DNA of 64,000 nt from Limibacter armeniacum. GTDB lineage: Bacteria > Bacteroidota > Bacteroidia > Cytophagales > Flammeovirgaceae. The notes beneath the pieces were generated by a model. It ran no database searches and was not told the DNA's origin. It worked only from the letters and a program-made list of their open reading frames with translations. Below, in pieces: positions 1 through 64,000 of this stretch (its first letter is position 1; the number at the start of each line of letters is the position of its first letter). The position numbers and the translations under genes were made by a program. The stretch spans positions 248,001 through 312,000 of the forward strand of contig NZ_JBAJNO010000008.1 of the NCBI RefSeq assembly GCF_036880985.1. Direction: 5' to 3'.

Positions 1-3000
1 AAGAGTATATTAGAAAGGTTAGCAAATGGTGAGACCGTTGAGCGAGACCTTGAAGTTACACTGCCAACAGGTAATTTCTGGATGCATGTAACTTATGCTC
101 CAATGCATAACGAGCAGAATCAGGTCAATGAGGTTTTGGGTCTTTATGCCAATATTACTCATCAGAAAGAACAGGAGCAGGAGCTTAAAGAGAAGAATGA
201 AGAACTGACGGTTTCTGAAGAGGAGCTACGCCAGCAGCAGGAAGAGATCCTGTCTCAGCGTGAGGTGGTAGAGCAATACAATGCCGAGCTGAAGAGAAAA
301 GAAGAAGAGCTGAGTGGTATTATAGGTTCTGTAGAACAGAAAAATTACGTAATCCGCTATGATCTGGATGGATTGATCACTTATGTGAGTGAGCCATTCA
401 TGAGGTTATTTGAACCATCAGGTGATGTTCAGCCACAGGAAGAAATGGAGAGTGTCAACCTGAAAGATGTTGAGCCTGCATTTATCAACAATCCACAGGC
501 ATTCGAGGAGCATATCTCAAAGCTGAAGCGCGGAGAGGTTGTTGTAAGGGAAAGTGAGATTGCTTTAGAGGATGGCCGTGTTATTTATATACAAGCTACT
601 GAAACGCCAATTCTTGATAAGGATGGTAATATAAATGCAGTATTCAGTATATCAGCGGACATGACAGCTCAGAAGCTGCAACACTTGGAGCTTCAGCATA
701 AGAATGAAGAGTTGTTGACTTCAGAAGAAGAGCTTCGTCAACAACAGGAAGAGATCCTGTCTCAGCGTGAGGTAGTAGAGCAATACAATGCCGAGCTGAA
801 GAGAAAAGAAGAAGAGCTGAGTGGTATTATAGGTTCTGTAGAGCAGAAAAACTATGTGATTTACTACGATATTGATGGAACCATCACTTATGTCAGCGAA
901 CCTTTTGTAAAGTTATTAGATCCATCTGGTACCCAGCAACAGGAGGGAGCAGAAAGTATAAACTTGAGGGATGTAGTACCTAACTTTGCGAATAATCCGG
1001 AAGTATTTGATGAGCATATCTCAAAGCTGAAGAAAGGTGAAGTAGTAGTAAGGGAAACAATATTACCAGCATCAGATGGTCGTACTGTTTATATACAAGC
1101 TACAGAAACACCAATCTTTGATAAGGATGGCAATGTGAAGTCGGTATTCAGTATTTCAGCAGATATTACTGAACAAAAAGAACAGCAGCTTGTACTTCAG
1201 TACAAGAATGAAGAGTTGCTGACTTCAGAAGAAGAGCTTCGCCAACAACAGGAAGAGATCCTGTCTCAACGTGAGGTAGTAGAGCAGTACAATATTGAGC
1301 TGAAGAGAAAAGAAGAAGAGCTGAGTGGTATTATAGGTTCTATCGAGCAACAAAACTACGTATCCCGTTACGATCTGGATGGTTGGATCACTTATGTGAG
1401 TGAACCATTCATGAAGTTGCTCGATCCATCAGGCACACAGCAGCAGCAGCAGGATATGGCGAAGCTCAACCTGAAAGAGGTCGAGCCAGCATTTGTCGAT
1501 AATCCACAGGCATATGAGGAGCATATAGCAAAGTTGAAGCGTGGGGAAGTAATCATCAGGGATAGTGTAATTCCAACAGAAGATGGTCGTACTATCTACA
1601 TGCAAATGACGGAAACCCCAATCCTTGATAAGGATGGTAATGTGAAGTCAGTATTTTGTATTTCGGCAGATATTACTGAGCAAAAAGAGCAGCAGATTGT
1701 ACTTCAGCACAAGAATGAGGAGTTACTGACTTCAGAAGAGGAACTTCGCCAGCAGCAGGAAGAGATCATTGCACAGCGTGAAGCAGCTGAGCAATACACA
1801 GTCATGCTCAAGCAAAAAGAGTCAGAGCTGCAAGGAGTCATCAAGTCGATTGAAGGACAGAACTACTTAGTACGCTTTACTCCTGAAGGAATCATCACCT
1901 ATATCAGTGATCCATTTATCAAGTTTGCAGGCTTGCCTGAAGATGCACTCATTGGACATAGCATTGTAGAGTTCGTTGCTAAAAGCGGTGAAAGTTCTGC
2001 TGAAGTATACCAGCAGATCTTGGATAGACTTGACCGTGGTGAAATGGTGGAGCGTGATATTGAGATCAAGTTACCTTCAGGAAAATTCTGGATGCATGTA
2101 ACTTACTCTCCACTGAAAACACAAGCTGGGGACATCTATGAAATAATTGGTTTGTATGCCAATATCTCAGAGCAAAAGCATCAACAGCTAGAACTTCAAG
2201 AGAAAAATGAAGAACTGATTGTTTCAGAGGAAGAGCTTCGTCAGCAGCAGGAAGAGATTATTGCACAGCGTGAAGTTGTGGAGCAATATAACAGGGAACT
2301 GAAGCAGAAAGAGGAAGACTTGCAAGGTATTCTGGGGTCAATTGAACAACAGAACTTTGTAGTACAGTTTGATCTGGACGGTGTAGTTACCTATATCAGT
2401 GAGCCATTCCTTAAGCTACTGAACTTGACAGAAGATGAGGTACTTGGTGAAAATGTAAGGGATTTTGAAACTGAATTCCGTGATGATCCGGTTGCCTTTG
2501 AAGCTTACATGAACAAGCTTCGCAATGGTGAGATAGTGGCAAGAGAGAGCGTAGTTGAAACGCCTTCAGGAGAGACGATCTATACATACTCTACTGATAC
2601 GCCTATCCGTGATGCTTCAGGAAATGTGAAGTCGATTTTCAATATATCGGCTGACATTACAAAGCAGAAGGAGCAGCAGAAGGAGCTTCAGGAGAAAAAT
2701 GAGCAGTTGCTGGTATCAGAAGAAGAGCTTCGCCAGCAGCAGGAAGAGATTATCGCACAACGTGAAGTTGTGGAGCAATACAATGTTGAGCTCAGAAAGA
2801 AAGAAGAAGAGCTGAGTGCAATCATTGGTTCGATCGAGGAGAACAACTATGTGGTTCGCTACGATGCTGATGGAATGATCAACTATATCAGTACACCATA
2901 TGTGGAGCTGGTTGATCCAGAAAGACAGTTCTTCAGTGAAAAAGGTGGCATGAACGTGAAGGAAGCTGACATGGAATTTGTCAACAATCCTGAGCGCTTT

Positions 3001-5415
3001 GAGCAGTACATGAGCAAACTGAAGCGGGGAGAAGTTATCGAAAGATACATAGAGCTTGAGTTAGGTGAGGAGCGTACTATCCACATGCACGTGACTGAGA
3101 CACCTATTTTTGATAAAGATCGAAACCTGATCTCCGTATTCAGTATATCAACTGATATTTCAGAACATAAGAGACAGCAGCAGGAGCTTCAGAAAAAGAA
3201 CGAAACACAGGCTGTTCTGGAGGAAGAACTTCGTCAGAATCTGGAAGAATTGCATGCGACACAAGAAGCTACCGAGGTAGAAAAAGAGCGTATCAAAGCA
3301 ATTCTGGATGGTTGTGTGGATGCCGTTGTCAATATCAATGAAATCGGAATCATAGACTATGTCAACCCAGCAGCTATCAAGCTTTGGGGATATGAGGCAG
3401 GTGAAGTACTTGGTCAGAATGTGAAAATACTGATGGGAGGTGAGCACAGAGCCAACCATGATCAGTACTTGTCTAACTACCGTGAAACGGGCATAAGAAA
3501 GGGTATTGGTATTAGCAGAGAATTGGAGATTCTAACAAAAGATGGTCGTAAAGTGCCAATTTTGTTGACCCTGAGTGAGTCCCAATCTGCAAAGGGTAGA
3601 ACCTTTACTGCTTTTGTGAAAGACATCACGTTACAAAAAGAGCAGGAAGAAGAAATCAGACAGAAGGGTGCTGAACTTTCAGCAGTCCTTAATACAATCG
3701 AAAGCAGAAACTACCTGATTCGCATCAACCCTCAAGGTATTATTACCTATGTAAGTGAACCTTACTTGCAGTTGATGGGAATGGCTAAGGAAGATGTTGT
3801 TGGGCAAAAGACCAGCGCATTGACCTCTAAAAAGGAGGATGCTACAGATGACTTCTACAAGCAGATCCATACTCGCTTGATGAATGGAGAAAGAGTGGAG
3901 CGTGATATTGAGCTTACTTTCCCAACAGGTAAATACTGGATGCACATTACCTATTCACCAATGTTTGATGCCAATGGTGAAATAGAAGAAATTTTGAGCC
4001 TTTGTGCGAACATTACTCCTCAGAAACTACAGGAGCAGGAGCTTCAGGAGAAGAATGAAGAATTGCTAGTATCTGAAGAGGAGCTTCGTCAGCAGCAGGA
4101 AGAGGTGATAGCACAGCGTGAGGTTGTAGAGGAATATAACATAGAACTCAGAAAGAAAGAAGCCGAGTTGCAAGGCGTTCTGGATTCTATCGAGCAAATG
4201 AACTACCTGCTACGATTTAAAGCAGATGGGGAAATCACTTATGTAAGTAAGCCATTCCTGAAACTGGCAGGCATTACAGAAGAAATGCTGGTAGGAAACA
4301 GTGTCGTTGACTTTGTTGGTAATAGTGATGATGTGATAGGGAAATTCACCGACATGCTGCGAGAAATGAAGGAAGGTACAATGGTAGAGCGTGACCTTAA
4401 GATTGACCTACCTTCAGGAACTTACTGGATGCATGTGAACTATACGCCACTGTTTAACGAAGAAGGCAACATTACAGAGATTATAGGTCTGTATGCCAAT
4501 ATGACTGAGCAGAAAATGCAGGAAATGGAGCTTCAGGAGAAGAATGAAGAACTGCTAGTATCTGAAGAGGAGCTTCGTCAGCAACAGGAAGAAATGGTTG
4601 CTCAGAAGGAGGCATTGGCACAGGTGAACAGTACACTGGAAGCAAAAGAGTGGAAAATTCAGCAGAGTATTTTGGCTGCCGAATCGATACAGCAAGCTGT
4701 ATTGCCACAGAAGGAAAGACTCGAAAACCTACTGAAATCATACTTTGTACTCTACAGACCGAAAGATATTGTATCAGGAGACTTCTTTTGGTTAAGACAG
4801 GTAGAAGGCAAAACAGTACTGGCAGTAGCAGACTGTACAGGTCACGGTGTACCAGGTGCATTTATGACCATGATTGGTAATAGTTTGCTGGATAAGATTA
4901 TTAGCGGAGAGAAAAATCTGGTACCATCTGAAGCATTGGAGAGACTTGACAAAGAAATCAAGTATGTGCTTCGTCAGAAAGAAACTGGTAACAATGACGG
5001 TATGGACATCGCTATTGCAGTGATGGAATCAATGCAAGGAGGCGGAATGAGGATTAGCTTCGGTGGAGCAAGACTGGCTATGTATTACCAGCACAATGGT
5101 GGTACGCTTGAGAAAGTGGATGCAACCAGACGCTCAATCGGTGGACATATTGCCAAATCCCCTCGTGAGTTTACAGATCAGGTAGTGGAATTGCCAGCAG
5201 GAAGTAGGTTCTATTTCTCAACGGATGGTTTCACCGACCAGAATGATAAAGAGCGTAAGAGCTTTGGACGTAAGTCATTTATGGGAATGCTGGAAGAAAC
5301 CTACAAGTTCCCAATCAGGTCACAGCGTTCAGAGATTGAAAACCGCTTTATCAAGTACATGGATGGCACTGAGCAGCGAGATGATGTATTGCTGGTAGGT
5401 GTAGAAGTAAACTGA
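1..5415 (+). CDS. Giant PAS-array sensor with C-terminal SpoIIE/PP2C phosphatase (5' end outside window)
   Basis: The frame is open from base 1, so the true start lies upstream; the first internal ATG is at 82 but the residues before it already belong to a PAS domain (NFWMHVTYAP). About 1804 residues are visible: the tail of one PAS, nine full PAS domains and a C-terminal SpoIIE-type phosphatase (from about base 4650). The PAS domains are joined by near-identical coiled-coil linkers (core SEEELRQQQEE). Eight of the nine are an NY-type (GSIEQxNYxxRYDxDG). One, near 3290-3630, is FixL-like (ILDGCVDAVVNI) with His1153 and Arg1173 in the FixL haem-ligand spacing. Phosphatase acidic motifs are present: SGDFF, ADCTGHG, GMDIA and QRDDVLL. 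No membrane segment is visible in this part. It is followed closely by SiaB- and SiaC-like genes, so it is probably the SiaA-equivalent phosphatase that dephosphorylates the SiaC-like protein (family knowledge plus inference). Confidence 0.93.
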   Translation, partial: KSILERLANGETVERDLEVTLPTGNFWMHVTYAPMHNEQNQVNEVLGLYANITHQKEQEQELKEKNEELTVSEEELRQQQEEILSQREVVEQYNAELKRKEEELSGIIGSVEQKNYVIRYDLDGLITYVSEPFMRLFEPSGDVQPQEEMESVNLKDVEPAFINNPQAFEEHISKLKRGEVVVRESEIALEDGRVIYIQATETPILDKDGNINAVFSISADMTAQKLQHLELQHKNEELLTSEEELRQQQEEILSQREVVEQYNAELKRKEEELSGIIGSVEQKNYVIYYDIDGTITYVSEPFVKLLDPSGTQQQEGAESINLRDVVPNFANNPEVFDEHISKLKKGEVVVRETILPASDGRTVYIQATETPIFDKDGNVKSVFSISADITEQKEQQLVLQYKNEELLTSEEELRQQQEEILSQREVVEQYNIELKRKEEELSGIIGSIEQQNYVSRYDLDGWITYVSEPFMKLLDPSGTQQQQQDMAKLNLKEVEPAFVDNPQAYEEHIAKLKRGEVIIRDSVIPTEDGRTIYMQMTETPILDKDGNVKSVFCISADITEQKEQQIVLQHKNEELLTSEEELRQQQEEIIAQREAAEQYTVMLKQKESELQGVIKSIEGQNYLVRFTPEGIITYISDPFIKFAGLPEDALIGHSIVEFVAKSGESSAEVYQQILDRLDRGEMVERDIEIKLPSGKFWMHVTYSPLKTQAGDIYEIIGLYANISEQKHQQLELQEKNEELIVSEEELRQQQEEIIAQREVVEQYNRELKQKEEDLQGILGSIEQQNFVVQFDLDGVVTYISEPFLKLLNLTEDEVLGENVRDFETEFRDDPVAFEAYMNKLRNGEIVARESVVETPSGETIYTYSTDTPIRDASGNVKSIFNISADITKQKEQQKELQEKNEQLLVSEEELRQQQEEIIAQREVVEQYNVELRKKEEELSAIIGSIEENNYVVRYDADGMINYISTPYVELVDPERQFFSEKGGMNVKEADMEFVNNPERFEQYMSKLKRGEVIERYIELELGEERTIHMHVTETPIFDKDRNLISVFSISTDISEHKRQQQELQKKNETQAVLEEELRQNLEELHATQEATEVEKERIKAILDGCVDAVVNINEIGIIDYVNPAAIKLWGYEAGEVLGQNVKILMGGEHRANHDQYLSNYRETGIRKGIGISRELEILTKDGRKVPILLTLSESQSAKGRTFTAFVKDITLQKEQEEEIRQKGAELSAVLNTIESRNYLIRINPQGIITYVSEPYLQLMGMAKEDVVGQKTSALTSKKEDATDDFYKQIHTRLMNGERVERDIELTFPTGKYWMHITYSPMFDANGEIEEILSLCANITPQKLQEQELQEKNEELLVSEEELRQQQEEVIAQREVVEEYNIELRKKEAELQGVLDSIEQMNYLLRFKADGEITYVSKPFLKLAGITEEMLVGNSVVDFVGNSDDVIGKFTDMLREMKEGTMVERDLKIDLPSGTYWMHVNYTPLFNEEGNITEIIGLYANMTEQKMQEMELQEKNEELLVSEEELRQQQEEMVAQKEALAQVNSTLEAKEWKIQQSILAAESIQQAVLPQKERLENLLKSYFVLYRPKDIVSGDFFWLRQVEGKTVLAVADCTGHGVPGAFMTMIGNSLLDKIISGEKNLVPSEALERLDKEIKYVLRQKETGNNDGMDIAIAVMESMQGGGMRISFGGARLAMYYQHNGGTLEKVDATRRSIGGHIAKSPREFTDQVVELPAGSRFYFSTDGFTDQNDKERKSFGRKSFMGMLEETYKFPIRSQRSEIENRFIKYMDGTEQRDDVLLVGVEVN

Positions 5416-5448
5416 TTGCATTAACTGATTTTGAAAACAGATAATAAA

Positions 5449-5997
5449 ATGACTATAGATTTTAGTTTTCCATATGCGGCAGGCACTGCCTCTGACAATG
5501 TACTGATCTATTACAAAGGGTCTTTTGAAGAAGAAGTGTTATCTACTGTTGGTGCTAGTTTGAGAAAGCATTTTGACGAAATGCCTAAGTTAGGACGCTC
5601 AGCTTTTGCATCATTTGTAGAGATGGCTCAAAATATTTCTCTTTATTCTGAAGAAAGGAATATTTTCTCGGCAGATAACAAAACCAACGGAATTGGTACG
5701 TTCTTAGCTGAAGATTTGGATGATAAGGTTAAAGTGACTGCTACGAATTTGGTGAATGAGAGTCAGCAGAAAGAAATACTGGCTAAGGTGAAGAAAGTCA
5801 ATGAGATGGAACTCAAAGACTTGAAAATGTGGAGAAGAGAGATATTGCGTAAGCCACCAGAGAAAGAAGGTCATCAGGGTGGTGGAATTGGCTTATTGGA
5901 GATTGTACTGAAGTCGGGTTCTCCACTTGATGTTGAGATCTCTATAGTGAATCAGCAGTATGCGTTTCTTTCACTTTCAGTATACCTGAATAAGTAG
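5449..5997 (+). CDS. SiaB-type protein kinase (DUF6272-like), copy 1
   Basis: 182 aa. The family is a GHKL-like Ser/Thr kinase that phosphorylates its small partner SiaC in the Pseudomonas SiaABCD partner switch. Visible motifs are an N-box-like EMAQN (residues 58-62), which would bind Mg-ATP, and a glycine-rich GGGIGL lid motif (144-149) after the conserved HQ. I chose the ATG at 5449 over the upstream TTG at 5431 because copy 2 starts at the equivalent ATG and both have an A-rich leader ending in ATAAA. The gene starts 33 bp after the phosphatase stop, and this spacer is largely shared with copy 2, so it is co-transcribed. It is about 70-75% identical to copy 2 by eye. Role as SiaC kinase is inferred from family and operon order. 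Confidence 0.88.
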   Translation: MTIDFSFPYAAGTASDNVLIYYKGSFEEEVLSTVGASLRKHFDEMPKLGRSAFASFVEMAQNISLYSEERNIFSADNKTNGIGTFLAEDLDDKVKVTATNLVNESQQKEILAKVKKVNEMELKDLKMWRREILRKPPEKEGHQGGGIGLLEIVLKSGSPLDVEISIVNQQYAFLSLSVYLNK

Positions 5998-6054
5998 TAT
6001 TTCACTTAATATCATCGTAGAATCAATTATTACAACACTATTCAAACTAGCATT

Positions 6055-6435
6055 ATGGAGTGGCTTGAAAACTATAAAGAGGGCGTCTATAGACCAAATA
6101 TATACTTTGATAAAGACAAAGCGATTTGTACTATAAAAGGTGAATCTTTTATGGAAAATGCTGCCCAGTTTTATAAGGAGTTCTCCCTTTGGATTGAGCA
6201 GTCATGCATTAGTAGTATCCTGAAAGAACTTCGTTTTGAAATGGAGTACTTTAACTCAAGTTCTGCAAAAGGATTTAGAGTGATGATGCAAAAAATCCAT
6301 CAAATTCAGGATGGCGGATATGCACTGAAAGTGCTTTGGTGTTTCCCTGAAGAGGATGACAATGATATGGAGATGGAAGGTGAAGACCTGATCGAAGATA
6401 CAGAAGTGGAAATGGAACTGTTGCAGTTAGCTTAA
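6055..6435 (+). CDS. SiaC-type regulatory phosphoprotein (DUF1987-like), copy 1
   Basis: 126 aa, begins MEWLENYKEGVYRPN. Members resemble anti-sigma-factor antagonists and are phosphorylated by SiaB and dephosphorylated by a SpoIIE phosphatase. The signature EYFNSSSAKGF is visible; Ser68-Ser70 correspond to the phospho-acceptor region (Thr68 in Pseudomonas SiaC, from memory). An unusual feature is the very acidic C-terminal tail (EEDDNDMEMEGEDLIEDTE, about residues 99-117), also present in copy 2. The gene ends the first sensor-SiaB-SiaC operon, 57 bp after siaB, and is followed by a strong terminator. In Pseudomonas the free SiaC binds a diguanylate cyclase; no GGDEF protein is present in this window, so the downstream target here is unknown. 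Confidence 0.9.
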   Translation: MEWLENYKEGVYRPNIYFDKDKAICTIKGESFMENAAQFYKEFSLWIEQSCISSILKELRFEMEYFNSSSAKGFRVMMQKIHQIQDGGYALKVLWCFPEEDDNDMEMEGEDLIEDTEVEMELLQLA

Positions 6436-6456
6436 TTTCTCACCTCGAAAATTATA

Positions 6457-6492
6457 ATTCCCTTTAGACACTTAGCTAAAGGGAATTTTTTT
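6457..6492 (+). terminator. Rho-independent terminator of operon copy 1
   Basis: Perfect 11-bp stem (6457-6467 with 6476-6486), 8-nt loop, followed directly by a run of seven T. It lies 22 bp after the SiaC-like stop and ends the first partner-switch operon. Confidence 0.88.
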
Positions 6493-6936
6493 ATTGTACT
6501 CTATTTGATATGTGAAGAAAGAAGATAGTTTTTATTGACAATACCTGTGGTATTGGTGAAAAACTATCCATGATATACCTAATACTTTTACTACTCATAA
6601 ATACTGTTTAGCCTGATTGAGTATCTTTCTAACCTGATATAAGAAAAATTAACATTGATTATTTTTTGACTTTTAGATTGACCTTACAACATTGAAATAG
6701 CGCTTGGGAAATAGACTTTAACAAAGGGTAACTCATTGCTTGTCAATTCTAAAACTCCTCCAAATTCACTGTGTTATATATAGGTTAAATTAGAATTACC
6801 TTCTGAAAATTTGGTTACAGTCAGATATTGAAAGTAAAATATTATGGCGCCAAAATTTTATATAATCATTCTGTTATATAATATTACAAAACGCTATTGC
6901 TAAATAAACTAACAACAAGTCATTCACTTTTTAAGA
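6493..6936. other. Intergenic region between the two partner-switch operons
   Basis: 444 bp of A+T-rich DNA without a credible ORF. It holds the large hairpin at 6524-6568 and must contain the promoter of the second operon, but I see no TAnnTTTG box, so the promoter may be non-standard or use an alternative sigma factor. Confidence 0.6.
6524..6568. repeat. Long two-stage inverted repeat (45 nt)
   Basis: Outer perfect 10-bp stem (6524-6533 with 6559-6568), an asymmetric 5/3-nt internal loop, then an inner perfect 7-bp stem (6539-6545 with 6549-6555) closed by a TGT triloop. No T-run follows on the + strand, so it is not a simple terminator. It could be an operator, an mRNA structure or a palindromic repeat element. 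Confidence 0.7.
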
Positions 6937-9900
6937 ATGTATACACTAAAAAATCAAATCAGCGAACGACAAGACATACAATGGAATGTTTTTGTCAAAA
7001 CACTTCATGAACTAATTGCAAGGTTAGAAGATGGCAATCACGATTGGACATTTTTTGTCAACTATGTAAGTAAACGACTAGCAGAAGTTACAAAATCAAG
7101 CAGAGCCGGAATTTGGATGTACAGCGAATCGAAGCAAACATTTGAATCCATATCCTTATATGACTCTGACAGACAGATCCCTAATCAAGAGATACACCTT
7201 AGCAAACAAGATATTCCCGGCTTTTTTGAAGCATTTCAGAATGGAGAAATAATAAAGGCTGACCGTGCTTTAGAGCATGCTCTTACTACTCAACTAGCAG
7301 AAGTTTACTTGTTACCAACAGGTATTCAGTCTGTGTTATACATCCCGATTAGCTATGGTGGTAAGCTATATGGTATGGTTGGACTCGAATTCAAGCATAT
7401 TATTAGGATGTGGACAGCTGAGGAAGTTTTACTTCTAACCTCTACTGCTAACATTCTGTCTGTGAGCAGGAGGTTCCAGATTGAATATGGTAAATACTTT
7501 AACCTAGTTTCAGATCAAGACGATACACAAGCCACTCGTAAAAACCACAACGAAAGAGAAAGACTTGATCTCAAAGAAAAAGAACTGAAAGTCATCCTTG
7601 ATACCATCGAGCGTAATAACTATTTGGTTCGCTTTTCACCAGAAGGGGTAGTGACTTATGTAAGCGAAGCATTCCTGAATTTTGTAGGCCTAACAGAAGA
7701 TGTTGTACTAGGTAGTAACGCTGCGGAATTTATTGCACAAGGAGAGGAGACTTCACCAGAAGAAAATGAGGAAGTTAATCGCCGCCTAGGCAATGGAGAG
7801 ATCGTGGAGCAAGACTTGGAACTACATGTACCTCGAGGTAGCTTTTGGGTGCATGTAGCTTACTCAGCGATTATCTCTCCAGAAGGAGATATATTAGAGA
7901 TAATTGGTCTTTACACTGATATTACAGAACTGAAGACTCATGATATAGCGCTTCGCGAGAAAAATGAAGAGCTATTAACTTCAGAAGAGGAACTTCGTCA
8001 GCAGCAGGAAGAAATCTTGGCCCAGCAGGAAGCAACAGAAGCGGAGAAAGACCGAATCAAGGCAATCTTGGATGGTTGTGTGGATGCCGTAGTGACAATA
8101 GATGGTAGGGGAACGATAGAATATATCAACCCATCTGCGGTGAAGCTATGGGGATATAAGCCATCAGAAGTACTTGGTCAGAATGTGAAGATGCTGATGG
8201 GTAGCGAGCATAGTACCAACCATGACCAATACCTATCTAATTACCATCATACAGGAGAGAAAAAAGTAATTGGCACCGGAAGGGAAGTAGAGTTGGTAAC
8301 CAAGGATGGTCGCCGAGTTCCGATCCTGCTGACGTTAAGTGAGGTAGAGACATCATCAGGCAAAAGCTTTACCGCATTTGTCAAAGACATTACAGAGCAG
8401 AAACGTAAGGAGAAGGAGTTACGAGAGAAAAATGAGGAGCTGTTAACTTCAGAAGAGGAACTTCGTCAGCAGCAGGAAGAAATCTTGGCACAGCAAGAGG
8501 CGACAGAAGCGGAGAAAGACCGAATCAAGGCGATCTTGGATGGTTGTGTGGATGCCGTAGTGACAATAGATGGCAGAGGAACGATAGAATATATCAACCC
8601 ATCTGCGGTGAAGCTATGGGGATATGAGCCATCAGAAGTACTCGGTCAGAATGTGAAGATGCTGATGGGTAGCGAGCATAGTACCAACCATGACCAGTAC
8701 CTATCTAATTACCATCATACAGGAGAGAAAAAAGTAATTGGCACCGGAAGGGAAGTAGAGTTGGTAACCAAGGATGGTCGCCGAGTTCCGATCCTGCTGA
8801 CGTTAAGTGAGGTAGAGACATCATCTGGTAAAAGCTTTACCGCTTTCGTAAAGGATATTACGGTACTGAAGCAGAAAGAGGCGGAGGTATTAGCCCAGCA
8901 AGAGGCGACAGAAGCAGAGAAAGACCGAATCAAGGCAATTTTGGATGGTTGTGTGGATGCTGTTGTGACAATAGATGGCAGGGGAACGATAGAATATATC
9001 AACCCATCTGCGGTGAAGCTATGGGGATATGAGCCATCAGAGGTGTTAGGTCAGAATGTGAAGATGCTGATGGGTAGCGAGCATAGTACCAACCATGATC
9101 AGTACCTATCTAATTACCATCATACAGGAGAGAAAAAAGTAATTGGCACCGGAAGGGAAGTAGAGTTGGTAACCAAGGATGGTCGTCGAGTGCCAATTAT
9201 GCTAACACTAAGTGAGGTAGAGACATCATCTGGTAAAAGCTTTACCGCTTTCGTAAAGGATATTACGGTACTGAAGCAGAAAGAGAAGGAACTGCTCGAG
9301 AAAAATGAAGAGTTGTTAACTTCAGAAGAGGAGCTTCGTCAGCAGCAGGAAGAAATCTTGGCACAGCAAGAGGCGACAGAAGCGGAGAAAGACCGTATCA
9401 AGGCAATCTTGGATGGATGTGTAGATGCCGTAGTAACAATTGACGGTAGGGGAACCATCGAATATATCAACCCATCTGCGGTGAAGCTATGGGGATATGA
9501 GCCATCAGAGGTGTTAGGTCAGAATGTGAAGATGCTGATGGGTAGCGAGCATAGTACCAACCATGATCAGTACCTATCTAATTACCATCATACAGGAGAG
9601 AAAAAAGTAATTGGCACCGGAAGGGAAGTAGAGTTGGTAACCAAGGATGGTCGTCGAGTGCCAATTATGCTAACACTAAGTGAGGTAGAGACATCATCTG
9701 GTAAAAGCTTTACCGCTTTCGTAAAGGATATTACGGTACTGAAGCAGAAAGAGAAGGAACTGCTCGAGAAAAATGAAGAGTTGTTAACTTCAGAAGAGGA
9801 GCTTCGTCAGCAGCAGGAAGAAATCTTGGCACAGCAAGAGGCGACAGAAGCGGAGAAAGACCGTATCAAGGCAATCTTGGATGGTTGTGTGGATGCCGTA

Positions 9901-11112
9901 GTGACAATTGACGGTAGGGGAACGATAGAATATATCAACCCATCTGCGGTGAAGCTATGGGGGTATAAACCATCAGAAGTGCTAGGTCAGAATGTGAAGA
10001 TGCTGATGGGTAGCGAACACAAAGCGAATCATGACCAGTATCTATCTAATTACCACCAAACAGGGGAGAAGAAGGTATTAGGTACCGGAAGAGAAGTTGA
10101 GTTGGTGACTAAAGATGGCCGACACGTACCAATCTTGCTGACGCTAAGTGAAGTTGTAACGGCAAATGGCAAAAGCTTTACGGCATTTGTGAAAGATATT
10201 ACGGAGCTGAAGCTAAAAGAGACAGAGCTTTATGAGATGAATGAGGAGCTGTTAACTTCAGAAGAGGAACTTCGTCAACAAAACGAAGAAATGATAGCTC
10301 AAAAAGAAGCACTGGCTGAGGTAAACAGTACTTTAGAAGCGAAGGAATGGAAGATTCAGCAAAGTATTTTGGCTGCGGAATCTATTCAGCAGGCAGTATT
10401 GCCTCAGAAGGATAGACTGGACAATTTACTGAACTCTTACTTTGTACTTTATAGACCAAAAGACATTGTTTCAGGAGATTTCTATTGGCTTCGAAAAGTG
10501 GAGAACAAGATCGTACTGGCAGTGGCAGACTGTACAGGACATGGTGTTCCTGGTGCATTTATGACCATGATTGGCAATAGCTTGCTGGATAAGATTATAG
10601 GTACTGAAAAGACGCTTTCACCTGCAGCAGCACTTGAATCCCTTGACCGTGAAATCAAGCATGTATTGCGTCAGGAAGAAACGGGCAATACAGACGGAAT
10701 GGATATCGCCTTGGCTGTTATGGAGCCGATAGAAGGCGGTGGCATGCGAATCACTTATGGCGGAGCGAGGAATAGTATATATTATCAGCAGCCAAATGAA
10801 TCAATTGAGAAGATTGATGGTACCAGACGTTCAATTGGTGGATTCATTTCTATCTCAAACAAAGCATTTACAGACCATGTGGTAGAGTTGGCAGCAGGTA
10901 GTAGATTCTATTTCACAACAGATGGATTTATCGACCAAAACGATGAGAACCGTAAAAGCTTTGGTAAAAAGAATTTTGCCGCTATGCTGGAGGATACAAG
11001 CCACTTACCGATCGAGATACAGCGTGAGACGGTTCTGCAGCATTTCCTCAATTACAAAGAGGGTACTGAGCAGCGAGATGATGTACTACTATTAGGGGTA
11101 GAAGTAAACTGA
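6937..11112 (+). CDS. GAF + multi-PAS (FixL-like repeats) sensor with C-terminal SpoIIE/PP2C phosphatase
   Basis: 1391 aa, soluble, no signal or membrane segment. Order: N-terminal GAF (about 20-185), one NY-type PAS (about 215-325), five nearly identical FixL-like PAS domains (about 370-1095), a coiled coil and a SpoIIE phosphatase (about 1130-1391; motifs SGDFYW, ADCTGHG, GMDIALA, QRDDVLL). Each FixL-like unit contains NHDQYLSNY followed by GTGRE; His429, 585, 720, 876 and 1032 each have an Arg exactly 20 residues later, the spacing of the haem-ligand His200 and distal Arg220 of Bradyrhizobium FixL. Haem or oxygen sensing is therefore plausible but unproven, since many non-haem PAS domains look similar. 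It heads the second operon and is the probable phosphatase for the SiaC-like protein at 11765. The start ATG at 6937 gives a sensible N-terminus before the GAF fold. Confidence 0.93.
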   Translation: MYTLKNQISERQDIQWNVFVKTLHELIARLEDGNHDWTFFVNYVSKRLAEVTKSSRAGIWMYSESKQTFESISLYDSDRQIPNQEIHLSKQDIPGFFEAFQNGEIIKADRALEHALTTQLAEVYLLPTGIQSVLYIPISYGGKLYGMVGLEFKHIIRMWTAEEVLLLTSTANILSVSRRFQIEYGKYFNLVSDQDDTQATRKNHNERERLDLKEKELKVILDTIERNNYLVRFSPEGVVTYVSEAFLNFVGLTEDVVLGSNAAEFIAQGEETSPEENEEVNRRLGNGEIVEQDLELHVPRGSFWVHVAYSAIISPEGDILEIIGLYTDITELKTHDIALREKNEELLTSEEELRQQQEEILAQQEATEAEKDRIKAILDGCVDAVVTIDGRGTIEYINPSAVKLWGYKPSEVLGQNVKMLMGSEHSTNHDQYLSNYHHTGEKKVIGTGREVELVTKDGRRVPILLTLSEVETSSGKSFTAFVKDITEQKRKEKELREKNEELLTSEEELRQQQEEILAQQEATEAEKDRIKAILDGCVDAVVTIDGRGTIEYINPSAVKLWGYEPSEVLGQNVKMLMGSEHSTNHDQYLSNYHHTGEKKVIGTGREVELVTKDGRRVPILLTLSEVETSSGKSFTAFVKDITVLKQKEAEVLAQQEATEAEKDRIKAILDGCVDAVVTIDGRGTIEYINPSAVKLWGYEPSEVLGQNVKMLMGSEHSTNHDQYLSNYHHTGEKKVIGTGREVELVTKDGRRVPIMLTLSEVETSSGKSFTAFVKDITVLKQKEKELLEKNEELLTSEEELRQQQEEILAQQEATEAEKDRIKAILDGCVDAVVTIDGRGTIEYINPSAVKLWGYEPSEVLGQNVKMLMGSEHSTNHDQYLSNYHHTGEKKVIGTGREVELVTKDGRRVPIMLTLSEVETSSGKSFTAFVKDITVLKQKEKELLEKNEELLTSEEELRQQQEEILAQQEATEAEKDRIKAILDGCVDAVVTIDGRGTIEYINPSAVKLWGYKPSEVLGQNVKMLMGSEHKANHDQYLSNYHQTGEKKVLGTGREVELVTKDGRHVPILLTLSEVVTANGKSFTAFVKDITELKLKETELYEMNEELLTSEEELRQQNEEMIAQKEALAEVNSTLEAKEWKIQQSILAAESIQQAVLPQKDRLDNLLNSYFVLYRPKDIVSGDFYWLRKVENKIVLAVADCTGHGVPGAFMTMIGNSLLDKIIGTEKTLSPAAALESLDREIKHVLRQEETGNTDGMDIALAVMEPIEGGGMRITYGGARNSIYYQQPNESIEKIDGTRRSIGGFISISNKAFTDHVVELAAGSRFYFTTDGFIDQNDENRKSFGKKNFAAMLEDTSHLPIEIQRETVLQHFLNYKEGTEQRDDVLLLGVEVN
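8050..10326 (+). repeat. Tandem 468-bp coding repeats (five FixL-like PAS units)
   Basis: The same codon string (GAC CGx ATC AAG) starts units at 8050, 8518, 8923, 9391 and 9859: spacings 468, 405, 468 and 468 bp. The short step lacks 63 bp (21 codons, three heptads) of the coiled-coil linker. Units 3 and 4 appear identical over about 380 bp (from about 9031 and 9499). The pattern indicates recent tandem amplification or gene conversion. Confidence 0.92.
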
Positions 11113-11147
11113 TTGCAATTCATTGATTTTGAAAAAAGAACAATAAA

Positions 11148-11693
11148 ATGGCTATAAATTTTGGTTTTCCATTTACGGGAGTTACTTCTGACAGCATAAT
11201 GGTCTATTATAAAGGGTCTTTTGGAGAAGAAGTATTGACAAGTGTTGGTACAAGTCTCCGAAAACACTTTGAAGAAGCTCCAAAATTGGGACGTTCAGCA
11301 TTTGCGTCTTTTGTTGAAATGGCCCAGAACATATCATTGTATTCGGCTGAGAGAAATATCTTTTCTGCCGACCAAAAGAGTAATGGTGTTGGATCTTTCT
11401 TGGCAGAAGACCTAGATGATCGAATTCGAGTGACAGCGACCAACCTTGTAAATGAAGAGCAACAGGCAGAAGTGTTGCGAAAGGTCAAAAAGGTGAACGA
11501 GATGGAGCTTAAAGACTTGAAGTTGTGGAGAAGGGAAATCCTGAAAAACCCTCCAGAAAAGGAAGGACATCAGGGTGGAGGTATCGGTTTGCTTGAAATA
11601 GCATTGAAATCAGGCTCACCGATTGAAGCCGAAATTTCATATGTGAATAATGAATTCGCATTCCTTTCACTTTCTGTGTACTTGAATAAGTAA
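11148..11693 (+). CDS. SiaB-type protein kinase (DUF6272-like), copy 2
   Basis: 181 aa, paralogue of the gene at 5449. It keeps the N-box-like EMAQN and the HQGGGIGLLE glycine lid, so it is probably an active SiaC kinase. The ATG follows an A-rich leader and lies 35 bp after the sensor stop; the first part of this spacer is nearly the same as in copy 1, evidence that the whole operon was duplicated. Differences are concentrated at the N-terminus and in the stretch after the DDR/DDK segment. Whether the two kinases discriminate between the two SiaC partners cannot be seen from sequence. Confidence 0.88.
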   Translation: MAINFGFPFTGVTSDSIMVYYKGSFGEEVLTSVGTSLRKHFEEAPKLGRSAFASFVEMAQNISLYSAERNIFSADQKSNGVGSFLAEDLDDRIRVTATNLVNEEQQAEVLRKVKKVNEMELKDLKLWRREILKNPPEKEGHQGGGIGLLEIALKSGSPIEAEISYVNNEFAFLSLSVYLNK

Positions 11694-11764
11694 TAGTGCC
11701 GATTTACACAAGTTAAGTGACATATAATCTAATACATAGCAAACAGGATCAAACGAACGTTTTT

Positions 11765-12145
11765 ATGGAATGGCTTGAAAACTATAAAGAAGGAGTCTAC
11801 AGACCTAACATATATTTTGATAAGGAAAATGGAATTTGTACTGTAAAAGGGGAGTCTTTTATGGAAAATGCAGCTCAGTTTTATAAGGAACTGTCCAATT
11901 GGATTGAGCAGTCATGCACTGAAAATATATTGCAAACCCTTCGTTTCGAAATGGAGTATTTCAATTCAAGTTCTGCAAAAGGCTTTAGGGTGATGATGCA
12001 GAAGATTCATCAGATTCAAATTGATGGATATGGCTTAAAAGTCCTTTGGTGCTTTCCGGAAGAGGATGACAACGATATGGAGATGGAAGGCGAAGATTTG
12101 ATTGAGGATACAGCAGTAGAAATGGAACTATTGCAAATGGCTTAA
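11765..12145 (+). CDS. SiaC-type regulatory phosphoprotein (DUF1987-like), copy 2
   Basis: 126 aa, same length as copy 1. An in-frame GTG at 11717 would add 16 residues, but the ATG at 11765 gives the MEWLENYKEG start shared with copy 1, so I prefer it. The EYFNSSSAKGF acceptor segment is unchanged, as is the acidic tail (EEDDNDMEMEGED). Divergence from copy 1 is mainly around residues 42-60. It ends the second operon and is followed by a strong terminator. Predicted to be phosphorylated by the SiaB-type kinase at 11148 and dephosphorylated by the sensor phosphatase at 6937; both assignments are inference from gene order. Confidence 0.9.
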   Translation: MEWLENYKEGVYRPNIYFDKENGICTVKGESFMENAAQFYKELSNWIEQSCTENILQTLRFEMEYFNSSSAKGFRVMMQKIHQIQIDGYGLKVLWCFPEEDDNDMEMEGEDLIEDTAVEMELLQMA

Positions 12146-12161
12146 TCAGCAACAACCATAA

Positions 12162-12196
12162 CCCCTTCAGGTCAAGTTACCTGAAGGGGCTTTTTT
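12162..12196. terminator. Terminator at convergent gene ends
   Basis: Perfect 11-bp stem (12162-12172 with 12179-12189), 6-nt loop, then C plus six T on the + strand. It ends operon copy 2. The minus-strand neighbour's stop codon (12195-12197) starts inside the T-tract. Confidence 0.88.
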
Positions 12197-12890
12197 AGGG
12201 TTTTACCCAATTGGAAAGTGTTTCAGTGAGTACTTTCTTAATCTCCATATCCATAGTATTATGCTTGCTGAACTTTTGATTGACTTCCAATTCCACCCCT
12301 AGATAACCTTTAGGGTACTTTTTTCTGAGGTATGTTGTCAATCCGTCAGCCGTACCAAGGTAGGGGTAGTTCATTCTTACTTTAAACCTTGGGTTTAGGG
12401 CATTGATATGTTGTTTCCATTCCATCGCCCAACTTTTTTCCAATTCCTTTTTGGGATCATAAAGCAACCCGATATCCGCAGTGCGAATACGTCCATTCAG
12501 TATTGGAGTAAAAGAATGTACAGAAAGGTGAAGCACCTGATAGCTTTGGTTGATTAATCTGGACACTTCATGTTCAACCTTGTTTCTGTAAGGCAAGTAA
12601 TACTGCTCAATAATCAGTTGCTTTTCCTTTTGATCAAGTAGAAGGGTAAAAGGGGAAAACAACTGTGTATGATGTAAAGAACGATTTAACTCAATCAAAA
12701 GGCGCGAAGTGGTTGAAGAGAGTGCAAAGGTGTGGTCAATATGTTCAGTCAAGAACTGGAACAGGTCAAGAGCACCTAAGTCATACCCCTTGTGGGATTT
12801 CAACACTTCTCTTTTTTCCATAAACAGTGTCTGATAAGCATGAGGGATTTGGTTTCCCCCATGCTCACAGGTAATGATCAGCGCTTTCAT
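12195..12890 (-). CDS. N-formylglutamate amidohydrolase family protein
   Basis: 231 aa, cytoplasmic. The family hydrolyses N-formyl-L-glutamate to glutamate and formate (HutG-type) and includes related zinc-dependent amidohydrolases. Seen: CEHGGNQIP near the N-terminus, HKGYDLGA, SRLLIELNRS, LSVHSFTP, ADIGLLYDP and PYLGTADGLTTYLR, all typical of the fold and its metal site. The start codon overlaps the stop of the upstream GCS2 gene by 4 bp (ATGA), so translation is coupled. No histidine-degradation genes are nearby. The partners are two amide-bond-forming ligases, which suggests it removes or edits a glutamyl or formyl-glutamyl product rather than working in histidine catabolism (inference). 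Confidence 0.88.
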   Translation of the reverse strand: MKALIITCEHGGNQIPHAYQTLFMEKREVLKSHKGYDLGALDLFQFLTEHIDHTFALSSTTSRLLIELNRSLHHTQLFSPFTLLLDQKEKQLIIEQYYLPYRNKVEHEVSRLINQSYQVLHLSVHSFTPILNGRIRTADIGLLYDPKKELEKSWAMEWKQHINALNPRFKVRMNYPYLGTADGLTTYLRKKYPKGYLGVELEVNQKFSKHNTMDMEIKKVLTETLSNWVKP

Positions 12891-14116
12891 CCAAAGATGC
12901 GGTTTTCAGACAGGCAAGTAGCAAGTTCATTGAAAACCTCCTTGATGCGGGCTTCGTCAGGTTGCATACCTACTGCTTTGGAAATACGTGTAGCTAAAGA
13001 CCCTTTTGTAAAAATATGCTCCAACACCTCTTGCATCTCAGGTGCCAATCTTGAGCCCACTTTATCATAAAGGTGCATCCAGATAGCAGAAGCTTTGAGT
13101 GCCATTGCCTTTATGCCAAATAGCGCAAGGAAAGCTTCATCCCTGATAATCGCATTTTCACCTTCCTTAATCACTTTCAGGAAAAGTTCTTTAAGCCTTT
13201 GCTCATCCCATGACTGTTGAACGATTACATTGGACCATGTCTCTTCAACCATGACCTTCAATGACTCAACAATCAGCGCTGCAATGGCGATGTCAGCGGC
13301 AGGACACTCCTGCAAGTCAATAACCCTGATCTCAATAGCACCGCGGTCAAAGCGAGCAATAGCACCACGCGAGTTTAGGAAGTGGTGATCTGTAACCCCT
13401 TCCGTATCAAATGGCTTAATGGCTTCAATGATCGGCTCGAAGATCTGCTTGTGATAACTGGCTTTATCAAAAACCTTTTCAGGAACCAGTGCACCTGTCA
13501 GAATAGGTATACGCAATTGGTTCTGTAAATATGCATGCATTCGGGTATCCTTGTAGCCTGTATATTGACCATCCAATATGGGCGAACTTGCTGAAAGTGC
13601 AGGTATAATTGGTAGTAATACCCTGATAGCAGCATGTAGTTTTCCGAATTCTTCATCATTGGCAAAAGGCAAGTTGATATGCATACTTTGCAGGTTTGAC
13701 CAACCATGACCACGGCAGTCAAAAATGCGGTTGTAAAGTGCATAGATCTCGTTGTATTCATGTTGCCAAAGTTGCGTTTCCGAATCTGGGTCCATCAACG
13801 GGTGTACGGCTGTCGGCATCAGTTGGGCTTGCAAAGGAGCAAGTCTTTTGTTGATATCTGTAACCTGCTGATGGAACAGTTGTGACAGTCCGTTCAGAGA
13901 CTTGACAGGTTGAGCCGTTTTGAGCTCTACCACATGTGCTACTAACTCGTTGGACCAATCGATATCACCACATTCAATATCTGAAACATAGCTTCCTACA
14001 CGGTTATGGAAAAGCTGATCTACCACAGGTGTTACCTTGAGGGAAGATTTGTCCACCACCATATATTCCAGTTCGATGCCTGTTACCTCAAACAAGCTGT
14101 ACTTTTTGTTTGCCAT
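12887..14116 (-). CDS. Glutamate-cysteine ligase family (GCS2) protein
   Basis: 409 aa from the ATG at 14116; an in-frame TTG at 14125 would add three residues. GCS2 enzymes are ATP-dependent carboxylate-amine ligases that use the gamma-carboxyl of glutamate. Visible family features: GIELEYMVVD at the start, QSMHINLPF, an RGAIARFDRGAIEIRVIDLQ segment (about residues 250-270), where the nucleotide and metal ligands lie. The 29-bp overlap with the upstream ATP-grasp gene and the 4-bp overlap with the downstream amidohydrolase show one operon. True glutathione synthesis would need a separate glutathione synthetase; the neighbour is RimK-like, so the product may instead be another gamma-glutamyl amide (inference). 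Confidence 0.87.
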   Translation of the reverse strand: MANKKYSLFEVTGIELEYMVVDKSSLKVTPVVDQLFHNRVGSYVSDIECGDIDWSNELVAHVVELKTAQPVKSLNGLSQLFHQQVTDINKRLAPLQAQLMPTAVHPLMDPDSETQLWQHEYNEIYALYNRIFDCRGHGWSNLQSMHINLPFANDEEFGKLHAAIRVLLPIIPALSASSPILDGQYTGYKDTRMHAYLQNQLRIPILTGALVPEKVFDKASYHKQIFEPIIEAIKPFDTEGVTDHHFLNSRGAIARFDRGAIEIRVIDLQECPAADIAIAALIVESLKVMVEETWSNVIVQQSWDEQRLKELFLKVIKEGENAIIRDEAFLALFGIKAMALKASAIWMHLYDKVGSRLAPEMQEVLEHIFTKGSLATRISKAVGMQPDEARIKEVFNELATCLSENRIFG

Positions 14117-15587
14117 TCTTAGCAACTGATATTTTATCTTCTATTTTATTTTTAAGTGACTGCATTATCAGCAGATATAGCTCATCCTTGAGCAGGAAGT
14201 CTTCAACGCCCGCATCAATACTTGGGTTGTCGTTGACTTCAATAATAATAGGCTTGCCATTTACCTCTTTGACATCCACTCCAAAGAGGCCATCCTTGGC
14301 AATCAGGGAACAGGCTTTTAGAGAAACCTCCAGTATGTCTGCAGGAACTTCTTCTGCTGGAACACAATCAAAATCCCCTTCTTTTTCCTGCTTCGTACGG
14401 CTGTTCCAGTTATAAATCTGCCAATGTCCTTTAGCCATATAGTAACGGCATGCATAAATGACTTTGCCATCCAATACACCAATTCTCCAATCAAAGTCAG
14501 TGTAGGCATACTCCTGAGCAATGATCAGGTCTGATTCCTTGAATAATGCTTTCAAGGTAGCCTCCAACTCTTCTTTGGTCTTTACTTTTTTTACCCCCAA
14601 TGAAAAGCTCGAGTCTGGTAGCTTCAGTACACATGGCAATCCAAGGGTAGGAATAATGTCCTTCTTGTTCCGTTGGTGTACAATCATGGTCTTCGGCTGC
14701 GGAATATTATTGACCGTCAGCAGTTCTGCCAGGTAAACTTTGTTGCTGCATTTCATGATGGCATCAGGAGAGTCGATCACCACGATACCTTCTGATGCAG
14801 CACGCCTTGCGAAACGGTAAGTTTCATCGTTGACGTTAGTTGTTGTCCGTATAAACAGTGCATCAAAAGCGGACAACCTGTTGAAATCCTGTGGCTTAAT
14901 GATTTCTACAGCAAACCCGATCTTGGCAGCCATATTGGTAAACTTCTGCAACGCCTCTTTATTTGATGGCGGTGAAGGATCCTTGTCATTGATAAGGATT
15001 GCCAGATCGTAGATAGAGCTATCTTCTTTAGGCATCACATAACGTTTGCGGGCAAAGTACTCACGGGCAAACTGTTCTACATATGGAAGATGGTCTTCTG
15101 GAATATCATTTAGAGCAATGGTTCTGACGTTTTGCAGTATCCATTCCTCTTTGCTTTTAACAAACTTTGCTCTCAGCAATGGCACTTGTAGGTGCTTGTG
15201 CAGCTCACGGCAAAGCTGTACGTATTGCTTGGCTACGTTTTGTCCAAAGTAAACACTCAACTCAAACTCATTGGACTTGATCTTTTTCAGTTTTTGCTGA
15301 ATCAAGTCATATAGAGAATCCGATATTACCCTGACTAAAGCACGTGCTTCAACGTCAATAATATTTTTGACATCAGGTAACGGTTTATGTCCACGGGCTT
15401 CTGCCAACAGAGAGACATAATATCCTTTTGATTGATAGCTGTAATCTTTGCACAGGTTGAAAATCCGTACGTTTTTCAGCATTGAATAACGATTGTCAGT
15501 CAGGTAATCTTTTGGTGCAATAATATCCACTCCCTCGATGCCAAACTTCCACTGCTTAGGATTGTCAACAACAATAATTTTTCTCAT
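14088..15587 (-). CDS. RimK-family ATP-grasp ligase with RLAN-type N-terminal domain
   Basis: 499 aa from the ATG at 15587 (MRKIIVVDNP); a longer form starting at 15629 is possible but adds an unlikely leader. The N-terminal half (1-190) matches the RimK-like ATP-grasp N-terminal (RLAN) type. The C-terminal half is an ATP-grasp ligase: CVLKLPDSSFSLGV (ATP-binding loop), IAQEYAYTDFDWRIGVLDG, and FGVDVKEVNGKPIIIEVNDNPS with the Mg-binding Glu and Asn. RimK-type enzymes join amino acids, often glutamate, to peptides or proteins. First gene of a three-gene minus-strand operon with GCS2 and N-formylglutamate amidohydrolase. From memory this trio recurs in other bacteria, but its product is not known to me. 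Confidence 0.86.
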   Translation of the reverse strand: MRKIIVVDNPKQWKFGIEGVDIIAPKDYLTDNRYSMLKNVRIFNLCKDYSYQSKGYYVSLLAEARGHKPLPDVKNIIDVEARALVRVISDSLYDLIQQKLKKIKSNEFELSVYFGQNVAKQYVQLCRELHKHLQVPLLRAKFVKSKEEWILQNVRTIALNDIPEDHLPYVEQFAREYFARKRYVMPKEDSSIYDLAILINDKDPSPPSNKEALQKFTNMAAKIGFAVEIIKPQDFNRLSAFDALFIRTTTNVNDETYRFARRAASEGIVVIDSPDAIMKCSNKVYLAELLTVNNIPQPKTMIVHQRNKKDIIPTLGLPCVLKLPDSSFSLGVKKVKTKEELEATLKALFKESDLIIAQEYAYTDFDWRIGVLDGKVIYACRYYMAKGHWQIYNWNSRTKQEKEGDFDCVPAEEVPADILEVSLKACSLIAKDGLFGVDVKEVNGKPIIIEVNDNPSIDAGVEDFLLKDELYLLIMQSLKNKIEDKISVAKNGKQKVQLV

Positions 15588-16085
15588 TTGAAATATTGAG
15601 ATATAGGACATTAGCTTGAAGGCACACAAGTCAAGGTGGCCTTTTTACTATGTACTTAAACTATATATTTATAAACTAAAATGGTAATGGAGAGGCAGGG
15701 CAAAACCAGTCTTTACAGTTTGCCTGTCTTTGGTTGGAGACTCATTGGCACAAATCCCATGTGCAGGAGTCTACGGGGCGGTTTCAATGGTGAATACCTA
15801 TAGGTGATTCAGTTGTTATAATGGAAAAATGGTCATTCCGCTATCCGGAATCAAACAACCTTTTCGTGTCTCTGTTTTCGGGAGCGAATTTATAAAAAGG
15901 AATGAGATTGCAAGCTTTTTTTAAGTTTTTTATTTCATCTAGGAATAAGTTTTGCTTTGAGTCAATAAAAATCTGTACGACAATTGAATACGCAGCGTTA
16001 TTGTTGATATTTTTAAACCCTGAAATAAACCCAACATCCAATGGTTTTCACCATTATAATTTCATCTACTAATTTTTTTAGCCTT
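15588..16085. other. Gene-free region with clustered inverted repeats
   Basis: About 500 bp between divergent genes. From about 15690 to 15860 it is unusually rich in inverted repeats: a nested hairpin AGACTC/GAGTCT (15738-15743 with 15767-15772) enclosing GCACA/TGTGC (15748-15752 with 15760-15764), a perfect ACCTATAGGT palindrome at 15796-15805, and an ATTCCG/CGGAAT hairpin near 15836-15852. The stretch around 15690-15790 is more GC-rich than its flanks. It may be a structured RNA or the remnant of an inserted element. A 66-codon minus-strand ORF (15841-16041) looks spurious. Confidence 0.55.
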
Positions 16086-17675
16086 ATGGAGCGAAATAGT
16101 AAACCCATTTTATTGGTACTGTTATTCTTTCTGAACTTTAACTTTTTGTTAGCCCAAAGTACTACGTCAGAAATCAATGAACTTTTAAGAAAAGCAAAGC
16201 AGGGAGATGTTTTGATTCAGTTCAGTTTAGCAGGATTGTATCATTATGGTCAAAATGTTAGTCAAGATTATAACAAAGCCCACTACTGGTATCGTAAAGC
16301 TGCTGAGCAGGGACATGCCTTAGCCCAATTTAATTTAGGGCAAATGTTATACAAAGGTATTGGGATTGACCAAGACTATGAAAAGGCATTTTACTGGTAT
16401 AAAAAAGCAGCTGAGCAAGGGCACACATTGGCTCAATATAGTATGGGAGATATGCTATATACAGGAACTGGTGTCAGTCAGAGTTATGAGCGAGCATTTT
16501 ATTGGTATCAGCAATCTGCTCAAAAAGAGCATACGCTTGCCCAGTTTAGTTTGGCAACAATGTATGAACAAGGTTTACACGTTGAGCAAAATTATAAAGA
16601 GGCTTTTAAATATTATAAAAGCTCAGCCGAAAAAGGGTATGTACTTTCCCAATATTATCTGGGAACAATGCTCTATGATGGAAGAGGCACCAAGCAAAAT
16701 GAAGAACAAGCATTTTATTGGTTTAAAAAGTCTGCAGAACAGGGAGATGTAGACGCACAGTTCTATATAGGCTGGATGTATAGCCAAGGAGAAGGCGTCG
16801 GAAAAAATGTTGAACAAGCTGCTTATTGGTTTAATCAGGCAGCGAAACAAGGTGATGCAGAAGCACAGTATCACTTGGGGCAAATTCATTTCCTTGGAGA
16901 AGGAGTCCAAAAGGACTATAAGCAGGCGTTTTATTGGATTAATAGGTCGGCAGAACAAGGTAATGTAGACGCTCAATATAGCTTAGGTTTAATGTATTAT
17001 GAGGGGAATGGAACAGACAAGAATTATAAGCAAGCATTGGAGTGGTTTCAGAAAGCAGCCAATCAAGGCAATATAGATGCCCAGTTTTATACAGGTTGGA
17101 TGTATAGTGAAGGAGAAGGTACCCAGAAGGATTATCAGCAAGCTGTCTATTGGTATGGTAAGTCAGCGGAGCAGGGTGATGCCAATGCACAGTATAACCT
17201 TGGTCTTATGTATTATAAGGGAGAAGGCATTTTACAGGACTATAATCAAGCATTTGAATGGTTTAAAAAAGCTGCTGAGCAAGGTGATGAAATAGGTCAA
17301 TTCTATTTAGGATGGATGTATGGGGAAGGAGAGGGTACAGATATTAACCATCAGCAAGCGCATTACTGGACTAAAAAAGCAGCAGAGCAGGGAGATGCTA
17401 ATGCTCAATATAATTTGGGTGTGATCTATTATAAAGGTGAAGGCGTTTCAAAGGATTATCAGCAAGCATTTCATTGGTTCAGAAAGTCTGCCGAACAAGG
17501 TTATTCAGATGCCCAATATGATTTGGGAGGGATGTATTTTTTGGGAGAAGGAGTTTCTAAGAGTTATCAGGATGCAGCCTTTTGGTTTAAGAAATCTGCA
17601 GATCAAGGGAATAAGGAAGCTTTACATAGCTTAAGTGAATTAAAAGAACAGGGGCTTAAAGCGAGCTTTGAATGA
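16086..17675 (+). CDS. Exported Sel1-repeat (SLR/TPR-like) protein
   Basis: 529 aa from the ATG at 16086 (MERNSKPILL), which starts directly before a hydrophobic signal peptide ending LLAQS; the ATG at 16041 would place 15 extra residues before it. After the signal the protein is almost entirely 36-residue Sel1 repeats (pattern AQYxLGxMYxxGxGVxxDYxxAxxWxxKAAEQG): 13 full and one partial. Such alpha-solenoids act as protein-interaction scaffolds, often in the periplasm or envelope. No enzymatic domain and no T9SS tail. Repeats are diverged at DNA level, so this is an old array, unlike the PAS repeats at 8050. The partner is unknown. Confidence 0.9.
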   Translation: MERNSKPILLVLLFFLNFNFLLAQSTTSEINELLRKAKQGDVLIQFSLAGLYHYGQNVSQDYNKAHYWYRKAAEQGHALAQFNLGQMLYKGIGIDQDYEKAFYWYKKAAEQGHTLAQYSMGDMLYTGTGVSQSYERAFYWYQQSAQKEHTLAQFSLATMYEQGLHVEQNYKEAFKYYKSSAEKGYVLSQYYLGTMLYDGRGTKQNEEQAFYWFKKSAEQGDVDAQFYIGWMYSQGEGVGKNVEQAAYWFNQAAKQGDAEAQYHLGQIHFLGEGVQKDYKQAFYWINRSAEQGNVDAQYSLGLMYYEGNGTDKNYKQALEWFQKAANQGNIDAQFYTGWMYSEGEGTQKDYQQAVYWYGKSAEQGDANAQYNLGLMYYKGEGILQDYNQAFEWFKKAAEQGDEIGQFYLGWMYGEGEGTDINHQQAHYWTKKAAEQGDANAQYNLGVIYYKGEGVSKDYQQAFHWFRKSAEQGYSDAQYDLGGMYFLGEGVSKSYQDAAFWFKKSADQGNKEALHSLSELKEQGLKASFE

Positions 17676-17702
17676 TCTTATTTCAGAATGATGGAACATA
17701 AA

Positions 17703-17735
17703 AAAATCCTTGGACCATTATAGTCCAAGGATTTT
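17703..17735. terminator. Bidirectional terminator between convergent genes
   Basis: Perfect 13-bp stem (17703-17715 with 17723-17735), 7-nt loop; the arms begin with A4 and end with T4, so it can stop transcription from both the Sel1 gene and the opposing propeller gene. Confidence 0.88.
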
Positions 17736-17753
17736 ACCTAACTCTTTATAATC

Positions 17754-19670
17754 TTATTTCAGGTTGAAAACCTTAAGTGTATTATCGCTTGATGAAAGCA
17801 GCGTACCTGTTTCGTGGTCAAGCATATAAATTACTTTTCGGTCATCTCCAAAAACAAAACGGCTATTTTCTTCACCTGTATTTTTGTTGATTTTCACGAG
17901 TTCTAACACATCCCCTGACTCCGCTTTAGTTCCAGACAAGAAGTAAGCTGTATTCTTGTCAGCGATTGGAAGACCTCTCATCTTAGATTCTTTTTTCAGC
18001 TTACGATAAACTTCATATTGAGCAGCTGAAACAGCTCCCAAAGCTTGCGCATTTTGAGAACTCATAAACAGTCCACCGCGTGCTATTTCCTCTCCATTTT
18101 CGTCATTAACTACTACTTCAGTTGACAGGAGACCTCCAATAATATTACTGGAAAGTAACGCTGTTTTAAGTAGTACGTCGGTTTTAAGCTGTTTGAAATA
18201 TTGATGATATTTTACATTTCCATTTTTGTCCATGAAAACATATTCATGATTACCAGTAACGAAGTAACCGTTTTCTGTAGGTTCAAAACCTGTAATTTCT
18301 TTAGGTTCTTCAATTTCTAGTTTAAGGCTTTCCAGTTTTTTCTCAACAGCATTAGGGTCAAAGAAGTAGAACTTTTTTCTGTCCAGAATAGCAACCTTGT
18401 TGTTAGCATCATCAAAAGCAATCATTGATTCAAAACTTATACTTCTGTCTCTCCAGATTTTTTTGCCAGTTTCTTTGTCAAAGAGTCCAACATTGCCGCC
18501 GCTATAGATAAAAAGACCTTTTGCGTATTCTTTCTTGATTGTATACCCTTCTGTTTCCTCATCCATATCCAGCTTTAGAGGCTTTTTCCAAGCTTCTTTA
18601 CCGTCTTCTAGATTTACCAGCATAATTTTGTTGCCATAGAAAACTTCGTACCCTTTTTCTGTGAATGATACATCGTTGATGTAGTTAGCCTCAAAATCTT
18701 TCTTCCACTTATTTTCTCCAGTTTTGAAATTATAAATGTTGATGCCTGACTTGTGAATAGCCATAAACTCATCATCGTTGACTATGCGATGTTTTACAAA
18801 GTTACTTTCCAACTTGACAGCCTTCTTCCAAAGCTCAGTTCCATTGGAAAGGTCAAGAGCCATGATCTTCTTGCTTAGGTTGCTACTATTAATAGTAACA
18901 CCAGGCATGGAAGAGGAAGCTTGAACTACCAATACAATATCTTGCTTGTTGTTCAGGAAGAAATAACCAGGTTTAACTTCAGAAGTCCACTTTGTAGTAC
19001 CCGATTTACCATCAAGCAACAAAAGGTTTTTGCCCTCTTTGTAGAGGATGTCGCCATGGGCAGTTGCTTTAGGAGTTGTAGGGGAAGCAAATGACATATC
19101 AGTTACGGCATTAAGCATTTTGCCTGCCAGTCCATTTTCTTTCAGGGTAATGTCCCATACGATTTCGTGGCTTTTAAGGTCAATGCAATAGAGTTTAGTG
19201 TTGCCATCAGCACTCAGTACTTTAAGAAGCAATGTATAAAGCTCTGGGACAATGTCATGACCAAGGATGTTTGTGTAATCATGTTTTCCTTCTCCCATTA
19301 TGACCTTGCCTGAAGCTACATTTACTAAGGCTTTGTTGATTGAAACATAAGGAGTAAATGGGATTTCTTGAAAAGCTTCTTTAACCAATTCTTCAGTTCC
19401 AGTACTTACACCCGCCAAGCTAGCTACATTGTTGACTTTTTTAAGGGCTTCATTAGCTGCAGATTTTTCCAATTGCCACATTGGTTGCTGATCTACTACA
19501 TTGATGCCATAATAATACTTGCTTGTTTCTACTACAGGAACACCAGTAAAAGAATGTTTGAAAATTTGTTTTACTGAACCTTCAAGTTGAAACTCCCAGT
19601 CTGGAGCTGTTTGAGAAAATGTATTGAAGACAGTAAGAAAAAGAGTAAAAAATAATAGTAACTTTTTCAT
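17754..19670 (-). CDS. Exported PQQ-like beta-propeller protein
   Basis: 638 aa with a signal peptide (MKKLLLFFTLFLTVFNTFSQ). The mature part is a series of PQQ/WD-like propeller blades: repeated strands such as LLLLDGKSGTTKWTSEV, IMALDLSNGTELWKK, INIYNFKTGENKWKK, IMLVNLEDGKEAWKK and VGLFDKETGKKIW, about one every 40-60 residues. Quinoprotein-dehydrogenase catalytic residues were not recognised, so this is more likely a non-enzymatic scaffold, as in BamB-like proteins. No lipobox and no T9SS tail, so probably periplasmic. Monocistronic: its own promoter at 19752-19781 and a terminator shared with the Sel1 gene. Confidence 0.85.
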   Translation of the reverse strand: MKKLLLFFTLFLTVFNTFSQTAPDWEFQLEGSVKQIFKHSFTGVPVVETSKYYYGINVVDQQPMWQLEKSAANEALKKVNNVASLAGVSTGTEELVKEAFQEIPFTPYVSINKALVNVASGKVIMGEGKHDYTNILGHDIVPELYTLLLKVLSADGNTKLYCIDLKSHEIVWDITLKENGLAGKMLNAVTDMSFASPTTPKATAHGDILYKEGKNLLLLDGKSGTTKWTSEVKPGYFFLNNKQDIVLVVQASSSMPGVTINSSNLSKKIMALDLSNGTELWKKAVKLESNFVKHRIVNDDEFMAIHKSGINIYNFKTGENKWKKDFEANYINDVSFTEKGYEVFYGNKIMLVNLEDGKEAWKKPLKLDMDEETEGYTIKKEYAKGLFIYSGGNVGLFDKETGKKIWRDRSISFESMIAFDDANNKVAILDRKKFYFFDPNAVEKKLESLKLEIEEPKEITGFEPTENGYFVTGNHEYVFMDKNGNVKYHQYFKQLKTDVLLKTALLSSNIIGGLLSTEVVVNDENGEEIARGGLFMSSQNAQALGAVSAAQYEVYRKLKKESKMRGLPIADKNTAYFLSGTKAESGDVLELVKINKNTGEENSRFVFGDDRKVIYMLDHETGTLLSSSDNTLKVFNLK

Positions 19671-19751
19671 GGTACTTATTAGATAAATAAAAAATTATAA
19701 GCGATGAAACTTAATGAAAAAAACGTAAAGATTATATAAAAAATGCAATTG

Positions 19752-19781
19752 CAAATATAGATGATACTTGAACAGTTACAA
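19752..19781 (-). promoter_or_regulatory. Bacteroidota-type promoter of the PQQ-like gene
   Basis: On the minus strand TTG (19781-19779), a 19-nt spacer and TATATTTG (19759-19752), an exact match to the TTG / TAnnTTTG pattern of Bacteroidota housekeeping promoters. Predicted start near 19745, about 75 nt upstream of the ATG. Confidence 0.65.
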
Positions 19782-19898
19782 CATGTTATTGTGATATAAC
19801 CTTAAATTTATCTGTGATTTAAATATTAGTAATGTTGTTCTCTTGAATAGATTTATACTTGAAAAGTGCAATTTTTTAAATGAATAATTACAAAAAAT

Positions 19899-19936
19899 AA
19901 AGAGCCCCGATTTTCAAGTGAAAATGGGGCTCTTTT
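19899..19936. terminator. Terminator downstream of M56-M23 gene
   Basis: Arms 19899-19917 and 19919-19935 pair through AAAGAGCCCC/GGGGCTCTTT plus ATTTTCA/TGAAAAT with one bulged G and a tiny loop. It lies just past the minus-strand stop at 19951. Confidence 0.8.
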
Positions 19937-19950
19937 ATAATAACTTGGGG

Positions 19951-21282
19951 TTATTTATCTCCTAAATAATCGGCTGGATTTACATGTTTACCATCCTTCA
20001 TAACCTCATAGTGTAGGTGTGGAGCTGTAGATGCACCACTGCTACCAACAAGTCCAATAACTTGTCCTTTTTTTACCTTTTCTCCCTCTTTTACTTTAAT
20101 CTCGCTAAGCTGCGCATAAAGTGTGGAGAAAGTCTTGTCATGGTCAATGACGATATAGTTGCCGTAACCTTTTTTCTCTGTAGCAAAGTTGGTCTTTTTG
20201 ATAATGCCGTCAGCAGTGGCTTGCACAGGTACGCCAGCTTTTGTGGCAAAGTCAATACCCCTATGGAATTTCTTTTCTTTTAGAATAGGGTGGAGGCGCA
20301 TGCCAAAAGCAGAAGAAAGCCTGACCAAATAACCATCTTGTATTGGCGAAATAGAAGGTGGATTATCTATTGCTCTAGGGATCGCATTAGTTGGGATTGG
20401 AACTACTGTGGCAACCGTGGCGGTAGAATAATCTGTAAATAGTAGGGTAACGCCTACTACAATAGGCAATGCAATAATTAGTTTCCATAGGGAAACACTA
20501 TTTTTAGTATTCATTTTAATTAATCTCTTTTTAAGTGTTGAACTGTGAAAGCCATTGCCCAGTCCAAGGTATTGGCTGGTTTCAGTAAGTAATAACTGTT
20601 GGTAAAGCAGCTTGTCAGTACCGTTAGACAGTACGATGGCATCGGCAAGGAACTCATGGTTGTCCTGTATGGCTTTGATATGAAAGAAAACAAAAGGGTT
20701 GAACCATAGCCATGCAGCCAGCAATTTTGAAAGAATGACATCAGCAGTATGCAGCTGGTTTGTGTGACATTGTTCATGACGTAGGATTTCTGAAATACCC
20801 GCATCCGTACATCGGGATTCGGGTACAAAAATCCATTTTCCCCATGAGAATGGCGGAAGAACTTCAGGCAGAAGGATAACTTTCGTGCCCTTCAGAGAGG
20901 CAAGCCTTCCCTTGTTACGAAGCTTTAATATCTGAAAAGTACCTGCTGTCATCCGGAAGATTTGAACAGCGACACCAGTTAGGTACAAAAACATCAACCA
21001 AGGAAGCGACCTGCCTCCATCATGGGAAATGTCTTGCGACCAGCCTTCTGTTTGAAGGTTGTCGGTAAATACATTTCCATTTGGAAGCAATGTTATTGGC
21101 TCAGCAGGTAAGCTTACTGATACCAAGGGAACTAGAAATGAGATGCCCAAAGAAAAGAGCAGGTATATACGGTTCCACTGAAAAGCGGATGATTGTTTGA
21201 GTAATACCCAAAAAAACAGGTAAAAGATAACCTGACATCCGCTTACCTTCAGCAGGTAATAAGAAAGTGCTGTAAACGTCAT
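19951..21282 (-). CDS. Membrane M56 (BlaR1-type) metallopeptidase fused to an M23 (LytM) endopeptidase
   Basis: 443 aa. N-terminal membrane segments (about 5-28, 40-58 and 93-112) lead into a BlaR1/MecR1-type M56 zinc peptidase with HEQCH at 169-173 and NHEFLAD at 209-214. After another membrane segment (about 265-285) comes an M23 domain with HRGID (His340, Asp344) and HLHYEV (His422, His424), the zinc ligands of peptidoglycan endopeptidases. It thus has a sensor-protease part and a predicted periplasmic wall-cutting or wall-binding part in one chain, instead of the penicillin-binding domain of BlaR1. Encoded 23 bp after a BlaI-type repressor, the usual M56 partner. Likely role: sense cell-wall state and relieve BlaI repression, inferred from context. 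Confidence 0.9.
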   Translation of the reverse strand: MTFTALSYYLLKVSGCQVIFYLFFWVLLKQSSAFQWNRIYLLFSLGISFLVPLVSVSLPAEPITLLPNGNVFTDNLQTEGWSQDISHDGGRSLPWLMFLYLTGVAVQIFRMTAGTFQILKLRNKGRLASLKGTKVILLPEVLPPFSWGKWIFVPESRCTDAGISEILRHEQCHTNQLHTADVILSKLLAAWLWFNPFVFFHIKAIQDNHEFLADAIVLSNGTDKLLYQQLLLTETSQYLGLGNGFHSSTLKKRLIKMNTKNSVSLWKLIIALPIVVGVTLLFTDYSTATVATVVPIPTNAIPRAIDNPPSISPIQDGYLVRLSSAFGMRLHPILKEKKFHRGIDFATKAGVPVQATADGIIKKTNFATEKKGYGNYIVIDHDKTFSTLYAQLSEIKVKEGEKVKKGQVIGLVGSSGASTAPHLHYEVMKDGKHVNPADYLGDK

Positions 21283-21305
21283 AAGATTTGCCTGATTTAA
21301 GCAGC

Positions 21306-21692
21306 CTACTGGTCTCCGGCAGCTTTTCTTTTTTCAATTTCCTGTTCTACAATACTCTTAATTTCTTCAAGTTCCTTCAAGTCCATTTCCTTGTCACCTG
21401 CAAAAAAGGAAGCGAAGCCTTTCAGTGAGTTGTTGAAAAAGTTTTTCACCATACCACTGAAGTGCGTCTTGAAATAAGCCTCCTTGCTTACGGCAGGATA
21501 ATACTCGTTTACTTTTCCATAGGTGTTAAAACCTATAAACTGTTTTTTGACCAATACTCTAATGACAGTGGATACCGTCGTATAAGCAGGTCTAGGTTCT
21601 GGTAGCTTTTCCACAATGTCTTTTAGGAAAGCCTTGTCCAGCTTCCATAATACCTGCATGATTTGTTCTTCCGCTTTTGTCAATTCTTTCAT
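21306..21692 (-). CDS. BlaI/MecI/CopY-type transcriptional repressor
   Basis: 128 aa winged-helix repressor starting MKELTKAEEQIMQVLWKLDK, with a DNA-recognition region RPAYTTVSTVIRVLVKK (about 34-50) and a C-terminal dimerisation helix rich in Glu and Lys (DLKELEEIKSIVEQEIEK). In the classical system a membrane M56 protease causes cleavage of BlaI and derepression. Its partner M56-M23 gene follows directly in the same operon. A perfect double operator sits 15 bp upstream of the start codon and overlaps the promoter, so the operon is almost certainly autoregulated. Confidence 0.93.
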   Translation of the reverse strand: MKELTKAEEQIMQVLWKLDKAFLKDIVEKLPEPRPAYTTVSTVIRVLVKKQFIGFNTYGKVNEYYPAVSKEAYFKTHFSGMVKNFFNNSLKGFASFFAGDKEMDLKELEEIKSIVEQEIEKRKAAGDQ

Positions 21693-21696
21693 GCTT

Positions 21697-21746
21697 CAAA
21701 TGTATGACTATATTTATAGTAATACAACTATTACTATAAATATAGT
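21697..21746 (-). promoter_or_regulatory. Promoter with overlapping double BlaI-type operator
   Basis: A perfect 18-bp inverted repeat (21707-21724 with 21729-21746, 4-nt centre). Each arm holds a 14-bp near-palindrome of the form ACTATA-NN-TATAGT (21707-21720, 21733-21746), resembling BlaI/MecI dyads; the centres are 26 bp apart. On the minus strand TTG (21727-21725), a 20-nt spacer and TACATTTG (21704-21697) form a promoter. One dyad fills its spacer and the other abuts the -33 box, so bound repressor would block RNA polymerase. The -7 box ends 4 nt before the ATG, implying a leaderless or nearly leaderless mRNA. Confidence 0.82.
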
Positions 21747-22189
21747 TATTAATGAGTTTGAAAAAACTTTAATTGCAAGCGTAAAACTGATAACAGATTT
21801 GATCAATTACTAATGGAAGTTTATAGGAGTAGATATTTAGATTATTTCATGTAACATTGTATGTAATTATTAATGGAAACTTTCATTCAATATTTTTTTG
21901 ATACAGAAAACAACCAGCAGACGGAAGTCTCACTTTTATAAAACCAGATACAATTCAATTACCCTAAACTTAATCCAGCTTTTTATGCAAGAAGTACATC
22001 ACCGCCCCTTCAATCAAAACTAACTTCATTTTTATATATGATCTGTTAGTCATGCCAATATTGATGGTATGTCCATAACAGCGTGTCTACTTGTAAGTCT
22101 TACAGGGTTAGTCCTTGTACAGGTTTATCAATAGATGTCTGCTATCTAGTCATTCCTATACATTTTTCAACCTAAACCCAATTAAAACC
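21747..22189. other. Upstream region of the giant T9SS gene
   Basis: About 440 bp, A+T-rich, separating the divergent blaI-type and giant surface-protein genes. No ORF and no exact TAnnTTTG box on the + strand was found; a long 5' leader for the gene at 22190 is possible. Confidence 0.5.
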
Positions 22190-25100
22190 ATGTTCAATTA
22201 TTTACTTGACAAGGAGACTGTCAACCATTTATGTTGGCGTTTCCTATTGTTTATAGTATGCTATTGGGGTGTTCAAACGGCAGCCCGAGGACAATGTACA
22301 GATCCTTCCAACATTACAGTTCTTGATTGTAATCAAGTAAAAGTGAGTTTGCCTTATACGCTGACTTTTAATGGTTCAGAAGGAGGACTTGTCGATCAAG
22401 CTGGATTAGGGACAGGATTTACAATGGTCGACCCACCATCAGCTCGTATAGCAGCGGATGACCCAGTTTCCAATATGACAGTGTCAGGTTATGAGTCATC
22501 CCGTTTGAGCGTTAGCGAAAATACATTGATTTTTAATGCAGCAAAAGGCATTGCCTATGTGGAACCAGGAACCAGTACAGACACCAACTCCCAAATCAAC
22601 ACCTTAGGAGTGGGGTTTGATGCTTCACAGAGTTTTGAGATCACAGCTACAATTACTGACCAGTTCTCTGATGATACTAATAACTCAGAGCAGGCAGGCA
22701 TCTGGTTTGGTTTGGATGAGGCCAACTTTGTCAAGTTGGTGGTGAATAACAATAACCAGGTTGAAATCAGAAGGGAAATAGATGATGTTTCTGCCGGAAA
22801 TGCAACAGATGGAGTGAGTGCTACGGTCGCAAACCTGAAAACATCATTGGTGAAATTAACCTTGAGGATAGATGTAACAGCACAAACCATGACAGGCTAC
22901 TATAGTGTCAATGGTGGTACAGATGTAGAAGTTGCTTCATTGGAACTACCGTCAAGCTACATTAATGGGGCAACAGTCGGAGGAGAATCCATGTCATTTG
23001 CAGGTTTGTTTGCATCCAAAAGAAGAGAGGTTGCCGGAACAATAGTTGAATATGCATTTGATGACTTCCAGTTAGCAGCTATTGAGGCACCGACTTGTCC
23101 ACCAATTTCAGTATTGGATTGTAGCGAGATCATCAAACCACTTCCATTTTCATTAACCTTTGATGGAACAGAGGGTGGATTACTGGATGGAGATATGGAA
23201 GGTGTAGGTTTTACTATGGTAGACCCGCCAAGTGCCAGAATTTCAGAGGATGGAACCATCAGCAATGAGGATGTTCCCGGTTATGAGCCAAGCAGGTTGA
23301 ATGTTGAAGGTGGATTTCTGAATATAGATGCAGCAAAAGGAATTGCTTATTTGAAGCCTTCAGGAGATGGCAATACTTCTACTGAAACCAATTCCCAGAT
23401 CAATACCTTAGGTGTTGGTTTTGATGCTTCCCAAAATTTTGAAATTAAGACCACTATTACCAACCAATTCTTTGATGGAAGTAACAACTCAGAGCAAGTA
23501 GGTATCTGGTTTGGTTTGGACGAAGGGAACTTCGTTAAGTTGGTAGCAGGAAATAACGATGCCATCGAATTAAGAAGTGAGGTGGGAGATGCGACACAGA
23601 ACGCAGATGCAGTTAGTATAGGAGTAGCAAATATTGAAACATTTGATGTTGCGCTCAGATTGGAAGTGGATGTGACAGGTGGTACCATGACTGGTTTTTA
23701 CAGCTTGGATGGTGAAGCAGAGGTATCTGTTGGTTCGCTACCTTTGCCATTGGCATATATCAATGGTGCAGTGGTTGATGGTCAGAATGTATCTTTTGCA
23801 GGAGTGTTTGCATCCAAGAGAAGAGAAGCGGCAGGAACTTCTGTTGTTTATGAAATTGCCGATTTCAGTATTGAATCAACCGTTGAGCCACCTGTAGGTT
23901 TTACAGTCAATGTTAACTTCTCTGATGAAGCATTTACGCCACCATCAGGTTATGAAAAAGACTTTGGTGAAGCTTATGGAAATAGAGGTAACGGTTATAC
24001 CTACGGGTGGATAAGTACAGAAGATGGCACTCCAATTTCACTGGTAGGACAAGGCAGAGAAAGAAACTTTGATATAGATCCATTATTGAAGACGCTGATT
24101 CATATGGATCACCCTTCAACACCTCCAAGTGGTTTTTGGGAGATTGAAGTGCCTAATGGGATTTACCAAGTGACAGTAGGGGTTGGTGAGGCATCAGCAG
24201 GAAATGATCCAGAGGTGCATAGAGTAAATGCTGAAGGGGTCAACATCATAAATAACTTTGAACCGTCAGGAGCCAATGGTAGCCTGACAAGGTTTTCAAG
24301 TGGTTCGGGAATCGTTCAAGTAACTGACGGTAAGCTTACCCTTGATTATTTAGGAGGTGGGGAGAATACCAAACTAACGCATGTTCAGATAGCACCTAGT
24401 AATGGAACACTTAGGCCAGCAGTAGTCAGCATTCAGGACGGAACTAACAATGTCATTCCGGATGGGGCAACCAATGTTTCAGTGGAGATTAACCTATCAA
24501 CATCAGCATTGTACTTGCCAAATGGAAGTTTGGATAATAATACAGTGGATGCTTCTACGGTCACTTTGACTAGATTATCTGACCAGACATTAGTCCCAGC
24601 GAATGTTAACTCGACAGGTGGTGGCGATGCCATTACATTGGTTCCATTGTCAAATCTGGACCCAAACACTTCATATCGATTGGATATTACCGATGGAGTG
24701 GAGGATTTGACTGGTGTCGCAATGATTCCATATGCACTCACCTTTACAACAGGTAATGCTTCAACAGGTGAAGAAACCAACCTTTCAGAGGTGAACTTCA
24801 CAAAGGTTGATTTAAGTATAACAGGTCAGCACTCCAGTTTGGAAATTGGACCTGATGGCAAGCTCTATGCTAGTACAATCAATGGTGAAATTAAGTGTTT
24901 TGAAATCCAATCTGATGGTACTTTGGCTAATCAGGTGACTTACTCACCATTTGGAGGGCCTAACAACAAAATTATTGTAGGATTAGAATTTGACCCTTCT
25001 GCAACTCCAGATAACCTGTTGGTATGGATATCTTATGAGGATACCTTTACGTTCAGTGGAGCGCCTGATTGGGATGGAAATATTGGACGCTTGAAACTTG

Positions 25101-28100
25101 ACCCTGCCAGTAATCAGGTATTGGAAAATGTACATGTAATTGATAACCTGCCAAGGTCATCACGAGACCACTTGTCTAACAGTTTGGAGTTTGGTGCTGA
25201 TGGCAAGCTTTACATGGTACAGGGTAGTAACTCGGCCATGGGACGAGGTGATGGAGCTTGGGCAAACAGGGAAGAAAGACTTTTGTCTGCGGCTGTATTA
25301 AGTCTTGATGTTAATAATTTGCCAACGAGTTTGCCTTTGGATGTGAAAACGGATGAAGGAGGTACTTATAACCCATATGCCTTGAATGTACCACTGACTA
25401 TTTTTGGTACAGGAGTACGAAATGCCTATGACTTGCTATGGCACAGTAACGGACAGCTTTATGTTCCTACCAATGGTTCAGCGGCAGGTGGTAATACCCC
25501 AACCAATATTGAAACAGACCCGCTTTACATTGCGCCTCACCCAAGTGCTCCTATCAATACAGACCCAGATGTGCCGGCTATTACCAGTGTAAACCCAACC
25601 CAGAATGATTGGTTGTTCAGGGTGGTTCAAGGAGGTTATTACGGACATCCTAATCCACGACGAGGGGAATATGTAATGAACAGGGGAGATATTGACGTTA
25701 ACAATAGCGGCTATAATGGTATTGCTCCAGCCTCTAACTATAGGGGAGATGCGTTCAACTTTGAGCTGAACAAATCACCGAATGGTGTGATCGAATACAG
25801 AAGCAATGCTTATGGTGGCTTGATGAAGGGATTGATTATGGTGGTGCGCTACAGCCAGCAGGATGATATCATCATTCTTCAGCCAGGTGGAGCAAATCAG
25901 GACATTATCAATGACATTGATGGAACAAGTATAGGGTTGGATGGATTCAATGACCCATTGGATCTAATTGAGGATGTAAGAACAGGAAACCTGTATGTAT
26001 CCGAATATGGAGGTGGAGGTAAGATTACCTTGCTGAAACCTGATGTTCAGGCTACAGATGAAGGAATCTTTGCACTAGATCAGAATGAGTTGGTAATGGA
26101 GCAGATTATTGCCAATGGAGCTACTACTCAAACTGTAACCATCACTAATGATGGTAACTCTACCATCTCCAATATGCAGGTGAATTTGGTAGGTAATACA
26201 GGCAATGCTTTTGCCTTGGACCTAAATGGCACCTTGACATCACTTACAGCAGGTCAAAGCACCACATTTGATGTAACTTTTGACCCTGCTGCTTTAGGAG
26301 GTTTTCAGGCGCAAGTCAATATCACAGGAGACAATGCTTATGAGAGTATTTCCTTGCCACTAAAAGGATTAGGTAAAACAGGTGAAGGAGGCAGTAATGA
26401 ACCTTCTTTACAACATATATTGACTACTTTCTTTGGAGGAACGGCGCCGGATGTAGGAGATGATAATCCTAATACAAATATCATTCATAGTCAGGAAGCT
26501 CAGTATACGTCTGATTTGCTTGGGGAAGAAGTGGTAGGACAGCTTTTTGAGAAGGCAGGAAATGGAAATGTAACTTTGGAACTGTTGGCAGTATATGGTC
26601 CAACCGGAAGTAGCCCAGTGGTAAGTTTTGGTTGGTACGGAGAAAACAACTCAGCCAGCAAGACGACATTGTTCTCAGTGGATAACAGTCCAACCACAAA
26701 TGGACAGCGCTTGCTTCCTGAGATCAACAGCGGTGGAAGCTTATCATTTGACCCATCAACATCCAAGTTTGGTTTCTTCAGTATATGGCCAGCATTTAGT
26801 AATAGGGAAGTCTACAGTGAGGACGTACTCAATACTTTTACAGGTGCTATTCCACACCACGTACGTGTATATAAAGTACCAGGAGAACTGAACAGCTACA
26901 TCATAGCAACGGAAGAACATATTTCAGGATTTGACTTCCAGGATATAGTGGTCATAGCTCGAAACATAAAACCTGCGGACGCTATTTCAGAACCACCAGT
27001 AGCAGGAGGAATCAAGGTAAACTTCCAGAATCCGGCAGCCAATCCACCTACAGAGTGGTTAAAGGACTTCGGTCAGGCTTATGGAAGCAAAGGAGACTAC
27101 GCCTATGGTTGGGTTGTACCAGGCACCAATACTCCGTTGGATCTTTCTGTGGGTGGAAGTAACCCAGGAAATGGTCGAGACAGAAGTGGTGGTACAGCTA
27201 TAGGTGAAGCGCTTCTTGAGGAAACCTTGATGCACATGCAGTATGATGATGTAAATGGAGGAACTGCAACAAACGGAACAAGTGCAGAAGGGGCTTGGGA
27301 GTTTGAGGTACCGAATGGTGTGTATCAGGTAACCATTTCAGCAGGAGATACGGATGATGAGAACCAGATTGGAACACACCATGTCATCAATGCAGAAGGC
27401 GTGGAAATCATCAACTCAATTACGGTTAACTCGGATGCGGGAACGACAATTATTGCTGAGCAGGGAACGGCTACAGTTACGGTAACAGATGGTAGATTGA
27501 CCCTTGATGCCATTGGTGGTTTCAATACCAAAATCAAAACCATCACCATTGTTCCTGTTGGACAGCCACTTGTTACAATGGAATTGTCAGGAAGTGAGTT
27601 GGGAGAAAACCGTTTTGGTGGAGATGTAACAGTAACACTGTCAGCTACACCACAAGGCGAAGCGACATCAGCTACAGTAGATCAGTACCAGATTAATGAC
27701 GGTCCACTGCAAAATTATACAGGTCCATTTGTCGTAAGTGATATCGGGAGCTATACCATTAAGGCAGTAGCAACAGATAATTTGGATAGGACTTCAAACT
27801 TTGTGGCAACACCATTTGTGATAATTAACCCTACAGGGGCAATTGTGAGCCTTGAGAATATGACCAAAGTACCAGGTACATCCATAGGCTTTCCAGCGGA
27901 TGATTTCTATGTATTCCATCGGAATGCAGTCGGTTCTACTTCAGCTACCGAATGGCATGATGACAATACCATGCGAATCCATAACGATGGTACAGGCGTG
28001 ATGCAGCTAGTAGATATCCAGTTGCAAAGTGGCAGTAACTTTACCATCCTAAGTATTTTGGATGAGGGAGACGCAAATGTGACATTGCCTGTGGAAATAC

Positions 28101-31100
28101 CAGTTGGAGGACATGTTGATGTTGCTTTTGAAATCAGTTCGGCTCCAGGTGGAAAAGGAATCCTACAGGAGCAGGTGGTGATTGTGACAAATGCAGATAA
28201 TGATCCAGCTTTGGAAGCAACACTCAGTGCTTCATATATGGCAGGTGTAGAAGGTAATAATGAGATAGATGTGCAGCAGGTGATGAATGTTTTCGGTTTC
28301 CAGACTTCCTTGAATGGACAGCCGAGACCAAGCTCAACTTACCCATCAGAAGCATCTGTTAATGATGGTTCACAGGGTGACCTGATACTTTCTCCAACTT
28401 TTGTACAGGCAGACCCATCACAGCCGGTAAGTTATTTGAGGCTAGCGGCATTTCATGGTTCAGGTGGAGCTCCTGCGAATGTGGGCAATATCACTTCCAA
28501 CCATGGTGGAGAATGGCACCAGTCTTTGCTTCCTCGAGCAACTAATTCTTCTAATGTGATTTCTGGAGGTTCGTCAGCTACGCTTAGCGGTCCATTTAAT
28601 ATTAGTATAGCGGGTTATACGACGGAAGGTACAGGGCTAGGTGGCGATAATCCATTGCTTGGCGTAAGGGTTTACAAGGTCGTCAATAGGATGGGTGAAG
28701 TAATGCCAAACCACTATATAGTGGTGCAGGATTATATCGGAAGTGGTTGTGGAGCAGGGTCAGCTAACTGTGATTGGAATGATAACGTGTTGTATGTCAT
28801 GAATATCAAGCCAGCTGAAGAGCCTTCGCAGATTGCTACATTGGACGATCAGAATGTAATCGCTGAAACACCTTTCAGTATTCCTACATCGCAGGCATTT
28901 GATATAGGCTACCCAGGTAACAAGCTGAAGTTTGCAGCCAATATTTTTGGAACAACAGACCCTCTCCCTGTATGGCTGGCTATCAATGCGACAACAGGTG
29001 AGATTACAGGTACCCCGCCCGCAAATGCGCCTTCATCTATCGAGATAGCAGTAACGGCAACAGATGACAACGGTATTGATATTATGACCTCATTTACCTT
29101 GAATGTTACAGGTCAGACAGAGGTTGAGTTTGTCTTTACACCTAGCCAATTAGACTTTGTGGTCAATGAGGATAACCCTGCCAATCAGGATGCCGAATTG
29201 AGTGTCAATTTGGAAGGTCAAAGCCCATTTGTACAACTTTCCGCTCAGGATGCGCCATCGTGGTTAATTTTACCAGATCCTGCGTTAGGTACACTTAGTT
29301 TTGGCATTGATGCAACAGGTTTGACAGCCGGAACCTATCAGACTGTCGTGACAGCAAGCGATGCAGGAAGCAATGTAGACGATGGACAGTTGATCATTAC
29401 CTTGGACGTGCAGGCTCCACTTAATCCTATCAGTTTCGAGGTGACTACAACAGAAACATCTTGTATAAGCGATACCGGTACAGCAACGATCACCGCTCTA
29501 ACTAGTGTAGGCGATAATATTGAAATCTCTTGGAGCCATAATGCTTCGCTGAGTACTGCAACAGCTTCAAACTTGGCAGAAGGAGATTATTCGGTGACAG
29601 TGACAGATACAGATCTGGAAATTAGCAGGACTGTAGCATTCACGATAACCAAGTCTTTGGCAGATTGTCCATATATCGTGCGTATCAATGCAGGTGGACC
29701 AGCATACACTAATACAGATGGGGAAATGTTTATGGACGGAACATCCTCCAACAGTGTATTTGAGATGTCAGGAGCATTCTACACCATGATCAATGATGTG
29801 GATATTGAAAATGCTACGGATGATACCATCTACCTGACAGAAACTTCGGGCAGAGATCAGGGAGGTCAGTTCTTCTATAACTTCCTGAACATGAATGAAG
29901 GCGAGTACCTGATCAGGTTCCACTTTGCCGAGATCTATTTCAGTACTGGAGGTATCAATATTAACAATGCATCACCTCTAGTGGGTAGCAGGGTATTCAA
30001 TGTGAATATTGAGGGATTGCCAGTATTAGTAAACTTTGATGTCAATGAGGAGACACAATCTCCTGCTCCACAAGCGGTTGTTCGGGAATTTATGACTACC
30101 GTAACAGATGGTACACTGAATCTGGATTTCTACTTAGGTTCGGAAGGTACTAACAACGCACAAGTTTGTGCCATAGAGGTGATTCAGGTGACTTCTGGTG
30201 GAGAAGAGACTACCTTGAATGTAGAAGTTGGAACACTTTCTAATATGGCATCGATATCAGTGGATATGAAGCTTTATGAGGAAAATGCAACAGGAAGCAG
30301 TAGCCCACTTTATGAGCGTTCGGTCATTGCAGATCAGGTTGGACAACAACCAAATGGTTTGATATTTAGCCTGAATGATATCCCAACAGGTAACTATGTG
30401 ATGGCGCTGAAAGCAGCACATACCCTGACAGAGTTGCAAAACATCAATCTTCAGAATGGGTCGAACTATGTAGATGCAGGGGCACTGCGATTTGGTAATG
30501 CAGACAATGATGAGGATATAGGGATTTCGGACTTTTCCATCCTTTCAGGAACCTTTGACACAACGGACCCTAGGGCTGATTTCAATGAAGATGGTGCTGT
30601 AGATATTAAAGATTTCTCAATACTGTCCAGTAACTTTGGTCAAGAAGGGGATGTATTTGGTGAACAGCTTAACAATACAAGGCTGGCTGCTGCACCTGCA
30701 ATACCTGTACAGAATGGAGCGATTAATCTGAAAATGAATGGTACCCTAAAAGCAGGTGAATTGGTAACGATGCAGGTACAGGTAATGACGGCCACTGAAG
30801 GCGTAGATGCAGCTTCGGTAGCATTGAACTTCGATGCTGATTTACTTGAAGTCATGGAACTGAAGGGGACAGACCTGTTGCCTGTAGCGTTGAAGGTAAC
30901 CTACTCTAATGAAAACGGGACCTTACAATATACTTCAGGTACTTTAGATGATGCCGTTTCAGGTACTTTTGATCTGGTGACAGTAGTATTTAAAGTAAAA
31001 GAGAATGCTACGCAAGCAGCTGTACAGATTGCAGACGGAAAGTGGACAGACCTGATGTATGCCGGTTACTCAGTATTGGGAGATACTTCAGGAGGAGCAT

Positions 31101-31357
31101 TTGCGGGAGCACTTGGTAAGTTCGAGATGTATCCAAACCCATCATCAGATGTTGTGTACCTCTCACTTCCTTCATCCGTGAAAGAAAGCTTTAGCGTACT
31201 GATCACAGATACAGCTGGCAAGCAAGTCTTCCTATCATCAGATACATCTATCCTGACAGAAGGTATATCCAAGTCAGCGATAGGTTCAAATGGCTTCTTT
31301 ATGGTCACTGTCGAAGTAGATGGTATTCACTACCGCAAGAAGTTATTACTGAAATAA
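22190..31357 (+). CDS. Giant T9SS-exported multidomain protein (LamG-like, malectin-like, propeller, dockerin and cohesin-like modules)
   Basis: 3055 aa from the ATG at 22190, which puts a hydrophobic signal (FLLFIVCYWGVQTAARG) near the N-terminus; the upstream ATG at 22115 adds 25 residues. Approximate order: two homologous LamG-like domains (44-297, 307-563); malectin/CBM-like domain (571-740); Big_5-type Ig domain (741-857); sorbosone-dehydrogenase-like propeller (868-1284); choice-of-anchor-D type domain; second malectin/CBM-like domain (1604-1791); Ig-like modules including a putative-Ig (2214-2307); SprB-like repeat; malectin (2490-2667); paired dockerin-type loops (2765-2821: NADNDEDIGISD, DFNEDGAVDIKD); cohesin-like domain (2842-2974); T9SS type A tail (from MYPNPSS). 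Probably cell-surface or secreted carbohydrate binding. The next gene carries the same dockerin and cohesin types and is likely co-expressed. Confidence 0.88.
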   Translation: MFNYLLDKETVNHLCWRFLLFIVCYWGVQTAARGQCTDPSNITVLDCNQVKVSLPYTLTFNGSEGGLVDQAGLGTGFTMVDPPSARIAADDPVSNMTVSGYESSRLSVSENTLIFNAAKGIAYVEPGTSTDTNSQINTLGVGFDASQSFEITATITDQFSDDTNNSEQAGIWFGLDEANFVKLVVNNNNQVEIRREIDDVSAGNATDGVSATVANLKTSLVKLTLRIDVTAQTMTGYYSVNGGTDVEVASLELPSSYINGATVGGESMSFAGLFASKRREVAGTIVEYAFDDFQLAAIEAPTCPPISVLDCSEIIKPLPFSLTFDGTEGGLLDGDMEGVGFTMVDPPSARISEDGTISNEDVPGYEPSRLNVEGGFLNIDAAKGIAYLKPSGDGNTSTETNSQINTLGVGFDASQNFEIKTTITNQFFDGSNNSEQVGIWFGLDEGNFVKLVAGNNDAIELRSEVGDATQNADAVSIGVANIETFDVALRLEVDVTGGTMTGFYSLDGEAEVSVGSLPLPLAYINGAVVDGQNVSFAGVFASKRREAAGTSVVYEIADFSIESTVEPPVGFTVNVNFSDEAFTPPSGYEKDFGEAYGNRGNGYTYGWISTEDGTPISLVGQGRERNFDIDPLLKTLIHMDHPSTPPSGFWEIEVPNGIYQVTVGVGEASAGNDPEVHRVNAEGVNIINNFEPSGANGSLTRFSSGSGIVQVTDGKLTLDYLGGGENTKLTHVQIAPSNGTLRPAVVSIQDGTNNVIPDGATNVSVEINLSTSALYLPNGSLDNNTVDASTVTLTRLSDQTLVPANVNSTGGGDAITLVPLSNLDPNTSYRLDITDGVEDLTGVAMIPYALTFTTGNASTGEETNLSEVNFTKVDLSITGQHSSLEIGPDGKLYASTINGEIKCFEIQSDGTLANQVTYSPFGGPNNKIIVGLEFDPSATPDNLLVWISYEDTFTFSGAPDWDGNIGRLKLDPASNQVLENVHVIDNLPRSSRDHLSNSLEFGADGKLYMVQGSNSAMGRGDGAWANREERLLSAAVLSLDVNNLPTSLPLDVKTDEGGTYNPYALNVPLTIFGTGVRNAYDLLWHSNGQLYVPTNGSAAGGNTPTNIETDPLYIAPHPSAPINTDPDVPAITSVNPTQNDWLFRVVQGGYYGHPNPRRGEYVMNRGDIDVNNSGYNGIAPASNYRGDAFNFELNKSPNGVIEYRSNAYGGLMKGLIMVVRYSQQDDIIILQPGGANQDIINDIDGTSIGLDGFNDPLDLIEDVRTGNLYVSEYGGGGKITLLKPDVQATDEGIFALDQNELVMEQIIANGATTQTVTITNDGNSTISNMQVNLVGNTGNAFALDLNGTLTSLTAGQSTTFDVTFDPAALGGFQAQVNITGDNAYESISLPLKGLGKTGEGGSNEPSLQHILTTFFGGTAPDVGDDNPNTNIIHSQEAQYTSDLLGEEVVGQLFEKAGNGNVTLELLAVYGPTGSSPVVSFGWYGENNSASKTTLFSVDNSPTTNGQRLLPEINSGGSLSFDPSTSKFGFFSIWPAFSNREVYSEDVLNTFTGAIPHHVRVYKVPGELNSYIIATEEHISGFDFQDIVVIARNIKPADAISEPPVAGGIKVNFQNPAANPPTEWLKDFGQAYGSKGDYAYGWVVPGTNTPLDLSVGGSNPGNGRDRSGGTAIGEALLEETLMHMQYDDVNGGTATNGTSAEGAWEFEVPNGVYQVTISAGDTDDENQIGTHHVINAEGVEIINSITVNSDAGTTIIAEQGTATVTVTDGRLTLDAIGGFNTKIKTITIVPVGQPLVTMELSGSELGENRFGGDVTVTLSATPQGEATSATVDQYQINDGPLQNYTGPFVVSDIGSYTIKAVATDNLDRTSNFVATPFVIINPTGAIVSLENMTKVPGTSIGFPADDFYVFHRNAVGSTSATEWHDDNTMRIHNDGTGVMQLVDIQLQSGSNFTILSILDEGDANVTLPVEIPVGGHVDVAFEISSAPGGKGILQEQVVIVTNADNDPALEATLSASYMAGVEGNNEIDVQQVMNVFGFQTSLNGQPRPSSTYPSEASVNDGSQGDLILSPTFVQADPSQPVSYLRLAAFHGSGGAPANVGNITSNHGGEWHQSLLPRATNSSNVISGGSSATLSGPFNISIAGYTTEGTGLGGDNPLLGVRVYKVVNRMGEVMPNHYIVVQDYIGSGCGAGSANCDWNDNVLYVMNIKPAEEPSQIATLDDQNVIAETPFSIPTSQAFDIGYPGNKLKFAANIFGTTDPLPVWLAINATTGEITGTPPANAPSSIEIAVTATDDNGIDIMTSFTLNVTGQTEVEFVFTPSQLDFVVNEDNPANQDAELSVNLEGQSPFVQLSAQDAPSWLILPDPALGTLSFGIDATGLTAGTYQTVVTASDAGSNVDDGQLIITLDVQAPLNPISFEVTTTETSCISDTGTATITALTSVGDNIEISWSHNASLSTATASNLAEGDYSVTVTDTDLEISRTVAFTITKSLADCPYIVRINAGGPAYTNTDGEMFMDGTSSNSVFEMSGAFYTMINDVDIENATDDTIYLTETSGRDQGGQFFYNFLNMNEGEYLIRFHFAEIYFSTGGININNASPLVGSRVFNVNIEGLPVLVNFDVNEETQSPAPQAVVREFMTTVTDGTLNLDFYLGSEGTNNAQVCAIEVIQVTSGGEETTLNVEVGTLSNMASISVDMKLYEENATGSSSPLYERSVIADQVGQQPNGLIFSLNDIPTGNYVMALKAAHTLTELQNINLQNGSNYVDAGALRFGNADNDEDIGISDFSILSGTFDTTDPRADFNEDGAVDIKDFSILSSNFGQEGDVFGEQLNNTRLAAAPAIPVQNGAINLKMNGTLKAGELVTMQVQVMTATEGVDAASVALNFDADLLEVMELKGTDLLPVALKVTYSNENGTLQYTSGTLDDAVSGTFDLVTVVFKVKENATQAAVQIADGKWTDLMYAGYSVLGDTSGGAFAGALGKFEMYPNPSSDVVYLSLPSSVKESFSVLITDTAGKQVFLSSDTSILTEGISKSAIGSNGFFMVTVEVDGIHYRKKLLLK

Positions 31358-31369
31358 ACCTCTTTTATT

Positions 31370-31399
31370 GAGCTGTCCAGTAAAAGGACTGGACAGCTC
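31370..31399. other. Intergenic hairpin between the two T9SS genes
   Basis: Perfect 12-bp GC-containing stem (31370-31381 with 31388-31399), 6-nt loop, no T-run after it. More likely an mRNA-stability or partial-attenuation structure in a shared transcript than a full terminator. Confidence 0.6.
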
Positions 31400-31444
31400 A
31401 TGGTCTCATCTTCTAGTTCAACTAACCTTTAATCCAATTCAATA

Positions 31445-34234
31445 ATGAAATTCATTACGCAACAGTATATGTCAGCATTGACTGTCATATTATTGATGCT
31501 GTTCTCGGGAGTAGCAGTCGCACAGGATGTGACTTTCGCCCTGCAAGCATCGGATAACAATGTAAAACCAGGAGAATCATTTACAGTTTCACTGAATACC
31601 TCAGCAGGCAATGGGCAAGGCTACAATGCGGCTGCCTTGGAAGTCAACTTTGATAATACTTACCTTCAGGTAACAGATATTGTATGTGCAATGCCTGTAG
31701 TCTTATCTTCTACAGAGGTAGGGGAGGCTAATACAAGTGGTAGTGTGGTATGTGAAGGCGGTAATTTGGATGGAGATATTTCTGCTACTACAAATGGTTT
31801 GTTGGTGATCACATTTACGGCATTAGCTGAGGTACCTTCAACAGCAGTTACTATAGGTGAATCGTCAGAAATGCTATTTGGTACCGCTGAATCCTTGAAT
31901 GTAATTGCTCAAAATACTGCGGTAACGATTGAAATCCCTGTTTGGGAAATAGAAGCTTCGGCAGGGACTAATGGAAGTATATCACCCTCAGGAACTGTTC
32001 AGGTAACGGATGGGGAAGATCAGTCTTTTTCCATTACGCCTGCTGACGGGTATAAGATTGCTACACTTTTGGTGGATGACAACACTGTGTCAATCACAGC
32101 CAATTATACATTTTCCAATGTCACAGCCAACCATACGATTAGTGTAACTTTTGAGGAGATTCCACCTCAGACATACAATATACTGGCATCCGTTCAAGGT
32201 CTTGGAAGTATTACCCCTAACGGGAATGTCAGTGTAGTTGAAGGAGATGATCAAGAATTTACTTTTGTACCTGACATGGGATATGAACTTTCTGACGTGT
32301 TGGTAGATGGTGCTTCTCAAGGTGTTATTACGAGTTATACATTTACTAATGTAACACAGGGACATACGATAGTAGCTGTTTTCACTCCAACAACTTCGAC
32401 CTCCTATACCATTAATGCTTCAGCAGGGGCTAATGGGAGTATCACCCCTTCAGGAGCAGTACAAGTGCCAGAAGGTGGAGATCAGGAGTTTGTCATTAAC
32501 CCTAATGGAGGATTTCAGGTTGATCAAGTATTGGTAAATGGTGTTAATCAGGGACCTATTACGAGTTATACATTTACAGATGTCAATGAAAACAAAACAA
32601 TCTCTGCGACCTTTAAAGCAATAGACCAGTTGGAAGGGGCGACACTTTCTATCTCACCTTCAGACGTTGAGGTTTTTAGTGGGCAGACATTTACCGTAAA
32701 CGTATTTGCCAATTCAGGTGCTCAGCCATTCAATGCCGCAGAAGTGCATTTGAAATATGACCCGACTTATCTTTCGGTACAGTCAGCTAATGATGAGGGA
32801 AATTTAAACACCCTATTGATCCCGTTGACTTTTGACAATGGTGTAGGAACCGTGGATTATGCAGCAGGTGTATTGGGCGGAGAAGTGTCGGGTGATATAT
32901 TGTTATTTACCTTGACCTTTGAAGCTGTTGCACCGATCTCATCACCTGGAACATTATTGACCTTCAATGACAGATCTGTAACCCTGAAAAATGACATTGC
33001 AATTAATGGTATTTCAATCCTTGAGCAGACTATAGGGAGCAGTGTGGTTATTAACAATACAGCGGAGCTGAACCTACAATTGAACTTGCAGGGCAGGGGA
33101 GAAAATAGTACACCATCTCAAATGGCAGTCCCTGTAAATGTAAAACTCTATAACGAAAATGATAACTCATTGGCGTATGAGTTCAGCAATGTTGTGGCAG
33201 ATGGAACAGGAATGGTTTCGGTAAATGGCATTTCTCCAGGCGGTTATATGATGACGGTTAAAAACCACCATACTTTGCAGCAAGCACAGTCTGTTATGCT
33301 GAATACAGGAGCCAATAATGTTACTTCCGAAATGTTGAGAGAAGGTGATGCCAACAATGACAATATGGTTTCAATACTAGACTTCTCTATTCTGGCGGCT
33401 GCTTTTAGTACAGAGTTAGGAGACCTCGGTTTCAATGGGAATACGGACTTCAATGAAGATGATCAGATTACGCTTCCAGACTTTTCATTGTTGGCATTGA
33501 ACTTTAGTGAGGTAGGGGAAAGTGCCTTGAGCAGTGGTGCAAGAATCAGTGAGAAGCCTTCCTATAGGGATATTCAGAAGGCAGTTACAGCAAGGTTGGT
33601 GCCTGCTCCTATCGAGGGCTTCAAAAACAGGTTTAAAGCTATTGTCACGTTGGAAACAGGCGAGTTGCCTATAGATGCGGCAGCACTTCACCTGAAATAT
33701 AATACTGAGCAAATTCAGGTACTGGATGTCAAATACCTTGATGTGTTTGAAATGGATTTGGTGGAGAAGGTAGATAATGTCAAAGGAGAGATCACTTATG
33801 CGGCAGGGACATTAGAAGAAAGGCCGTCAGGTATTATAGAGGTGATGGAGATTGTTTATACATCCAACTTGCCTATACATGCACATCAGTTTCAGTTTGG
33901 TAAAACGTTTCCTGTAGCTACAGATGTAACCTATGCAGGATATTCTGTCTTGAATAAAGCAGTCATTGGCGCTGAAAATGGGTTTGTGAATGGTTTAACA
34001 GTTTACCCGAATCCATCTAGTAGTGAGGTCAATATTGTAATAGGAACTCATCAAAAAGAGTCCCAACTCAAAATCTATGACAGGACAGGAAAGTTGGTGG
34101 CAACTTATGATGTAGCTGCGGATCAAACCCAGATACAAGTGGTAAAAGGTAGGGAAAACCTGATCGAAGGACTTTATCTCGCTGTCTTTAGAGAAGGAGA
34201 TAAGTTTGTGTCCAAACAGTTTGTAATCCAATAA
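31445..34234 (+). CDS. T9SS-exported protein with three cohesin-like domains, InlB-type repeats and a dockerin
   Basis: 929 aa; signal peptide ends GVAVAQD. Order: cohesin-like domain 1 (about 27-165); three about 75-residue repeats of the InlB/Flg_new type (SAGxNGSIxPSG...YTFxNVxxxHTIxVxF, about 166-396); cohesin-like domain 2 (about 400-530, VDYAAGVLGGEVSG); linker; paired dockerin-type calcium loops (about 630-690: DANNDNMVSILD, DFNEDDQITLPD); cohesin-like domain 3 (about 705-840, ITYAAGTLEERPSG); T9SS type A tail (VYPNPSSSE to the C-terminus). The loops keep Asp/Asn at positions 1, 3, 5 and 12 of the dockerin EF-hand. It lies 87 bp after the 3055-aa gene, with the same cohesin and dockerin types, so the two may interact. 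No catalytic domain. Confidence 0.88.
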   Translation: MKFITQQYMSALTVILLMLFSGVAVAQDVTFALQASDNNVKPGESFTVSLNTSAGNGQGYNAAALEVNFDNTYLQVTDIVCAMPVVLSSTEVGEANTSGSVVCEGGNLDGDISATTNGLLVITFTALAEVPSTAVTIGESSEMLFGTAESLNVIAQNTAVTIEIPVWEIEASAGTNGSISPSGTVQVTDGEDQSFSITPADGYKIATLLVDDNTVSITANYTFSNVTANHTISVTFEEIPPQTYNILASVQGLGSITPNGNVSVVEGDDQEFTFVPDMGYELSDVLVDGASQGVITSYTFTNVTQGHTIVAVFTPTTSTSYTINASAGANGSITPSGAVQVPEGGDQEFVINPNGGFQVDQVLVNGVNQGPITSYTFTDVNENKTISATFKAIDQLEGATLSISPSDVEVFSGQTFTVNVFANSGAQPFNAAEVHLKYDPTYLSVQSANDEGNLNTLLIPLTFDNGVGTVDYAAGVLGGEVSGDILLFTLTFEAVAPISSPGTLLTFNDRSVTLKNDIAINGISILEQTIGSSVVINNTAELNLQLNLQGRGENSTPSQMAVPVNVKLYNENDNSLAYEFSNVVADGTGMVSVNGISPGGYMMTVKNHHTLQQAQSVMLNTGANNVTSEMLREGDANNDNMVSILDFSILAAAFSTELGDLGFNGNTDFNEDDQITLPDFSLLALNFSEVGESALSSGARISEKPSYRDIQKAVTARLVPAPIEGFKNRFKAIVTLETGELPIDAAALHLKYNTEQIQVLDVKYLDVFEMDLVEKVDNVKGEITYAAGTLEERPSGIIEVMEIVYTSNLPIHAHQFQFGKTFPVATDVTYAGYSVLNKAVIGAENGFVNGLTVYPNPSSSEVNIVIGTHQKESQLKIYDRTGKLVATYDVAADQTQIQVVKGRENLIEGLYLAVFREGDKFVSKQFVIQ

Positions 34235-34255
34235 ATAAGTTAACCTTATAATAGT

Positions 34256-34295
34256 AGTGCCTCTTTCCTAACTATTTGGAAAGAGGCGCTTTTTG
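34256..34295 (+). terminator. Terminator after the T9SS gene pair
   Basis: About 12-13-bp stem (34256-34268 with 34278-34290, one G-U pair) followed by TTTTTG. It ends the two-gene surface-protein unit, just before the convergent stop at 34297. Confidence 0.85.
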
Positions 34296-34296
34296 T

Positions 34297-35859
34297 TTAG
34301 TTGTAATTTTCAGGATTGTCTTCAAATACTCGCAAGAAGTACCTGCCTTTTAGCTTGTCATAATATCCTAGAATATAATCATTACCTTGCTTTACCAATG
34401 TCTTGGCAATAACTTCATCTTTCCAGTTTAAAGTATAAAACTCAATCCTCTCCAATACATTTGGCGTTGTGAATTTTGGGATATATTCTCCTGTTTGCTT
34501 ATCAAATAACGATTTTATATAGTTGCTTTCTATATTTTTATTAGCTGTAATAAGCGCTATTGGATTAATATAAACACTTACACCTACAGATGGAGTTAAT
34601 ATACCAGCAGTGATAGGGGCAAGGACAGTTAGTTCTAATCCCGCACTTACCGTTGATAAAGCTAAGGCAGCAGTACCATCAGAAGACCTTTCATTATCTC
34701 TTACAAACTTGAAAGCACCCCATGTTGCTTCTATATTCTTTTGGGCTTCATAAACAGAAATTCCAAGATGTCCATCTAGTGTTTCTTCAATGAAATTATG
34801 ATCTTTTAGTTGGGCTCCCCCTTTCTTCTTTTTACTTTTCCTTCTTATATGATGATTTGTATATGCACTATTTTTTATGGTAATCGAATCTCCTTTTTTT
34901 GTTCTGTATTCTTGAATTAGCTCATTGGTATTAAAGTCAGTAATACTCAAGCATGACTCTTTGGAAGATACAATCACCTGATAAAGTTTATTGTCATGAT
35001 AATATGAGTTAGATGTATAAGTAGTGAACTTACCAAGCTCGATAGAAGGATGCGAAAAATACTTTACCTCATGGCTAAAGTCATAAAGATTTATTTTTAT
35101 TGAAATGGTTTGTTCTCTAGGTCTATCAAGCGTAAGCAAGAGATTATTACCATCTATATATAGTTTATTATTTTGGGCACTCAGTAATAAAGGATTTACC
35201 TGTTGACTTTCAATATTGGTAAATCGGTGATTATTGGAATATAATGTTGAGTGTAGTAAGGCAGAGAATAGTGAGTCTTTTACTACCTCATTCTCCTCAA
35301 AAAATGACTGCAAACCTGTTTTTAGATCAATATCTTGAACTTGGTTGATATTAAGATCACCCACTTTTAAAATTCTTAATGTAGAGCTGCTATCTAGTAA
35401 TGTTAACAGGTAAAAACTGTTTTGATGAGTAAAAGTCGAAAGCAGCTTTTGATCTGTTAAAGGAAGCGTCTTTGGGAAAGTAGTACTTTTTGATGTGCCT
35501 TCATTAAGGTTAAATTTTATAGAGCTTAATTCATCTTCATTTTTTGTAGTAAAGAATAATGTATGGGAATCATCATTAGTTACAGACCCTAGCGTCTTGA
35601 TAAATCTTTCAGGCTTTTCAGCCTCCAAGATATTTCCTAGGTACTCGTCTTGATCCCAAATGCTAAGGTGTACCTTTTCCTTATTGATAAAGAAAAGCAT
35701 ATTGGGTAAGTAACCATTTTCTGCTACAATAAATGATTCCGCCTTGTCATCAATATTATAAGATCGACCAAAGTTAAATGCACCTAGTAATTGTTGTGAA
35801 AAAGCGTTTGAGGTAAAAAACAACAATAAGAGTAGTCCGATAAAAGATCTGTAATTCAC
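34297..35859 (-). CDS. Exported protein of unknown function
   Basis: 520 aa with a clear signal peptide (IGLLLLLFFTSNAFSQQ). I do not recognise a family. The mature part has many beta-strand-like segments with short repeats of reporting type (LYIDGNNLLLTLD, LRILKVGDL), reminiscent of a propeller but without a clear blade motif. A basic stretch RRKSKKKKG lies at about residues 335-343. A Gly/Ala/Leu-rich stretch (about 397-430, ALALSTVSAGLELTVLAPITAG) could be a membrane-interacting or hairpin region. No lipobox, no T9SS tail. Separated from the next minus-strand gene upstream by a terminator, so it is probably its own unit. Confidence 0.7.
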   Translation of the reverse strand: MNYRSFIGLLLLLFFTSNAFSQQLLGAFNFGRSYNIDDKAESFIVAENGYLPNMLFFINKEKVHLSIWDQDEYLGNILEAEKPERFIKTLGSVTNDDSHTLFFTTKNEDELSSIKFNLNEGTSKSTTFPKTLPLTDQKLLSTFTHQNSFYLLTLLDSSSTLRILKVGDLNINQVQDIDLKTGLQSFFEENEVVKDSLFSALLHSTLYSNNHRFTNIESQQVNPLLLSAQNNKLYIDGNNLLLTLDRPREQTISIKINLYDFSHEVKYFSHPSIELGKFTTYTSNSYYHDNKLYQVIVSSKESCLSITDFNTNELIQEYRTKKGDSITIKNSAYTNHHIRRKSKKKKGGAQLKDHNFIEETLDGHLGISVYEAQKNIEATWGAFKFVRDNERSSDGTAALALSTVSAGLELTVLAPITAGILTPSVGVSVYINPIALITANKNIESNYIKSLFDKQTGEYIPKFTTPNVLERIEFYTLNWKDEVIAKTLVKQGNDYILGYYDKLKGRYFLRVFEDNPENYN

Positions 35860-35895
35860 AATAGTAAAAAGTTTGATAGTAGATACGAAAAGTAG

Positions 35896-35932
35896 CCTGA
35901 GGGATAAAACTTATATGTTTTTATCCCTCAGG
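35896..35932 (-). terminator. Terminator after the 757-aa gene
   Basis: Perfect 14-bp stem (35896-35909 with 35919-35932), 9-nt loop, between two minus-strand genes; it isolates the gene at 35954-38227 from the one at 34297. Confidence 0.8.
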
Positions 35933-35953
35933 GGGTAATATCATTCCAACCTG

Positions 35954-38227
35954 TTATTTGATCAGTACTTCTACACTGCCACTATCCTGATGGATAATGC
36001 TCAGTTCTGAACTGATTAGGTCTTCCATTTGGTGTTCTGCTGCAATATCAATCAAAAGGCGACCAAGGAACCTATAGTTGAATGGGTTGTTGTGAGCTCC
36101 TATAATATCATTCAGTTTCTTGCCTGATTTATTGAGGTGCTTTTCATATGTTTTGCCTGCTTCGATCGCATGCTGAAGGTCACGGACGTCTTTCTTGAAG
36201 CCATTGACTCTTCTCCATACAAAGTTGTGGGAAAACTGACCAGCCATTGAGTAGTAGCCATTATCAGCAGTACTTGGCGTTTCAGCATTTTGTGCTTCCC
36301 AATTACGAGTACGATCCGAAAGCGCAGAAGCCTGACTAAACCCATGTTGCAATACAACCAATACATCTCCCTCTGTTCTTGGGTTTTGCTTTAGTAGTAG
36401 CTGAGCATAACCAAAGTAGTTCAGGATACGGGTTTCAGGTGTAAGTCGGCTTTCAAATTCCGGCAGGTATGGAAGTGATGCAGCCAATGATTTGGCAATG
36501 GCATGGTCACTAGCATTGACAATCAGTGGGAAGAAGCGTTCAAAATCACCTTCCTCAATGGATAACTTGCAGAGGAACTGAATATTTTCTTTCTCTTGAT
36601 GGCTTTCATACAACCGTGCTATGGTTTCATGGACTTTATGGGAAGGAAGCAGGTTCCAAGTCGCAGCCCAGTCTACATATTTAGCCACTTCGTCCTTGCT
36701 GACTCTCTTTTGTGTATCAGACCATTGGAGCATTAACCCATAATCCAGTTCCTTGCAGGAGGGTTGAGCTTCAAGAGGCATCGGTGTTTCAGCAGAAAAC
36801 CTAAAATAGGCATGTCGGTCATTTTTAGCATCTACCGAACGGCCTCTTTCTATGTAATAATGGAGTTCATGAGCTCTTTTACCTGTCTTTGGGTTGAGCT
36901 GTTCAGTAGCCACTATCTCAGAGTCCTTGTATGCTAACTTGGCTGACAACTCGAAGTTTCCGACTGCAATACGGAAACCAAAAGAGTTGCTGATCTTGGT
37001 TGATGCCATTTTCAAGTAGGAGTGAACCTCAACGTCAGGAGCTTCCTTACTCTCAATAGCTTGCCATACTTCCTCTAGATTCAATTTGATCAGGTTTCCG
37101 CTGAAACGTTTCCAGTCAGCCTCAGTCATGCTCGCATCAAAATAAGCCTTGCTACTGCCTGTTCTACTCATTTCGAGTTTCAAACCGAGTGACAACTGTA
37201 CTTTTAAAACGGTTTCAATGATGGACTGCACCTTCTCTTTGAGTTGTGTAAGCTCCACCATGATGTAGTCCTTCCCTGCTTGAATGTCCCAACCCATTAC
37301 AAGGCAGGCAATGTCTATGGCAGACTGGTAGTCAGCAGGTATTTGGTCTTCTGCATACTGTAGTCCCTGTTCAATTTTTTTGGAAGATGTTTTGAGTGCA
37401 GCATCCAATAGCATGGTTACTTTTTCTTCCAGCTCTTCAGGGTTTGCTAAAGACACATCCAAACCAAAGTTTCCATTTAGCTGTATCCCTTTTTCCTTGA
37501 CCTTGTCAATTGTCACACGGATTTTATCAGAATCCTCTTTGGATACCAAGAATGTAAGGTTATCCTTGATTTCAATATGGGCCTTTGCTTGTGCTCCAAA
37601 TCCTGTTTGAAGGTTGAGCGCCTCATCCAGTTTTAATACTTTACTCAGTTGCTTAAGGGCAATTGTCATGATATGTGCCCACTCGATAGAAGCAGCAGCT
37701 TTTAGCCCTCCGTTTAATTGGTAGCCCATCGTTTCACCAATATCCAGTGTAGAAGGATTTGTGTCACCGAATACAGAAAAGAAACTGGTTAAATCCCTCG
37801 CAGTAGCAGTCACTAACGTGGAGTTGATAGCATGTTTTCGGTAGATAAACATGGTGAAATCCTTGCTGAACTCTGTACCAAAGCCTAACTGTCCTAGAGC
37901 ACTACTTCCACTTCCTTTCAGGTAACCATTAAAACGATAGCCAATCAGGACGTTTTCTTTTAGAAACTCCTCTGGATCATATCCTTTGAAGGCGATATCC
38001 TTTTCAGGTTCACTTTCCCCTTCTAGGTCATCTAGACTGTTAAACAGTTTGGCTTCAATAGTGGCATTGCCATCTACCAGAAAGTTAAAGGCATTGCTAG
38101 GAATGGAAAAAGGTTGTTTGAAGGCAGCTTCCTTGAACAGTATATGTTGGAAGTCTTTGTCTCCAAGTGCTTTGTCACCAACCTGTTTCAATATGTTGGC
38201 AAGGTCAAGATATTGTTGGATGTCCAT
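35954..38227 (-). CDS. Large cytoplasmic protein of unknown function
   Basis: 757 aa, no signal peptide or membrane segment, not recognised. The N-terminal half (about 1-440) alternates amphipathic strands and helices with several Gly-rich segments (GYLKGSGSSALGQLGFGTEF, QLNGGLKAAASIEWAH); the C-terminal part (about 530-757) is helical and TPR-like (HETIARLYESHQEKENIQFLC). No nuclease, nucleotide-binding or protease motif was found. It is monocistronic: terminators lie on both sides. The mix of a beta-rich front and an alpha-solenoid back would suit a structural or scaffolding role, but this is speculation. Confidence 0.72.
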   Translation of the reverse strand: MDIQQYLDLANILKQVGDKALGDKDFQHILFKEAAFKQPFSIPSNAFNFLVDGNATIEAKLFNSLDDLEGESEPEKDIAFKGYDPEEFLKENVLIGYRFNGYLKGSGSSALGQLGFGTEFSKDFTMFIYRKHAINSTLVTATARDLTSFFSVFGDTNPSTLDIGETMGYQLNGGLKAAASIEWAHIMTIALKQLSKVLKLDEALNLQTGFGAQAKAHIEIKDNLTFLVSKEDSDKIRVTIDKVKEKGIQLNGNFGLDVSLANPEELEEKVTMLLDAALKTSSKKIEQGLQYAEDQIPADYQSAIDIACLVMGWDIQAGKDYIMVELTQLKEKVQSIIETVLKVQLSLGLKLEMSRTGSSKAYFDASMTEADWKRFSGNLIKLNLEEVWQAIESKEAPDVEVHSYLKMASTKISNSFGFRIAVGNFELSAKLAYKDSEIVATEQLNPKTGKRAHELHYYIERGRSVDAKNDRHAYFRFSAETPMPLEAQPSCKELDYGLMLQWSDTQKRVSKDEVAKYVDWAATWNLLPSHKVHETIARLYESHQEKENIQFLCKLSIEEGDFERFFPLIVNASDHAIAKSLAASLPYLPEFESRLTPETRILNYFGYAQLLLKQNPRTEGDVLVVLQHGFSQASALSDRTRNWEAQNAETPSTADNGYYSMAGQFSHNFVWRRVNGFKKDVRDLQHAIEAGKTYEKHLNKSGKKLNDIIGAHNNPFNYRFLGRLLIDIAAEHQMEDLISSELSIIHQDSGSVEVLIK

Positions 38228-38350
38228 TTTAGTTTTTAGGGTTATAAAAGTGGTGTAGACTAGTGTATTTATTAGTCTTAAAAAATGTGAATTCTATATT
38301 ATGAAATTCGAAGAAAAAATAAGAGTAAATTGATTCTTTTTGAAAGAAAA

Positions 38351-38381
38351 CAGGCAGCCAATTTTAAAAAATAGCTGCCTG
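38351..38381 (-). terminator. Terminator after the outer-membrane protein gene
   Basis: 8-bp GC-rich stem CAGGCAGC/GCTGCCTG (38351-38358 with 38374-38381), extendable through an A/T-rich inner part, followed on the minus strand by TTTTCTTTC. Confidence 0.75.
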
Positions 38382-38406
38382 CTGAATTATGTATAGACCT
38401 TTTCTA

Positions 38407-40002
38407 TTAGAGGTTCAATGGGAAGTTGAAACCAAAGTAAGGCATCACTCTGTTTGAAGGTTTAAATTGACCTTCTCCCACTTGTTGCCAAGTCCACTGG
38501 TAATCCACACCAACAGTCAAGAAACGGTTCAGCTTGTAAGCAGCTCTTGCAACAGCCAGTGAGTTTTCGTCAAATGTGAAAGCATTATCCAATGAAAGCA
38601 GGTTGCCTTTGATATAGTGAGCATTCAGGATGATCTTATCAAACAGGTTTACTACTTCTGCATTAACGTTAACCATTGCTGGTGCATTCTCGCCGATTTC
38701 ATCAGGAAGCATTAAAGCACCACTAAGTCTTACTTTCTCAAGTAAGGTAGCTGACACGCTTCCGTAGATACCTTTGGTAGGTTCTGTTACGTTTGCCAGT
38801 GCTAGGATTCTAGCATCCTTGTTGATCTCGTAGATAGAGTTGAAGAACTGAGGGATAAAGTTTCTCTCATAGTTAACTCTCTCGATTTTAGCTGAAGCTG
38901 TCAGTAACTTGAAGATAAGGCTTGCCTGAAGCTCAATACCGTAAGAGTAACCTTGTCCGCCTTCGAAAGCAGTATAACCGTTTTCAAAGTCAGCATCATC
39001 AACGCCTTCATATTCAGGTCGTTTTTTAGCTAGCTCGATCGCTTGGTTTCTTGCGTTAGTAGCAATGTCTTCTTCAGTGATTTGGTCTTCAGTCGGAAGC
39101 TCATTATTGGCAGCAGTCATATGCTGTACATTGTAAGCCGTTAACTCACCAATAGATACTTTTTTATCTAGTTTGGCAAACTGACCGTATGCTCTTAAGC
39201 GTAGGAATCTCAGGTTGATAAGGCTGATGCCTGCATCAGCACCGTATGAGTTGATGCCTTTGTTCTGCATCAACAGGTTGTGTTGTACCTCAAGTCCATT
39301 CTCAACAGTTTTGTCTCTGTCACCAACATAAGTACCACCAATCTCAAATGTACGGATTACAGGTACAGGTAAGTTGCCAAAAGGACGAACGTAAGGACGA
39401 ACTGCTAAAAGGTTGAAAGATTTAACGTTGAAGTCAGAGTACATACCTTCAAGGCCTGCCACTTTACCGAAACGAACGTCCCAACCTAGACCAACTTTTC
39501 TTCTTTCAAAGGAGGTTGCATTGGTGTAGTTGTTTACGAGCATGCCATAACCGATGTAAGAGTTAGACATGTCACCTACTTGTATGTGGAATGGGTCACG
39601 TTTTTTTACACCATACCTAACGTAACGAATCATACGAAGGGCACCTACACCATTTTTAAATTCTTCTGAGCGGAATTTTCCATTTTCAACATTTACTGAA
39701 AGTGGAATATCAAGACCTACTCCCCATTTGCCAAGTGTGATTTCAGGCTTCAGTCTTAGGGTAACGTAGTGTTCACCACCGATATAGTTGTAACCAAGAT
39801 TTCCTGCAAATTGGTTTACACTATCCATGGAGCTCAAAACGTCCAATGTGTTGTTGATGGCATTGGCTTCATCTGCCGAGCCAGTAGGGCCATCAGTTGT
39901 TTCTACAGCCGTGTTGTCATTGGTTGTGCTAGGCTCCTCCTGTGCCATCAGGCTGGCAGAGGTAAGCATAGCGAAGAGAAACAGTAAAAGTTTGTTTTTC
40001 AT
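38407..40002 (-). CDS. Predicted outer-membrane beta-barrel protein
   Basis: 531 aa with a signal peptide (LLLFLFAMLTSASLMAQ) and a short acidic Ser/Thr-rich linker (about 22-50). The rest is rich in alternating strands with aromatic girdles (YNYIGGEHYVTLRLKPEI, GVGLDIPLSVNVE, VGVDYQWTW) and ends with an aromatic-containing strand (MPYFGFNFPLNL), as in outer-membrane barrels. A TonB plug is absent, so it is not a SusC-type receptor. Substrate or function unknown. Flanked by terminators on both sides, it is a single-gene unit. Confidence 0.75.
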   Translation of the reverse strand: MKNKLLLFLFAMLTSASLMAQEEPSTTNDNTAVETTDGPTGSADEANAINNTLDVLSSMDSVNQFAGNLGYNYIGGEHYVTLRLKPEITLGKWGVGLDIPLSVNVENGKFRSEEFKNGVGALRMIRYVRYGVKKRDPFHIQVGDMSNSYIGYGMLVNNYTNATSFERRKVGLGWDVRFGKVAGLEGMYSDFNVKSFNLLAVRPYVRPFGNLPVPVIRTFEIGGTYVGDRDKTVENGLEVQHNLLMQNKGINSYGADAGISLINLRFLRLRAYGQFAKLDKKVSIGELTAYNVQHMTAANNELPTEDQITEEDIATNARNQAIELAKKRPEYEGVDDADFENGYTAFEGGQGYSYGIELQASLIFKLLTASAKIERVNYERNFIPQFFNSIYEINKDARILALANVTEPTKGIYGSVSATLLEKVRLSGALMLPDEIGENAPAMVNVNAEVVNLFDKIILNAHYIKGNLLSLDNAFTFDENSLAVARAAYKLNRFLTVGVDYQWTWQQVGEGQFKPSNRVMPYFGFNFPLNL

Positions 40003-40109
40003 TTTAGCGATTTTTAACTAAAAAATTGAAATAGTTCTATTAAAAACGCCGTATTGTACAAATTATTATGGTGTAGAGAAGATGAAATTTACAGTTGTTT
40101 ACATATGGT

Positions 40110-40139
40110 AAAGGCTACCATTTTTAGATGGCAGCCTTT
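40110..40139 (-). terminator. Terminator after the 7TM-SpoIIE gene
   Basis: 12-bp stem with one A-C mismatch (40110-40121 with 40128-40139), AAAGGCT/AGCCTTT base, 6-nt loop. It lies just past the stop of the minus-strand gene at 40172. Confidence 0.78.
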
Positions 40140-40171
40140 TATTATCGGAGGATTAACTAAACTGAGTAAAT

Positions 40172-42340
40172 TTATATGCTAATGCCCAAGACCAATAGGT
40201 CATCGATCTGAATATTGTCACCTTTCCAGTGCTCGAAGGCATTAAGCAAGTGATGTTTTTGTTTTTCCATAGGCATTCTATGCATCGCAGCCATAAGCCC
40301 TTTCATTCTTTTTATAGAATACTTTTTGTCACTGTCACCTCCAAACTGATCCTGAAAACCATCCGAGAAAATATAGAATGTGGTTGGTGTATCAAGGTCT
40401 ATTGTGTGCAGGGTAAACTGTGACTGCTGCTTACCATGCATGCGCCCGATTGAAAGCCTGTCTCCTTTGATTTGGTGCAATTCATTGTACTGAATATAAA
40501 TCAATGGACATTTGGCTCCTGCATAATGTAACTTATTTTCTTTAAGGTCTATGACACAAACAGCAGCATCCAAACCGGCATGGTATGTTGCACTATGCAA
40601 AAACTGTTCATTGACACTTTGCTGCAACTGGTACAGGATTTTGTCAGGTGTGTAAGTATGGCGTTCCAATACAATATCATTCAGCATATTGGAGGCACTC
40701 ATACTCATCAAAGCACCAGAAAGTCCGTGTCCAGTACAGTCAACTGCCGCAATTATCAGCTTGTCTTCTGTCTTTCGGAACCAGTAAAAGTCTCCACTGA
40801 CAATGTTTCGTGGTTGCCACAGTACAAACGCGTCTTTTACCTCTTCACGGATAACGTCCTCTCTTACCAGCATTGATTGCTGAATATGACTAGCAGCATT
40901 GATGCCGGCCGTAATATTGTTGTTCTTGATTTCCATTTCCATCTTCTGCTCATTGAGCAGGGTATTGGTAATGTTCAACTCCTCGGCTTGTTGCTTCAGC
41001 TCCTCTGCCAGTGTAGTCATTCCTTCTGCTTGTTTCTGGTTCTCTAGCTTGAGTTTTTCCTCTTCCTTAAATGAGGATGCAAACTGATGTGCCAGAATAA
41101 AAGACTGGGACAGTATAAACCCAACCATACTTAACTCAAAGAAATAACTGATAGCCGGAATCACATGGTAATGCACCAGTAAAATATAGAAAGCGGCAGA
41201 AAACAGTAATATCATTCCAATGAAAGCATAGAGTGCATTTTGACTCTTTCTGACTATGGCATATATCAGTATAGAAATGATGTACAGGATACTGACTACA
41301 GAAATGATATTATGAGCAGTTGTAAAATGTGTATAGGTATTATTATCCGTAAAAGTGGTCACTATTACAAACAGTAACGTGATGGTGCCTAATACACGAA
41401 TGATAAATGGTGAAAACTTTGTAGGGAAAGCCTCACTGTAAAAGCAGACTGCAAAAAAGACTGCCAAATACATGGCGTTGTATTCCAGTGCAGAGGTCAG
41501 TTCAAAGGGTAAGTTCGGAAATACTCCCTTGATCAGGTAGAAGTTACTACCTATCACCCAATAACACTGAACCAAGCAGAACAGCGCAAAGTACAGTACG
41601 GATTTATTGTCTTTCCAGAATAAGAACATTCCCAAAAAGAAGAATCCCAACACCATTAGAGAGCCTGCAACAAAGATCTGTACAGCGATCACCTTGTTAC
41701 GTTGGCCATGCAAATCCTCTGATTTACCGAAGTAGATCTTATCAGAGCCTCCTCCTAGTATATGGTGGAAATTGGAAACATAAATGACGATATCAGAAAC
41801 TTCTCCTTCGAGATTTACTGAAGTGGTCAAAGGCTGATAAGACGGAATGGTCTGTTTTTTTGACTTGCCAGGTTTTCCGTTATGGCAAATTAGTTTGCCA
41901 TTGATGTATAAGGCATAGGAAGACAGAAATGAATCAATGGTGAGTCCCATTACGGGAAGGTCATCATTGTGTTTGACACGCAGGTGATAAGTGGCATACC
42001 CATGTCCACTCATTAGCTTACCATCGATAAGCAGTTTGTGCCATTTTTTGTCAATAGATGCATAAGTATCAGGTTCTGGTTTTAGATCAGTATCCTGAAA
42101 CTGTTCATGGGTTATAAACTCATTGGCATAGAATTCCCATTCACCATTCAGTGCAATGGGACCATCTTGGTGGAAATTCCATGAGGTTACATCAACCTCT
42201 CCTTTTTTAGCGAGGAGAGATGTCCTTTTGCTTGATGTACTCAAAGAAATCATTGCATAGACAAGAAAGCCAATCAGCAAAAAGAGTACTCCGCCAAAAA
42301 GGTAGCCACTGAGTTGTTTCTTACTAAGTGGATTTAACAT
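40172..42340 (-). CDS. 7TM-DISM-type receptor with cytoplasmic SpoIIE/PP2C phosphatase
   Basis: 722 aa. An N-terminal membrane anchor (about 13-33), an extracytoplasmic galactose-binding-like/7TMR-DISM sensor (about 50-215: NGEWEFYANEF, GYATYHLRV), seven predicted membrane helices (about 220-425), a coiled coil (about 435-490), then a SpoIIE phosphatase (about 495-722). Phosphatase motifs are SGDFYWF, AVDCTGHGLSGALMSM, HAGLDAAVCV and IQIDDLLVLG. The sensor part presumably binds a small extracellular ligand and controls phosphatase activity across the membrane. No SiaB/SiaC genes flank it, so its phosphoprotein target may be one of the SiaC-like proteins at 6055 or 11765, or another encoded elsewhere (inference). 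Confidence 0.9.
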   Translation of the reverse strand: MLNPLSKKQLSGYLFGGVLFLLIGFLVYAMISLSTSSKRTSLLAKKGEVDVTSWNFHQDGPIALNGEWEFYANEFITHEQFQDTDLKPEPDTYASIDKKWHKLLIDGKLMSGHGYATYHLRVKHNDDLPVMGLTIDSFLSSYALYINGKLICHNGKPGKSKKQTIPSYQPLTTSVNLEGEVSDIVIYVSNFHHILGGGSDKIYFGKSEDLHGQRNKVIAVQIFVAGSLMVLGFFFLGMFLFWKDNKSVLYFALFCLVQCYWVIGSNFYLIKGVFPNLPFELTSALEYNAMYLAVFFAVCFYSEAFPTKFSPFIIRVLGTITLLFVIVTTFTDNNTYTHFTTAHNIISVVSILYIISILIYAIVRKSQNALYAFIGMILLFSAAFYILLVHYHVIPAISYFFELSMVGFILSQSFILAHQFASSFKEEEKLKLENQKQAEGMTTLAEELKQQAEELNITNTLLNEQKMEMEIKNNNITAGINAASHIQQSMLVREDVIREEVKDAFVLWQPRNIVSGDFYWFRKTEDKLIIAAVDCTGHGLSGALMSMSASNMLNDIVLERHTYTPDKILYQLQQSVNEQFLHSATYHAGLDAAVCVIDLKENKLHYAGAKCPLIYIQYNELHQIKGDRLSIGRMHGKQQSQFTLHTIDLDTPTTFYIFSDGFQDQFGGDSDKKYSIKRMKGLMAAMHRMPMEKQKHHLLNAFEHWKGDNIQIDDLLVLGISI

Positions 42341-42515
42341 GATATTTTGTTAGTAGTAGTTTTTAGCTAAAGCTGTACACTTGAAACAGCTATAAAACTT
42401 GCTCAGATAAGAATAATGATAAACACCAATTACTTAAAGCAAGTATTGCAATGTTAGTAAATATTATTAAAAGTCAAGGACAAAACTATGAACATTTTAA
42501 GATAATTACTGGAAC

Positions 42516-43340
42516 TTACATTTGTCTTATATACTTTCTGGTGGTATTAACATATTCAAAAATGCCTTTCCTTATCTCTCCAATCAGCATTTCAGAGCCT
42601 CCAAGCAACTCAGGGGGCAGGTTATGAATATAGTTTAGCGTGTAGTTAACTTGTAATGTCTGGTTGTTGCCATAATCATAAATATTAGTGACAGACACAG
42701 ACATCTTGTTTGTCTTGTGCATCATGACACGGCTAAAGTCATAGTTGTGCTGTACAACTGATATTTTTGGAGTGCCCAGTTCAGTATCTTGCCCTGCTGT
42801 ATAGGCGATTAGCTCTTGGATCTGGGGGGATATATCTTGATCAGGACTGCTAAAGGTAAGGTCATAGGTGAAGTCGGGAGCCATAAAGCCACATGCTATT
42901 TTAAATGTTTTACCATTGTCAGACTGTACTTTATAATCAGGAAGGGTTTCTTGAATGTAGTTGACATCACTCAGGCGCTTTTCTGTAAAGAAACTCACAG
43001 GTGTGTTGACGATATAAGCCGCTTTAGTCAGCAAGACATAATATCTTTCGTCTTGTTTTTTGTCCCAGTAGTTAAGGTAATCCAACGGACGAATATCCTT
43101 TTGAAAAGATATTTGCTTGTCCTTACTGTAAACGGGCTTGAGGCTTTTATCAAGTAGCAGCATATAGAGTTGAACATGCTGTTCGGCTAGCTCGGAGCGG
43201 CTAATGGAAAAATCAAATGATGATTCTGTAATTACCTTGGCTGGTACAGGTTTGCCGTTATGGGCTAGTAACTGATATTTTGTTACAGGAAAAAGTATAA
43301 GTGAAAGCACTGTTGCTAGCAAGGTCAGTGTCTTGAGCAT
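42516..43340 (-). CDS. Exported or membrane-anchored protein of unknown function
   Basis: 274 aa beginning with a hydrophobic segment (LTLLATVLSLILFPVTKY) that is a signal or anchor. The rest is soluble, with no known motif; strands such as KMSVSVTNIYDYGNNQTLQVNYTLNY suggest an all-beta fold. No lipobox, no T9SS tail. It lies between the 7TM-SpoIIE gene (175 bp away) and the AAA-TPR histidine kinase (136 bp away), both on the same strand; loose spacing leaves co-transcription open. An accessory role for one of these sensors is possible but unsupported beyond proximity. Confidence 0.65.
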   Translation of the reverse strand: MLKTLTLLATVLSLILFPVTKYQLLAHNGKPVPAKVITESSFDFSISRSELAEQHVQLYMLLLDKSLKPVYSKDKQISFQKDIRPLDYLNYWDKKQDERYYVLLTKAAYIVNTPVSFFTEKRLSDVNYIQETLPDYKVQSDNGKTFKIACGFMAPDFTYDLTFSSPDQDISPQIQELIAYTAGQDTELGTPKISVVQHNYDFSRVMMHKTNKMSVSVTNIYDYGNNQTLQVNYTLNYIHNLPPELLGGSEMLIGEIRKGIFEYVNTTRKYIRQM

Positions 43341-43476
43341 ATTGTTCGTTTAGTTACATGAAAGTTGAATTAGAATAATTGCTTATATCCAAGATTCAAC
43401 CAAATATCTCCATCTTACTACAAATTTTTTAACCAAAAGAGTCATTGCTAACATAGTTGTTAACTATTTGATTGAC

Positions 43477-46400
43477 CTATAACGGGATATCTACTATGAC
43501 AGAAGTTCCAGATCCTATTTGAGAATCAATACTGTAGTCACCTTTTAGGTAGTCAACTCTGGACGCAAGATTTTCAAGTCCAATACCATGCCTTTGCACT
43601 GTAGGGTCAAAGCCTTTTCCATCATCCTCAACAATGATATTTAAGCTGTCTTCATGGCGAATCAACTGCATGTTTAATTGGGACGCTTGAGCGTGCTTGA
43701 TGACATTCTGAACTAACTCAAGACATATTCTGTAAACTGCAACCTCAATATTTTGTGAAAGACGCTCGTCCAAGCCATAGACACTGAAATCAATTTGTAG
43801 GGTAGAAGATGCTTCTACCTGCTGAAGAAAACTTCCCAGTGTCGCTACTAGCCCGAATTTAATGAGTGAGCTTGGTAACATATTATGTGAAATACGTCTG
43901 ACTTCCTGACATGCATTATCCAATAGGGCAAGTGCTTTCTCATACTCCTGTTGCTTTTCAGGAATCTTTTCCTCAAAGTTTTCCTGAAAATGCGTGAAGT
44001 GCAGTTTTACACTTCCCAATAAGGCGCCAAGGCTGTCATGTAAGTCTTCTGCAATACGCTTTCGTTCGCTTTCCTGTGTCTCGACAATGGTATTGATATG
44101 GGTGTTTTTTTGCTCTTCAATCAGTTTATGCAACCTTTCTTTTTCAATCATTTCCTGTTTCAGTTCCTTGTTCAAGGCAACCGATTGTTGGTGAATACGT
44201 GCTTTTTCAAGATTGATACCACCCTGTCTGGCAATTAGTCCTGTCCAGAATTGTCTACCATGCGTGAATATATCTGTAGCGTAGTTATTCTCCAGATAGA
44301 CCAGTCCCGTTAGTTCATCATGAATAATGATTGGAATACAAAGCAGGGACTGGATACCTTGCTGTAAGATATAGTCTCTTTCCCTGATGATATCATGATC
44401 GGAAGGATGAGAACTCATCAGCGTTTGCTGGCTTCGGATACAGTAACGGAGAACAGAGTGTGAAACCCGTTGAGTATCCTTGATAGGTGTAGGCTTTGAG
44501 ATTGCTTTCAGGTAATGGTCTGTAGATCGGGCTTCACCCACCAGCATAATATCTTCGCCTTTTCGGAAAAAAAGTAAACACCTAGATGCGGCAGCGGCAG
44601 TCAGTAAAAGTGAAAGCATTTTCTTGATCGTACTTTGTTCATCAAGTTCAGCCCCAACTTCCTGTTGTACATGTTCAATTTCCTCCATACGATGCTGAGG
44701 TGGCTCAGGCTGGTTTTTCAAGAGGTAGGCATACTTTTCCTGTAACTGAGTAACCTTTGCTTTGGCTCCCCAACTATTGAAGCAGCGAATACTTTTGGTA
44801 AGCTTTTGACGGACCTGTTCGATAGGGTACTTCTCCGTTAGCATAAAAGTACTCATCCGCAGGTTTGCAATAGCTTCATGCTGAATATAATTGTATTGAA
44901 AAGCTTCTTTGGCTGCGAGCTTGTAGCTATGCAAAGCTTTCGATTTCTCACCTGATATTCTGAAAAGTTCAGCAGAGAGTATATGGTATTTGTGGCTGAA
45001 GTTTTCTGGCGCGTTTTCACTCCATCTCCACAACATACTTTTGTAGAAGTACAACTTTTCGAGTGCTTCCTCCCTTTTCTCACTTTCAATATTGATATAG
45101 TTGATAGCGGTGGAAAGCCCCATCATAAAAATATTTTCGGCATATCGTGGAGAGCCACGGAGCAAGGCACTGTTGGTATGGGCCGCTTCAAATTCCAGCA
45201 TGGCTTGTTCATGCATATCAAAGAACAAGTAATAGAGTCCTCTGACATGGTAATAGAAAAACAGTTGCTCCTGAAATGTAAACCTTCCTCCTAATGGTTT
45301 GGGAGATACTTTTCTCAGGTTGAAAGAGGTACTTACTCCTGATAGCTTTCTGATCAGTTTACGTTCTGCTTCAATGATGTATGCATTCTTTTCCTGAAAT
45401 ACACTAGGAGATTCAGGGTTTGTATCCAACAGTTCAAAAAGTGGGTACCCAAACTGAAACTTGGTATCAAAGGCTAATTGCGTAAGCATATCTGCCCCAA
45501 AACCATCTCCTTGCTGCAAGCTTTTTTGAATACTGTTTTCGAGGTTTGGAATGGTTTTACGCAATGGCGCTTTCCAGCTTTGAACAAAGTAGGCATAGTG
45601 TCCCAAAATCTGACTGTATAGCGAACTGTCCTTTACCTGTTTTCCTAGCTTGAAACCAAGTTCGCCAAACGCCAAGGCAATGTCCATGCTTTGCTCTGTG
45701 CCAATCAGTGTCTTGCTGAGCGTTACGCATGCCATGGCGGTAATTCCTGTAGGACGTGTTCGGATGGCTAAGTTCAGGATAAACATTGCCTGCCATTTCA
45801 ACAGGTTGGAAGAGTAATGGTGAATGGCTGTAGTACCTGCATGAAGCAGGTTTAAGATGGCAGACTCTTCCGCATTATTTTCTCTATTGGAACATGCTGC
45901 AATAGCATCAACACCATTTTCATCTGTAAAGCGATTCAGTTGTAGTTCTTCAGTTTGAAGTTGGCTAACGATATCCTTTTCACTCAAAGGCAGGGATATA
46001 TCGAAATCACTTAAAGACTTCTGAAGAATCTCTATGGCATTACGGTAACGGCGTGTGTGAATGTTGATAGTAATCTTCTGTTGGTAAGCCCTTGCTCGAA
46101 GCAGTACATTGGTATTTTGCTGAAGAACCCTATCCAAGTGAATTTCAGCAAGGTCAAAGTTTCCATGTCGGTATTCACAGCGGGCTTTTTCGAGCTGAAT
46201 TTGGGCTTTTAGTTCACTATGTTCTTCAGGCTTGGTAGTCTCTTTCAGCAAGTCAGCAGCCGTATTGTAGTACTTGATTGCAATCTCAAGAGCCTGGTTT
46301 CGGCGGGAAGCATTTCCTGCTTTCAGGTTCAGTCGTGCTATGGCTACCGATTCATTTCGCTGCTTGACAACCGGTAAGGCTTCATTGTAATGATTTGTAA

Positions 46401-47661
46401 TGAAAATCAATTCTGAAGGCACAAGTTTATCCGCATGGCGCTTATAATGAAAGTCTGCAATATTGTAGTGAATTTTCACCCGTTGTTCGACCGAAATGGT
46501 ATTGTAGATAATTTCAGCGTAATAACCTTCAGCAAAAGCAATTTCGCGGTTTCTATAAGCCAATAAACCCTTACTCATGGCTTCCCCTACAAGTTGAGTG
46601 ACTAGTTTTTCCTTTTTGTCGAGTAGATGACACAACGTGGCTAAGTTGAACTGTCCCATGCATGACATGTACTTCAGCATCATCTTGGTTGGGTGAGCTA
46701 CACTGACAAGTCGTTCCTGAACAGAACCGAATATATTCATGTCCTTGAAGCGAGATTGGATCGCTTCAGCATTGGTTTGCCAATAACCGTTTTCTACCCA
46801 AATGAAATGAGAGTTTTTCAACTCTTTCAGTAGTGCTTTTACATAGAAAGGGTGTCCTTGGGTCAGTTTGAATACAGTTTGTGCAAAGTCTTTCGTACAC
46901 TTTCCTTCAGGAAAGGCAGACTCAATCAGGTAAATAATGTCTGCGGCATTCAGCGTCTTGACCTCTACCTCAGTGATGTCCATCTTTTCCTCCTTTAAGT
47001 CTTTGAGGATAAGCATCACGGGATGACCTTTACTCACTTCGTTTTTTCGGTATGCGCCAATTACAAGCACCTTATGTTCAAGTGAATTAAATGCCAAGTA
47101 TTTCAGTAGGTTGGTACTGGATGGATCCATCCACTGGAGGTCATCAAATAGAAATACGCAAGGTCGTTCACTGAAATCAAAAAAGACGTCAAGCAATGAC
47201 TTGATCAGTGGGTAGAGCTGGTTTTCTACACCTGCCATTGTAGAGGGTACTGCAGCGGGTGTATGCTTGATAAGCATAGAAAGTTCAGGAATGTAATCGG
47301 TCAATACCTGAAGACTGGAACCAAGCTTTTCCGTAAGTTTGCCTTCTAGCTTTTCCAAGGAGAGATTGTCCTGATGGGTAATCAGTTGATGAATATGGTT
47401 AGCCAAAGCTTCCTTGAATCCATAATAGGGAATCCCCTGATGGAGGGTGCTGAATTTCCCTTCAATGATCAAGGCTTCATGAGCAACTTCTTCCTTGAAT
47501 GTTTTCAGAAGCGTACTTTTACCCATGCCAAGGTATCCTGACACAAATGCCATATGCATATGTCGGGTTTCGGACTTGTTAAGTTGCTGATAGGCTTGTA
47601 ACAATTCCTGAAGTGCTTGGTCTTTTCCTGTCAGGTTTGTTTGTGTTGTTTCCTGATTCAT
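43477..47661 (-). CDS. AAA/STAND-type ATPase-TPR-GAF histidine kinase
   Basis: 1394 aa, cytoplasmic. N-terminal AAA ATPase (about 10-290) with Walker A GYLGMGKST and Walker B VFLFDDLQWMD; a long alpha-solenoid of TPR-like helices (about 400-990); a GAF domain (about 1020-1165); a coiled coil; and a HisKA_3/HATPase kinase module with RIAEDLHDSLGALLG (phospho-acceptor His about 1208), an N-box ELVQNVIKHA and G-boxes DDGKGFD and GIGLENL. The architecture is that of the trifunctional Ser/Thr kinase-ATPase-histidine kinase family but without the N-terminal Ser/Thr kinase. A cognate LuxR-type response regulator, usual for HisKA_3, is not in the window. A partial -7 box, TAAATTTG, lies at 47717-47710. 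Confidence 0.9.
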   Translation of the reverse strand: MNQETTQTNLTGKDQALQELLQAYQQLNKSETRHMHMAFVSGYLGMGKSTLLKTFKEEVAHEALIIEGKFSTLHQGIPYYGFKEALANHIHQLITHQDNLSLEKLEGKLTEKLGSSLQVLTDYIPELSMLIKHTPAAVPSTMAGVENQLYPLIKSLLDVFFDFSERPCVFLFDDLQWMDPSSTNLLKYLAFNSLEHKVLVIGAYRKNEVSKGHPVMLILKDLKEEKMDITEVEVKTLNAADIIYLIESAFPEGKCTKDFAQTVFKLTQGHPFYVKALLKELKNSHFIWVENGYWQTNAEAIQSRFKDMNIFGSVQERLVSVAHPTKMMLKYMSCMGQFNLATLCHLLDKKEKLVTQLVGEAMSKGLLAYRNREIAFAEGYYAEIIYNTISVEQRVKIHYNIADFHYKRHADKLVPSELIFITNHYNEALPVVKQRNESVAIARLNLKAGNASRRNQALEIAIKYYNTAADLLKETTKPEEHSELKAQIQLEKARCEYRHGNFDLAEIHLDRVLQQNTNVLLRARAYQQKITINIHTRRYRNAIEILQKSLSDFDISLPLSEKDIVSQLQTEELQLNRFTDENGVDAIAACSNRENNAEESAILNLLHAGTTAIHHYSSNLLKWQAMFILNLAIRTRPTGITAMACVTLSKTLIGTEQSMDIALAFGELGFKLGKQVKDSSLYSQILGHYAYFVQSWKAPLRKTIPNLENSIQKSLQQGDGFGADMLTQLAFDTKFQFGYPLFELLDTNPESPSVFQEKNAYIIEAERKLIRKLSGVSTSFNLRKVSPKPLGGRFTFQEQLFFYYHVRGLYYLFFDMHEQAMLEFEAAHTNSALLRGSPRYAENIFMMGLSTAINYINIESEKREEALEKLYFYKSMLWRWSENAPENFSHKYHILSAELFRISGEKSKALHSYKLAAKEAFQYNYIQHEAIANLRMSTFMLTEKYPIEQVRQKLTKSIRCFNSWGAKAKVTQLQEKYAYLLKNQPEPPQHRMEEIEHVQQEVGAELDEQSTIKKMLSLLLTAAAASRCLLFFRKGEDIMLVGEARSTDHYLKAISKPTPIKDTQRVSHSVLRYCIRSQQTLMSSHPSDHDIIRERDYILQQGIQSLLCIPIIIHDELTGLVYLENNYATDIFTHGRQFWTGLIARQGGINLEKARIHQQSVALNKELKQEMIEKERLHKLIEEQKNTHINTIVETQESERKRIAEDLHDSLGALLGSVKLHFTHFQENFEEKIPEKQQEYEKALALLDNACQEVRRISHNMLPSSLIKFGLVATLGSFLQQVEASSTLQIDFSVYGLDERLSQNIEVAVYRICLELVQNVIKHAQASQLNMQLIRHEDSLNIIVEDDGKGFDPTVQRHGIGLENLASRVDYLKGDYSIDSQIGSGTSVIVDIPL

Positions 47662-47841
47662 GCTTATGAAAGGCGTACCTTGGTTCTTTTATTTGATTCT
47701 GAATAAATACAAATTTACATTAGGAAAGGATAGTTTTAAAAACGAATAACTGATACCTGAGATGAATTCGGGTTTCAGGCATAAAAACCTTACTATCGGG
47801 CTTCACCTGTTTATAATATTTCAACCAATACAGAGATCATT

Positions 47842-48981
47842 TTGAAAAAACTGAATAACCTTAACCGTTTCCAAACCAACCTGCTTCACCTCTCTTTGTT
47901 TATCATAACCATGGTAGGGACTACTTTTGCTGGAGCCGAGTGGATGTTTGGAAAGTCATTCGCTATCACAGGGATTACGACTGATGAGTTTTTGGCAGGA
48001 TTGTCCTTTTCCATTCCATTTCTAGGAATACTGACGGTTCATGAGTTTGGACATTACTTTACTGCCAAATACTATAAACTGAAAGTCAGCTTACCTTACT
48101 TTATTCCTATGTGGTTTTTTGGGTTAGGTCCCAGCATAGGTACAATGGGCGCATTTATCAGTATAAAAAGTAGGTTAAGAACAAGGAAAGAGTTTTTTGA
48201 TGTAGGTATTTCAGGACCAATGGCGGGCTTTTTGGTGGCATTGGGTGTTTTGTATTACGGGTTTACCCACTTGCCTCCGGCAGCGTATATCTTTAATGTC
48301 CACCCAGAGTATGAACAATGGGGCTTGGATTACGCTAAATATGCTTATGAAAATATTCCCGAAGGACAGAACTTTATGATGGGAACAAACCTGTTATTTG
48401 AGTTTTTCAAGGCTTTTGTCGTGACGGACCCTTCTTTGATTCCAAACCCGCATGAAATGATTCACTATCCGTTTCTGTTGGCGGGTTATCTGGCCTGTTT
48501 CTTTACAGCGTTGAACCTGATTCCTATCGGTCAGTTGGATGGAGGGCATATTCTTTATTCAATGCTAGGCTATAAAACACATAAGAAGATTGTACCAGTG
48601 CTGTTTCTGATTTTTCTTTTTTATGCAGGGCTAGGTATGTTTTCGATGCATGATGAGGTTGGTGATTTGTTGATATATGCTCCAGTCTATATATTTTTCC
48701 TGTATTGGGTACTGATCAGAACTTATCAGAACCGTATGCAGACATTGGTAATGGCAGTAGGGGTGTTTACAGCTCAGTTTGTCGTGAAATCATTTTTTCC
48801 AGAAGTTGAGGGGTATCAGGGATGGTTATTATTTGCATTACTGATAGGTCGGGTGATTGGAGTTTATCATCCACCAGCGATTTATGCAGAGCCGATCGGA
48901 TGGAAAAGGCAAGTATTGGGCGTAATGGCGTTGGTAGTGTTTATATTATGCTTTTCTCCTATGCCTTTTATCGTTAAATAG
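47842..48981 (+). CDS. Site-2 protease family (M50) membrane metalloprotease
   Basis: 379 aa, about six to seven membrane segments. The zinc-binding HEFGH (residues 67-71) and the second ligand motif NLIPIGQLDGGH (about 226-237) are those of intramembrane S2P/M50 proteases, which cut transmembrane anti-sigma factors or other membrane proteins; Asp in the LDGG motif is the third ligand. No PDZ domain is visible between the two motifs. The start is a TTG at 47842 (MKKLNNLNRF); no ATG gives a better N-terminus. It stands alone on the + strand, divergent from the histidine kinase gene. Confidence 0.87.
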   Translation: MKKLNNLNRFQTNLLHLSLFIITMVGTTFAGAEWMFGKSFAITGITTDEFLAGLSFSIPFLGILTVHEFGHYFTAKYYKLKVSLPYFIPMWFFGLGPSIGTMGAFISIKSRLRTRKEFFDVGISGPMAGFLVALGVLYYGFTHLPPAAYIFNVHPEYEQWGLDYAKYAYENIPEGQNFMMGTNLLFEFFKAFVVTDPSLIPNPHEMIHYPFLLAGYLACFFTALNLIPIGQLDGGHILYSMLGYKTHKKIVPVLFLIFLFYAGLGMFSMHDEVGDLLIYAPVYIFFLYWVLIRTYQNRMQTLVMAVGVFTAQFVVKSFFPEVEGYQGWLLFALLIGRVIGVYHPPAIYAEPIGWKRQVLGVMALVVFILCFSPMPFIVK

Positions 48982-49001
48982 GTAACAACAGAAAAAGAAC
49001 A

Positions 49002-49037
49002 AAGCCAGTAGCAATAATCCCTTATCGCTGCTGGCTT
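49002..49037. terminator. Hairpin downstream of the M50 gene
   Basis: 11-bp stem AAGCCAGTAGC/GCTGCTGGCTT with one G-U pair (49002-49012 with 49027-49037), followed by TATATATA rather than a T-run. A weak terminator for the M50 gene, or an mRNA end-stabilising hairpin. Confidence 0.55.
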
Positions 49038-49169
49038 ATATATAGGTATGTGATGGTATGAGTTTCATGCTGCTGATAATGTAAGTAATAGTATAGAAGG
49101 TTTGTTAGTTAGGTTGCTTCCCTCTGTAATACAGTTATGGAGAAGCATTTTGAAGCAGCTAGTTCGCAA

Positions 49170-49973
49170 TTACGCATCCGGCTCTTCCTCTCCAGATACA
49201 GAGTAAATCACTCTGCGCTCAGGTGGAGTGTCTTGTGGTACGTCCAGCATACCGAATCCATGGTTGGTCAACTCACCAAAGCCATTTTCAAAAATAAAGC
49301 GCTGTACTGTCGGGTCTGCATAGAACTCAAAAGGGAAAGTATATCCTCTGATTTCTTTGATGCTGCCATCAATGATCAACGTGTAGATACGCGCAAATTT
49401 TTTCTCGCTTTTGGTAATGCGTTCCAAGTATTTGCTGTCTGGAATAATCTGGAAACGGAAGAAAGATGAAATCTCTTCTGCTGAAAACTTCCCGGACTTT
49501 TCCATTCTGAACATGGTTGACTCATAGAGCAGGTCAGAAAACTCGTCAGTTGTAGGGAAGATAAACTCCTTGTTTCTCGTATTACTCCTTTCGTTACGGA
49601 TTACCAATGGCGAAATGCAGAGGAACTTCATGTGCTCCTGATATTCAGGTGCCACTTCTTCTTCCACTTTTTCAGGAATCAACACCAGATTGCCAAGCGT
49701 CAGGTGTGGTTGTTCAAAAGTTTTTTGAATTAGAAGGTTGATAAAAACCTTGTCGGCACTACTGAATACAATGGTTACTCGTTTTGAAAAATAGTGTAAG
49801 CCCTCACGGCCTACCTTCGTTTGTCCTTTCAGTCCCGAATAACAAAAGCTTTGATCTTCTAGAGGGAAACCAGGGCCTAAAATTTCTTTGGCCAAGTTCC
49901 AGATCAGCTTTTGGTGATGGAAGGGGAGGACAGCTCCCTTGTTCTTCAGACTAAAAATTACTCGAATCCTCAA
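49170..49973 (-). CDS. cas6: Lone CRISPR-associated endoribonuclease Cas6-like protein
   Basis: 267 aa, TTG start at 49973 giving the usual MRIRVIFSL opening. Cas6 cleaves CRISPR repeat RNA. Seen: the N-terminal RAMP-type strand, YSGLKG in the position of the family's Y/F-S-x-L segment, and the C-terminal glycine-rich loop GFGELTNHGFGMLDV (231-245), the hallmark of Cas6. I see no clear His in the 35-50 region, where the catalytic His of archaeal Cas6 lies; H19/H20 and H60 are the nearest. No other cas gene and no repeat-spacer array occurs in the window, so this is an orphan. It may act in trans on an array elsewhere or have another RNA target. The C-terminal tail is acidic (SGEEEPDA). Confidence 0.82.
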   Translation of the reverse strand: MRIRVIFSLKNKGAVLPFHHQKLIWNLAKEILGPGFPLEDQSFCYSGLKGQTKVGREGLHYFSKRVTIVFSSADKVFINLLIQKTFEQPHLTLGNLVLIPEKVEEEVAPEYQEHMKFLCISPLVIRNERSNTRNKEFIFPTTDEFSDLLYESTMFRMEKSGKFSAEEISSFFRFQIIPDSKYLERITKSEKKFARIYTLIIDGSIKEIRGYTFPFEFYADPTVQRFIFENGFGELTNHGFGMLDVPQDTPPERRVIYSVSGEEEPDA

Positions 49974-50344
49974 AGCAAAAAATGTTTTTAGATGAAAATT
50001 ACCGATGAACCTAGCAATGATAAAAAAGCAATTTCCTTATAGAAGGAATTACTTACCAAAATCAATCAAAGTCAAGTAGTATTCTTGTTTAATTGCAAAA
50101 GCTGTAACATAAAATTAAGCTACATTTTCAGCTTAATGTAAATATTATAACATTATTCAGAATAGCGCAATAATTATTGCTATAATCTTTGTTCAGTCCA
50201 ATTTCTCCTTTCATTAAGAATATTCACTAACTTGCTAATATCTCAAAATTAGTTCTAAAAATAATATTCATTTTCCGTGCTAAATGATACGTTTTGTAAC
50301 CAATTACGGGTAATTGGTTGGGACACAATCTCGAAGTGTACCCA
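49974..50344. other. AT-rich gap without CRISPR repeats
   Basis: 371 bp between cas6 and asnB. No repeat-spacer pattern. It contains an 8-bp hairpin (50114-50121 with 50130-50137), a perfect 10-bp inverted repeat with a 2-nt centre (50298-50307 with 50310-50319), and the IS-end-like segment that continues into the end of asnB. Confidence 0.6.
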
Positions 50345-50351
50345 TTAGGAC
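50320..50351 (-). mobile_element. IS-end-like remnant at the asnB stop codon
   Basis: On the minus strand GTCCTAAT, GGGTACACTT and GTGTCCC occur in this order. The same three blocks, rearranged, occur at 62754-62782. The first block contains the stop codon of asnB (TCC TAA). The shared words look like fragments of an insertion-sequence end, but no transposase is present, so this is tentative. Confidence 0.4.
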
Positions 50352-52237
50352 GAAAACTTTTTCCACCAATGCTGGAATGCAAGTATTGCCCAAACCTGAT
50401 TTTGGTCAAAATTGTTAGTATGAAATACCTGTTTCCTCACTTGTTCAATATAGTCAGGTGAGAAAATTTCTTGCTCACGTACAAAATCCAAATCGAGCAT
50501 TTCTTCGACCCAAGGCTTTAGCTCATTTTTAAATCCTTTAGCCAAAGGCACCTCAAATCCATGCTTAGGACGGTTGTAAATCTCGTCCGGCAAAAGAGGT
50601 CTCACAGCATCTTGCAACAGGCGTTTTTTCATATTGCCATTGATCTTGTAAGACGCCGGAAGTGAGAATGCAAACTCTGCAATTCGGTGATCCAAGAATG
50701 GAACTCGCACTTCCAAAGCATGTGCCATTGACATTGAGTCCACTTTATGTAACATGTCGTTTGGCAAGAGCATTTTCATATCAGCAAAAAGCATGTCATT
50801 GATGCCATTTCCAGTAATATGCTGCGTGAAATATTCTTTTCGAGCTTCATACTCACTGTCTATAATCAGGGATCTGGTTTTACCAGTGAACATGCTGTAA
50901 GCTTCCATTTCACTTCTCCAGCTGCTCAGGTACCAGTACCTTTCCTGATCGCTCATGCCCATTCCCTCCGCAAAGCGATGTAGCTGTCTTACTTTATTCC
51001 CTAAGTATGAGTTACGGCTTTTGGGAAGTATTTCCAGTACAGGTAATGCAGCACCTAGCATTCTGGCTGCGGTTCCTTTTTCTCTTGCTTTGAATTCCCC
51101 TTGGTACTTGTTGTAACCTGCAAAAATTTCATCACCTCCATCTCCAGAGAGTGCCACTGTAACATGCTTTTTGGTCAGTTCACATAACATATAGACAGGG
51201 ATGGCTGAAGAGTCAGCAAAAGGCTCTCCATAAAAGTCCAGTAACTTGAACAAGTGTTCGTAAAAGTCCTGAGTGGTCAGCTGGAATGCAGTATGGTTGG
51301 TCTTGTACTTATTGGCAACCATTTCTGCATACTTGGTTTCATCAAAAAGCGGCTCATTTTTATAGCCTATTGAGAAAGTATTCAGCTGGCTGGTGTATTT
51401 GGATGCCAAGGCAACCACTGTAGAGGAGTCGATACCTCCACTGAGGAATGCGCCTAAAGGGACATCTGCGATCATACGTTCCTGAACAGACTCATCCAGC
51501 AACTCTAATAACCTTTTTTGTGCTTCCTCATAGCTGCAAGGTGCTTTAGTTGGCTCATCAGGACCTTGCAACTGATAATATTTCTGAATTTGAACTTCCT
51601 TGTTTCGGACGGTCATATAGTGTCCTGGCTCCAGCTTGAAAATATTTTTGAAGATGGTATTGGGAGCAGGAATATAACTTAATTGAAAGTATTGAAGTAC
51701 GGATGTCCAGTCAGTTTCCTGTGGAATATTGTAAGCAAAAAGCGACTTGATTTCAGAGGCAAAGATCAGCTTGTCTTCATCTTTATAATAAACCAAGGGT
51801 TTGATGCCAAAGCGGTCTCTGGCAACGAACAGGCTGTCATCTGATTTGTCAAACACGGCAAATGCAAAGAAACCATGCAGTTTGTTGAGACACTTTTCAC
51901 CTTCATGTATATATAGCTGTAGAAGCACTTCTGTGTCAGACTGTGTCTGAAAAGTGACCCCTTTGGCTTCCAATTGTTGCCTGAGCTCTCTATAGTTGTA
52001 TATTTCTCCATTGAAAACAATGGTAAACCTTTCGGAAGGGTCAGACATAGGTTGGTTGGCCTCTGTAGACAAGTCAATGATGGAAAGGCGACGATGTCCT
52101 AAACCGACATAGTAATCCGTGAAAACATTATCGGCATCAGGGCCTCTGTGTTGAAGCTCCTTGTTGCCTCTGGCGAGGTGAATGGAAAAAAGTCTGCCAA
52201 TTTCATTGAATGCATAAATGCCTGTGATACCACACAT
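50345..52237 (-). CDS. asnB: Asparagine synthase (glutamine-hydrolysing)
   Basis: 630 aa, makes asparagine from aspartate, glutamine and ATP. N-terminal class II glutamine amidotransferase with catalytic Cys2 exposed after Met removal (MCGITGIY), plus LQHRGPDA, GHRRLSIIDLS and FNGEIYNY; C-terminal ATP-pyrophosphatase domain with the PP-loop SGGIDSS (about 266-272) and ALSGDGGDEIFAGY. Length is normal for the family. In Bacteroidota such genes may also serve surface polysaccharide or peptide clusters, but here it stands alone. The last codons overlap an IS-end-like word, so the C-terminus (WWKKFSS) might be altered relative to relatives. Confidence 0.96.
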   Translation of the reverse strand: MCGITGIYAFNEIGRLFSIHLARGNKELQHRGPDADNVFTDYYVGLGHRRLSIIDLSTEANQPMSDPSERFTIVFNGEIYNYRELRQQLEAKGVTFQTQSDTEVLLQLYIHEGEKCLNKLHGFFAFAVFDKSDDSLFVARDRFGIKPLVYYKDEDKLIFASEIKSLFAYNIPQETDWTSVLQYFQLSYIPAPNTIFKNIFKLEPGHYMTVRNKEVQIQKYYQLQGPDEPTKAPCSYEEAQKRLLELLDESVQERMIADVPLGAFLSGGIDSSTVVALASKYTSQLNTFSIGYKNEPLFDETKYAEMVANKYKTNHTAFQLTTQDFYEHLFKLLDFYGEPFADSSAIPVYMLCELTKKHVTVALSGDGGDEIFAGYNKYQGEFKAREKGTAARMLGAALPVLEILPKSRNSYLGNKVRQLHRFAEGMGMSDQERYWYLSSWRSEMEAYSMFTGKTRSLIIDSEYEARKEYFTQHITGNGINDMLFADMKMLLPNDMLHKVDSMSMAHALEVRVPFLDHRIAEFAFSLPASYKINGNMKKRLLQDAVRPLLPDEIYNRPKHGFEVPLAKGFKNELKPWVEEMLDLDFVREQEIFSPDYIEQVRKQVFHTNNFDQNQVWAILAFQHWWKKFSS

Positions 52238-52518
52238 CTGTCTTTCTAATTTGGTGTTGAATTTAGCTTTTGAGCAAGTTTGATGCCTTTCTAGGGTTTG
52301 TACAAGTTATGCTAGGGCATTTTTGTTGCTCATTCTTTGTACTTCCTTAATATTGAATATAATAAATAAATGGTTATAACACAGCTTTCAGTATAGTGGG
52401 CTGTCTCTTTTTTGGGGATTGACTTTTAATTCGATACCTAAATATGTATTGGTTTATTTAAATGTCGAATTGGATTTTATAAAGGTAAGGTTCTTTTTGA
52501 CTAAAAGACAATATCATA
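52238..52518. other. Upstream region of asnB
   Basis: About 280 bp of A+T-rich DNA between the start of asnB and the end of the candidate small RNA. No ORF and no exact TAnnTTTG box is seen on the minus strand; the asnB promoter is therefore unlocated. Confidence 0.5.
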
Positions 52519-52683
52519 TAAAAACAAAACAGACGCAGGGCAAAGGTCCTGCGTCTGTCAAAGAACTGACATGAAGAACTGTATTTCTGTGCGTAAACAG
52601 TTCTCGAAAGATTGTTTTCAATACCCGTACAATCAGCCAATGGGTACCTGTCAGTTTCTCGCTATTATCTCATCTCATAACTT
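52519..52683 (-). ncRNA. Candidate structured small RNA between asnB and ispF
   Basis: About 165 nt on the minus strand with its own promoter (52689-52715) and a strong terminator hairpin. Predicted fold: a closing helix TGTCAGTT/AACTGACA (52649-52656 with 52564-52571), extendable by four pairs beyond one mismatch, enclosing two hairpins, AGAACTGT/ACAGTTCT (52575-52582 with 52597-52604) and TACCC/GGGTA (52622-52626 with 52642-52646). This forms a three-way junction before the terminator. A 60-codon ORF overlapping it looks spurious. It could be a 6S-type or other regulatory RNA, or an attenuator leader for asnB 280 nt downstream; I cannot match it to a family by eye. Confidence 0.55.
52529..52558 (-). 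terminator. Strong terminator of the candidate small RNA
   Basis: Perfect 11-bp stem containing CAGACGCAGG/CCTGCGTCTG (52529-52539 with 52548-52558), 8-nt loop, followed on the minus strand by TTTTGTTTTTA. Confidence 0.85.
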
Positions 52684-52688
52684 AGTTA

Positions 52689-52715
52689 CAAAGGTATAGG
52701 GATAGGTCTTACCAA
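52689..52715 (-). promoter_or_regulatory. Promoter of the candidate small RNA
   Basis: On the minus strand TTG (52715-52713) and TACCTTTG (52696-52689) separated by 16 nt, an exact TAnnTTTG box with a slightly short spacer. It lies just past the ispF stop (52752) and cannot serve ispF, so it implies a separate transcript. Confidence 0.55.
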
Positions 52716-52751
52716 CTTGTGATGGCTATTACCCTAATTTGGAGACTATTA

Positions 52752-53237
52752 TCACTTTTGAGATTTGTAGATCAAGGCAACACTATGTACTGCCATGCCT
52801 TCTTCTCTGCCCACAAATCCCATTTTTTCGGAAGTAGTGGCTTTAATAGAAATCTGATCCTCATCTACATTCATCACTTCTGACAAACATTGTTTCATGG
52901 CAGGAATGTGAGGATTGATTTTAGGACGTTGGGCTACGATAGTATTGTCTACATTGGATAATTCATACCCATTGTCCCTTAATAGTTTCATCACTTCTTT
53001 AAGCAATATCTTGCTATCAATTCCCTTGAACTGTGGGTCTGTATCAGCAAAGTGGTAACCAATGTCACGAAGGTTTGCAGCGCCTAGTATTGCATCACAG
53101 ATACCGTGGATCAGTACGTCAGCATCCGAATGTCCTACCAGCCCATGTGTATGTTCAATGCGGATTCCTCCAAGCCAGAGCTCTTCATTTTCAGCCAGCT
53201 TGTGTACATCATATCCTTGTCCGACTCTTATATTCAT
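52752..53237 (-). CDS. ispF: 2-C-methyl-D-erythritol 2,4-cyclodiphosphate synthase
   Basis: 161 aa, normal length. Catalyses ring closure of 4-diphosphocytidyl-methylerythritol phosphate to the 2,4-cyclodiphosphate in the MEP isoprenoid pathway. Family motifs: RVGQGYDVHKL (Asp and His zinc ligands), GHSDADVLIHGICDAILGAA, KINPHIPAM and ATTSEKMGFVGREEGMA. It functions as a homotrimer with zinc between subunits. Single gene, not fused to IspD. A possible -7 box, TATTTTTG, lies at 53282-53275 on the minus strand, without a good -33 box. Confidence 0.97.
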   Translation of the reverse strand: MNIRVGQGYDVHKLAENEELWLGGIRIEHTHGLVGHSDADVLIHGICDAILGAANLRDIGYHFADTDPQFKGIDSKILLKEVMKLLRDNGYELSNVDNTIVAQRPKINPHIPAMKQCLSEVMNVDEDQISIKATTSEKMGFVGREEGMAVHSVALIYKSQK

Positions 53238-53641
53238 TGATATGGTATTTTATTTCTGTAAAAATTTTGTTCAGCAAAAATAATTGTCACAATAAAAGAT
53301 ACCAGCTACTTATTGAAAAAGAAGAATTGTGATAGAATTCAGCGTGATAAAACCTTCATGCTGATAGATGGTTTAAGCAGGATAATGACTTGGGTTGAAT
53401 AGATTTACTCAAGAAATTTGAATAAACACCATAAAGGAATATGGATGGCAGGGCTTTTGTTTTTTGAAATGAAAATATTAAAAATTAGATAAGTACATTA
53501 TCTTGCCTGTTTGCGCTAAACTTATGCGTGATTGAGAATCACTGTTTTTAAGGATAGCAGACAGAAAAAAATGACATAACTTGCTGTCAGTAAAGGCACA
53601 AAGCAAAATCCAATAACATTTTTTCCTAAATTTGTCCCGTT
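53238..53641. other. Divergent intergenic region, ispF / double ddl
   Basis: About 400 bp without a credible ORF. It contains possible -7 boxes for both genes: TATTTTTG for ispF (53282-53275, minus) and TAAATTTG for the ligase gene (53627-53634, plus), the latter only 7 nt before the ATG, which would imply a leaderless or nearly leaderless mRNA. No matching -33 TTG was found for either, so these are tentative. Confidence 0.45.
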
Positions 53642-56332
53642 ATGAAAATAGGCATCTTTTTCGGAGGTCAGTCAAGAGAGAGGGAGATATCTTTCGCTGG
53701 CGGTAGAACAGTATATGATAACTTGAATAAGGGGCTGTTTGAGCCTGTTCCCATTTTTGTGGACAGTCTGGGCAACTTTATTCATTTGAATTGGGAGTAT
53801 ATATATAAGGGGACAATCAGGGACTTCTATCCACCGATGTCAAAAATTCCTGCAACACTGCATGAATTCCAATTATATATCGAGTCGTTAGGTGCATTAA
53901 GCACAGAGGAACAGGAAGCAATCATTGCTGAGGTCGGGACTAAGGTGCAACCGGAGTCATTTGCTTCATTGATGGACTTCGCTTTTTTAACCCTGCATGG
54001 ACCCTATGGAGAAGATGGGAGCCTTCAGGGTATTTTGGAGTGGTATGGAATTCCATATGCAGGTGCAGGAATCTTATCGGCTTCAATAGGTATTGACAAA
54101 TCTGTACAGAAGCAGTTGTTCGAGAATTTTGGTATTCCAACACCAAAAAGTACAGTGTTGACTGCTGATGCTTGGCAACAGTCTGATAAAGCAGCACTGT
54201 TTGCTGATACCAAAAAATCATTGGACTTTCCGTTTGTAGTGAAAGCACCTCATCAGGGTTCATCTCTTGGTGTGGCAGTAGTGCAGGAAGATACAGTTGA
54301 AGCATTTGTAGATGCGGTAGAAAACGCCTTCTTCATAGAGAAAGTGACCCGTACACAGTGGGAACAGTATACTGCTGAAGACAAAAAGAAATTTGTAACT
54401 GGTCTGATCGATATCAGACAAGGAATCGGTTTGCCGCTGATTCTTAACAATATACCATCACCGGTTCATAACCCTAAACAGCTGGTCTCAAAACTGGACG
54501 AGTTCTTTGCTGTGTCTGATGCTGAAGTAGCTGAGCTGAAAGCGGTGGATTCAGAAGAAATGGTGCTGATCGAACAGTTTGTGGAAGGACGTGAGTTCTC
54601 TTGTATCGTCGTACAGGACGAACAAGGTAAACCACTTTCACTGCCTCCTACAGAAATTGTAAAAGGTAAAGACCTGTTTGATTACCGCTCTAAATACCTG
54701 CCTGGTATGAGCCGTAAGCTAACACCGATCAATATTGAAACAGAGAAAATCAGACAAATACAGAAGGCTTGTGCCGATTTGTATGCGAAACTGCAATTCA
54801 ATGTTTATGCACGTATTGATGGTTTTATCATAGCATCAGGTGAGATTTTCCTGAATGACCCGAATACAACATCCGGCATGTTGCCTTCGTCATTCTTTTT
54901 CCATCAGGCAGCAGAGATTGGACTGACTCCTTCACAGTTCCTGACGTATATCATTCGTACGTCTTTGGCAGAAAGAGCCAAGAGCGGTAAGAAGTCCTAT
55001 GCGATCAAAGAGCTGATGCATCAGCTGGATGAGCAGATTGCGTCACAACAGCAGCAGGAAAGTGACAAGACAAGGGTAGCGGTCATTATGGGTGGTTACT
55101 CTTCAGAAAGACATATCTCTGTAGAGTCAGGTAGGAACATTTTTGAAAAGCTTTCTTCTTCAGAGAAGTATGAGCCTATTCCGGTATTCCTGACAGGCAG
55201 TGGAGAGCATCATGAGCTTTATCAGTTGCCAATCAATATTATGCTGAAAGACAATGCGGACGATATCAAAACCAAGATTCGTGAGGCTTTGGAGCAGCCA
55301 AAACATGAGGTGATAGCGGAAACCATTGAAAATGCTTCAGCTATTACCAATAAATATGCGGGAGAAGTGAGTTTTGTTCCGGTTCCACTGACGTACGAGC
55401 AGTTGGCAGAGAAAGTCGATGCCGTGTTTATAGCACTTCACGGAAGACCAGGAGAAGACGGTGCTGTTCAGCAAAACCTAGACAAGTTGAGACTGCCTTA
55501 CAATGGCTCAGGTGTGCAAAGTTCACAGACCACCATTGATAAGTACATGACTAAGGAAATCCTGAAAGAGCATGGCTTTATCGTGGCAGATCATAGAATG
55601 GTTTACAAGAATGAATGGCAGGAAAAAGGAGACGCATTGCTGGATGAAATTGAAAGCAAGTTTGAATATCCTTTGATTGCAAAACCATCGGATGATGGCT
55701 GTAGCTCAGCGGTGATGAAAATCAAAAGCCGCCAGCAGTTGGCAGATTTTACCCGTACGATGTTCCGAGAGACAGAATTGCCTACGGAAGAGCAACGTAA
55801 TGCTTTGGGATTGCAAAAGAATGAGGAATTCCCTCAAAAAACATATTACCTGATAGAAGAACTTATTGACCGCAAAGGAGCAGATCATTTCCTGGAAATT
55901 ACAGGAGGAATGCTTACCAAGTGGGAAAATGGGGAGAAAACCTATGAGGTATTTGAACCTTCAGAAGCTTTGGCTACCAATGAAATTTTATCTTTGGAAG
56001 AGAAGTTTTTGGCTGGTGAAGGACAGAATATTACACCTTCTAGGTTTGCACCAAATAAGGAAAGACAAGCAGAAATCTCTGCCATTGTAAGAGAAGACCT
56101 TAAAAGGGCTGCCAAAGCGCTGAATGTGGAAGGATATTGCCGTATAGATGCCTTTGTCCGAATTTGGGAAGACAAGGTAGAAACAATTGTTATTGAAGTG
56201 AACTCATTGCCAGGAATGACACCTGCAACGTGTATTTTCCATCAAGCAGCGATTAATCACTATAAACCGTATGATTTTATTGATAAGATATTAGATTACG
56301 GAATGAGAAAGGCACAATATTTAAGTGTATAA
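53642..56332 (+). CDS. Tandem D-alanine-D-alanine ligase fusion protein
   Basis: 896 aa, about twice the usual Ddl length, because two ATP-grasp Ddl-like units are joined. Unit 1 (about 1-460): FFGGQSREREIS, HGPYGEDGSLQG, KAPHQGSSLGV, IEQFVEGREFS, the omega-loop DYRSKYLPG, and LNDPNTTSGM in place of the usual E-x-N-T-x-P-G. Unit 2 (about 475-896): MGGYSSERHIS, HGRPGEDGAVQ, KPSDDGCSSAV, and a canonical EVNSLPGMTP, but the E-G-R-E stretch has become IEELIDRKGADHF and the omega-loop is not recognisable. Ddl makes the D-Ala-D-Ala dipeptide of peptidoglycan; unit 1 looks more complete. It sits 65 bp before a PASTA protein, a gene order typical of single Ddl in Bacteroidota. Confidence 0.88.
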   Translation: MKIGIFFGGQSREREISFAGGRTVYDNLNKGLFEPVPIFVDSLGNFIHLNWEYIYKGTIRDFYPPMSKIPATLHEFQLYIESLGALSTEEQEAIIAEVGTKVQPESFASLMDFAFLTLHGPYGEDGSLQGILEWYGIPYAGAGILSASIGIDKSVQKQLFENFGIPTPKSTVLTADAWQQSDKAALFADTKKSLDFPFVVKAPHQGSSLGVAVVQEDTVEAFVDAVENAFFIEKVTRTQWEQYTAEDKKKFVTGLIDIRQGIGLPLILNNIPSPVHNPKQLVSKLDEFFAVSDAEVAELKAVDSEEMVLIEQFVEGREFSCIVVQDEQGKPLSLPPTEIVKGKDLFDYRSKYLPGMSRKLTPINIETEKIRQIQKACADLYAKLQFNVYARIDGFIIASGEIFLNDPNTTSGMLPSSFFFHQAAEIGLTPSQFLTYIIRTSLAERAKSGKKSYAIKELMHQLDEQIASQQQQESDKTRVAVIMGGYSSERHISVESGRNIFEKLSSSEKYEPIPVFLTGSGEHHELYQLPINIMLKDNADDIKTKIREALEQPKHEVIAETIENASAITNKYAGEVSFVPVPLTYEQLAEKVDAVFIALHGRPGEDGAVQQNLDKLRLPYNGSGVQSSQTTIDKYMTKEILKEHGFIVADHRMVYKNEWQEKGDALLDEIESKFEYPLIAKPSDDGCSSAVMKIKSRQQLADFTRTMFRETELPTEEQRNALGLQKNEEFPQKTYYLIEELIDRKGADHFLEITGGMLTKWENGEKTYEVFEPSEALATNEILSLEEKFLAGEGQNITPSRFAPNKERQAEISAIVREDLKRAAKALNVEGYCRIDAFVRIWEDKVETIVIEVNSLPGMTPATCIFHQAAINHYKPYDFIDKILDYGMRKAQYLSV

Positions 56333-56397
56333 ATAAAACTGAAAAGATAGCGATATAGTAAAGCCAAAATGAATGGCGATATGATTATCAAGTAGAA

Positions 56398-57231
56398 ATG
56401 GATAAAGTAAAAGAAATAATTGCAGGAAATAACTCCCGCTCATTGCTGATCAACATTGCTTTGATGGTATTGCTGGGAGGACTTTTAGTAATCGGATTTT
56501 TTGTACTGTACCTGCCAATGGCTACACAGCATGGAGAAACTATTACAGTGCCTAATGTGACCGGTATGACTTATCAGGAAGCAGGAAAGGTTTTGGCAAA
56601 GAAAGGTTTACGCTTTGCTGTATATGATTCAGGTGCAGTAAACTACCGTAGTGATCTGCCTCCGAATACTGTACTTTCGCATACACCAGTTGCTGATGAG
56701 AAAGTGAAGGAAAATAGGAAAATCTATTTCCGTATCAACCCTTCAAGACCACCGGCAGTCAATATGCCTGATATTATTGACAGTTCATTGAAGAATGCCT
56801 ACATCCGCTTGAAGAATATTGGCGTGAAGATAGGAGAGGTTGAGCGAGTACCAGATCCTAAATTCTCACAAGTAGTGAACTCAGTACTTCAAGTGAAGTA
56901 CAATAACCGTGAAGTAACACGTGAGATGATAGAGCAAGGGTTCAAGATTTTGAAAGGTACAGAGGTGGACCTTGTGGTAAGTGATGGACTGGGTAATGCA
57001 ACAACAGAAGTTCCTGACCTTGTAGGAATGCCTTTTGATGAGGCTGAATTTACATTGGTTGGTATGGGACTAGGTGTTGGTAGTATTCGTTACGTTAAGT
57101 CTGATACGATACCGGGAGTTGTCTTGAGACAGACACCGGATGTTCGTGAAGAAGAAACAGGTAGAAAGTCTATTATTCGTTTGGGTAGAGTCGTTAACCT
57201 TTGGGTTTCGGAGCACTCAATTGAAAATTGA
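56398..57231 (+). CDS. Membrane-anchored PASTA-domain protein
   Basis: 277 aa: short cytoplasmic N-terminus, one membrane segment (about residues 18-40, MVLLGGLLVIGFFVLYL), then three PASTA domains outside (about 50-118, 119-200, 203-272; VPNVTGMTYQEAGKVL, MPDIIDSSLKNAYIRL, VPDLVGMPFDEAEFTL). PASTA domains bind peptidoglycan fragments or muropeptides in Ser/Thr kinases and PBPs; here there is no kinase or transpeptidase domain, as is usual for this Bacteroidota protein. It follows the Ddl fusion in the same direction and ends at a strong terminator, so both probably form one cell-wall operon. Confidence 0.92.
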   Translation: MDKVKEIIAGNNSRSLLINIALMVLLGGLLVIGFFVLYLPMATQHGETITVPNVTGMTYQEAGKVLAKKGLRFAVYDSGAVNYRSDLPPNTVLSHTPVADEKVKENRKIYFRINPSRPPAVNMPDIIDSSLKNAYIRLKNIGVKIGEVERVPDPKFSQVVNSVLQVKYNNREVTREMIEQGFKILKGTEVDLVVSDGLGNATTEVPDLVGMPFDEAEFTLVGMGLGVGSIRYVKSDTIPGVVLRQTPDVREEETGRKSIIRLGRVVNLWVSEHSIEN

Positions 57232-57250
57232 TTTCCTATATACGATATTG

Positions 57251-57280
57251 AAAAAGGGGAGCTGAAAAGCTCCCCTTTTT
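57251..57280. terminator. Bidirectional terminator
   Basis: Perfect 13-bp stem (57251-57263 with 57268-57280) with a GAAA tetraloop, A5 at the start and T5 at the end, between the convergent PASTA and beta-helix genes. Confidence 0.93.
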
Positions 57281-57298
57281 TGTTGATGGCTAATGTTA

Positions 57299-59590
57299 TC
57301 ATTCTTTGAGCACCTTTTTGTAGATGATCTCATTTCCATAATAGATTTTCATCAGTAACATTCCCTTGCTTAGGTTGTGAACAGGGATTGTTAGTGCTGG
57401 TTTTACAGCTTTTCCAACAGCCTCATATACTTTTTGTCCTGCAAGATTGTAGAGTATGACTTGAGTGGGCATTTCGTAGGCATTGAACTTGATTGAAAGT
57501 AGGTTGTTGACAGGGTTGGTATAAAGCTCATACCTAGAAGCATCCATTGATTCAGCTATTTCCCCTGTTGCAATTCGTGCATTTTGCCCATAAGTAGAGG
57601 ACGTAGTGAAAGAATAAGTAGGACCAAATGGACTTCTGAAGCCATTGACGTAATACCTTATTGTTACCTGATAGGTTCTGTTCGGTCTTAGTCTGCCTGG
57701 TAGCTCATAAAGCCCAAAAGAGGTTCCCCTTTTCATAAGAGCCCCATAATAACGGAATCCTGATACCCTTATTTCATACATTTCAGCCATGTCTACCTCC
57801 TCATAAGTCAGCTCAGTGGAGAGCTGTGCATTTTGGATATTCTGACTTTCGGATGACAGAAATGACATCGGTTCAGAAGCAGTTCTGATGCGACATGCCG
57901 TACCATACCTGTTGGCCAATTCATCAGCAATTATCAAACGTACCCTAATCCTGTAAGACCTTCTATACGATAAAGGAAGTCCCTGTACTTCATTAAGCTT
58001 GAAGAATGGGTCTGCTGTTTCATGATAGTACCTTACTCGACGGTAAGTCACTTCTACTAAGTAGCGTACATCGCCTTCTAGTGGTTCTATGGCAATGTCC
58101 TCTGTAAATGAAATATCAGTGGCGTCACAGTACGCTTCTGTGAGTTGGGTACGAGCAGAAAGCGGTGGATTCTCAACAGGTGGGTCTTCATCTCCTGGAT
58201 CTGTAGGGGAGTCACTTGCTATATACTCCATAGCTCCGATATCATATGCCTCTCCTTGTGGACGTAAAGTGCCAGTATAGTCATCAGTAATTCCATAGCT
58301 GCTGGAGTTGAATCCATTGTCTATGGCAGGAGAACTTTCTAATAAGCTGTAATCACCTGATAAAGGTGCATTGAATCCACCATCTGCTATTTCAGTACCA
58401 ACATGATTATTGAAATTATCAATTGGTGTTGATACAGCAGAGTTGGTACTGATTCTGATTTGTGGGTCAGCATCTGTATCGCAGACAAGGTTGTTGATCA
58501 TGGCGTCATTGCCGTTGGTTGAGCTATGGAACCGCAAGATGTAAATACCGTGTCTGCCAGTGTTGACCACTGTATTGTTTATAAACTGGTAAGGTGGTCG
58601 ATCTGTACTAATGTTCTGGTCATTGCAGTAAATCCCATCACTACCTGTATTGACAATGATATTATTGAATACTTTGAGTCCTCCAATTCCTTTGATTTCC
58701 AATCCCAATCCGGAGGTTCCATTTATATAGTTATGATGAATATTTCCACTTGTTTCCAATCCTATATGGATACCAACATTTTGGGGAGAAATATTGGCAG
58801 TACCAGCGTTGAATACCTTATTGTGATGGACATCCAAGTTTTGATCAGCCCTGTTGATTTGAATGCCACACCAGCCTGAGTTTCGAATTTCATTGTTGAA
58901 AACCTTTAAGTTTTCAAATAAGTGAGGATAAGCAACCTCTTCTCCGCAGTTGATTTGAAAGCCAGTATAGCCTATGTACAGTCCTTCCCCTTCACTTTCG
59001 GTTACTTCACAATCATGGATAGAAACATTACGCATATTGAAATTGCGCCGCCACTCATCCGGATAATCGCACTGTGGTGGAGACTGGATCAGCATCCCAG
59101 CAAATAAGGAATTGTCAATTTTCAGTCTTTCAATTTCATAGTCAGATGAAAGCCCTGAAATCACTAAGCCACTTGGAGCATTGCTGATGGGGCGGTTGTA
59201 AGTGCCTAGTGGCATGACAATGCCGAACCTGTCAGATGAACCACTGCCTGAGAGCGTAAAGTACCGACTATCCAGAATGGTAAAGGCATGGAACCAAGGA
59301 TCAACGCCAATTCTTACAATACCACCACAATTGATGATACGTATTGGGTTGCTGCTGCTGCCTTCAATGTTGCGGATATTGAATTCAGGATAGTCACCTG
59401 CTTCTAGACAAATTACATCACCTGGTTGAGCATTGATGTATACCTCATCTTGTCGGACATCATTGGGGTCGCCACTGATGCCAAGAGTTCCAGAAGTAAT
59501 GAAATGATCACAGTTGCAGTCTTGTGCTTTGGCTATGGATAGGCAAAACAGCACTGCAACTATGGACATCATAGTAGTTTTCAGTGTCAT
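57299..59590 (-). CDS. T9SS-exported right-handed parallel beta-helix protein
   Basis: 763 aa; signal peptide ends SIAKAQD. The mature N-terminal half (about 30-440) is a parallel beta-helix of the pectate-lyase/chondroitinase-B type: INAQPGDVICLEAGDYPEFNI, repeated strands VSIHDCEVTESEGEGLYIGY, LKVFNNEIRNSGWCGIQI, GNIHHNYINGTSGLGLEI, and the DDYTGTLRPQGEAYDIGAMEY module. Two Fn3-like modules follow (about 470-670), then a T9SS type A tail (LYTNPVNNLLSIKF to the end, with GMLLMKIYYGNEIIYKKVLK). Probably a surface or secreted polysaccharide-binding or -degrading protein; catalytic residues cannot be assigned by eye. Single gene with no sugar-utilisation (Sus) genes nearby. Confidence 0.87.
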   Translation of the reverse strand: MTLKTTMMSIVAVLFCLSIAKAQDCNCDHFITSGTLGISGDPNDVRQDEVYINAQPGDVICLEAGDYPEFNIRNIEGSSSNPIRIINCGGIVRIGVDPWFHAFTILDSRYFTLSGSGSSDRFGIVMPLGTYNRPISNAPSGLVISGLSSDYEIERLKIDNSLFAGMLIQSPPQCDYPDEWRRNFNMRNVSIHDCEVTESEGEGLYIGYTGFQINCGEEVAYPHLFENLKVFNNEIRNSGWCGIQINRADQNLDVHHNKVFNAGTANISPQNVGIHIGLETSGNIHHNYINGTSGLGLEIKGIGGLKVFNNIIVNTGSDGIYCNDQNISTDRPPYQFINNTVVNTGRHGIYILRFHSSTNGNDAMINNLVCDTDADPQIRISTNSAVSTPIDNFNNHVGTEIADGGFNAPLSGDYSLLESSPAIDNGFNSSSYGITDDYTGTLRPQGEAYDIGAMEYIASDSPTDPGDEDPPVENPPLSARTQLTEAYCDATDISFTEDIAIEPLEGDVRYLVEVTYRRVRYYHETADPFFKLNEVQGLPLSYRRSYRIRVRLIIADELANRYGTACRIRTASEPMSFLSSESQNIQNAQLSTELTYEEVDMAEMYEIRVSGFRYYGALMKRGTSFGLYELPGRLRPNRTYQVTIRYYVNGFRSPFGPTYSFTTSSTYGQNARIATGEIAESMDASRYELYTNPVNNLLSIKFNAYEMPTQVILYNLAGQKVYEAVGKAVKPALTIPVHNLSKGMLLMKIYYGNEIIYKKVLKE

Positions 59591-59917
59591 GATAAAACGG
59601 ATTATGGGAGTGTGTGAAATTTAATGGTAACCAGTTGTATCACTTAGTAGGTGTAGGGTGCCTTTAAGATGGGATTGTAGTGTGAGTAGCGTGAATACTG
59701 GTTGGAAATAATTTGGGTGTGGTAATTAGTTGAGGGTGTGATGATTATCTTATTTATTTTTAAATTATTGTTGTTTCAATGTGTTTATGCATTGTTATTG
59801 AGTTTTGCTTTTGCTTGAACACGATAAAATGGAAAAAAATTCTGCACACTCTTGTTATTAGGATAAGTGTCCAAGTCTCTCAATAAATAATAAAAACCAA
59901 CTTAAAATCCTGTCGCT
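59591..59917. other. Divergent region, beta-helix gene / transketolase
   Basis: About 330 bp, T-rich on the + strand. No ORF, hairpin or exact promoter box was found; both promoters must lie here. Confidence 0.5.
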
Positions 59918-61972
59918 ATGAGTAACAATGCTGCTATAACCAAAACGGCTGATAATATTAGGGTCCTTTCTGCTGCTATGGTGGAGAAAGCCAAGTCAGG
60001 TCATCCCGGAGGACCAATGGGAGGTGCTGATTTTATGGCTTTGCTTTATACGGAGTTCTTACGTTATGACCCTGATAATCCAGCGTGGTTTTTTAGGGAC
60101 CGATTCTTTTTGGATGCAGGACATATGTCTGCCATGATGTATTCAACCCTTCACTTGGTTGGTTGGTACAAAAAAGATGACCTAAAGCATTTTAGGCAGT
60201 GGGGAAGTGTCACACCAGGACACCCTGAGGTAGATTTCAACAGGGGTATTGAGAATACTTCCGGACCGTTAGGGCAGGGACATACCAATGCCGTGGGAGC
60301 TGCCATAGCAGGGAAGTTCTTTGCAAACAGGTTTGGAGATTGGTGTGACCATATCATCTATGCCTATATCTCTGATGGAGGGGTTCAGGAAGAAGTTTCA
60401 CAGGGAGCAGGTAGGTTGGCAGGACATCTAGGGTTGGATAATCTGGTTATGTTCTATGATGCTAATGACATTCAGCTTTCAACAGAGACAGCTGTTGTAT
60501 CTTCAGAAGACACGGCCAAAAAGTATGAGGCATGGGGCTGGAAAACCTTTACGGTAGATGGACACGATATAGATGAAATAAGGAATGCTTTGTTGATGGC
60601 AAAGCAGGAAAAAGATAAGCCCACACTGATTATTGGCAAGACAGTAATAGGCAAAGGAGCTATAGATGAAGATGGCAAGCCTGTAGAGCGAACACACAAG
60701 GTACATGGTCAGCCACTATCAAAGGCTGGTGCTTCTTTGGAAAAAACCATTACCCAGCTAGGTGGTGACCCGAATGACCCTTTTAAGATATTTGATGAAG
60801 TGGAGGCATTTTTTAAGAAGGTAAAGGATCAAAAGAAGAAAGAGGTGGAACAGTTCAGAACTGTGCAGGAGAATTGGGAACGAGCCAATACATCTGGAGC
60901 AGCGAAACTGAAAATGTTTGTCAGTAACAAGTTGCCGGAAATAGATTACGAAGCCATAGCACATAAAGTAGATATAGCAACGCGGGATGCTTCAGGGGAG
61001 GTGTTAGCTTATTTTGCTGGAAAAATCGAAAACATGATTGTCTGTTCGGCAGACTTGGCAGACAGTGATAAGACCGAAAGGTTTTTGGCGAAGACATCAG
61101 CCTTTAAGAAAGGAGACTTCAGCGGTTCATTTTTACAAGTGGGGGTAGCTGAGTTAACGATGGCTGCGGTAGCTAGCGGCATGGCTTTACATGGAGGTGT
61201 AATCCCTGTTTGTGCAACTTTCTTTGCCTTTTCTGACTTTATGAAACCAGCCATTCGTTTGGCGGCATTGATGGAGTTACCTGTGAAATATATATGGACA
61301 CACGATGCCTTTAGGGTAGGTGAGGATGGTCCAACACACCAACCTATTGAACATGAAGCTCAGATACGGCTTTTGGAAAAGCTGAAGAACCATAGTAAAA
61401 AGAATAGCATGTTGGTTCTTCGACCTGCCGATGCAGATGAAACAACGGTAGCATGGAAGATGGCATTGGAAAACAAGAATTCTCCTACTGGGTTGATCCT
61501 ATCAAGACAAAAAGTGAAATCATTGCCTGACCAGAAAGGGAAGTCCCGATATAAGGCTGCTTTAGGAGCTCAGCATGGTGCCTATGAAGTAATCCATGAG
61601 AGTAAGCCGGATGTTATTCTGGTAGGGAATGGGTCAGAGGTTTCTACCCTTTATGGTGCTGCAGAAATACTGATGGCGGAGTATAATATCAAGAGTACGT
61701 TAATATCGGCAATTTCAGAAGGACTTTTTAGGAGTCAGCTATCAGAGAATCAGCATAAGATTATTCCTAAAGGAGTGCCTGTGTTTGCACTGACAGCAGG
61801 ATTGCCAGAGACCATGCATGGATTTGTCGGTCCTGAAGATATGGTAGTAGGGATGGAAAGCTTTGGCTTTTCAGCTCCAGCAGAAGTATTGGATGAGCAG
61901 TTAGGATTTACAGCCGAAGCTATAGCTGAAAAGATATTAGCATTCTTGGAATTAAGAGGTAATAAGTTTTAG
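59918..61972 (+). CDS. tkt: Transketolase
   Basis: 684 aa, full length. Transfers two-carbon ketol units in the pentose phosphate pathway using thiamine diphosphate. N-terminal ThDP-binding domain with SGHPGGPMGGADF, GPLGQG and a YISDGGVQEE stretch (the GDG-type metal-binding segment, here SDGGVQE), pyrimidine-domain segment VGVAELTMAAVASGMALHGG with the catalytic Glu, THDAFRVGEDGPTHQPIEH and a C-terminal domain ending ILAFLELRGNKF. The ATG at 59918 gives a normal N-terminus. Single gene. Confidence 0.97.
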   Translation: MSNNAAITKTADNIRVLSAAMVEKAKSGHPGGPMGGADFMALLYTEFLRYDPDNPAWFFRDRFFLDAGHMSAMMYSTLHLVGWYKKDDLKHFRQWGSVTPGHPEVDFNRGIENTSGPLGQGHTNAVGAAIAGKFFANRFGDWCDHIIYAYISDGGVQEEVSQGAGRLAGHLGLDNLVMFYDANDIQLSTETAVVSSEDTAKKYEAWGWKTFTVDGHDIDEIRNALLMAKQEKDKPTLIIGKTVIGKGAIDEDGKPVERTHKVHGQPLSKAGASLEKTITQLGGDPNDPFKIFDEVEAFFKKVKDQKKKEVEQFRTVQENWERANTSGAAKLKMFVSNKLPEIDYEAIAHKVDIATRDASGEVLAYFAGKIENMIVCSADLADSDKTERFLAKTSAFKKGDFSGSFLQVGVAELTMAAVASGMALHGGVIPVCATFFAFSDFMKPAIRLAALMELPVKYIWTHDAFRVGEDGPTHQPIEHEAQIRLLEKLKNHSKKNSMLVLRPADADETTVAWKMALENKNSPTGLILSRQKVKSLPDQKGKSRYKAALGAQHGAYEVIHESKPDVILVGNGSEVSTLYGAAEILMAEYNIKSTLISAISEGLFRSQLSENQHKIIPKGVPVFALTAGLPETMHGFVGPEDMVVGMESFGFSAPAEVLDEQLGFTAEAIAEKILAFLELRGNKF

Positions 61973-62339
61973 CCCCATCCAAGAAGTTATATTTGAATAT
62001 TTAATCACATAACATTGAGGTGTTGCTATTAAGGTAAGATAGCAATGCCTTATTTTTTTGTGAAAATGCAGTTTCGTGAAATAGTTATACACAATGTTGA
62101 GAGATTGGTTAATTTTATTTCGGTTCAGCTATTTTTATTGGATAAAAATTCTGTATCTATTTGATGTTCAGGGGTGAGTGATTTTGATTAAGGTGATTTT
62201 TTTCTAAAAAAAGTTATAAAACGTTAATGAGGTGAACTAAATATTAATATTTTTGTGACAGATAGCTCTCTGAGCAAATAATCCACAATAGCTTTCATAT
62301 AACTAACAAACTGAAATAGTGCTTTTCAGAGGAGATGCT
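61973..62339. other. Intergenic region after transketolase
   Basis: About 370 bp holding the transketolase terminator (62018-62058) and a possible -7 box TATTTTTG (62248-62255) for the next gene, without a matching -33 TTG. The remainder is A+T-rich without an ORF. Confidence 0.5.
62018..62058 (+). terminator. Transketolase terminator
   Basis: Stem AGG..TTGCTAT/ATAGCAA..CCT with two central G-U pairs (62018-62029 with 62039-62050), followed by TA and seven T. Confidence 0.8.
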
Positions 62340-62705
62340 ATGTCTTTACCTGAAAAGAACTATCACGATTACTTATTCAAACAAACTAAAAGCAAATTTT
62401 GTATGAACGCATTGATGGGGTTGATACTGGCAATTCCTTCTATCATTTTGCCAGGAACAAGCAATGAGATCGGGAAAGAAGTACTGACAGATGATGGTCA
62501 GGTACTTTGCTATTACACGACAGAAGCGCCAAAGCTACTGAAGGTAGACAACGGTAGAATCATTTGGCTGTATACTGAGGAGGAAGCTGTGCTGTATAAG
62601 CTGGATGCTTCAGGTGACTACGAACTTTTGGAGACATATAGAAGGAGCGAGGAAGGTTACCAAAAGGCAGAGATGGAAATGGTAGAAGCCAAATGGAAAA
62701 AATAA
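62340..62705 (+). CDS. Small protein of unknown function with a hydrophobic segment
   Basis: 121 aa from the ATG at 62340 (MSLPEKNYHDY). An AGAGGAG stretch at 62328-62334, 5 nt upstream, is a good Shine-Dalgarno sequence, unusual for this phylum; an in-frame GTG at 62319 would lengthen it by 7 residues. A hydrophobic stretch (about 25-40, LMGLILAIPSIILPG) may be a membrane anchor or signal; the remainder is a small acidic domain (DDGQVLCYYTTEAPKLLKVDNG) ending in a charged helix. Not recognised. Followed by a strong terminator. Confidence 0.7.
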   Translation: MSLPEKNYHDYLFKQTKSKFCMNALMGLILAIPSIILPGTSNEIGKEVLTDDGQVLCYYTTEAPKLLKVDNGRIIWLYTEEEAVLYKLDASGDYELLETYRRSEEGYQKAEMEMVEAKWKK

Positions 62706-62710
62706 TCAAT

Positions 62711-62743
62711 AAAAAAACCGGACTGATCAGCTCCGGTTTTTTT
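62711..62743. terminator. Strong bidirectional terminator
   Basis: 12-bp stem (62711-62722 with 62732-62743) with A7 on one side and T7 on the other and a 9-nt loop. It ends the small-protein gene. Confidence 0.9.
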
Positions 62744-62753
62744 ATGCCTACAA

Positions 62754-62782
62754 GTGTCCCGTCCTAATTTTGGGGTACACTT
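62754..62782 (+). mobile_element. IS-end-like remnant
   Basis: Blocks GTGTCCC, GTCCTAAT, TTTG and GGGTACACTT in a row. Two 8-10-bp blocks and the GTGTCCC word recur near 50320-50351. Without a transposase or a second end nearby this is a solo remnant at most. Confidence 0.4.
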
Positions 62783-62804
62783 AGTGGTAACTTCAAGTAT
62801 CGCG

Positions 62805-63386
62805 TTAGATCTTTTCTATCTTACCGTTACCGTTGATATAGAAGTTCTCATTGATTTTTTCAACTGAAGCGTTTCCTTCTTCATCTACCACATTTCGTTC
62901 TACCTCTTTGATAATACGGTTACGAACAATCTTACAAGCTTCGACATTATGGATGTCTGCTACAGATTCATACTTGGCAAGCCTGCAAAGGTCAACAGGT
63001 TTACCCTCCTTATTATAGGTTGCAAAAAACAACAGTTTCAAATCACCATCTACAGCTACTTCTTTTGGAAACTGAGCAAATAAGATTTTTCCTTGCAGTT
63101 GCTCTGAAAGTGGCATGGTTTCTACTTCATAAAACTTCAGCTTGGGTTTTACGAGACTGTAAACATCTTCATTTTCTGAAATCTGAAAAGAAAAAGGTTG
63201 TGGTACTTCAGCAAATTTTCTGTTTTTGAATCTCTTGATCTGTCTCGCACTGATTTCATATGCTAAATTGACATCAGGAGTTTCTGTGACAACAGCCTGT
63301 TCATTTCCTTCTGTTGAGGAAGTGTTTTCAGAAGAGCAGGAAAATGATATGATAGTTACTGATAGTAAGAGTATAAGCTTTTTCAT
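62805..63386 (-). CDS. Small lipoprotein of unknown function
   Basis: 193 aa with a lipoprotein signal peptide (MKKLILLLSVTIISFSC; lipobox ISFSC with Cys17). The mature protein starts with an Asn/Ser/Thr/Glu-rich linker (about 18-38) and then a mixed alpha/beta domain with no recognised motif; a VDLCRLAKYESVADIHNVEACK segment (about 130-151) contains two Cys. Probably anchored in the outer or inner membrane on the periplasmic side. Divergent from the cytochrome c gene at 63577. Confidence 0.75.
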   Translation of the reverse strand: MKKLILLLSVTIISFSCSSENTSSTEGNEQAVVTETPDVNLAYEISARQIKRFKNRKFAEVPQPFSFQISENEDVYSLVKPKLKFYEVETMPLSEQLQGKILFAQFPKEVAVDGDLKLLFFATYNKEGKPVDLCRLAKYESVADIHNVEACKIVRNRIIKEVERNVVDEEGNASVEKINENFYINGNGKIEKI

Positions 63387-63576
63387 TTGTTAGTGATAAT
63401 TATTTGAAATGATCTTATTTATAGACAAGACTGTGCGCAAATTTCACTCCAATATACTTAGTGTATGCTAGATGTTTTTTAATTAAATTGTTGAATGATT
63501 ATACAGTCTGTAAAAGCTTAAAATTAAAGGGATTCTTTTAGGATAAGCAATTCTTTAAACTATAAAATAAAGTGAA

Positions 63577-63960
63577 ATGAGATACAAGGCTTTTATGAAT
63601 AACCCAAAGGGAGAAATAGTTAGTAGAGCAAGTAGGTTTTTTATGGGATTGTCGCTGCTGGTGGTGGCTAGTTGTACTTCTATGCCGTCACAGAATCAGA
63701 CGCAATCAACAGAGCAAGTGGCCAACGCAAGGGAGATTTATAATACGAATTGTCGTAGTTGTCATGGAGAAGAAGCAGTGCGTTTAAGAAGTGAGCCTTT
63801 GAAGCATGGAACCTCTTTGGAAGAAATTAAAAATAGTATTGTCAATGGTTACCCGGATAAAGGAATGCCAAGCTGGGGGAATGTATTGGAGAATGAAGAA
63901 GTTGACCTGTTGGCAACTTACTTGAAGGACTTGTATGATAAACCATTGGAAAAAGAGTAA
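63577..63960 (+). CDS. Lipoprotein c-type cytochrome (single haem)
   Basis: 127 aa. Lipoprotein signal ending VVASC (Cys32 from the ATG at 63577; an internal ATG at 63595 would shorten it by six residues). One haem c site CRSCH (about 58-62) and a downstream KGMPSWG segment whose Met is the likely sixth ligand, as in class I cytochromes. It would carry electrons in the periplasm, membrane-bound by its lipid. No oxidase genes occur within the window; the last 40 bases hold nothing recognisable. Confidence 0.88.
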   Translation: MRYKAFMNNPKGEIVSRASRFFMGLSLLVVASCTSMPSQNQTQSTEQVANAREIYNTNCRSCHGEEAVRLRSEPLKHGTSLEEIKNSIVNGYPDKGMPSWGNVLENEEVDLLATYLKDLYDKPLEKE

Positions 63961-64000
63961 GAACTGGTGACTTCTGAAATTATTACAGAAACTGTGGTTG

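Follow-up and report, generated by a model that had tools for sequence, protein, structure and literature searches.

A tandem array of five FixL-type PAS domains, predicted to bind haem, on a SiaA-like phosphatase of Limibacter armeniacum

A single protein of Limibacter armeniacum carries five tandem PAS domains of the FixL/DosP class ahead of a SpoIIE phosphatase. On balance we favour the reading that these are five haem-b sensors of a soluble SiaA-type phosphatase that acts on SiaC. The component parts are of known kinds; the number of units and their wiring to a phosphatase are unusual. The gene lies in a window of 64,000 nucleotides (contig NZ_JBAJNO010000008.1, positions 248,001 to 312,000), the whole stretch of DNA that was analysed, and all parts of the array gene and of the two cassettes described below are on its + strand.

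Results

The open reading frame at 6937..11112 encodes 1391 aa. Pfam places a GAF domain (aa 46-176, 7072..7464) and a first PAS domain (PAS_4; aa 229-333, 7621..7935; row 255618-256010) ahead of the array, the latter only ~31% identical to the five FixL-type units, and a SpoIIE/PP2C domain (aa 1190-1390, 10504..11106) C-terminal to it. Five FixL-like PAS domains in one chain, feeding a SpoIIE phosphatase, had been proposed in a sequence-only reading of this DNA, and both parts of that proposal are supported; the high-capacity oxygen or redox sensor suggested in that reading would be a further, predicted property. The units start at 8023, 8491, 8896, 9364 and 9832, in steps of 156, 135, 156 and 156 aa: unit 1 with its linker at 8023..8490 (His429 codon 8221, Arg449 codon 8281), unit 2 at 8491..8895 (His585, 8689; Arg605, 8749), with a linker 21 residues or three heptads shorter, unit 3 at 8896..9363 (His720, 9094; Arg740, 9154), unit 4 at 9364..9831 (His876, 9562; Arg896, 9622) and unit 5 at 9832..10299 (His1032, 10030; Arg1052, 10090). 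Each histidine is followed by its arginine 20 residues on, at the five places given previously. The PAS cores of units 3 and 4 are the same at the protein level, and unit 5 is the most diverged. The phosphatase domain contains ADCTGHG, DGMD, TDGF and RDDV stretches and matches the SiaA structure 6k4e at E 3.8e-34. The Pfam matches of the protein include no membrane domain, and it is apparently soluble.

Downstream lie genes for a SiaB family protein kinase (DUF6272; 11148..11693; NCBIfam NF038262, 126 bits, above the cut-off of 85; SiaB structure 6kko chain A) and a SiaC family phosphoprotein (11717..12145; Pfam PF09345, 88.3 bits, cut-off 24.5), in which alignment puts a serine at the place of SiaC Thr68. 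A terminator-like hairpin found by consensus scan (12162..12189) stands 3' of the cassette. Encoded together, the SiaA-type phosphatase, SiaB-family kinase and SiaC-family protein qualify by sequence as a SiaABC-like set, and they may be co-expressed. The locus in fact holds two such cassettes in tandem, a point not remarked on before. The upstream one comprises a paralogue with a PAS array and SpoIIE domain (Pfam; 1..5415, cut by the left edge of the window and 2112 aa long as an open frame in the genome), a SiaB-like kinase (Pfam; 5431..5997, 77% identical to its counterpart) and a SiaC-like phosphoprotein (Pfam; 6055..6435, 87% identical), and a second terminator-like hairpin from the same kind of scan (6456..6487) separates the cassettes. 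By sequence comparison the paralogue contains a sixth FixL-type unit, overlooked in the earlier reading (3259..3633; His codon 3457, Arg codon 3517). The window also has a Cas6-like gene; no direct repeat of at least 24 bases within 200 bases was found at 47000-56500.

Membership of the units in the FixL/DosP class is well supported, by sequence and by the predicted fold. A unit matches solved FixL at E 5.3e-23 and solved DosP at E 5.2e-16, values that take the likeness beyond chance, and its 13 best solved relatives by sequence are all FixL or DosP. When its predicted fold is compared with known structures, haem-PAS entries occupy ranks 1-23 (Z 16.0-19.4), with other PAS domains at Z 14.4 or lower. 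Structural alignments and residue arithmetic set unit His58 and Arg78 on FixL 200 and 220, as had been suggested from spacing, and likewise on RmFixL 194 and 214 and on DosP 77 and 97. The histidine thus occupies the position of the haem ligand in three solved sensors, on helix F-alpha and not outside the pocket, and the arginine corresponds to the distal Arg; both lie where the pLDDT of the model is weakest (residues 51-80, block 50-65; under 50 at residues 63-65).

Haem b binding by the units is quite likely on this sequence and model evidence. A published survey of this PAS cluster makes the histidine the primary determinant of haem binding (PMC10468136). Histidine ranks 10 of 129 columns in conservation, and arginine only moderately, at 38. 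Outside units carry both residues in 57 of 72 distinct cases and the histidine in 64 of 72; both are kept in 13 of the 22 that are 30-40% identical and in 2 of the 6 under 30%. Two ferrochelatase genes are present in the genome. The sequence-only reading had cautioned that FixL Arg206 and His214 are replaced here by Asn and Lys. DosP carries His and Arg at those places, which weakens the caveat; DosP and the relatives largely answer it, and we reject it as a strong objection to haem, since DosP also departs from FixL at both places. Position +6 also belongs to the most weakly conserved columns, at rank 100 of 129.

The PAS cores of the five units share 84-97% identity in DNA and 91-100% in protein, with dS of 0.17-0.96. 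The units are under purifying selection: dN/dS is 0-0.06, low in all ten pairs. Across units 1-4, codons 32-95, with His and Arg inside, vary at 6 of 64 places against 35 of 61 elsewhere, and the longest invariant run is 27 codons (permutation p 0.00015). Five independent motif matches are ruled out, the copies being duplicates with partly homogenised DNA; as one duplicated unit they amount to one observation, to which the single copies add no independent support. An assembly artefact is not favoured because 3.5-16% of bases differ between copies, for the most part in the third position of codons.

Unit spacings in the five-unit array equal 2 mod 7, as they do in similar arrays of other genomes, and in a two-unit model a single continuous 50-residue helix joins the units. 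This spacing, here and elsewhere, suggests serial coiled-coil coupling between units, by a rule noticed post hoc from the data themselves. It is not a feature of all PAS arrays, since the upstream gene, whose PAS domains also differ in length, breaks it with linker-motif spacings mod 7 of 1,0,1,3,3,6,5,2. One outside gene (L025) departs from it with a spacing of 162.

Outside proteins with tandem FixL-type PAS domains (L038-L047, L062, L064, L065) carry between two and five consecutive units, spaced 2 mod 7 like those of the window array. Pfam scans of their output domains covered L038, L039, L041, L046, L047 and L064, which have an MCP signalling output, and L062 and L065, for which no effector domain was matched, whereas the window protein has SpoIIE. 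The FixL-type unit does not characterise the family, since none of 17 genomes of the same family matched it at E 1e-24. A 420-aa query of the last unit plus phosphatase found only its own genome among 395 at E 1e-70, a cut-off too strict to establish absence, and matched 73 of 97 at E 1e-30, where most of the matches listed span the SpoIIE part only. Five outside rows among the matches listed start within the first 20 query residues and three more at residue 72-84; the examination covered the first five. Only L111 has the FixL-type His, and it lacks the Arg; L110 and L112 match the unit without that His, and L109 and L113 give no unit match at E 1e-3. Titles and abstract beginnings revealed no published work on SpoIIE phosphatases that carry FixL-type PAS arrays, a body of text in which few subscription papers are covered.

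Discussion

We propose that the F-alpha histidine of each unit would hold haem and that the arginine 20 residues further along most likely serves as the distal gas contact. Binding of a ligand, most likely O2 but possibly NO, CO or a redox signal, would shift each PAS domain, and strain would travel along the unbroken inter-unit helices of a presumed dimer, in heptad register, to the SpoIIE domain. The phosphatase would then remove phosphate from a serine of the adjacent SiaC protein at a changed rate, faster or slower, and the adjacent SiaB kinase would phosphorylate that serine. The SiaC target is probably not a diguanylate cyclase because a search of the genome for GGDEF domains gave 0 matches at E 0.001 (control positive in 8 of 14 genomes), and a route from SiaC to a SiaD-like cyclase is not expected. 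Among the sampled genomes GGDEF occurs in 2 of 58 and SiaC proteins in 45 of 58, a disparity that suggests an output of SiaC other than a diguanylate cyclase. We consider less likely than not a stronger version, with five haems per chain (ten per dimer), near-identical units stacked in strict heptad register, occupancy summed along one helix to give a graded or very steep O2 response, and a SiaC output that bypasses c-di-GMP.

One alternative, which we regard as unlikely, is that only some units contain haem while the rest, as apo spacers or dimer clamps, maintain coiled-coil register, the input coming perhaps mainly from the GAF domain or first PAS. Near-identical copies with homogenised DNA would fit recent copy-number drift, and five units of this kind are present in an array from a different genus that has no effector domain by Pfam; however, none of the five units here, nor that of the paralogue, has lost its His or Arg, and the low dN/dS extends to every pair. 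The units might also have retained the fold and bind another ligand or none, with the conserved His being structural. About 40% of members of the PAS cluster lack the His (PMC10468136), and the residue just before the F-alpha-histidine helix is Gly in the window units and Pro in 37 of 43 relatives. Yet haem PAS domains outscore other PAS domains against the predicted fold, the His is in the tenth most conserved column, and the haem sensor DosP has His/Arg at +6/+14, so that Asn/Lys is no bar; we consider this improbable. Sensing of haem itself, as haem or iron level, is ascribed to the FlrB PAS domain (PMC13060918), but all six units retain the distal Arg of FixL/DosP, and a role of this kind for the array seems very improbable.

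If the haem-sensor reading is true, a SiaABC-type partner switch gains an oxygen input. The arrays would form a natural copy-number series of haem-PAS domains, in which one may ask whether several equal sensors in one chain extend the range, make the response steeper or simply increase the signal. Were the five-haem register version true, serial haem-PAS arrays would represent a receptor design of general use, combined with SpoIIE, MCP and further outputs.

FixL of Bradyrhizobium and Rhizobium has a single haem PAS domain and a histidine kinase output. The window units share the fold of that PAS domain, with 35-39% identity over the fold alignment and His and Arg at matching places, and differ in the Asn and Lys that replace Arg206 and His214. 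The protein is not a FixL orthologue: NF041777 gives 532 bits in five stretches, below the cut-off of 850, and SpoIIE stands in place of the kinase. With DosP of E. coli the units have in common the PAS class, an LWGY stretch and the His/Arg pair; position +18 is Met in DosP and Thr here, and the output of DosP is a c-di-GMP phosphodiesterase, not a SpoIIE phosphatase.

SiaA, SiaB and SiaC of Pseudomonas aeruginosa are the best solved relatives of three window products, and the gene order matches that in the name siaABCD. The Pseudomonas equivalog models all score below cut-off (NF038263, 200 bits of 700; NF038264, 84 of 225; NF038265, 50 of 150). According to PMC7647112, SiaA contains a HAMP domain and crosses the membrane twice, whereas the window phosphatase has a PAS array and no membrane domain among its Pfam matches. 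Thr68 of SiaC is Ser in the window protein, and L. armeniacum has no GGDEF match for the diguanylate cyclase SiaD.

Known PAS receptors include some with two and with three haems, namely dual PAS-haem Aer2 of Vibrio cholerae and tri-PAS-haem Aer2 of V. vulnificus, judging from titles cited in PMC13401364. They resemble the window array, as predicted here, in having several haem PAS domains per chain. Aer2 PAS domains form a separate cluster with the His on another helix (PMC10468136), and the Vibrio Aer2 domains probably fall there. Their output is chemotaxis (MCP), whereas the window protein has SpoIIE and no MCP signal domain among its Pfam matches. The stressosome of V. vulnificus joins haem O2 sensing to a phosphorylation switch (PMC9237108), a combination predicted for the window system as well; there a globin sensor is carried on RsbR, and here the PAS domains are on the phosphatase itself.

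Results

The five-unit gene (ORF 6937-11112, forward strand) encodes 1391 aa, in which Pfam recognizes a GAF domain (aa 46-176), a first PAS (aa 229-333), five units, each covered by PAS matches, and a SpoIIE domain (aa 1190-1390). A unit here is one FixL-type PAS with its linker. The sequence-only reading had assigned a His/Arg pair to every unit, and the translated ORF carries all five at exactly the residues claimed (429/449, 585/605, 720/740, 876/896, and 1032/1052). Successive units are 156, 135, 156, and 156 aa apart, the step of 135 reflecting a linker shorter by 21 residues, i.e. three heptads. A sixth unit, ~70% identical, lies inside the upstream ORF 1-5415, which extends past the window edge and is open for 2112 aa in the genome.

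At E ≤ 0.01, the unit matches 22 distinct solved sequences, the best 13 being FixL and DosP and the 14th 10jx, described as the haem-binding PAS of FG214. Unit 1 modelled with AlphaFold (alignment A1, 36 sequences; mean pLDDT 82.3) likewise has FixL as its top Foldseek match (E 1.3e-13). When the Foldseek candidates were re-aligned by VIA-align, which displays 50 entries, haem-PAS domains (FixL, DosP, FG214) took ranks 1-23 (Z 16.0-19.4), the next PAS having Z 14.4. The alignment with 1drm is gapless (model 10-128 on chain 152-270, 119 aligned), so that residue arithmetic places unit residues 58 and 78 on FixL 200 and 220. Modelling against the FixL PAS thus bears out the proposed correspondence, His58 and Arg78 superposing on 200/220 of 1drm, in the part of the model that is weakest (residues 51-80, containing both). 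The same arithmetic on the VIA-align output gives 194 and 214 in 1d06 and 77 and 97 in 1vb6. We take 200/220, 194/214, and 77/97 to be the haem-pocket residues of these structures; R220A and R97A are named in titles of entries matched by Foldseek. It had been held against haem binding that Asn and Lys replace FixL Arg206 and His214. This objection is weak, since DosP differs there too, with His at +6 and Arg at +14 in the alignment.

Conservation was followed in 72 distinct units from outside this genome (tblastn E ≤ 1e-8, spanning at least query 40-105, exact duplicates removed), a sample biased to close relatives because loci were chosen as best matches. His and Arg occur together in 57, His alone in 7, Arg alone in 1, and neither in 7. 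The pair is retained in 42/44 units at ≥40% identity, 13/22 at 30-40%, and 2/6 at <30%. When the units were thinned at 70% identity, leaving 44, His ranked 10 and Arg 38 among 129 columns by conservation. Just before the helix, the window units have Gly, versus Pro in 37 of 43 relatives, and this counts against the haem-PAS reading. A published survey assigns FixL and DosP to the same PAS cluster, names the histidine as what chiefly determines whether haem is bound, and finds it in >9700 (60%) of members (PMC10468136). Haem should be available, as the genome has two ferrochelatase genes (G000:C9:375659-376663 and G000:C2:287896-288873). We consider it quite likely that the units bind haem.

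Identity among the PAS cores of the five units is 84-97% at the DNA level and 91-100% at the protein level, with dS 0.17-0.96 and dN/dS 0-0.06 over all ten pairs. The silent sites of the copies have drifted apart, while the protein has been kept almost constant. The five-fold repeat is therefore a single evolutionary observation, yet the units are not decaying. Among units 1-4 (8023-9738), 6/64 codons vary within codons 32-95 versus 35/61 elsewhere: the His/Arg half is almost silent-identical and the remainder has drifted, a local patch that looks like gene conversion over the His/Arg-bearing part.

Where two successive units of the five-unit gene or its relatives both carry His and lie <600 bases apart, the histidines are spaced by 121, 128, 135, 149, 156, or 163 residues. 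These spacings equal 2 mod 7 in 52 of 54 pairs, which count four loci twice (L009, L014, L019, and L025 are L062, L064, L065, and L068), and in 47 of 48 with duplicates removed, one gene departing with 162. Many are common by descent (121 in 19/54 pairs, 128 in 16/54), so the informative count is six of seven distinct lengths, for a rule spotted post hoc. Spacings of the linker motif in the upstream gene depart from it. In a two-unit model (alignment A2, 22 sequences; mean pLDDT 83.5, pTM 0.50), a single uninterrupted helix, 115-164, joins the PAS domains.

The only solved relative of the phosphatase domain at E 0.01 is SiaA (6k4e, E 3.8e-34). The gene that follows has a match in SiaB (6kko chain A, E 2.9e-13) and passes the cut-off of the SiaB-family NCBIfam model, and the third matches SiaC (E 1.5e-4). 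This cassette is present twice, at 1-6435 and 6937-12145 (SiaB copies 77% identical, SiaC copies 87%), with terminator-like hairpins, consensus matches only, at 6456-6487 and 12162-12189. Scores against the SiaA, SiaB, and SiaC equivalog models remain under their cut-offs, and the system is accordingly SiaABC-like rather than the Pseudomonas system. MEYFNSSSAK of the SiaC-like protein aligns with the SiaC Thr68 peptide LLYLNTSSIK (PMC7647112), which makes Ser the probable phosphosite. The second SiaC ORF has a GTG start (11717-11764) giving 16 residues more than its paralogue; translation more probably begins at the ATG at 11765.

Elsewhere in the window are a further SpoIIE protein whose membrane part is 7TMR-DISM (40172-42340; the SpoIIE query has 46 matches in the genome), an AAA ATPase-GAF-histidine kinase protein of 1394 aa (43477-47661), and a Cas6-like gene (49170-49973), with no close direct repeats in 47000-56500.

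Of 390 genomes from the order, 69 contain a match to the unit at E 1e-24; the 17 other genomes of the same family contain none. Two to four tandem FixL-type units occur in proteins that are MCP-type by Pfam at outside loci L038, L039, L041, L046, and L047, from records titled Glaciecola, Kordiimonadaceae, Oceanicaulis, Kordiimonas, and Azospirillum. A relative, L064, has two units and an MCP output; L062 (two units) and L065 (five) have no effector by Pfam. Neither the tandem array nor the number five is therefore unique. By Pfam, L065:4459-8980 carries three PAS of other kinds besides its GAF and five FixL-type PAS and has no effector at the end, and a BLUF blue-light protein starts 32 bases after it. 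In L111, a SpoIIE-like end is preceded by a single FixL-type PAS match that lacks the Arg. Among the matches listed, array, SpoIIE, and SiaB/SiaC are combined in this genome only.

Discussion

The best explanation of the five-unit protein is a SiaA-type phosphatase with a sensor array of five FixL/DosP-class haem-b PAS domains. Our confidence in it is moderate, slightly lowered by the weaker conservation among distant units and by the absence of the unit in the family. From spacing and helix we infer that the units transmit serially rather than as beads on a string. The PAS linker of the engineered kinase YF1 is heptad-dependent, and comparable signatures between consecutive sensor modules have also been remarked in the same paper (PMC6798134).

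The output of SiaC is probably something other than a diguanylate cyclase, since the 8-Mb genome has seven SiaC matches and no GGDEF match. Among 58 genomes searched, this one included, GGDEF was found in 2 and SiaC in 45, and comparison of the two lists shows no GGDEF detected in 44 of these 45.

What is new is the combination of a FixL/DosP-type array with a SiaA-type phosphatase, in a genome where GGDEF had no match. In Vibrio vulnificus, haem-based sensing of O2 is coupled to a phosphorylation switch through a globin (PMC9237108). Aer2 is a dual PAS-haem receptor in V. cholerae and a tri-PAS-haem receptor in V. vulnificus, according to titles cited in PMC13401364. Compared with the published multi-haem-PAS receptors found, the five-unit protein has more units, and these are of the FixL/DosP kind.
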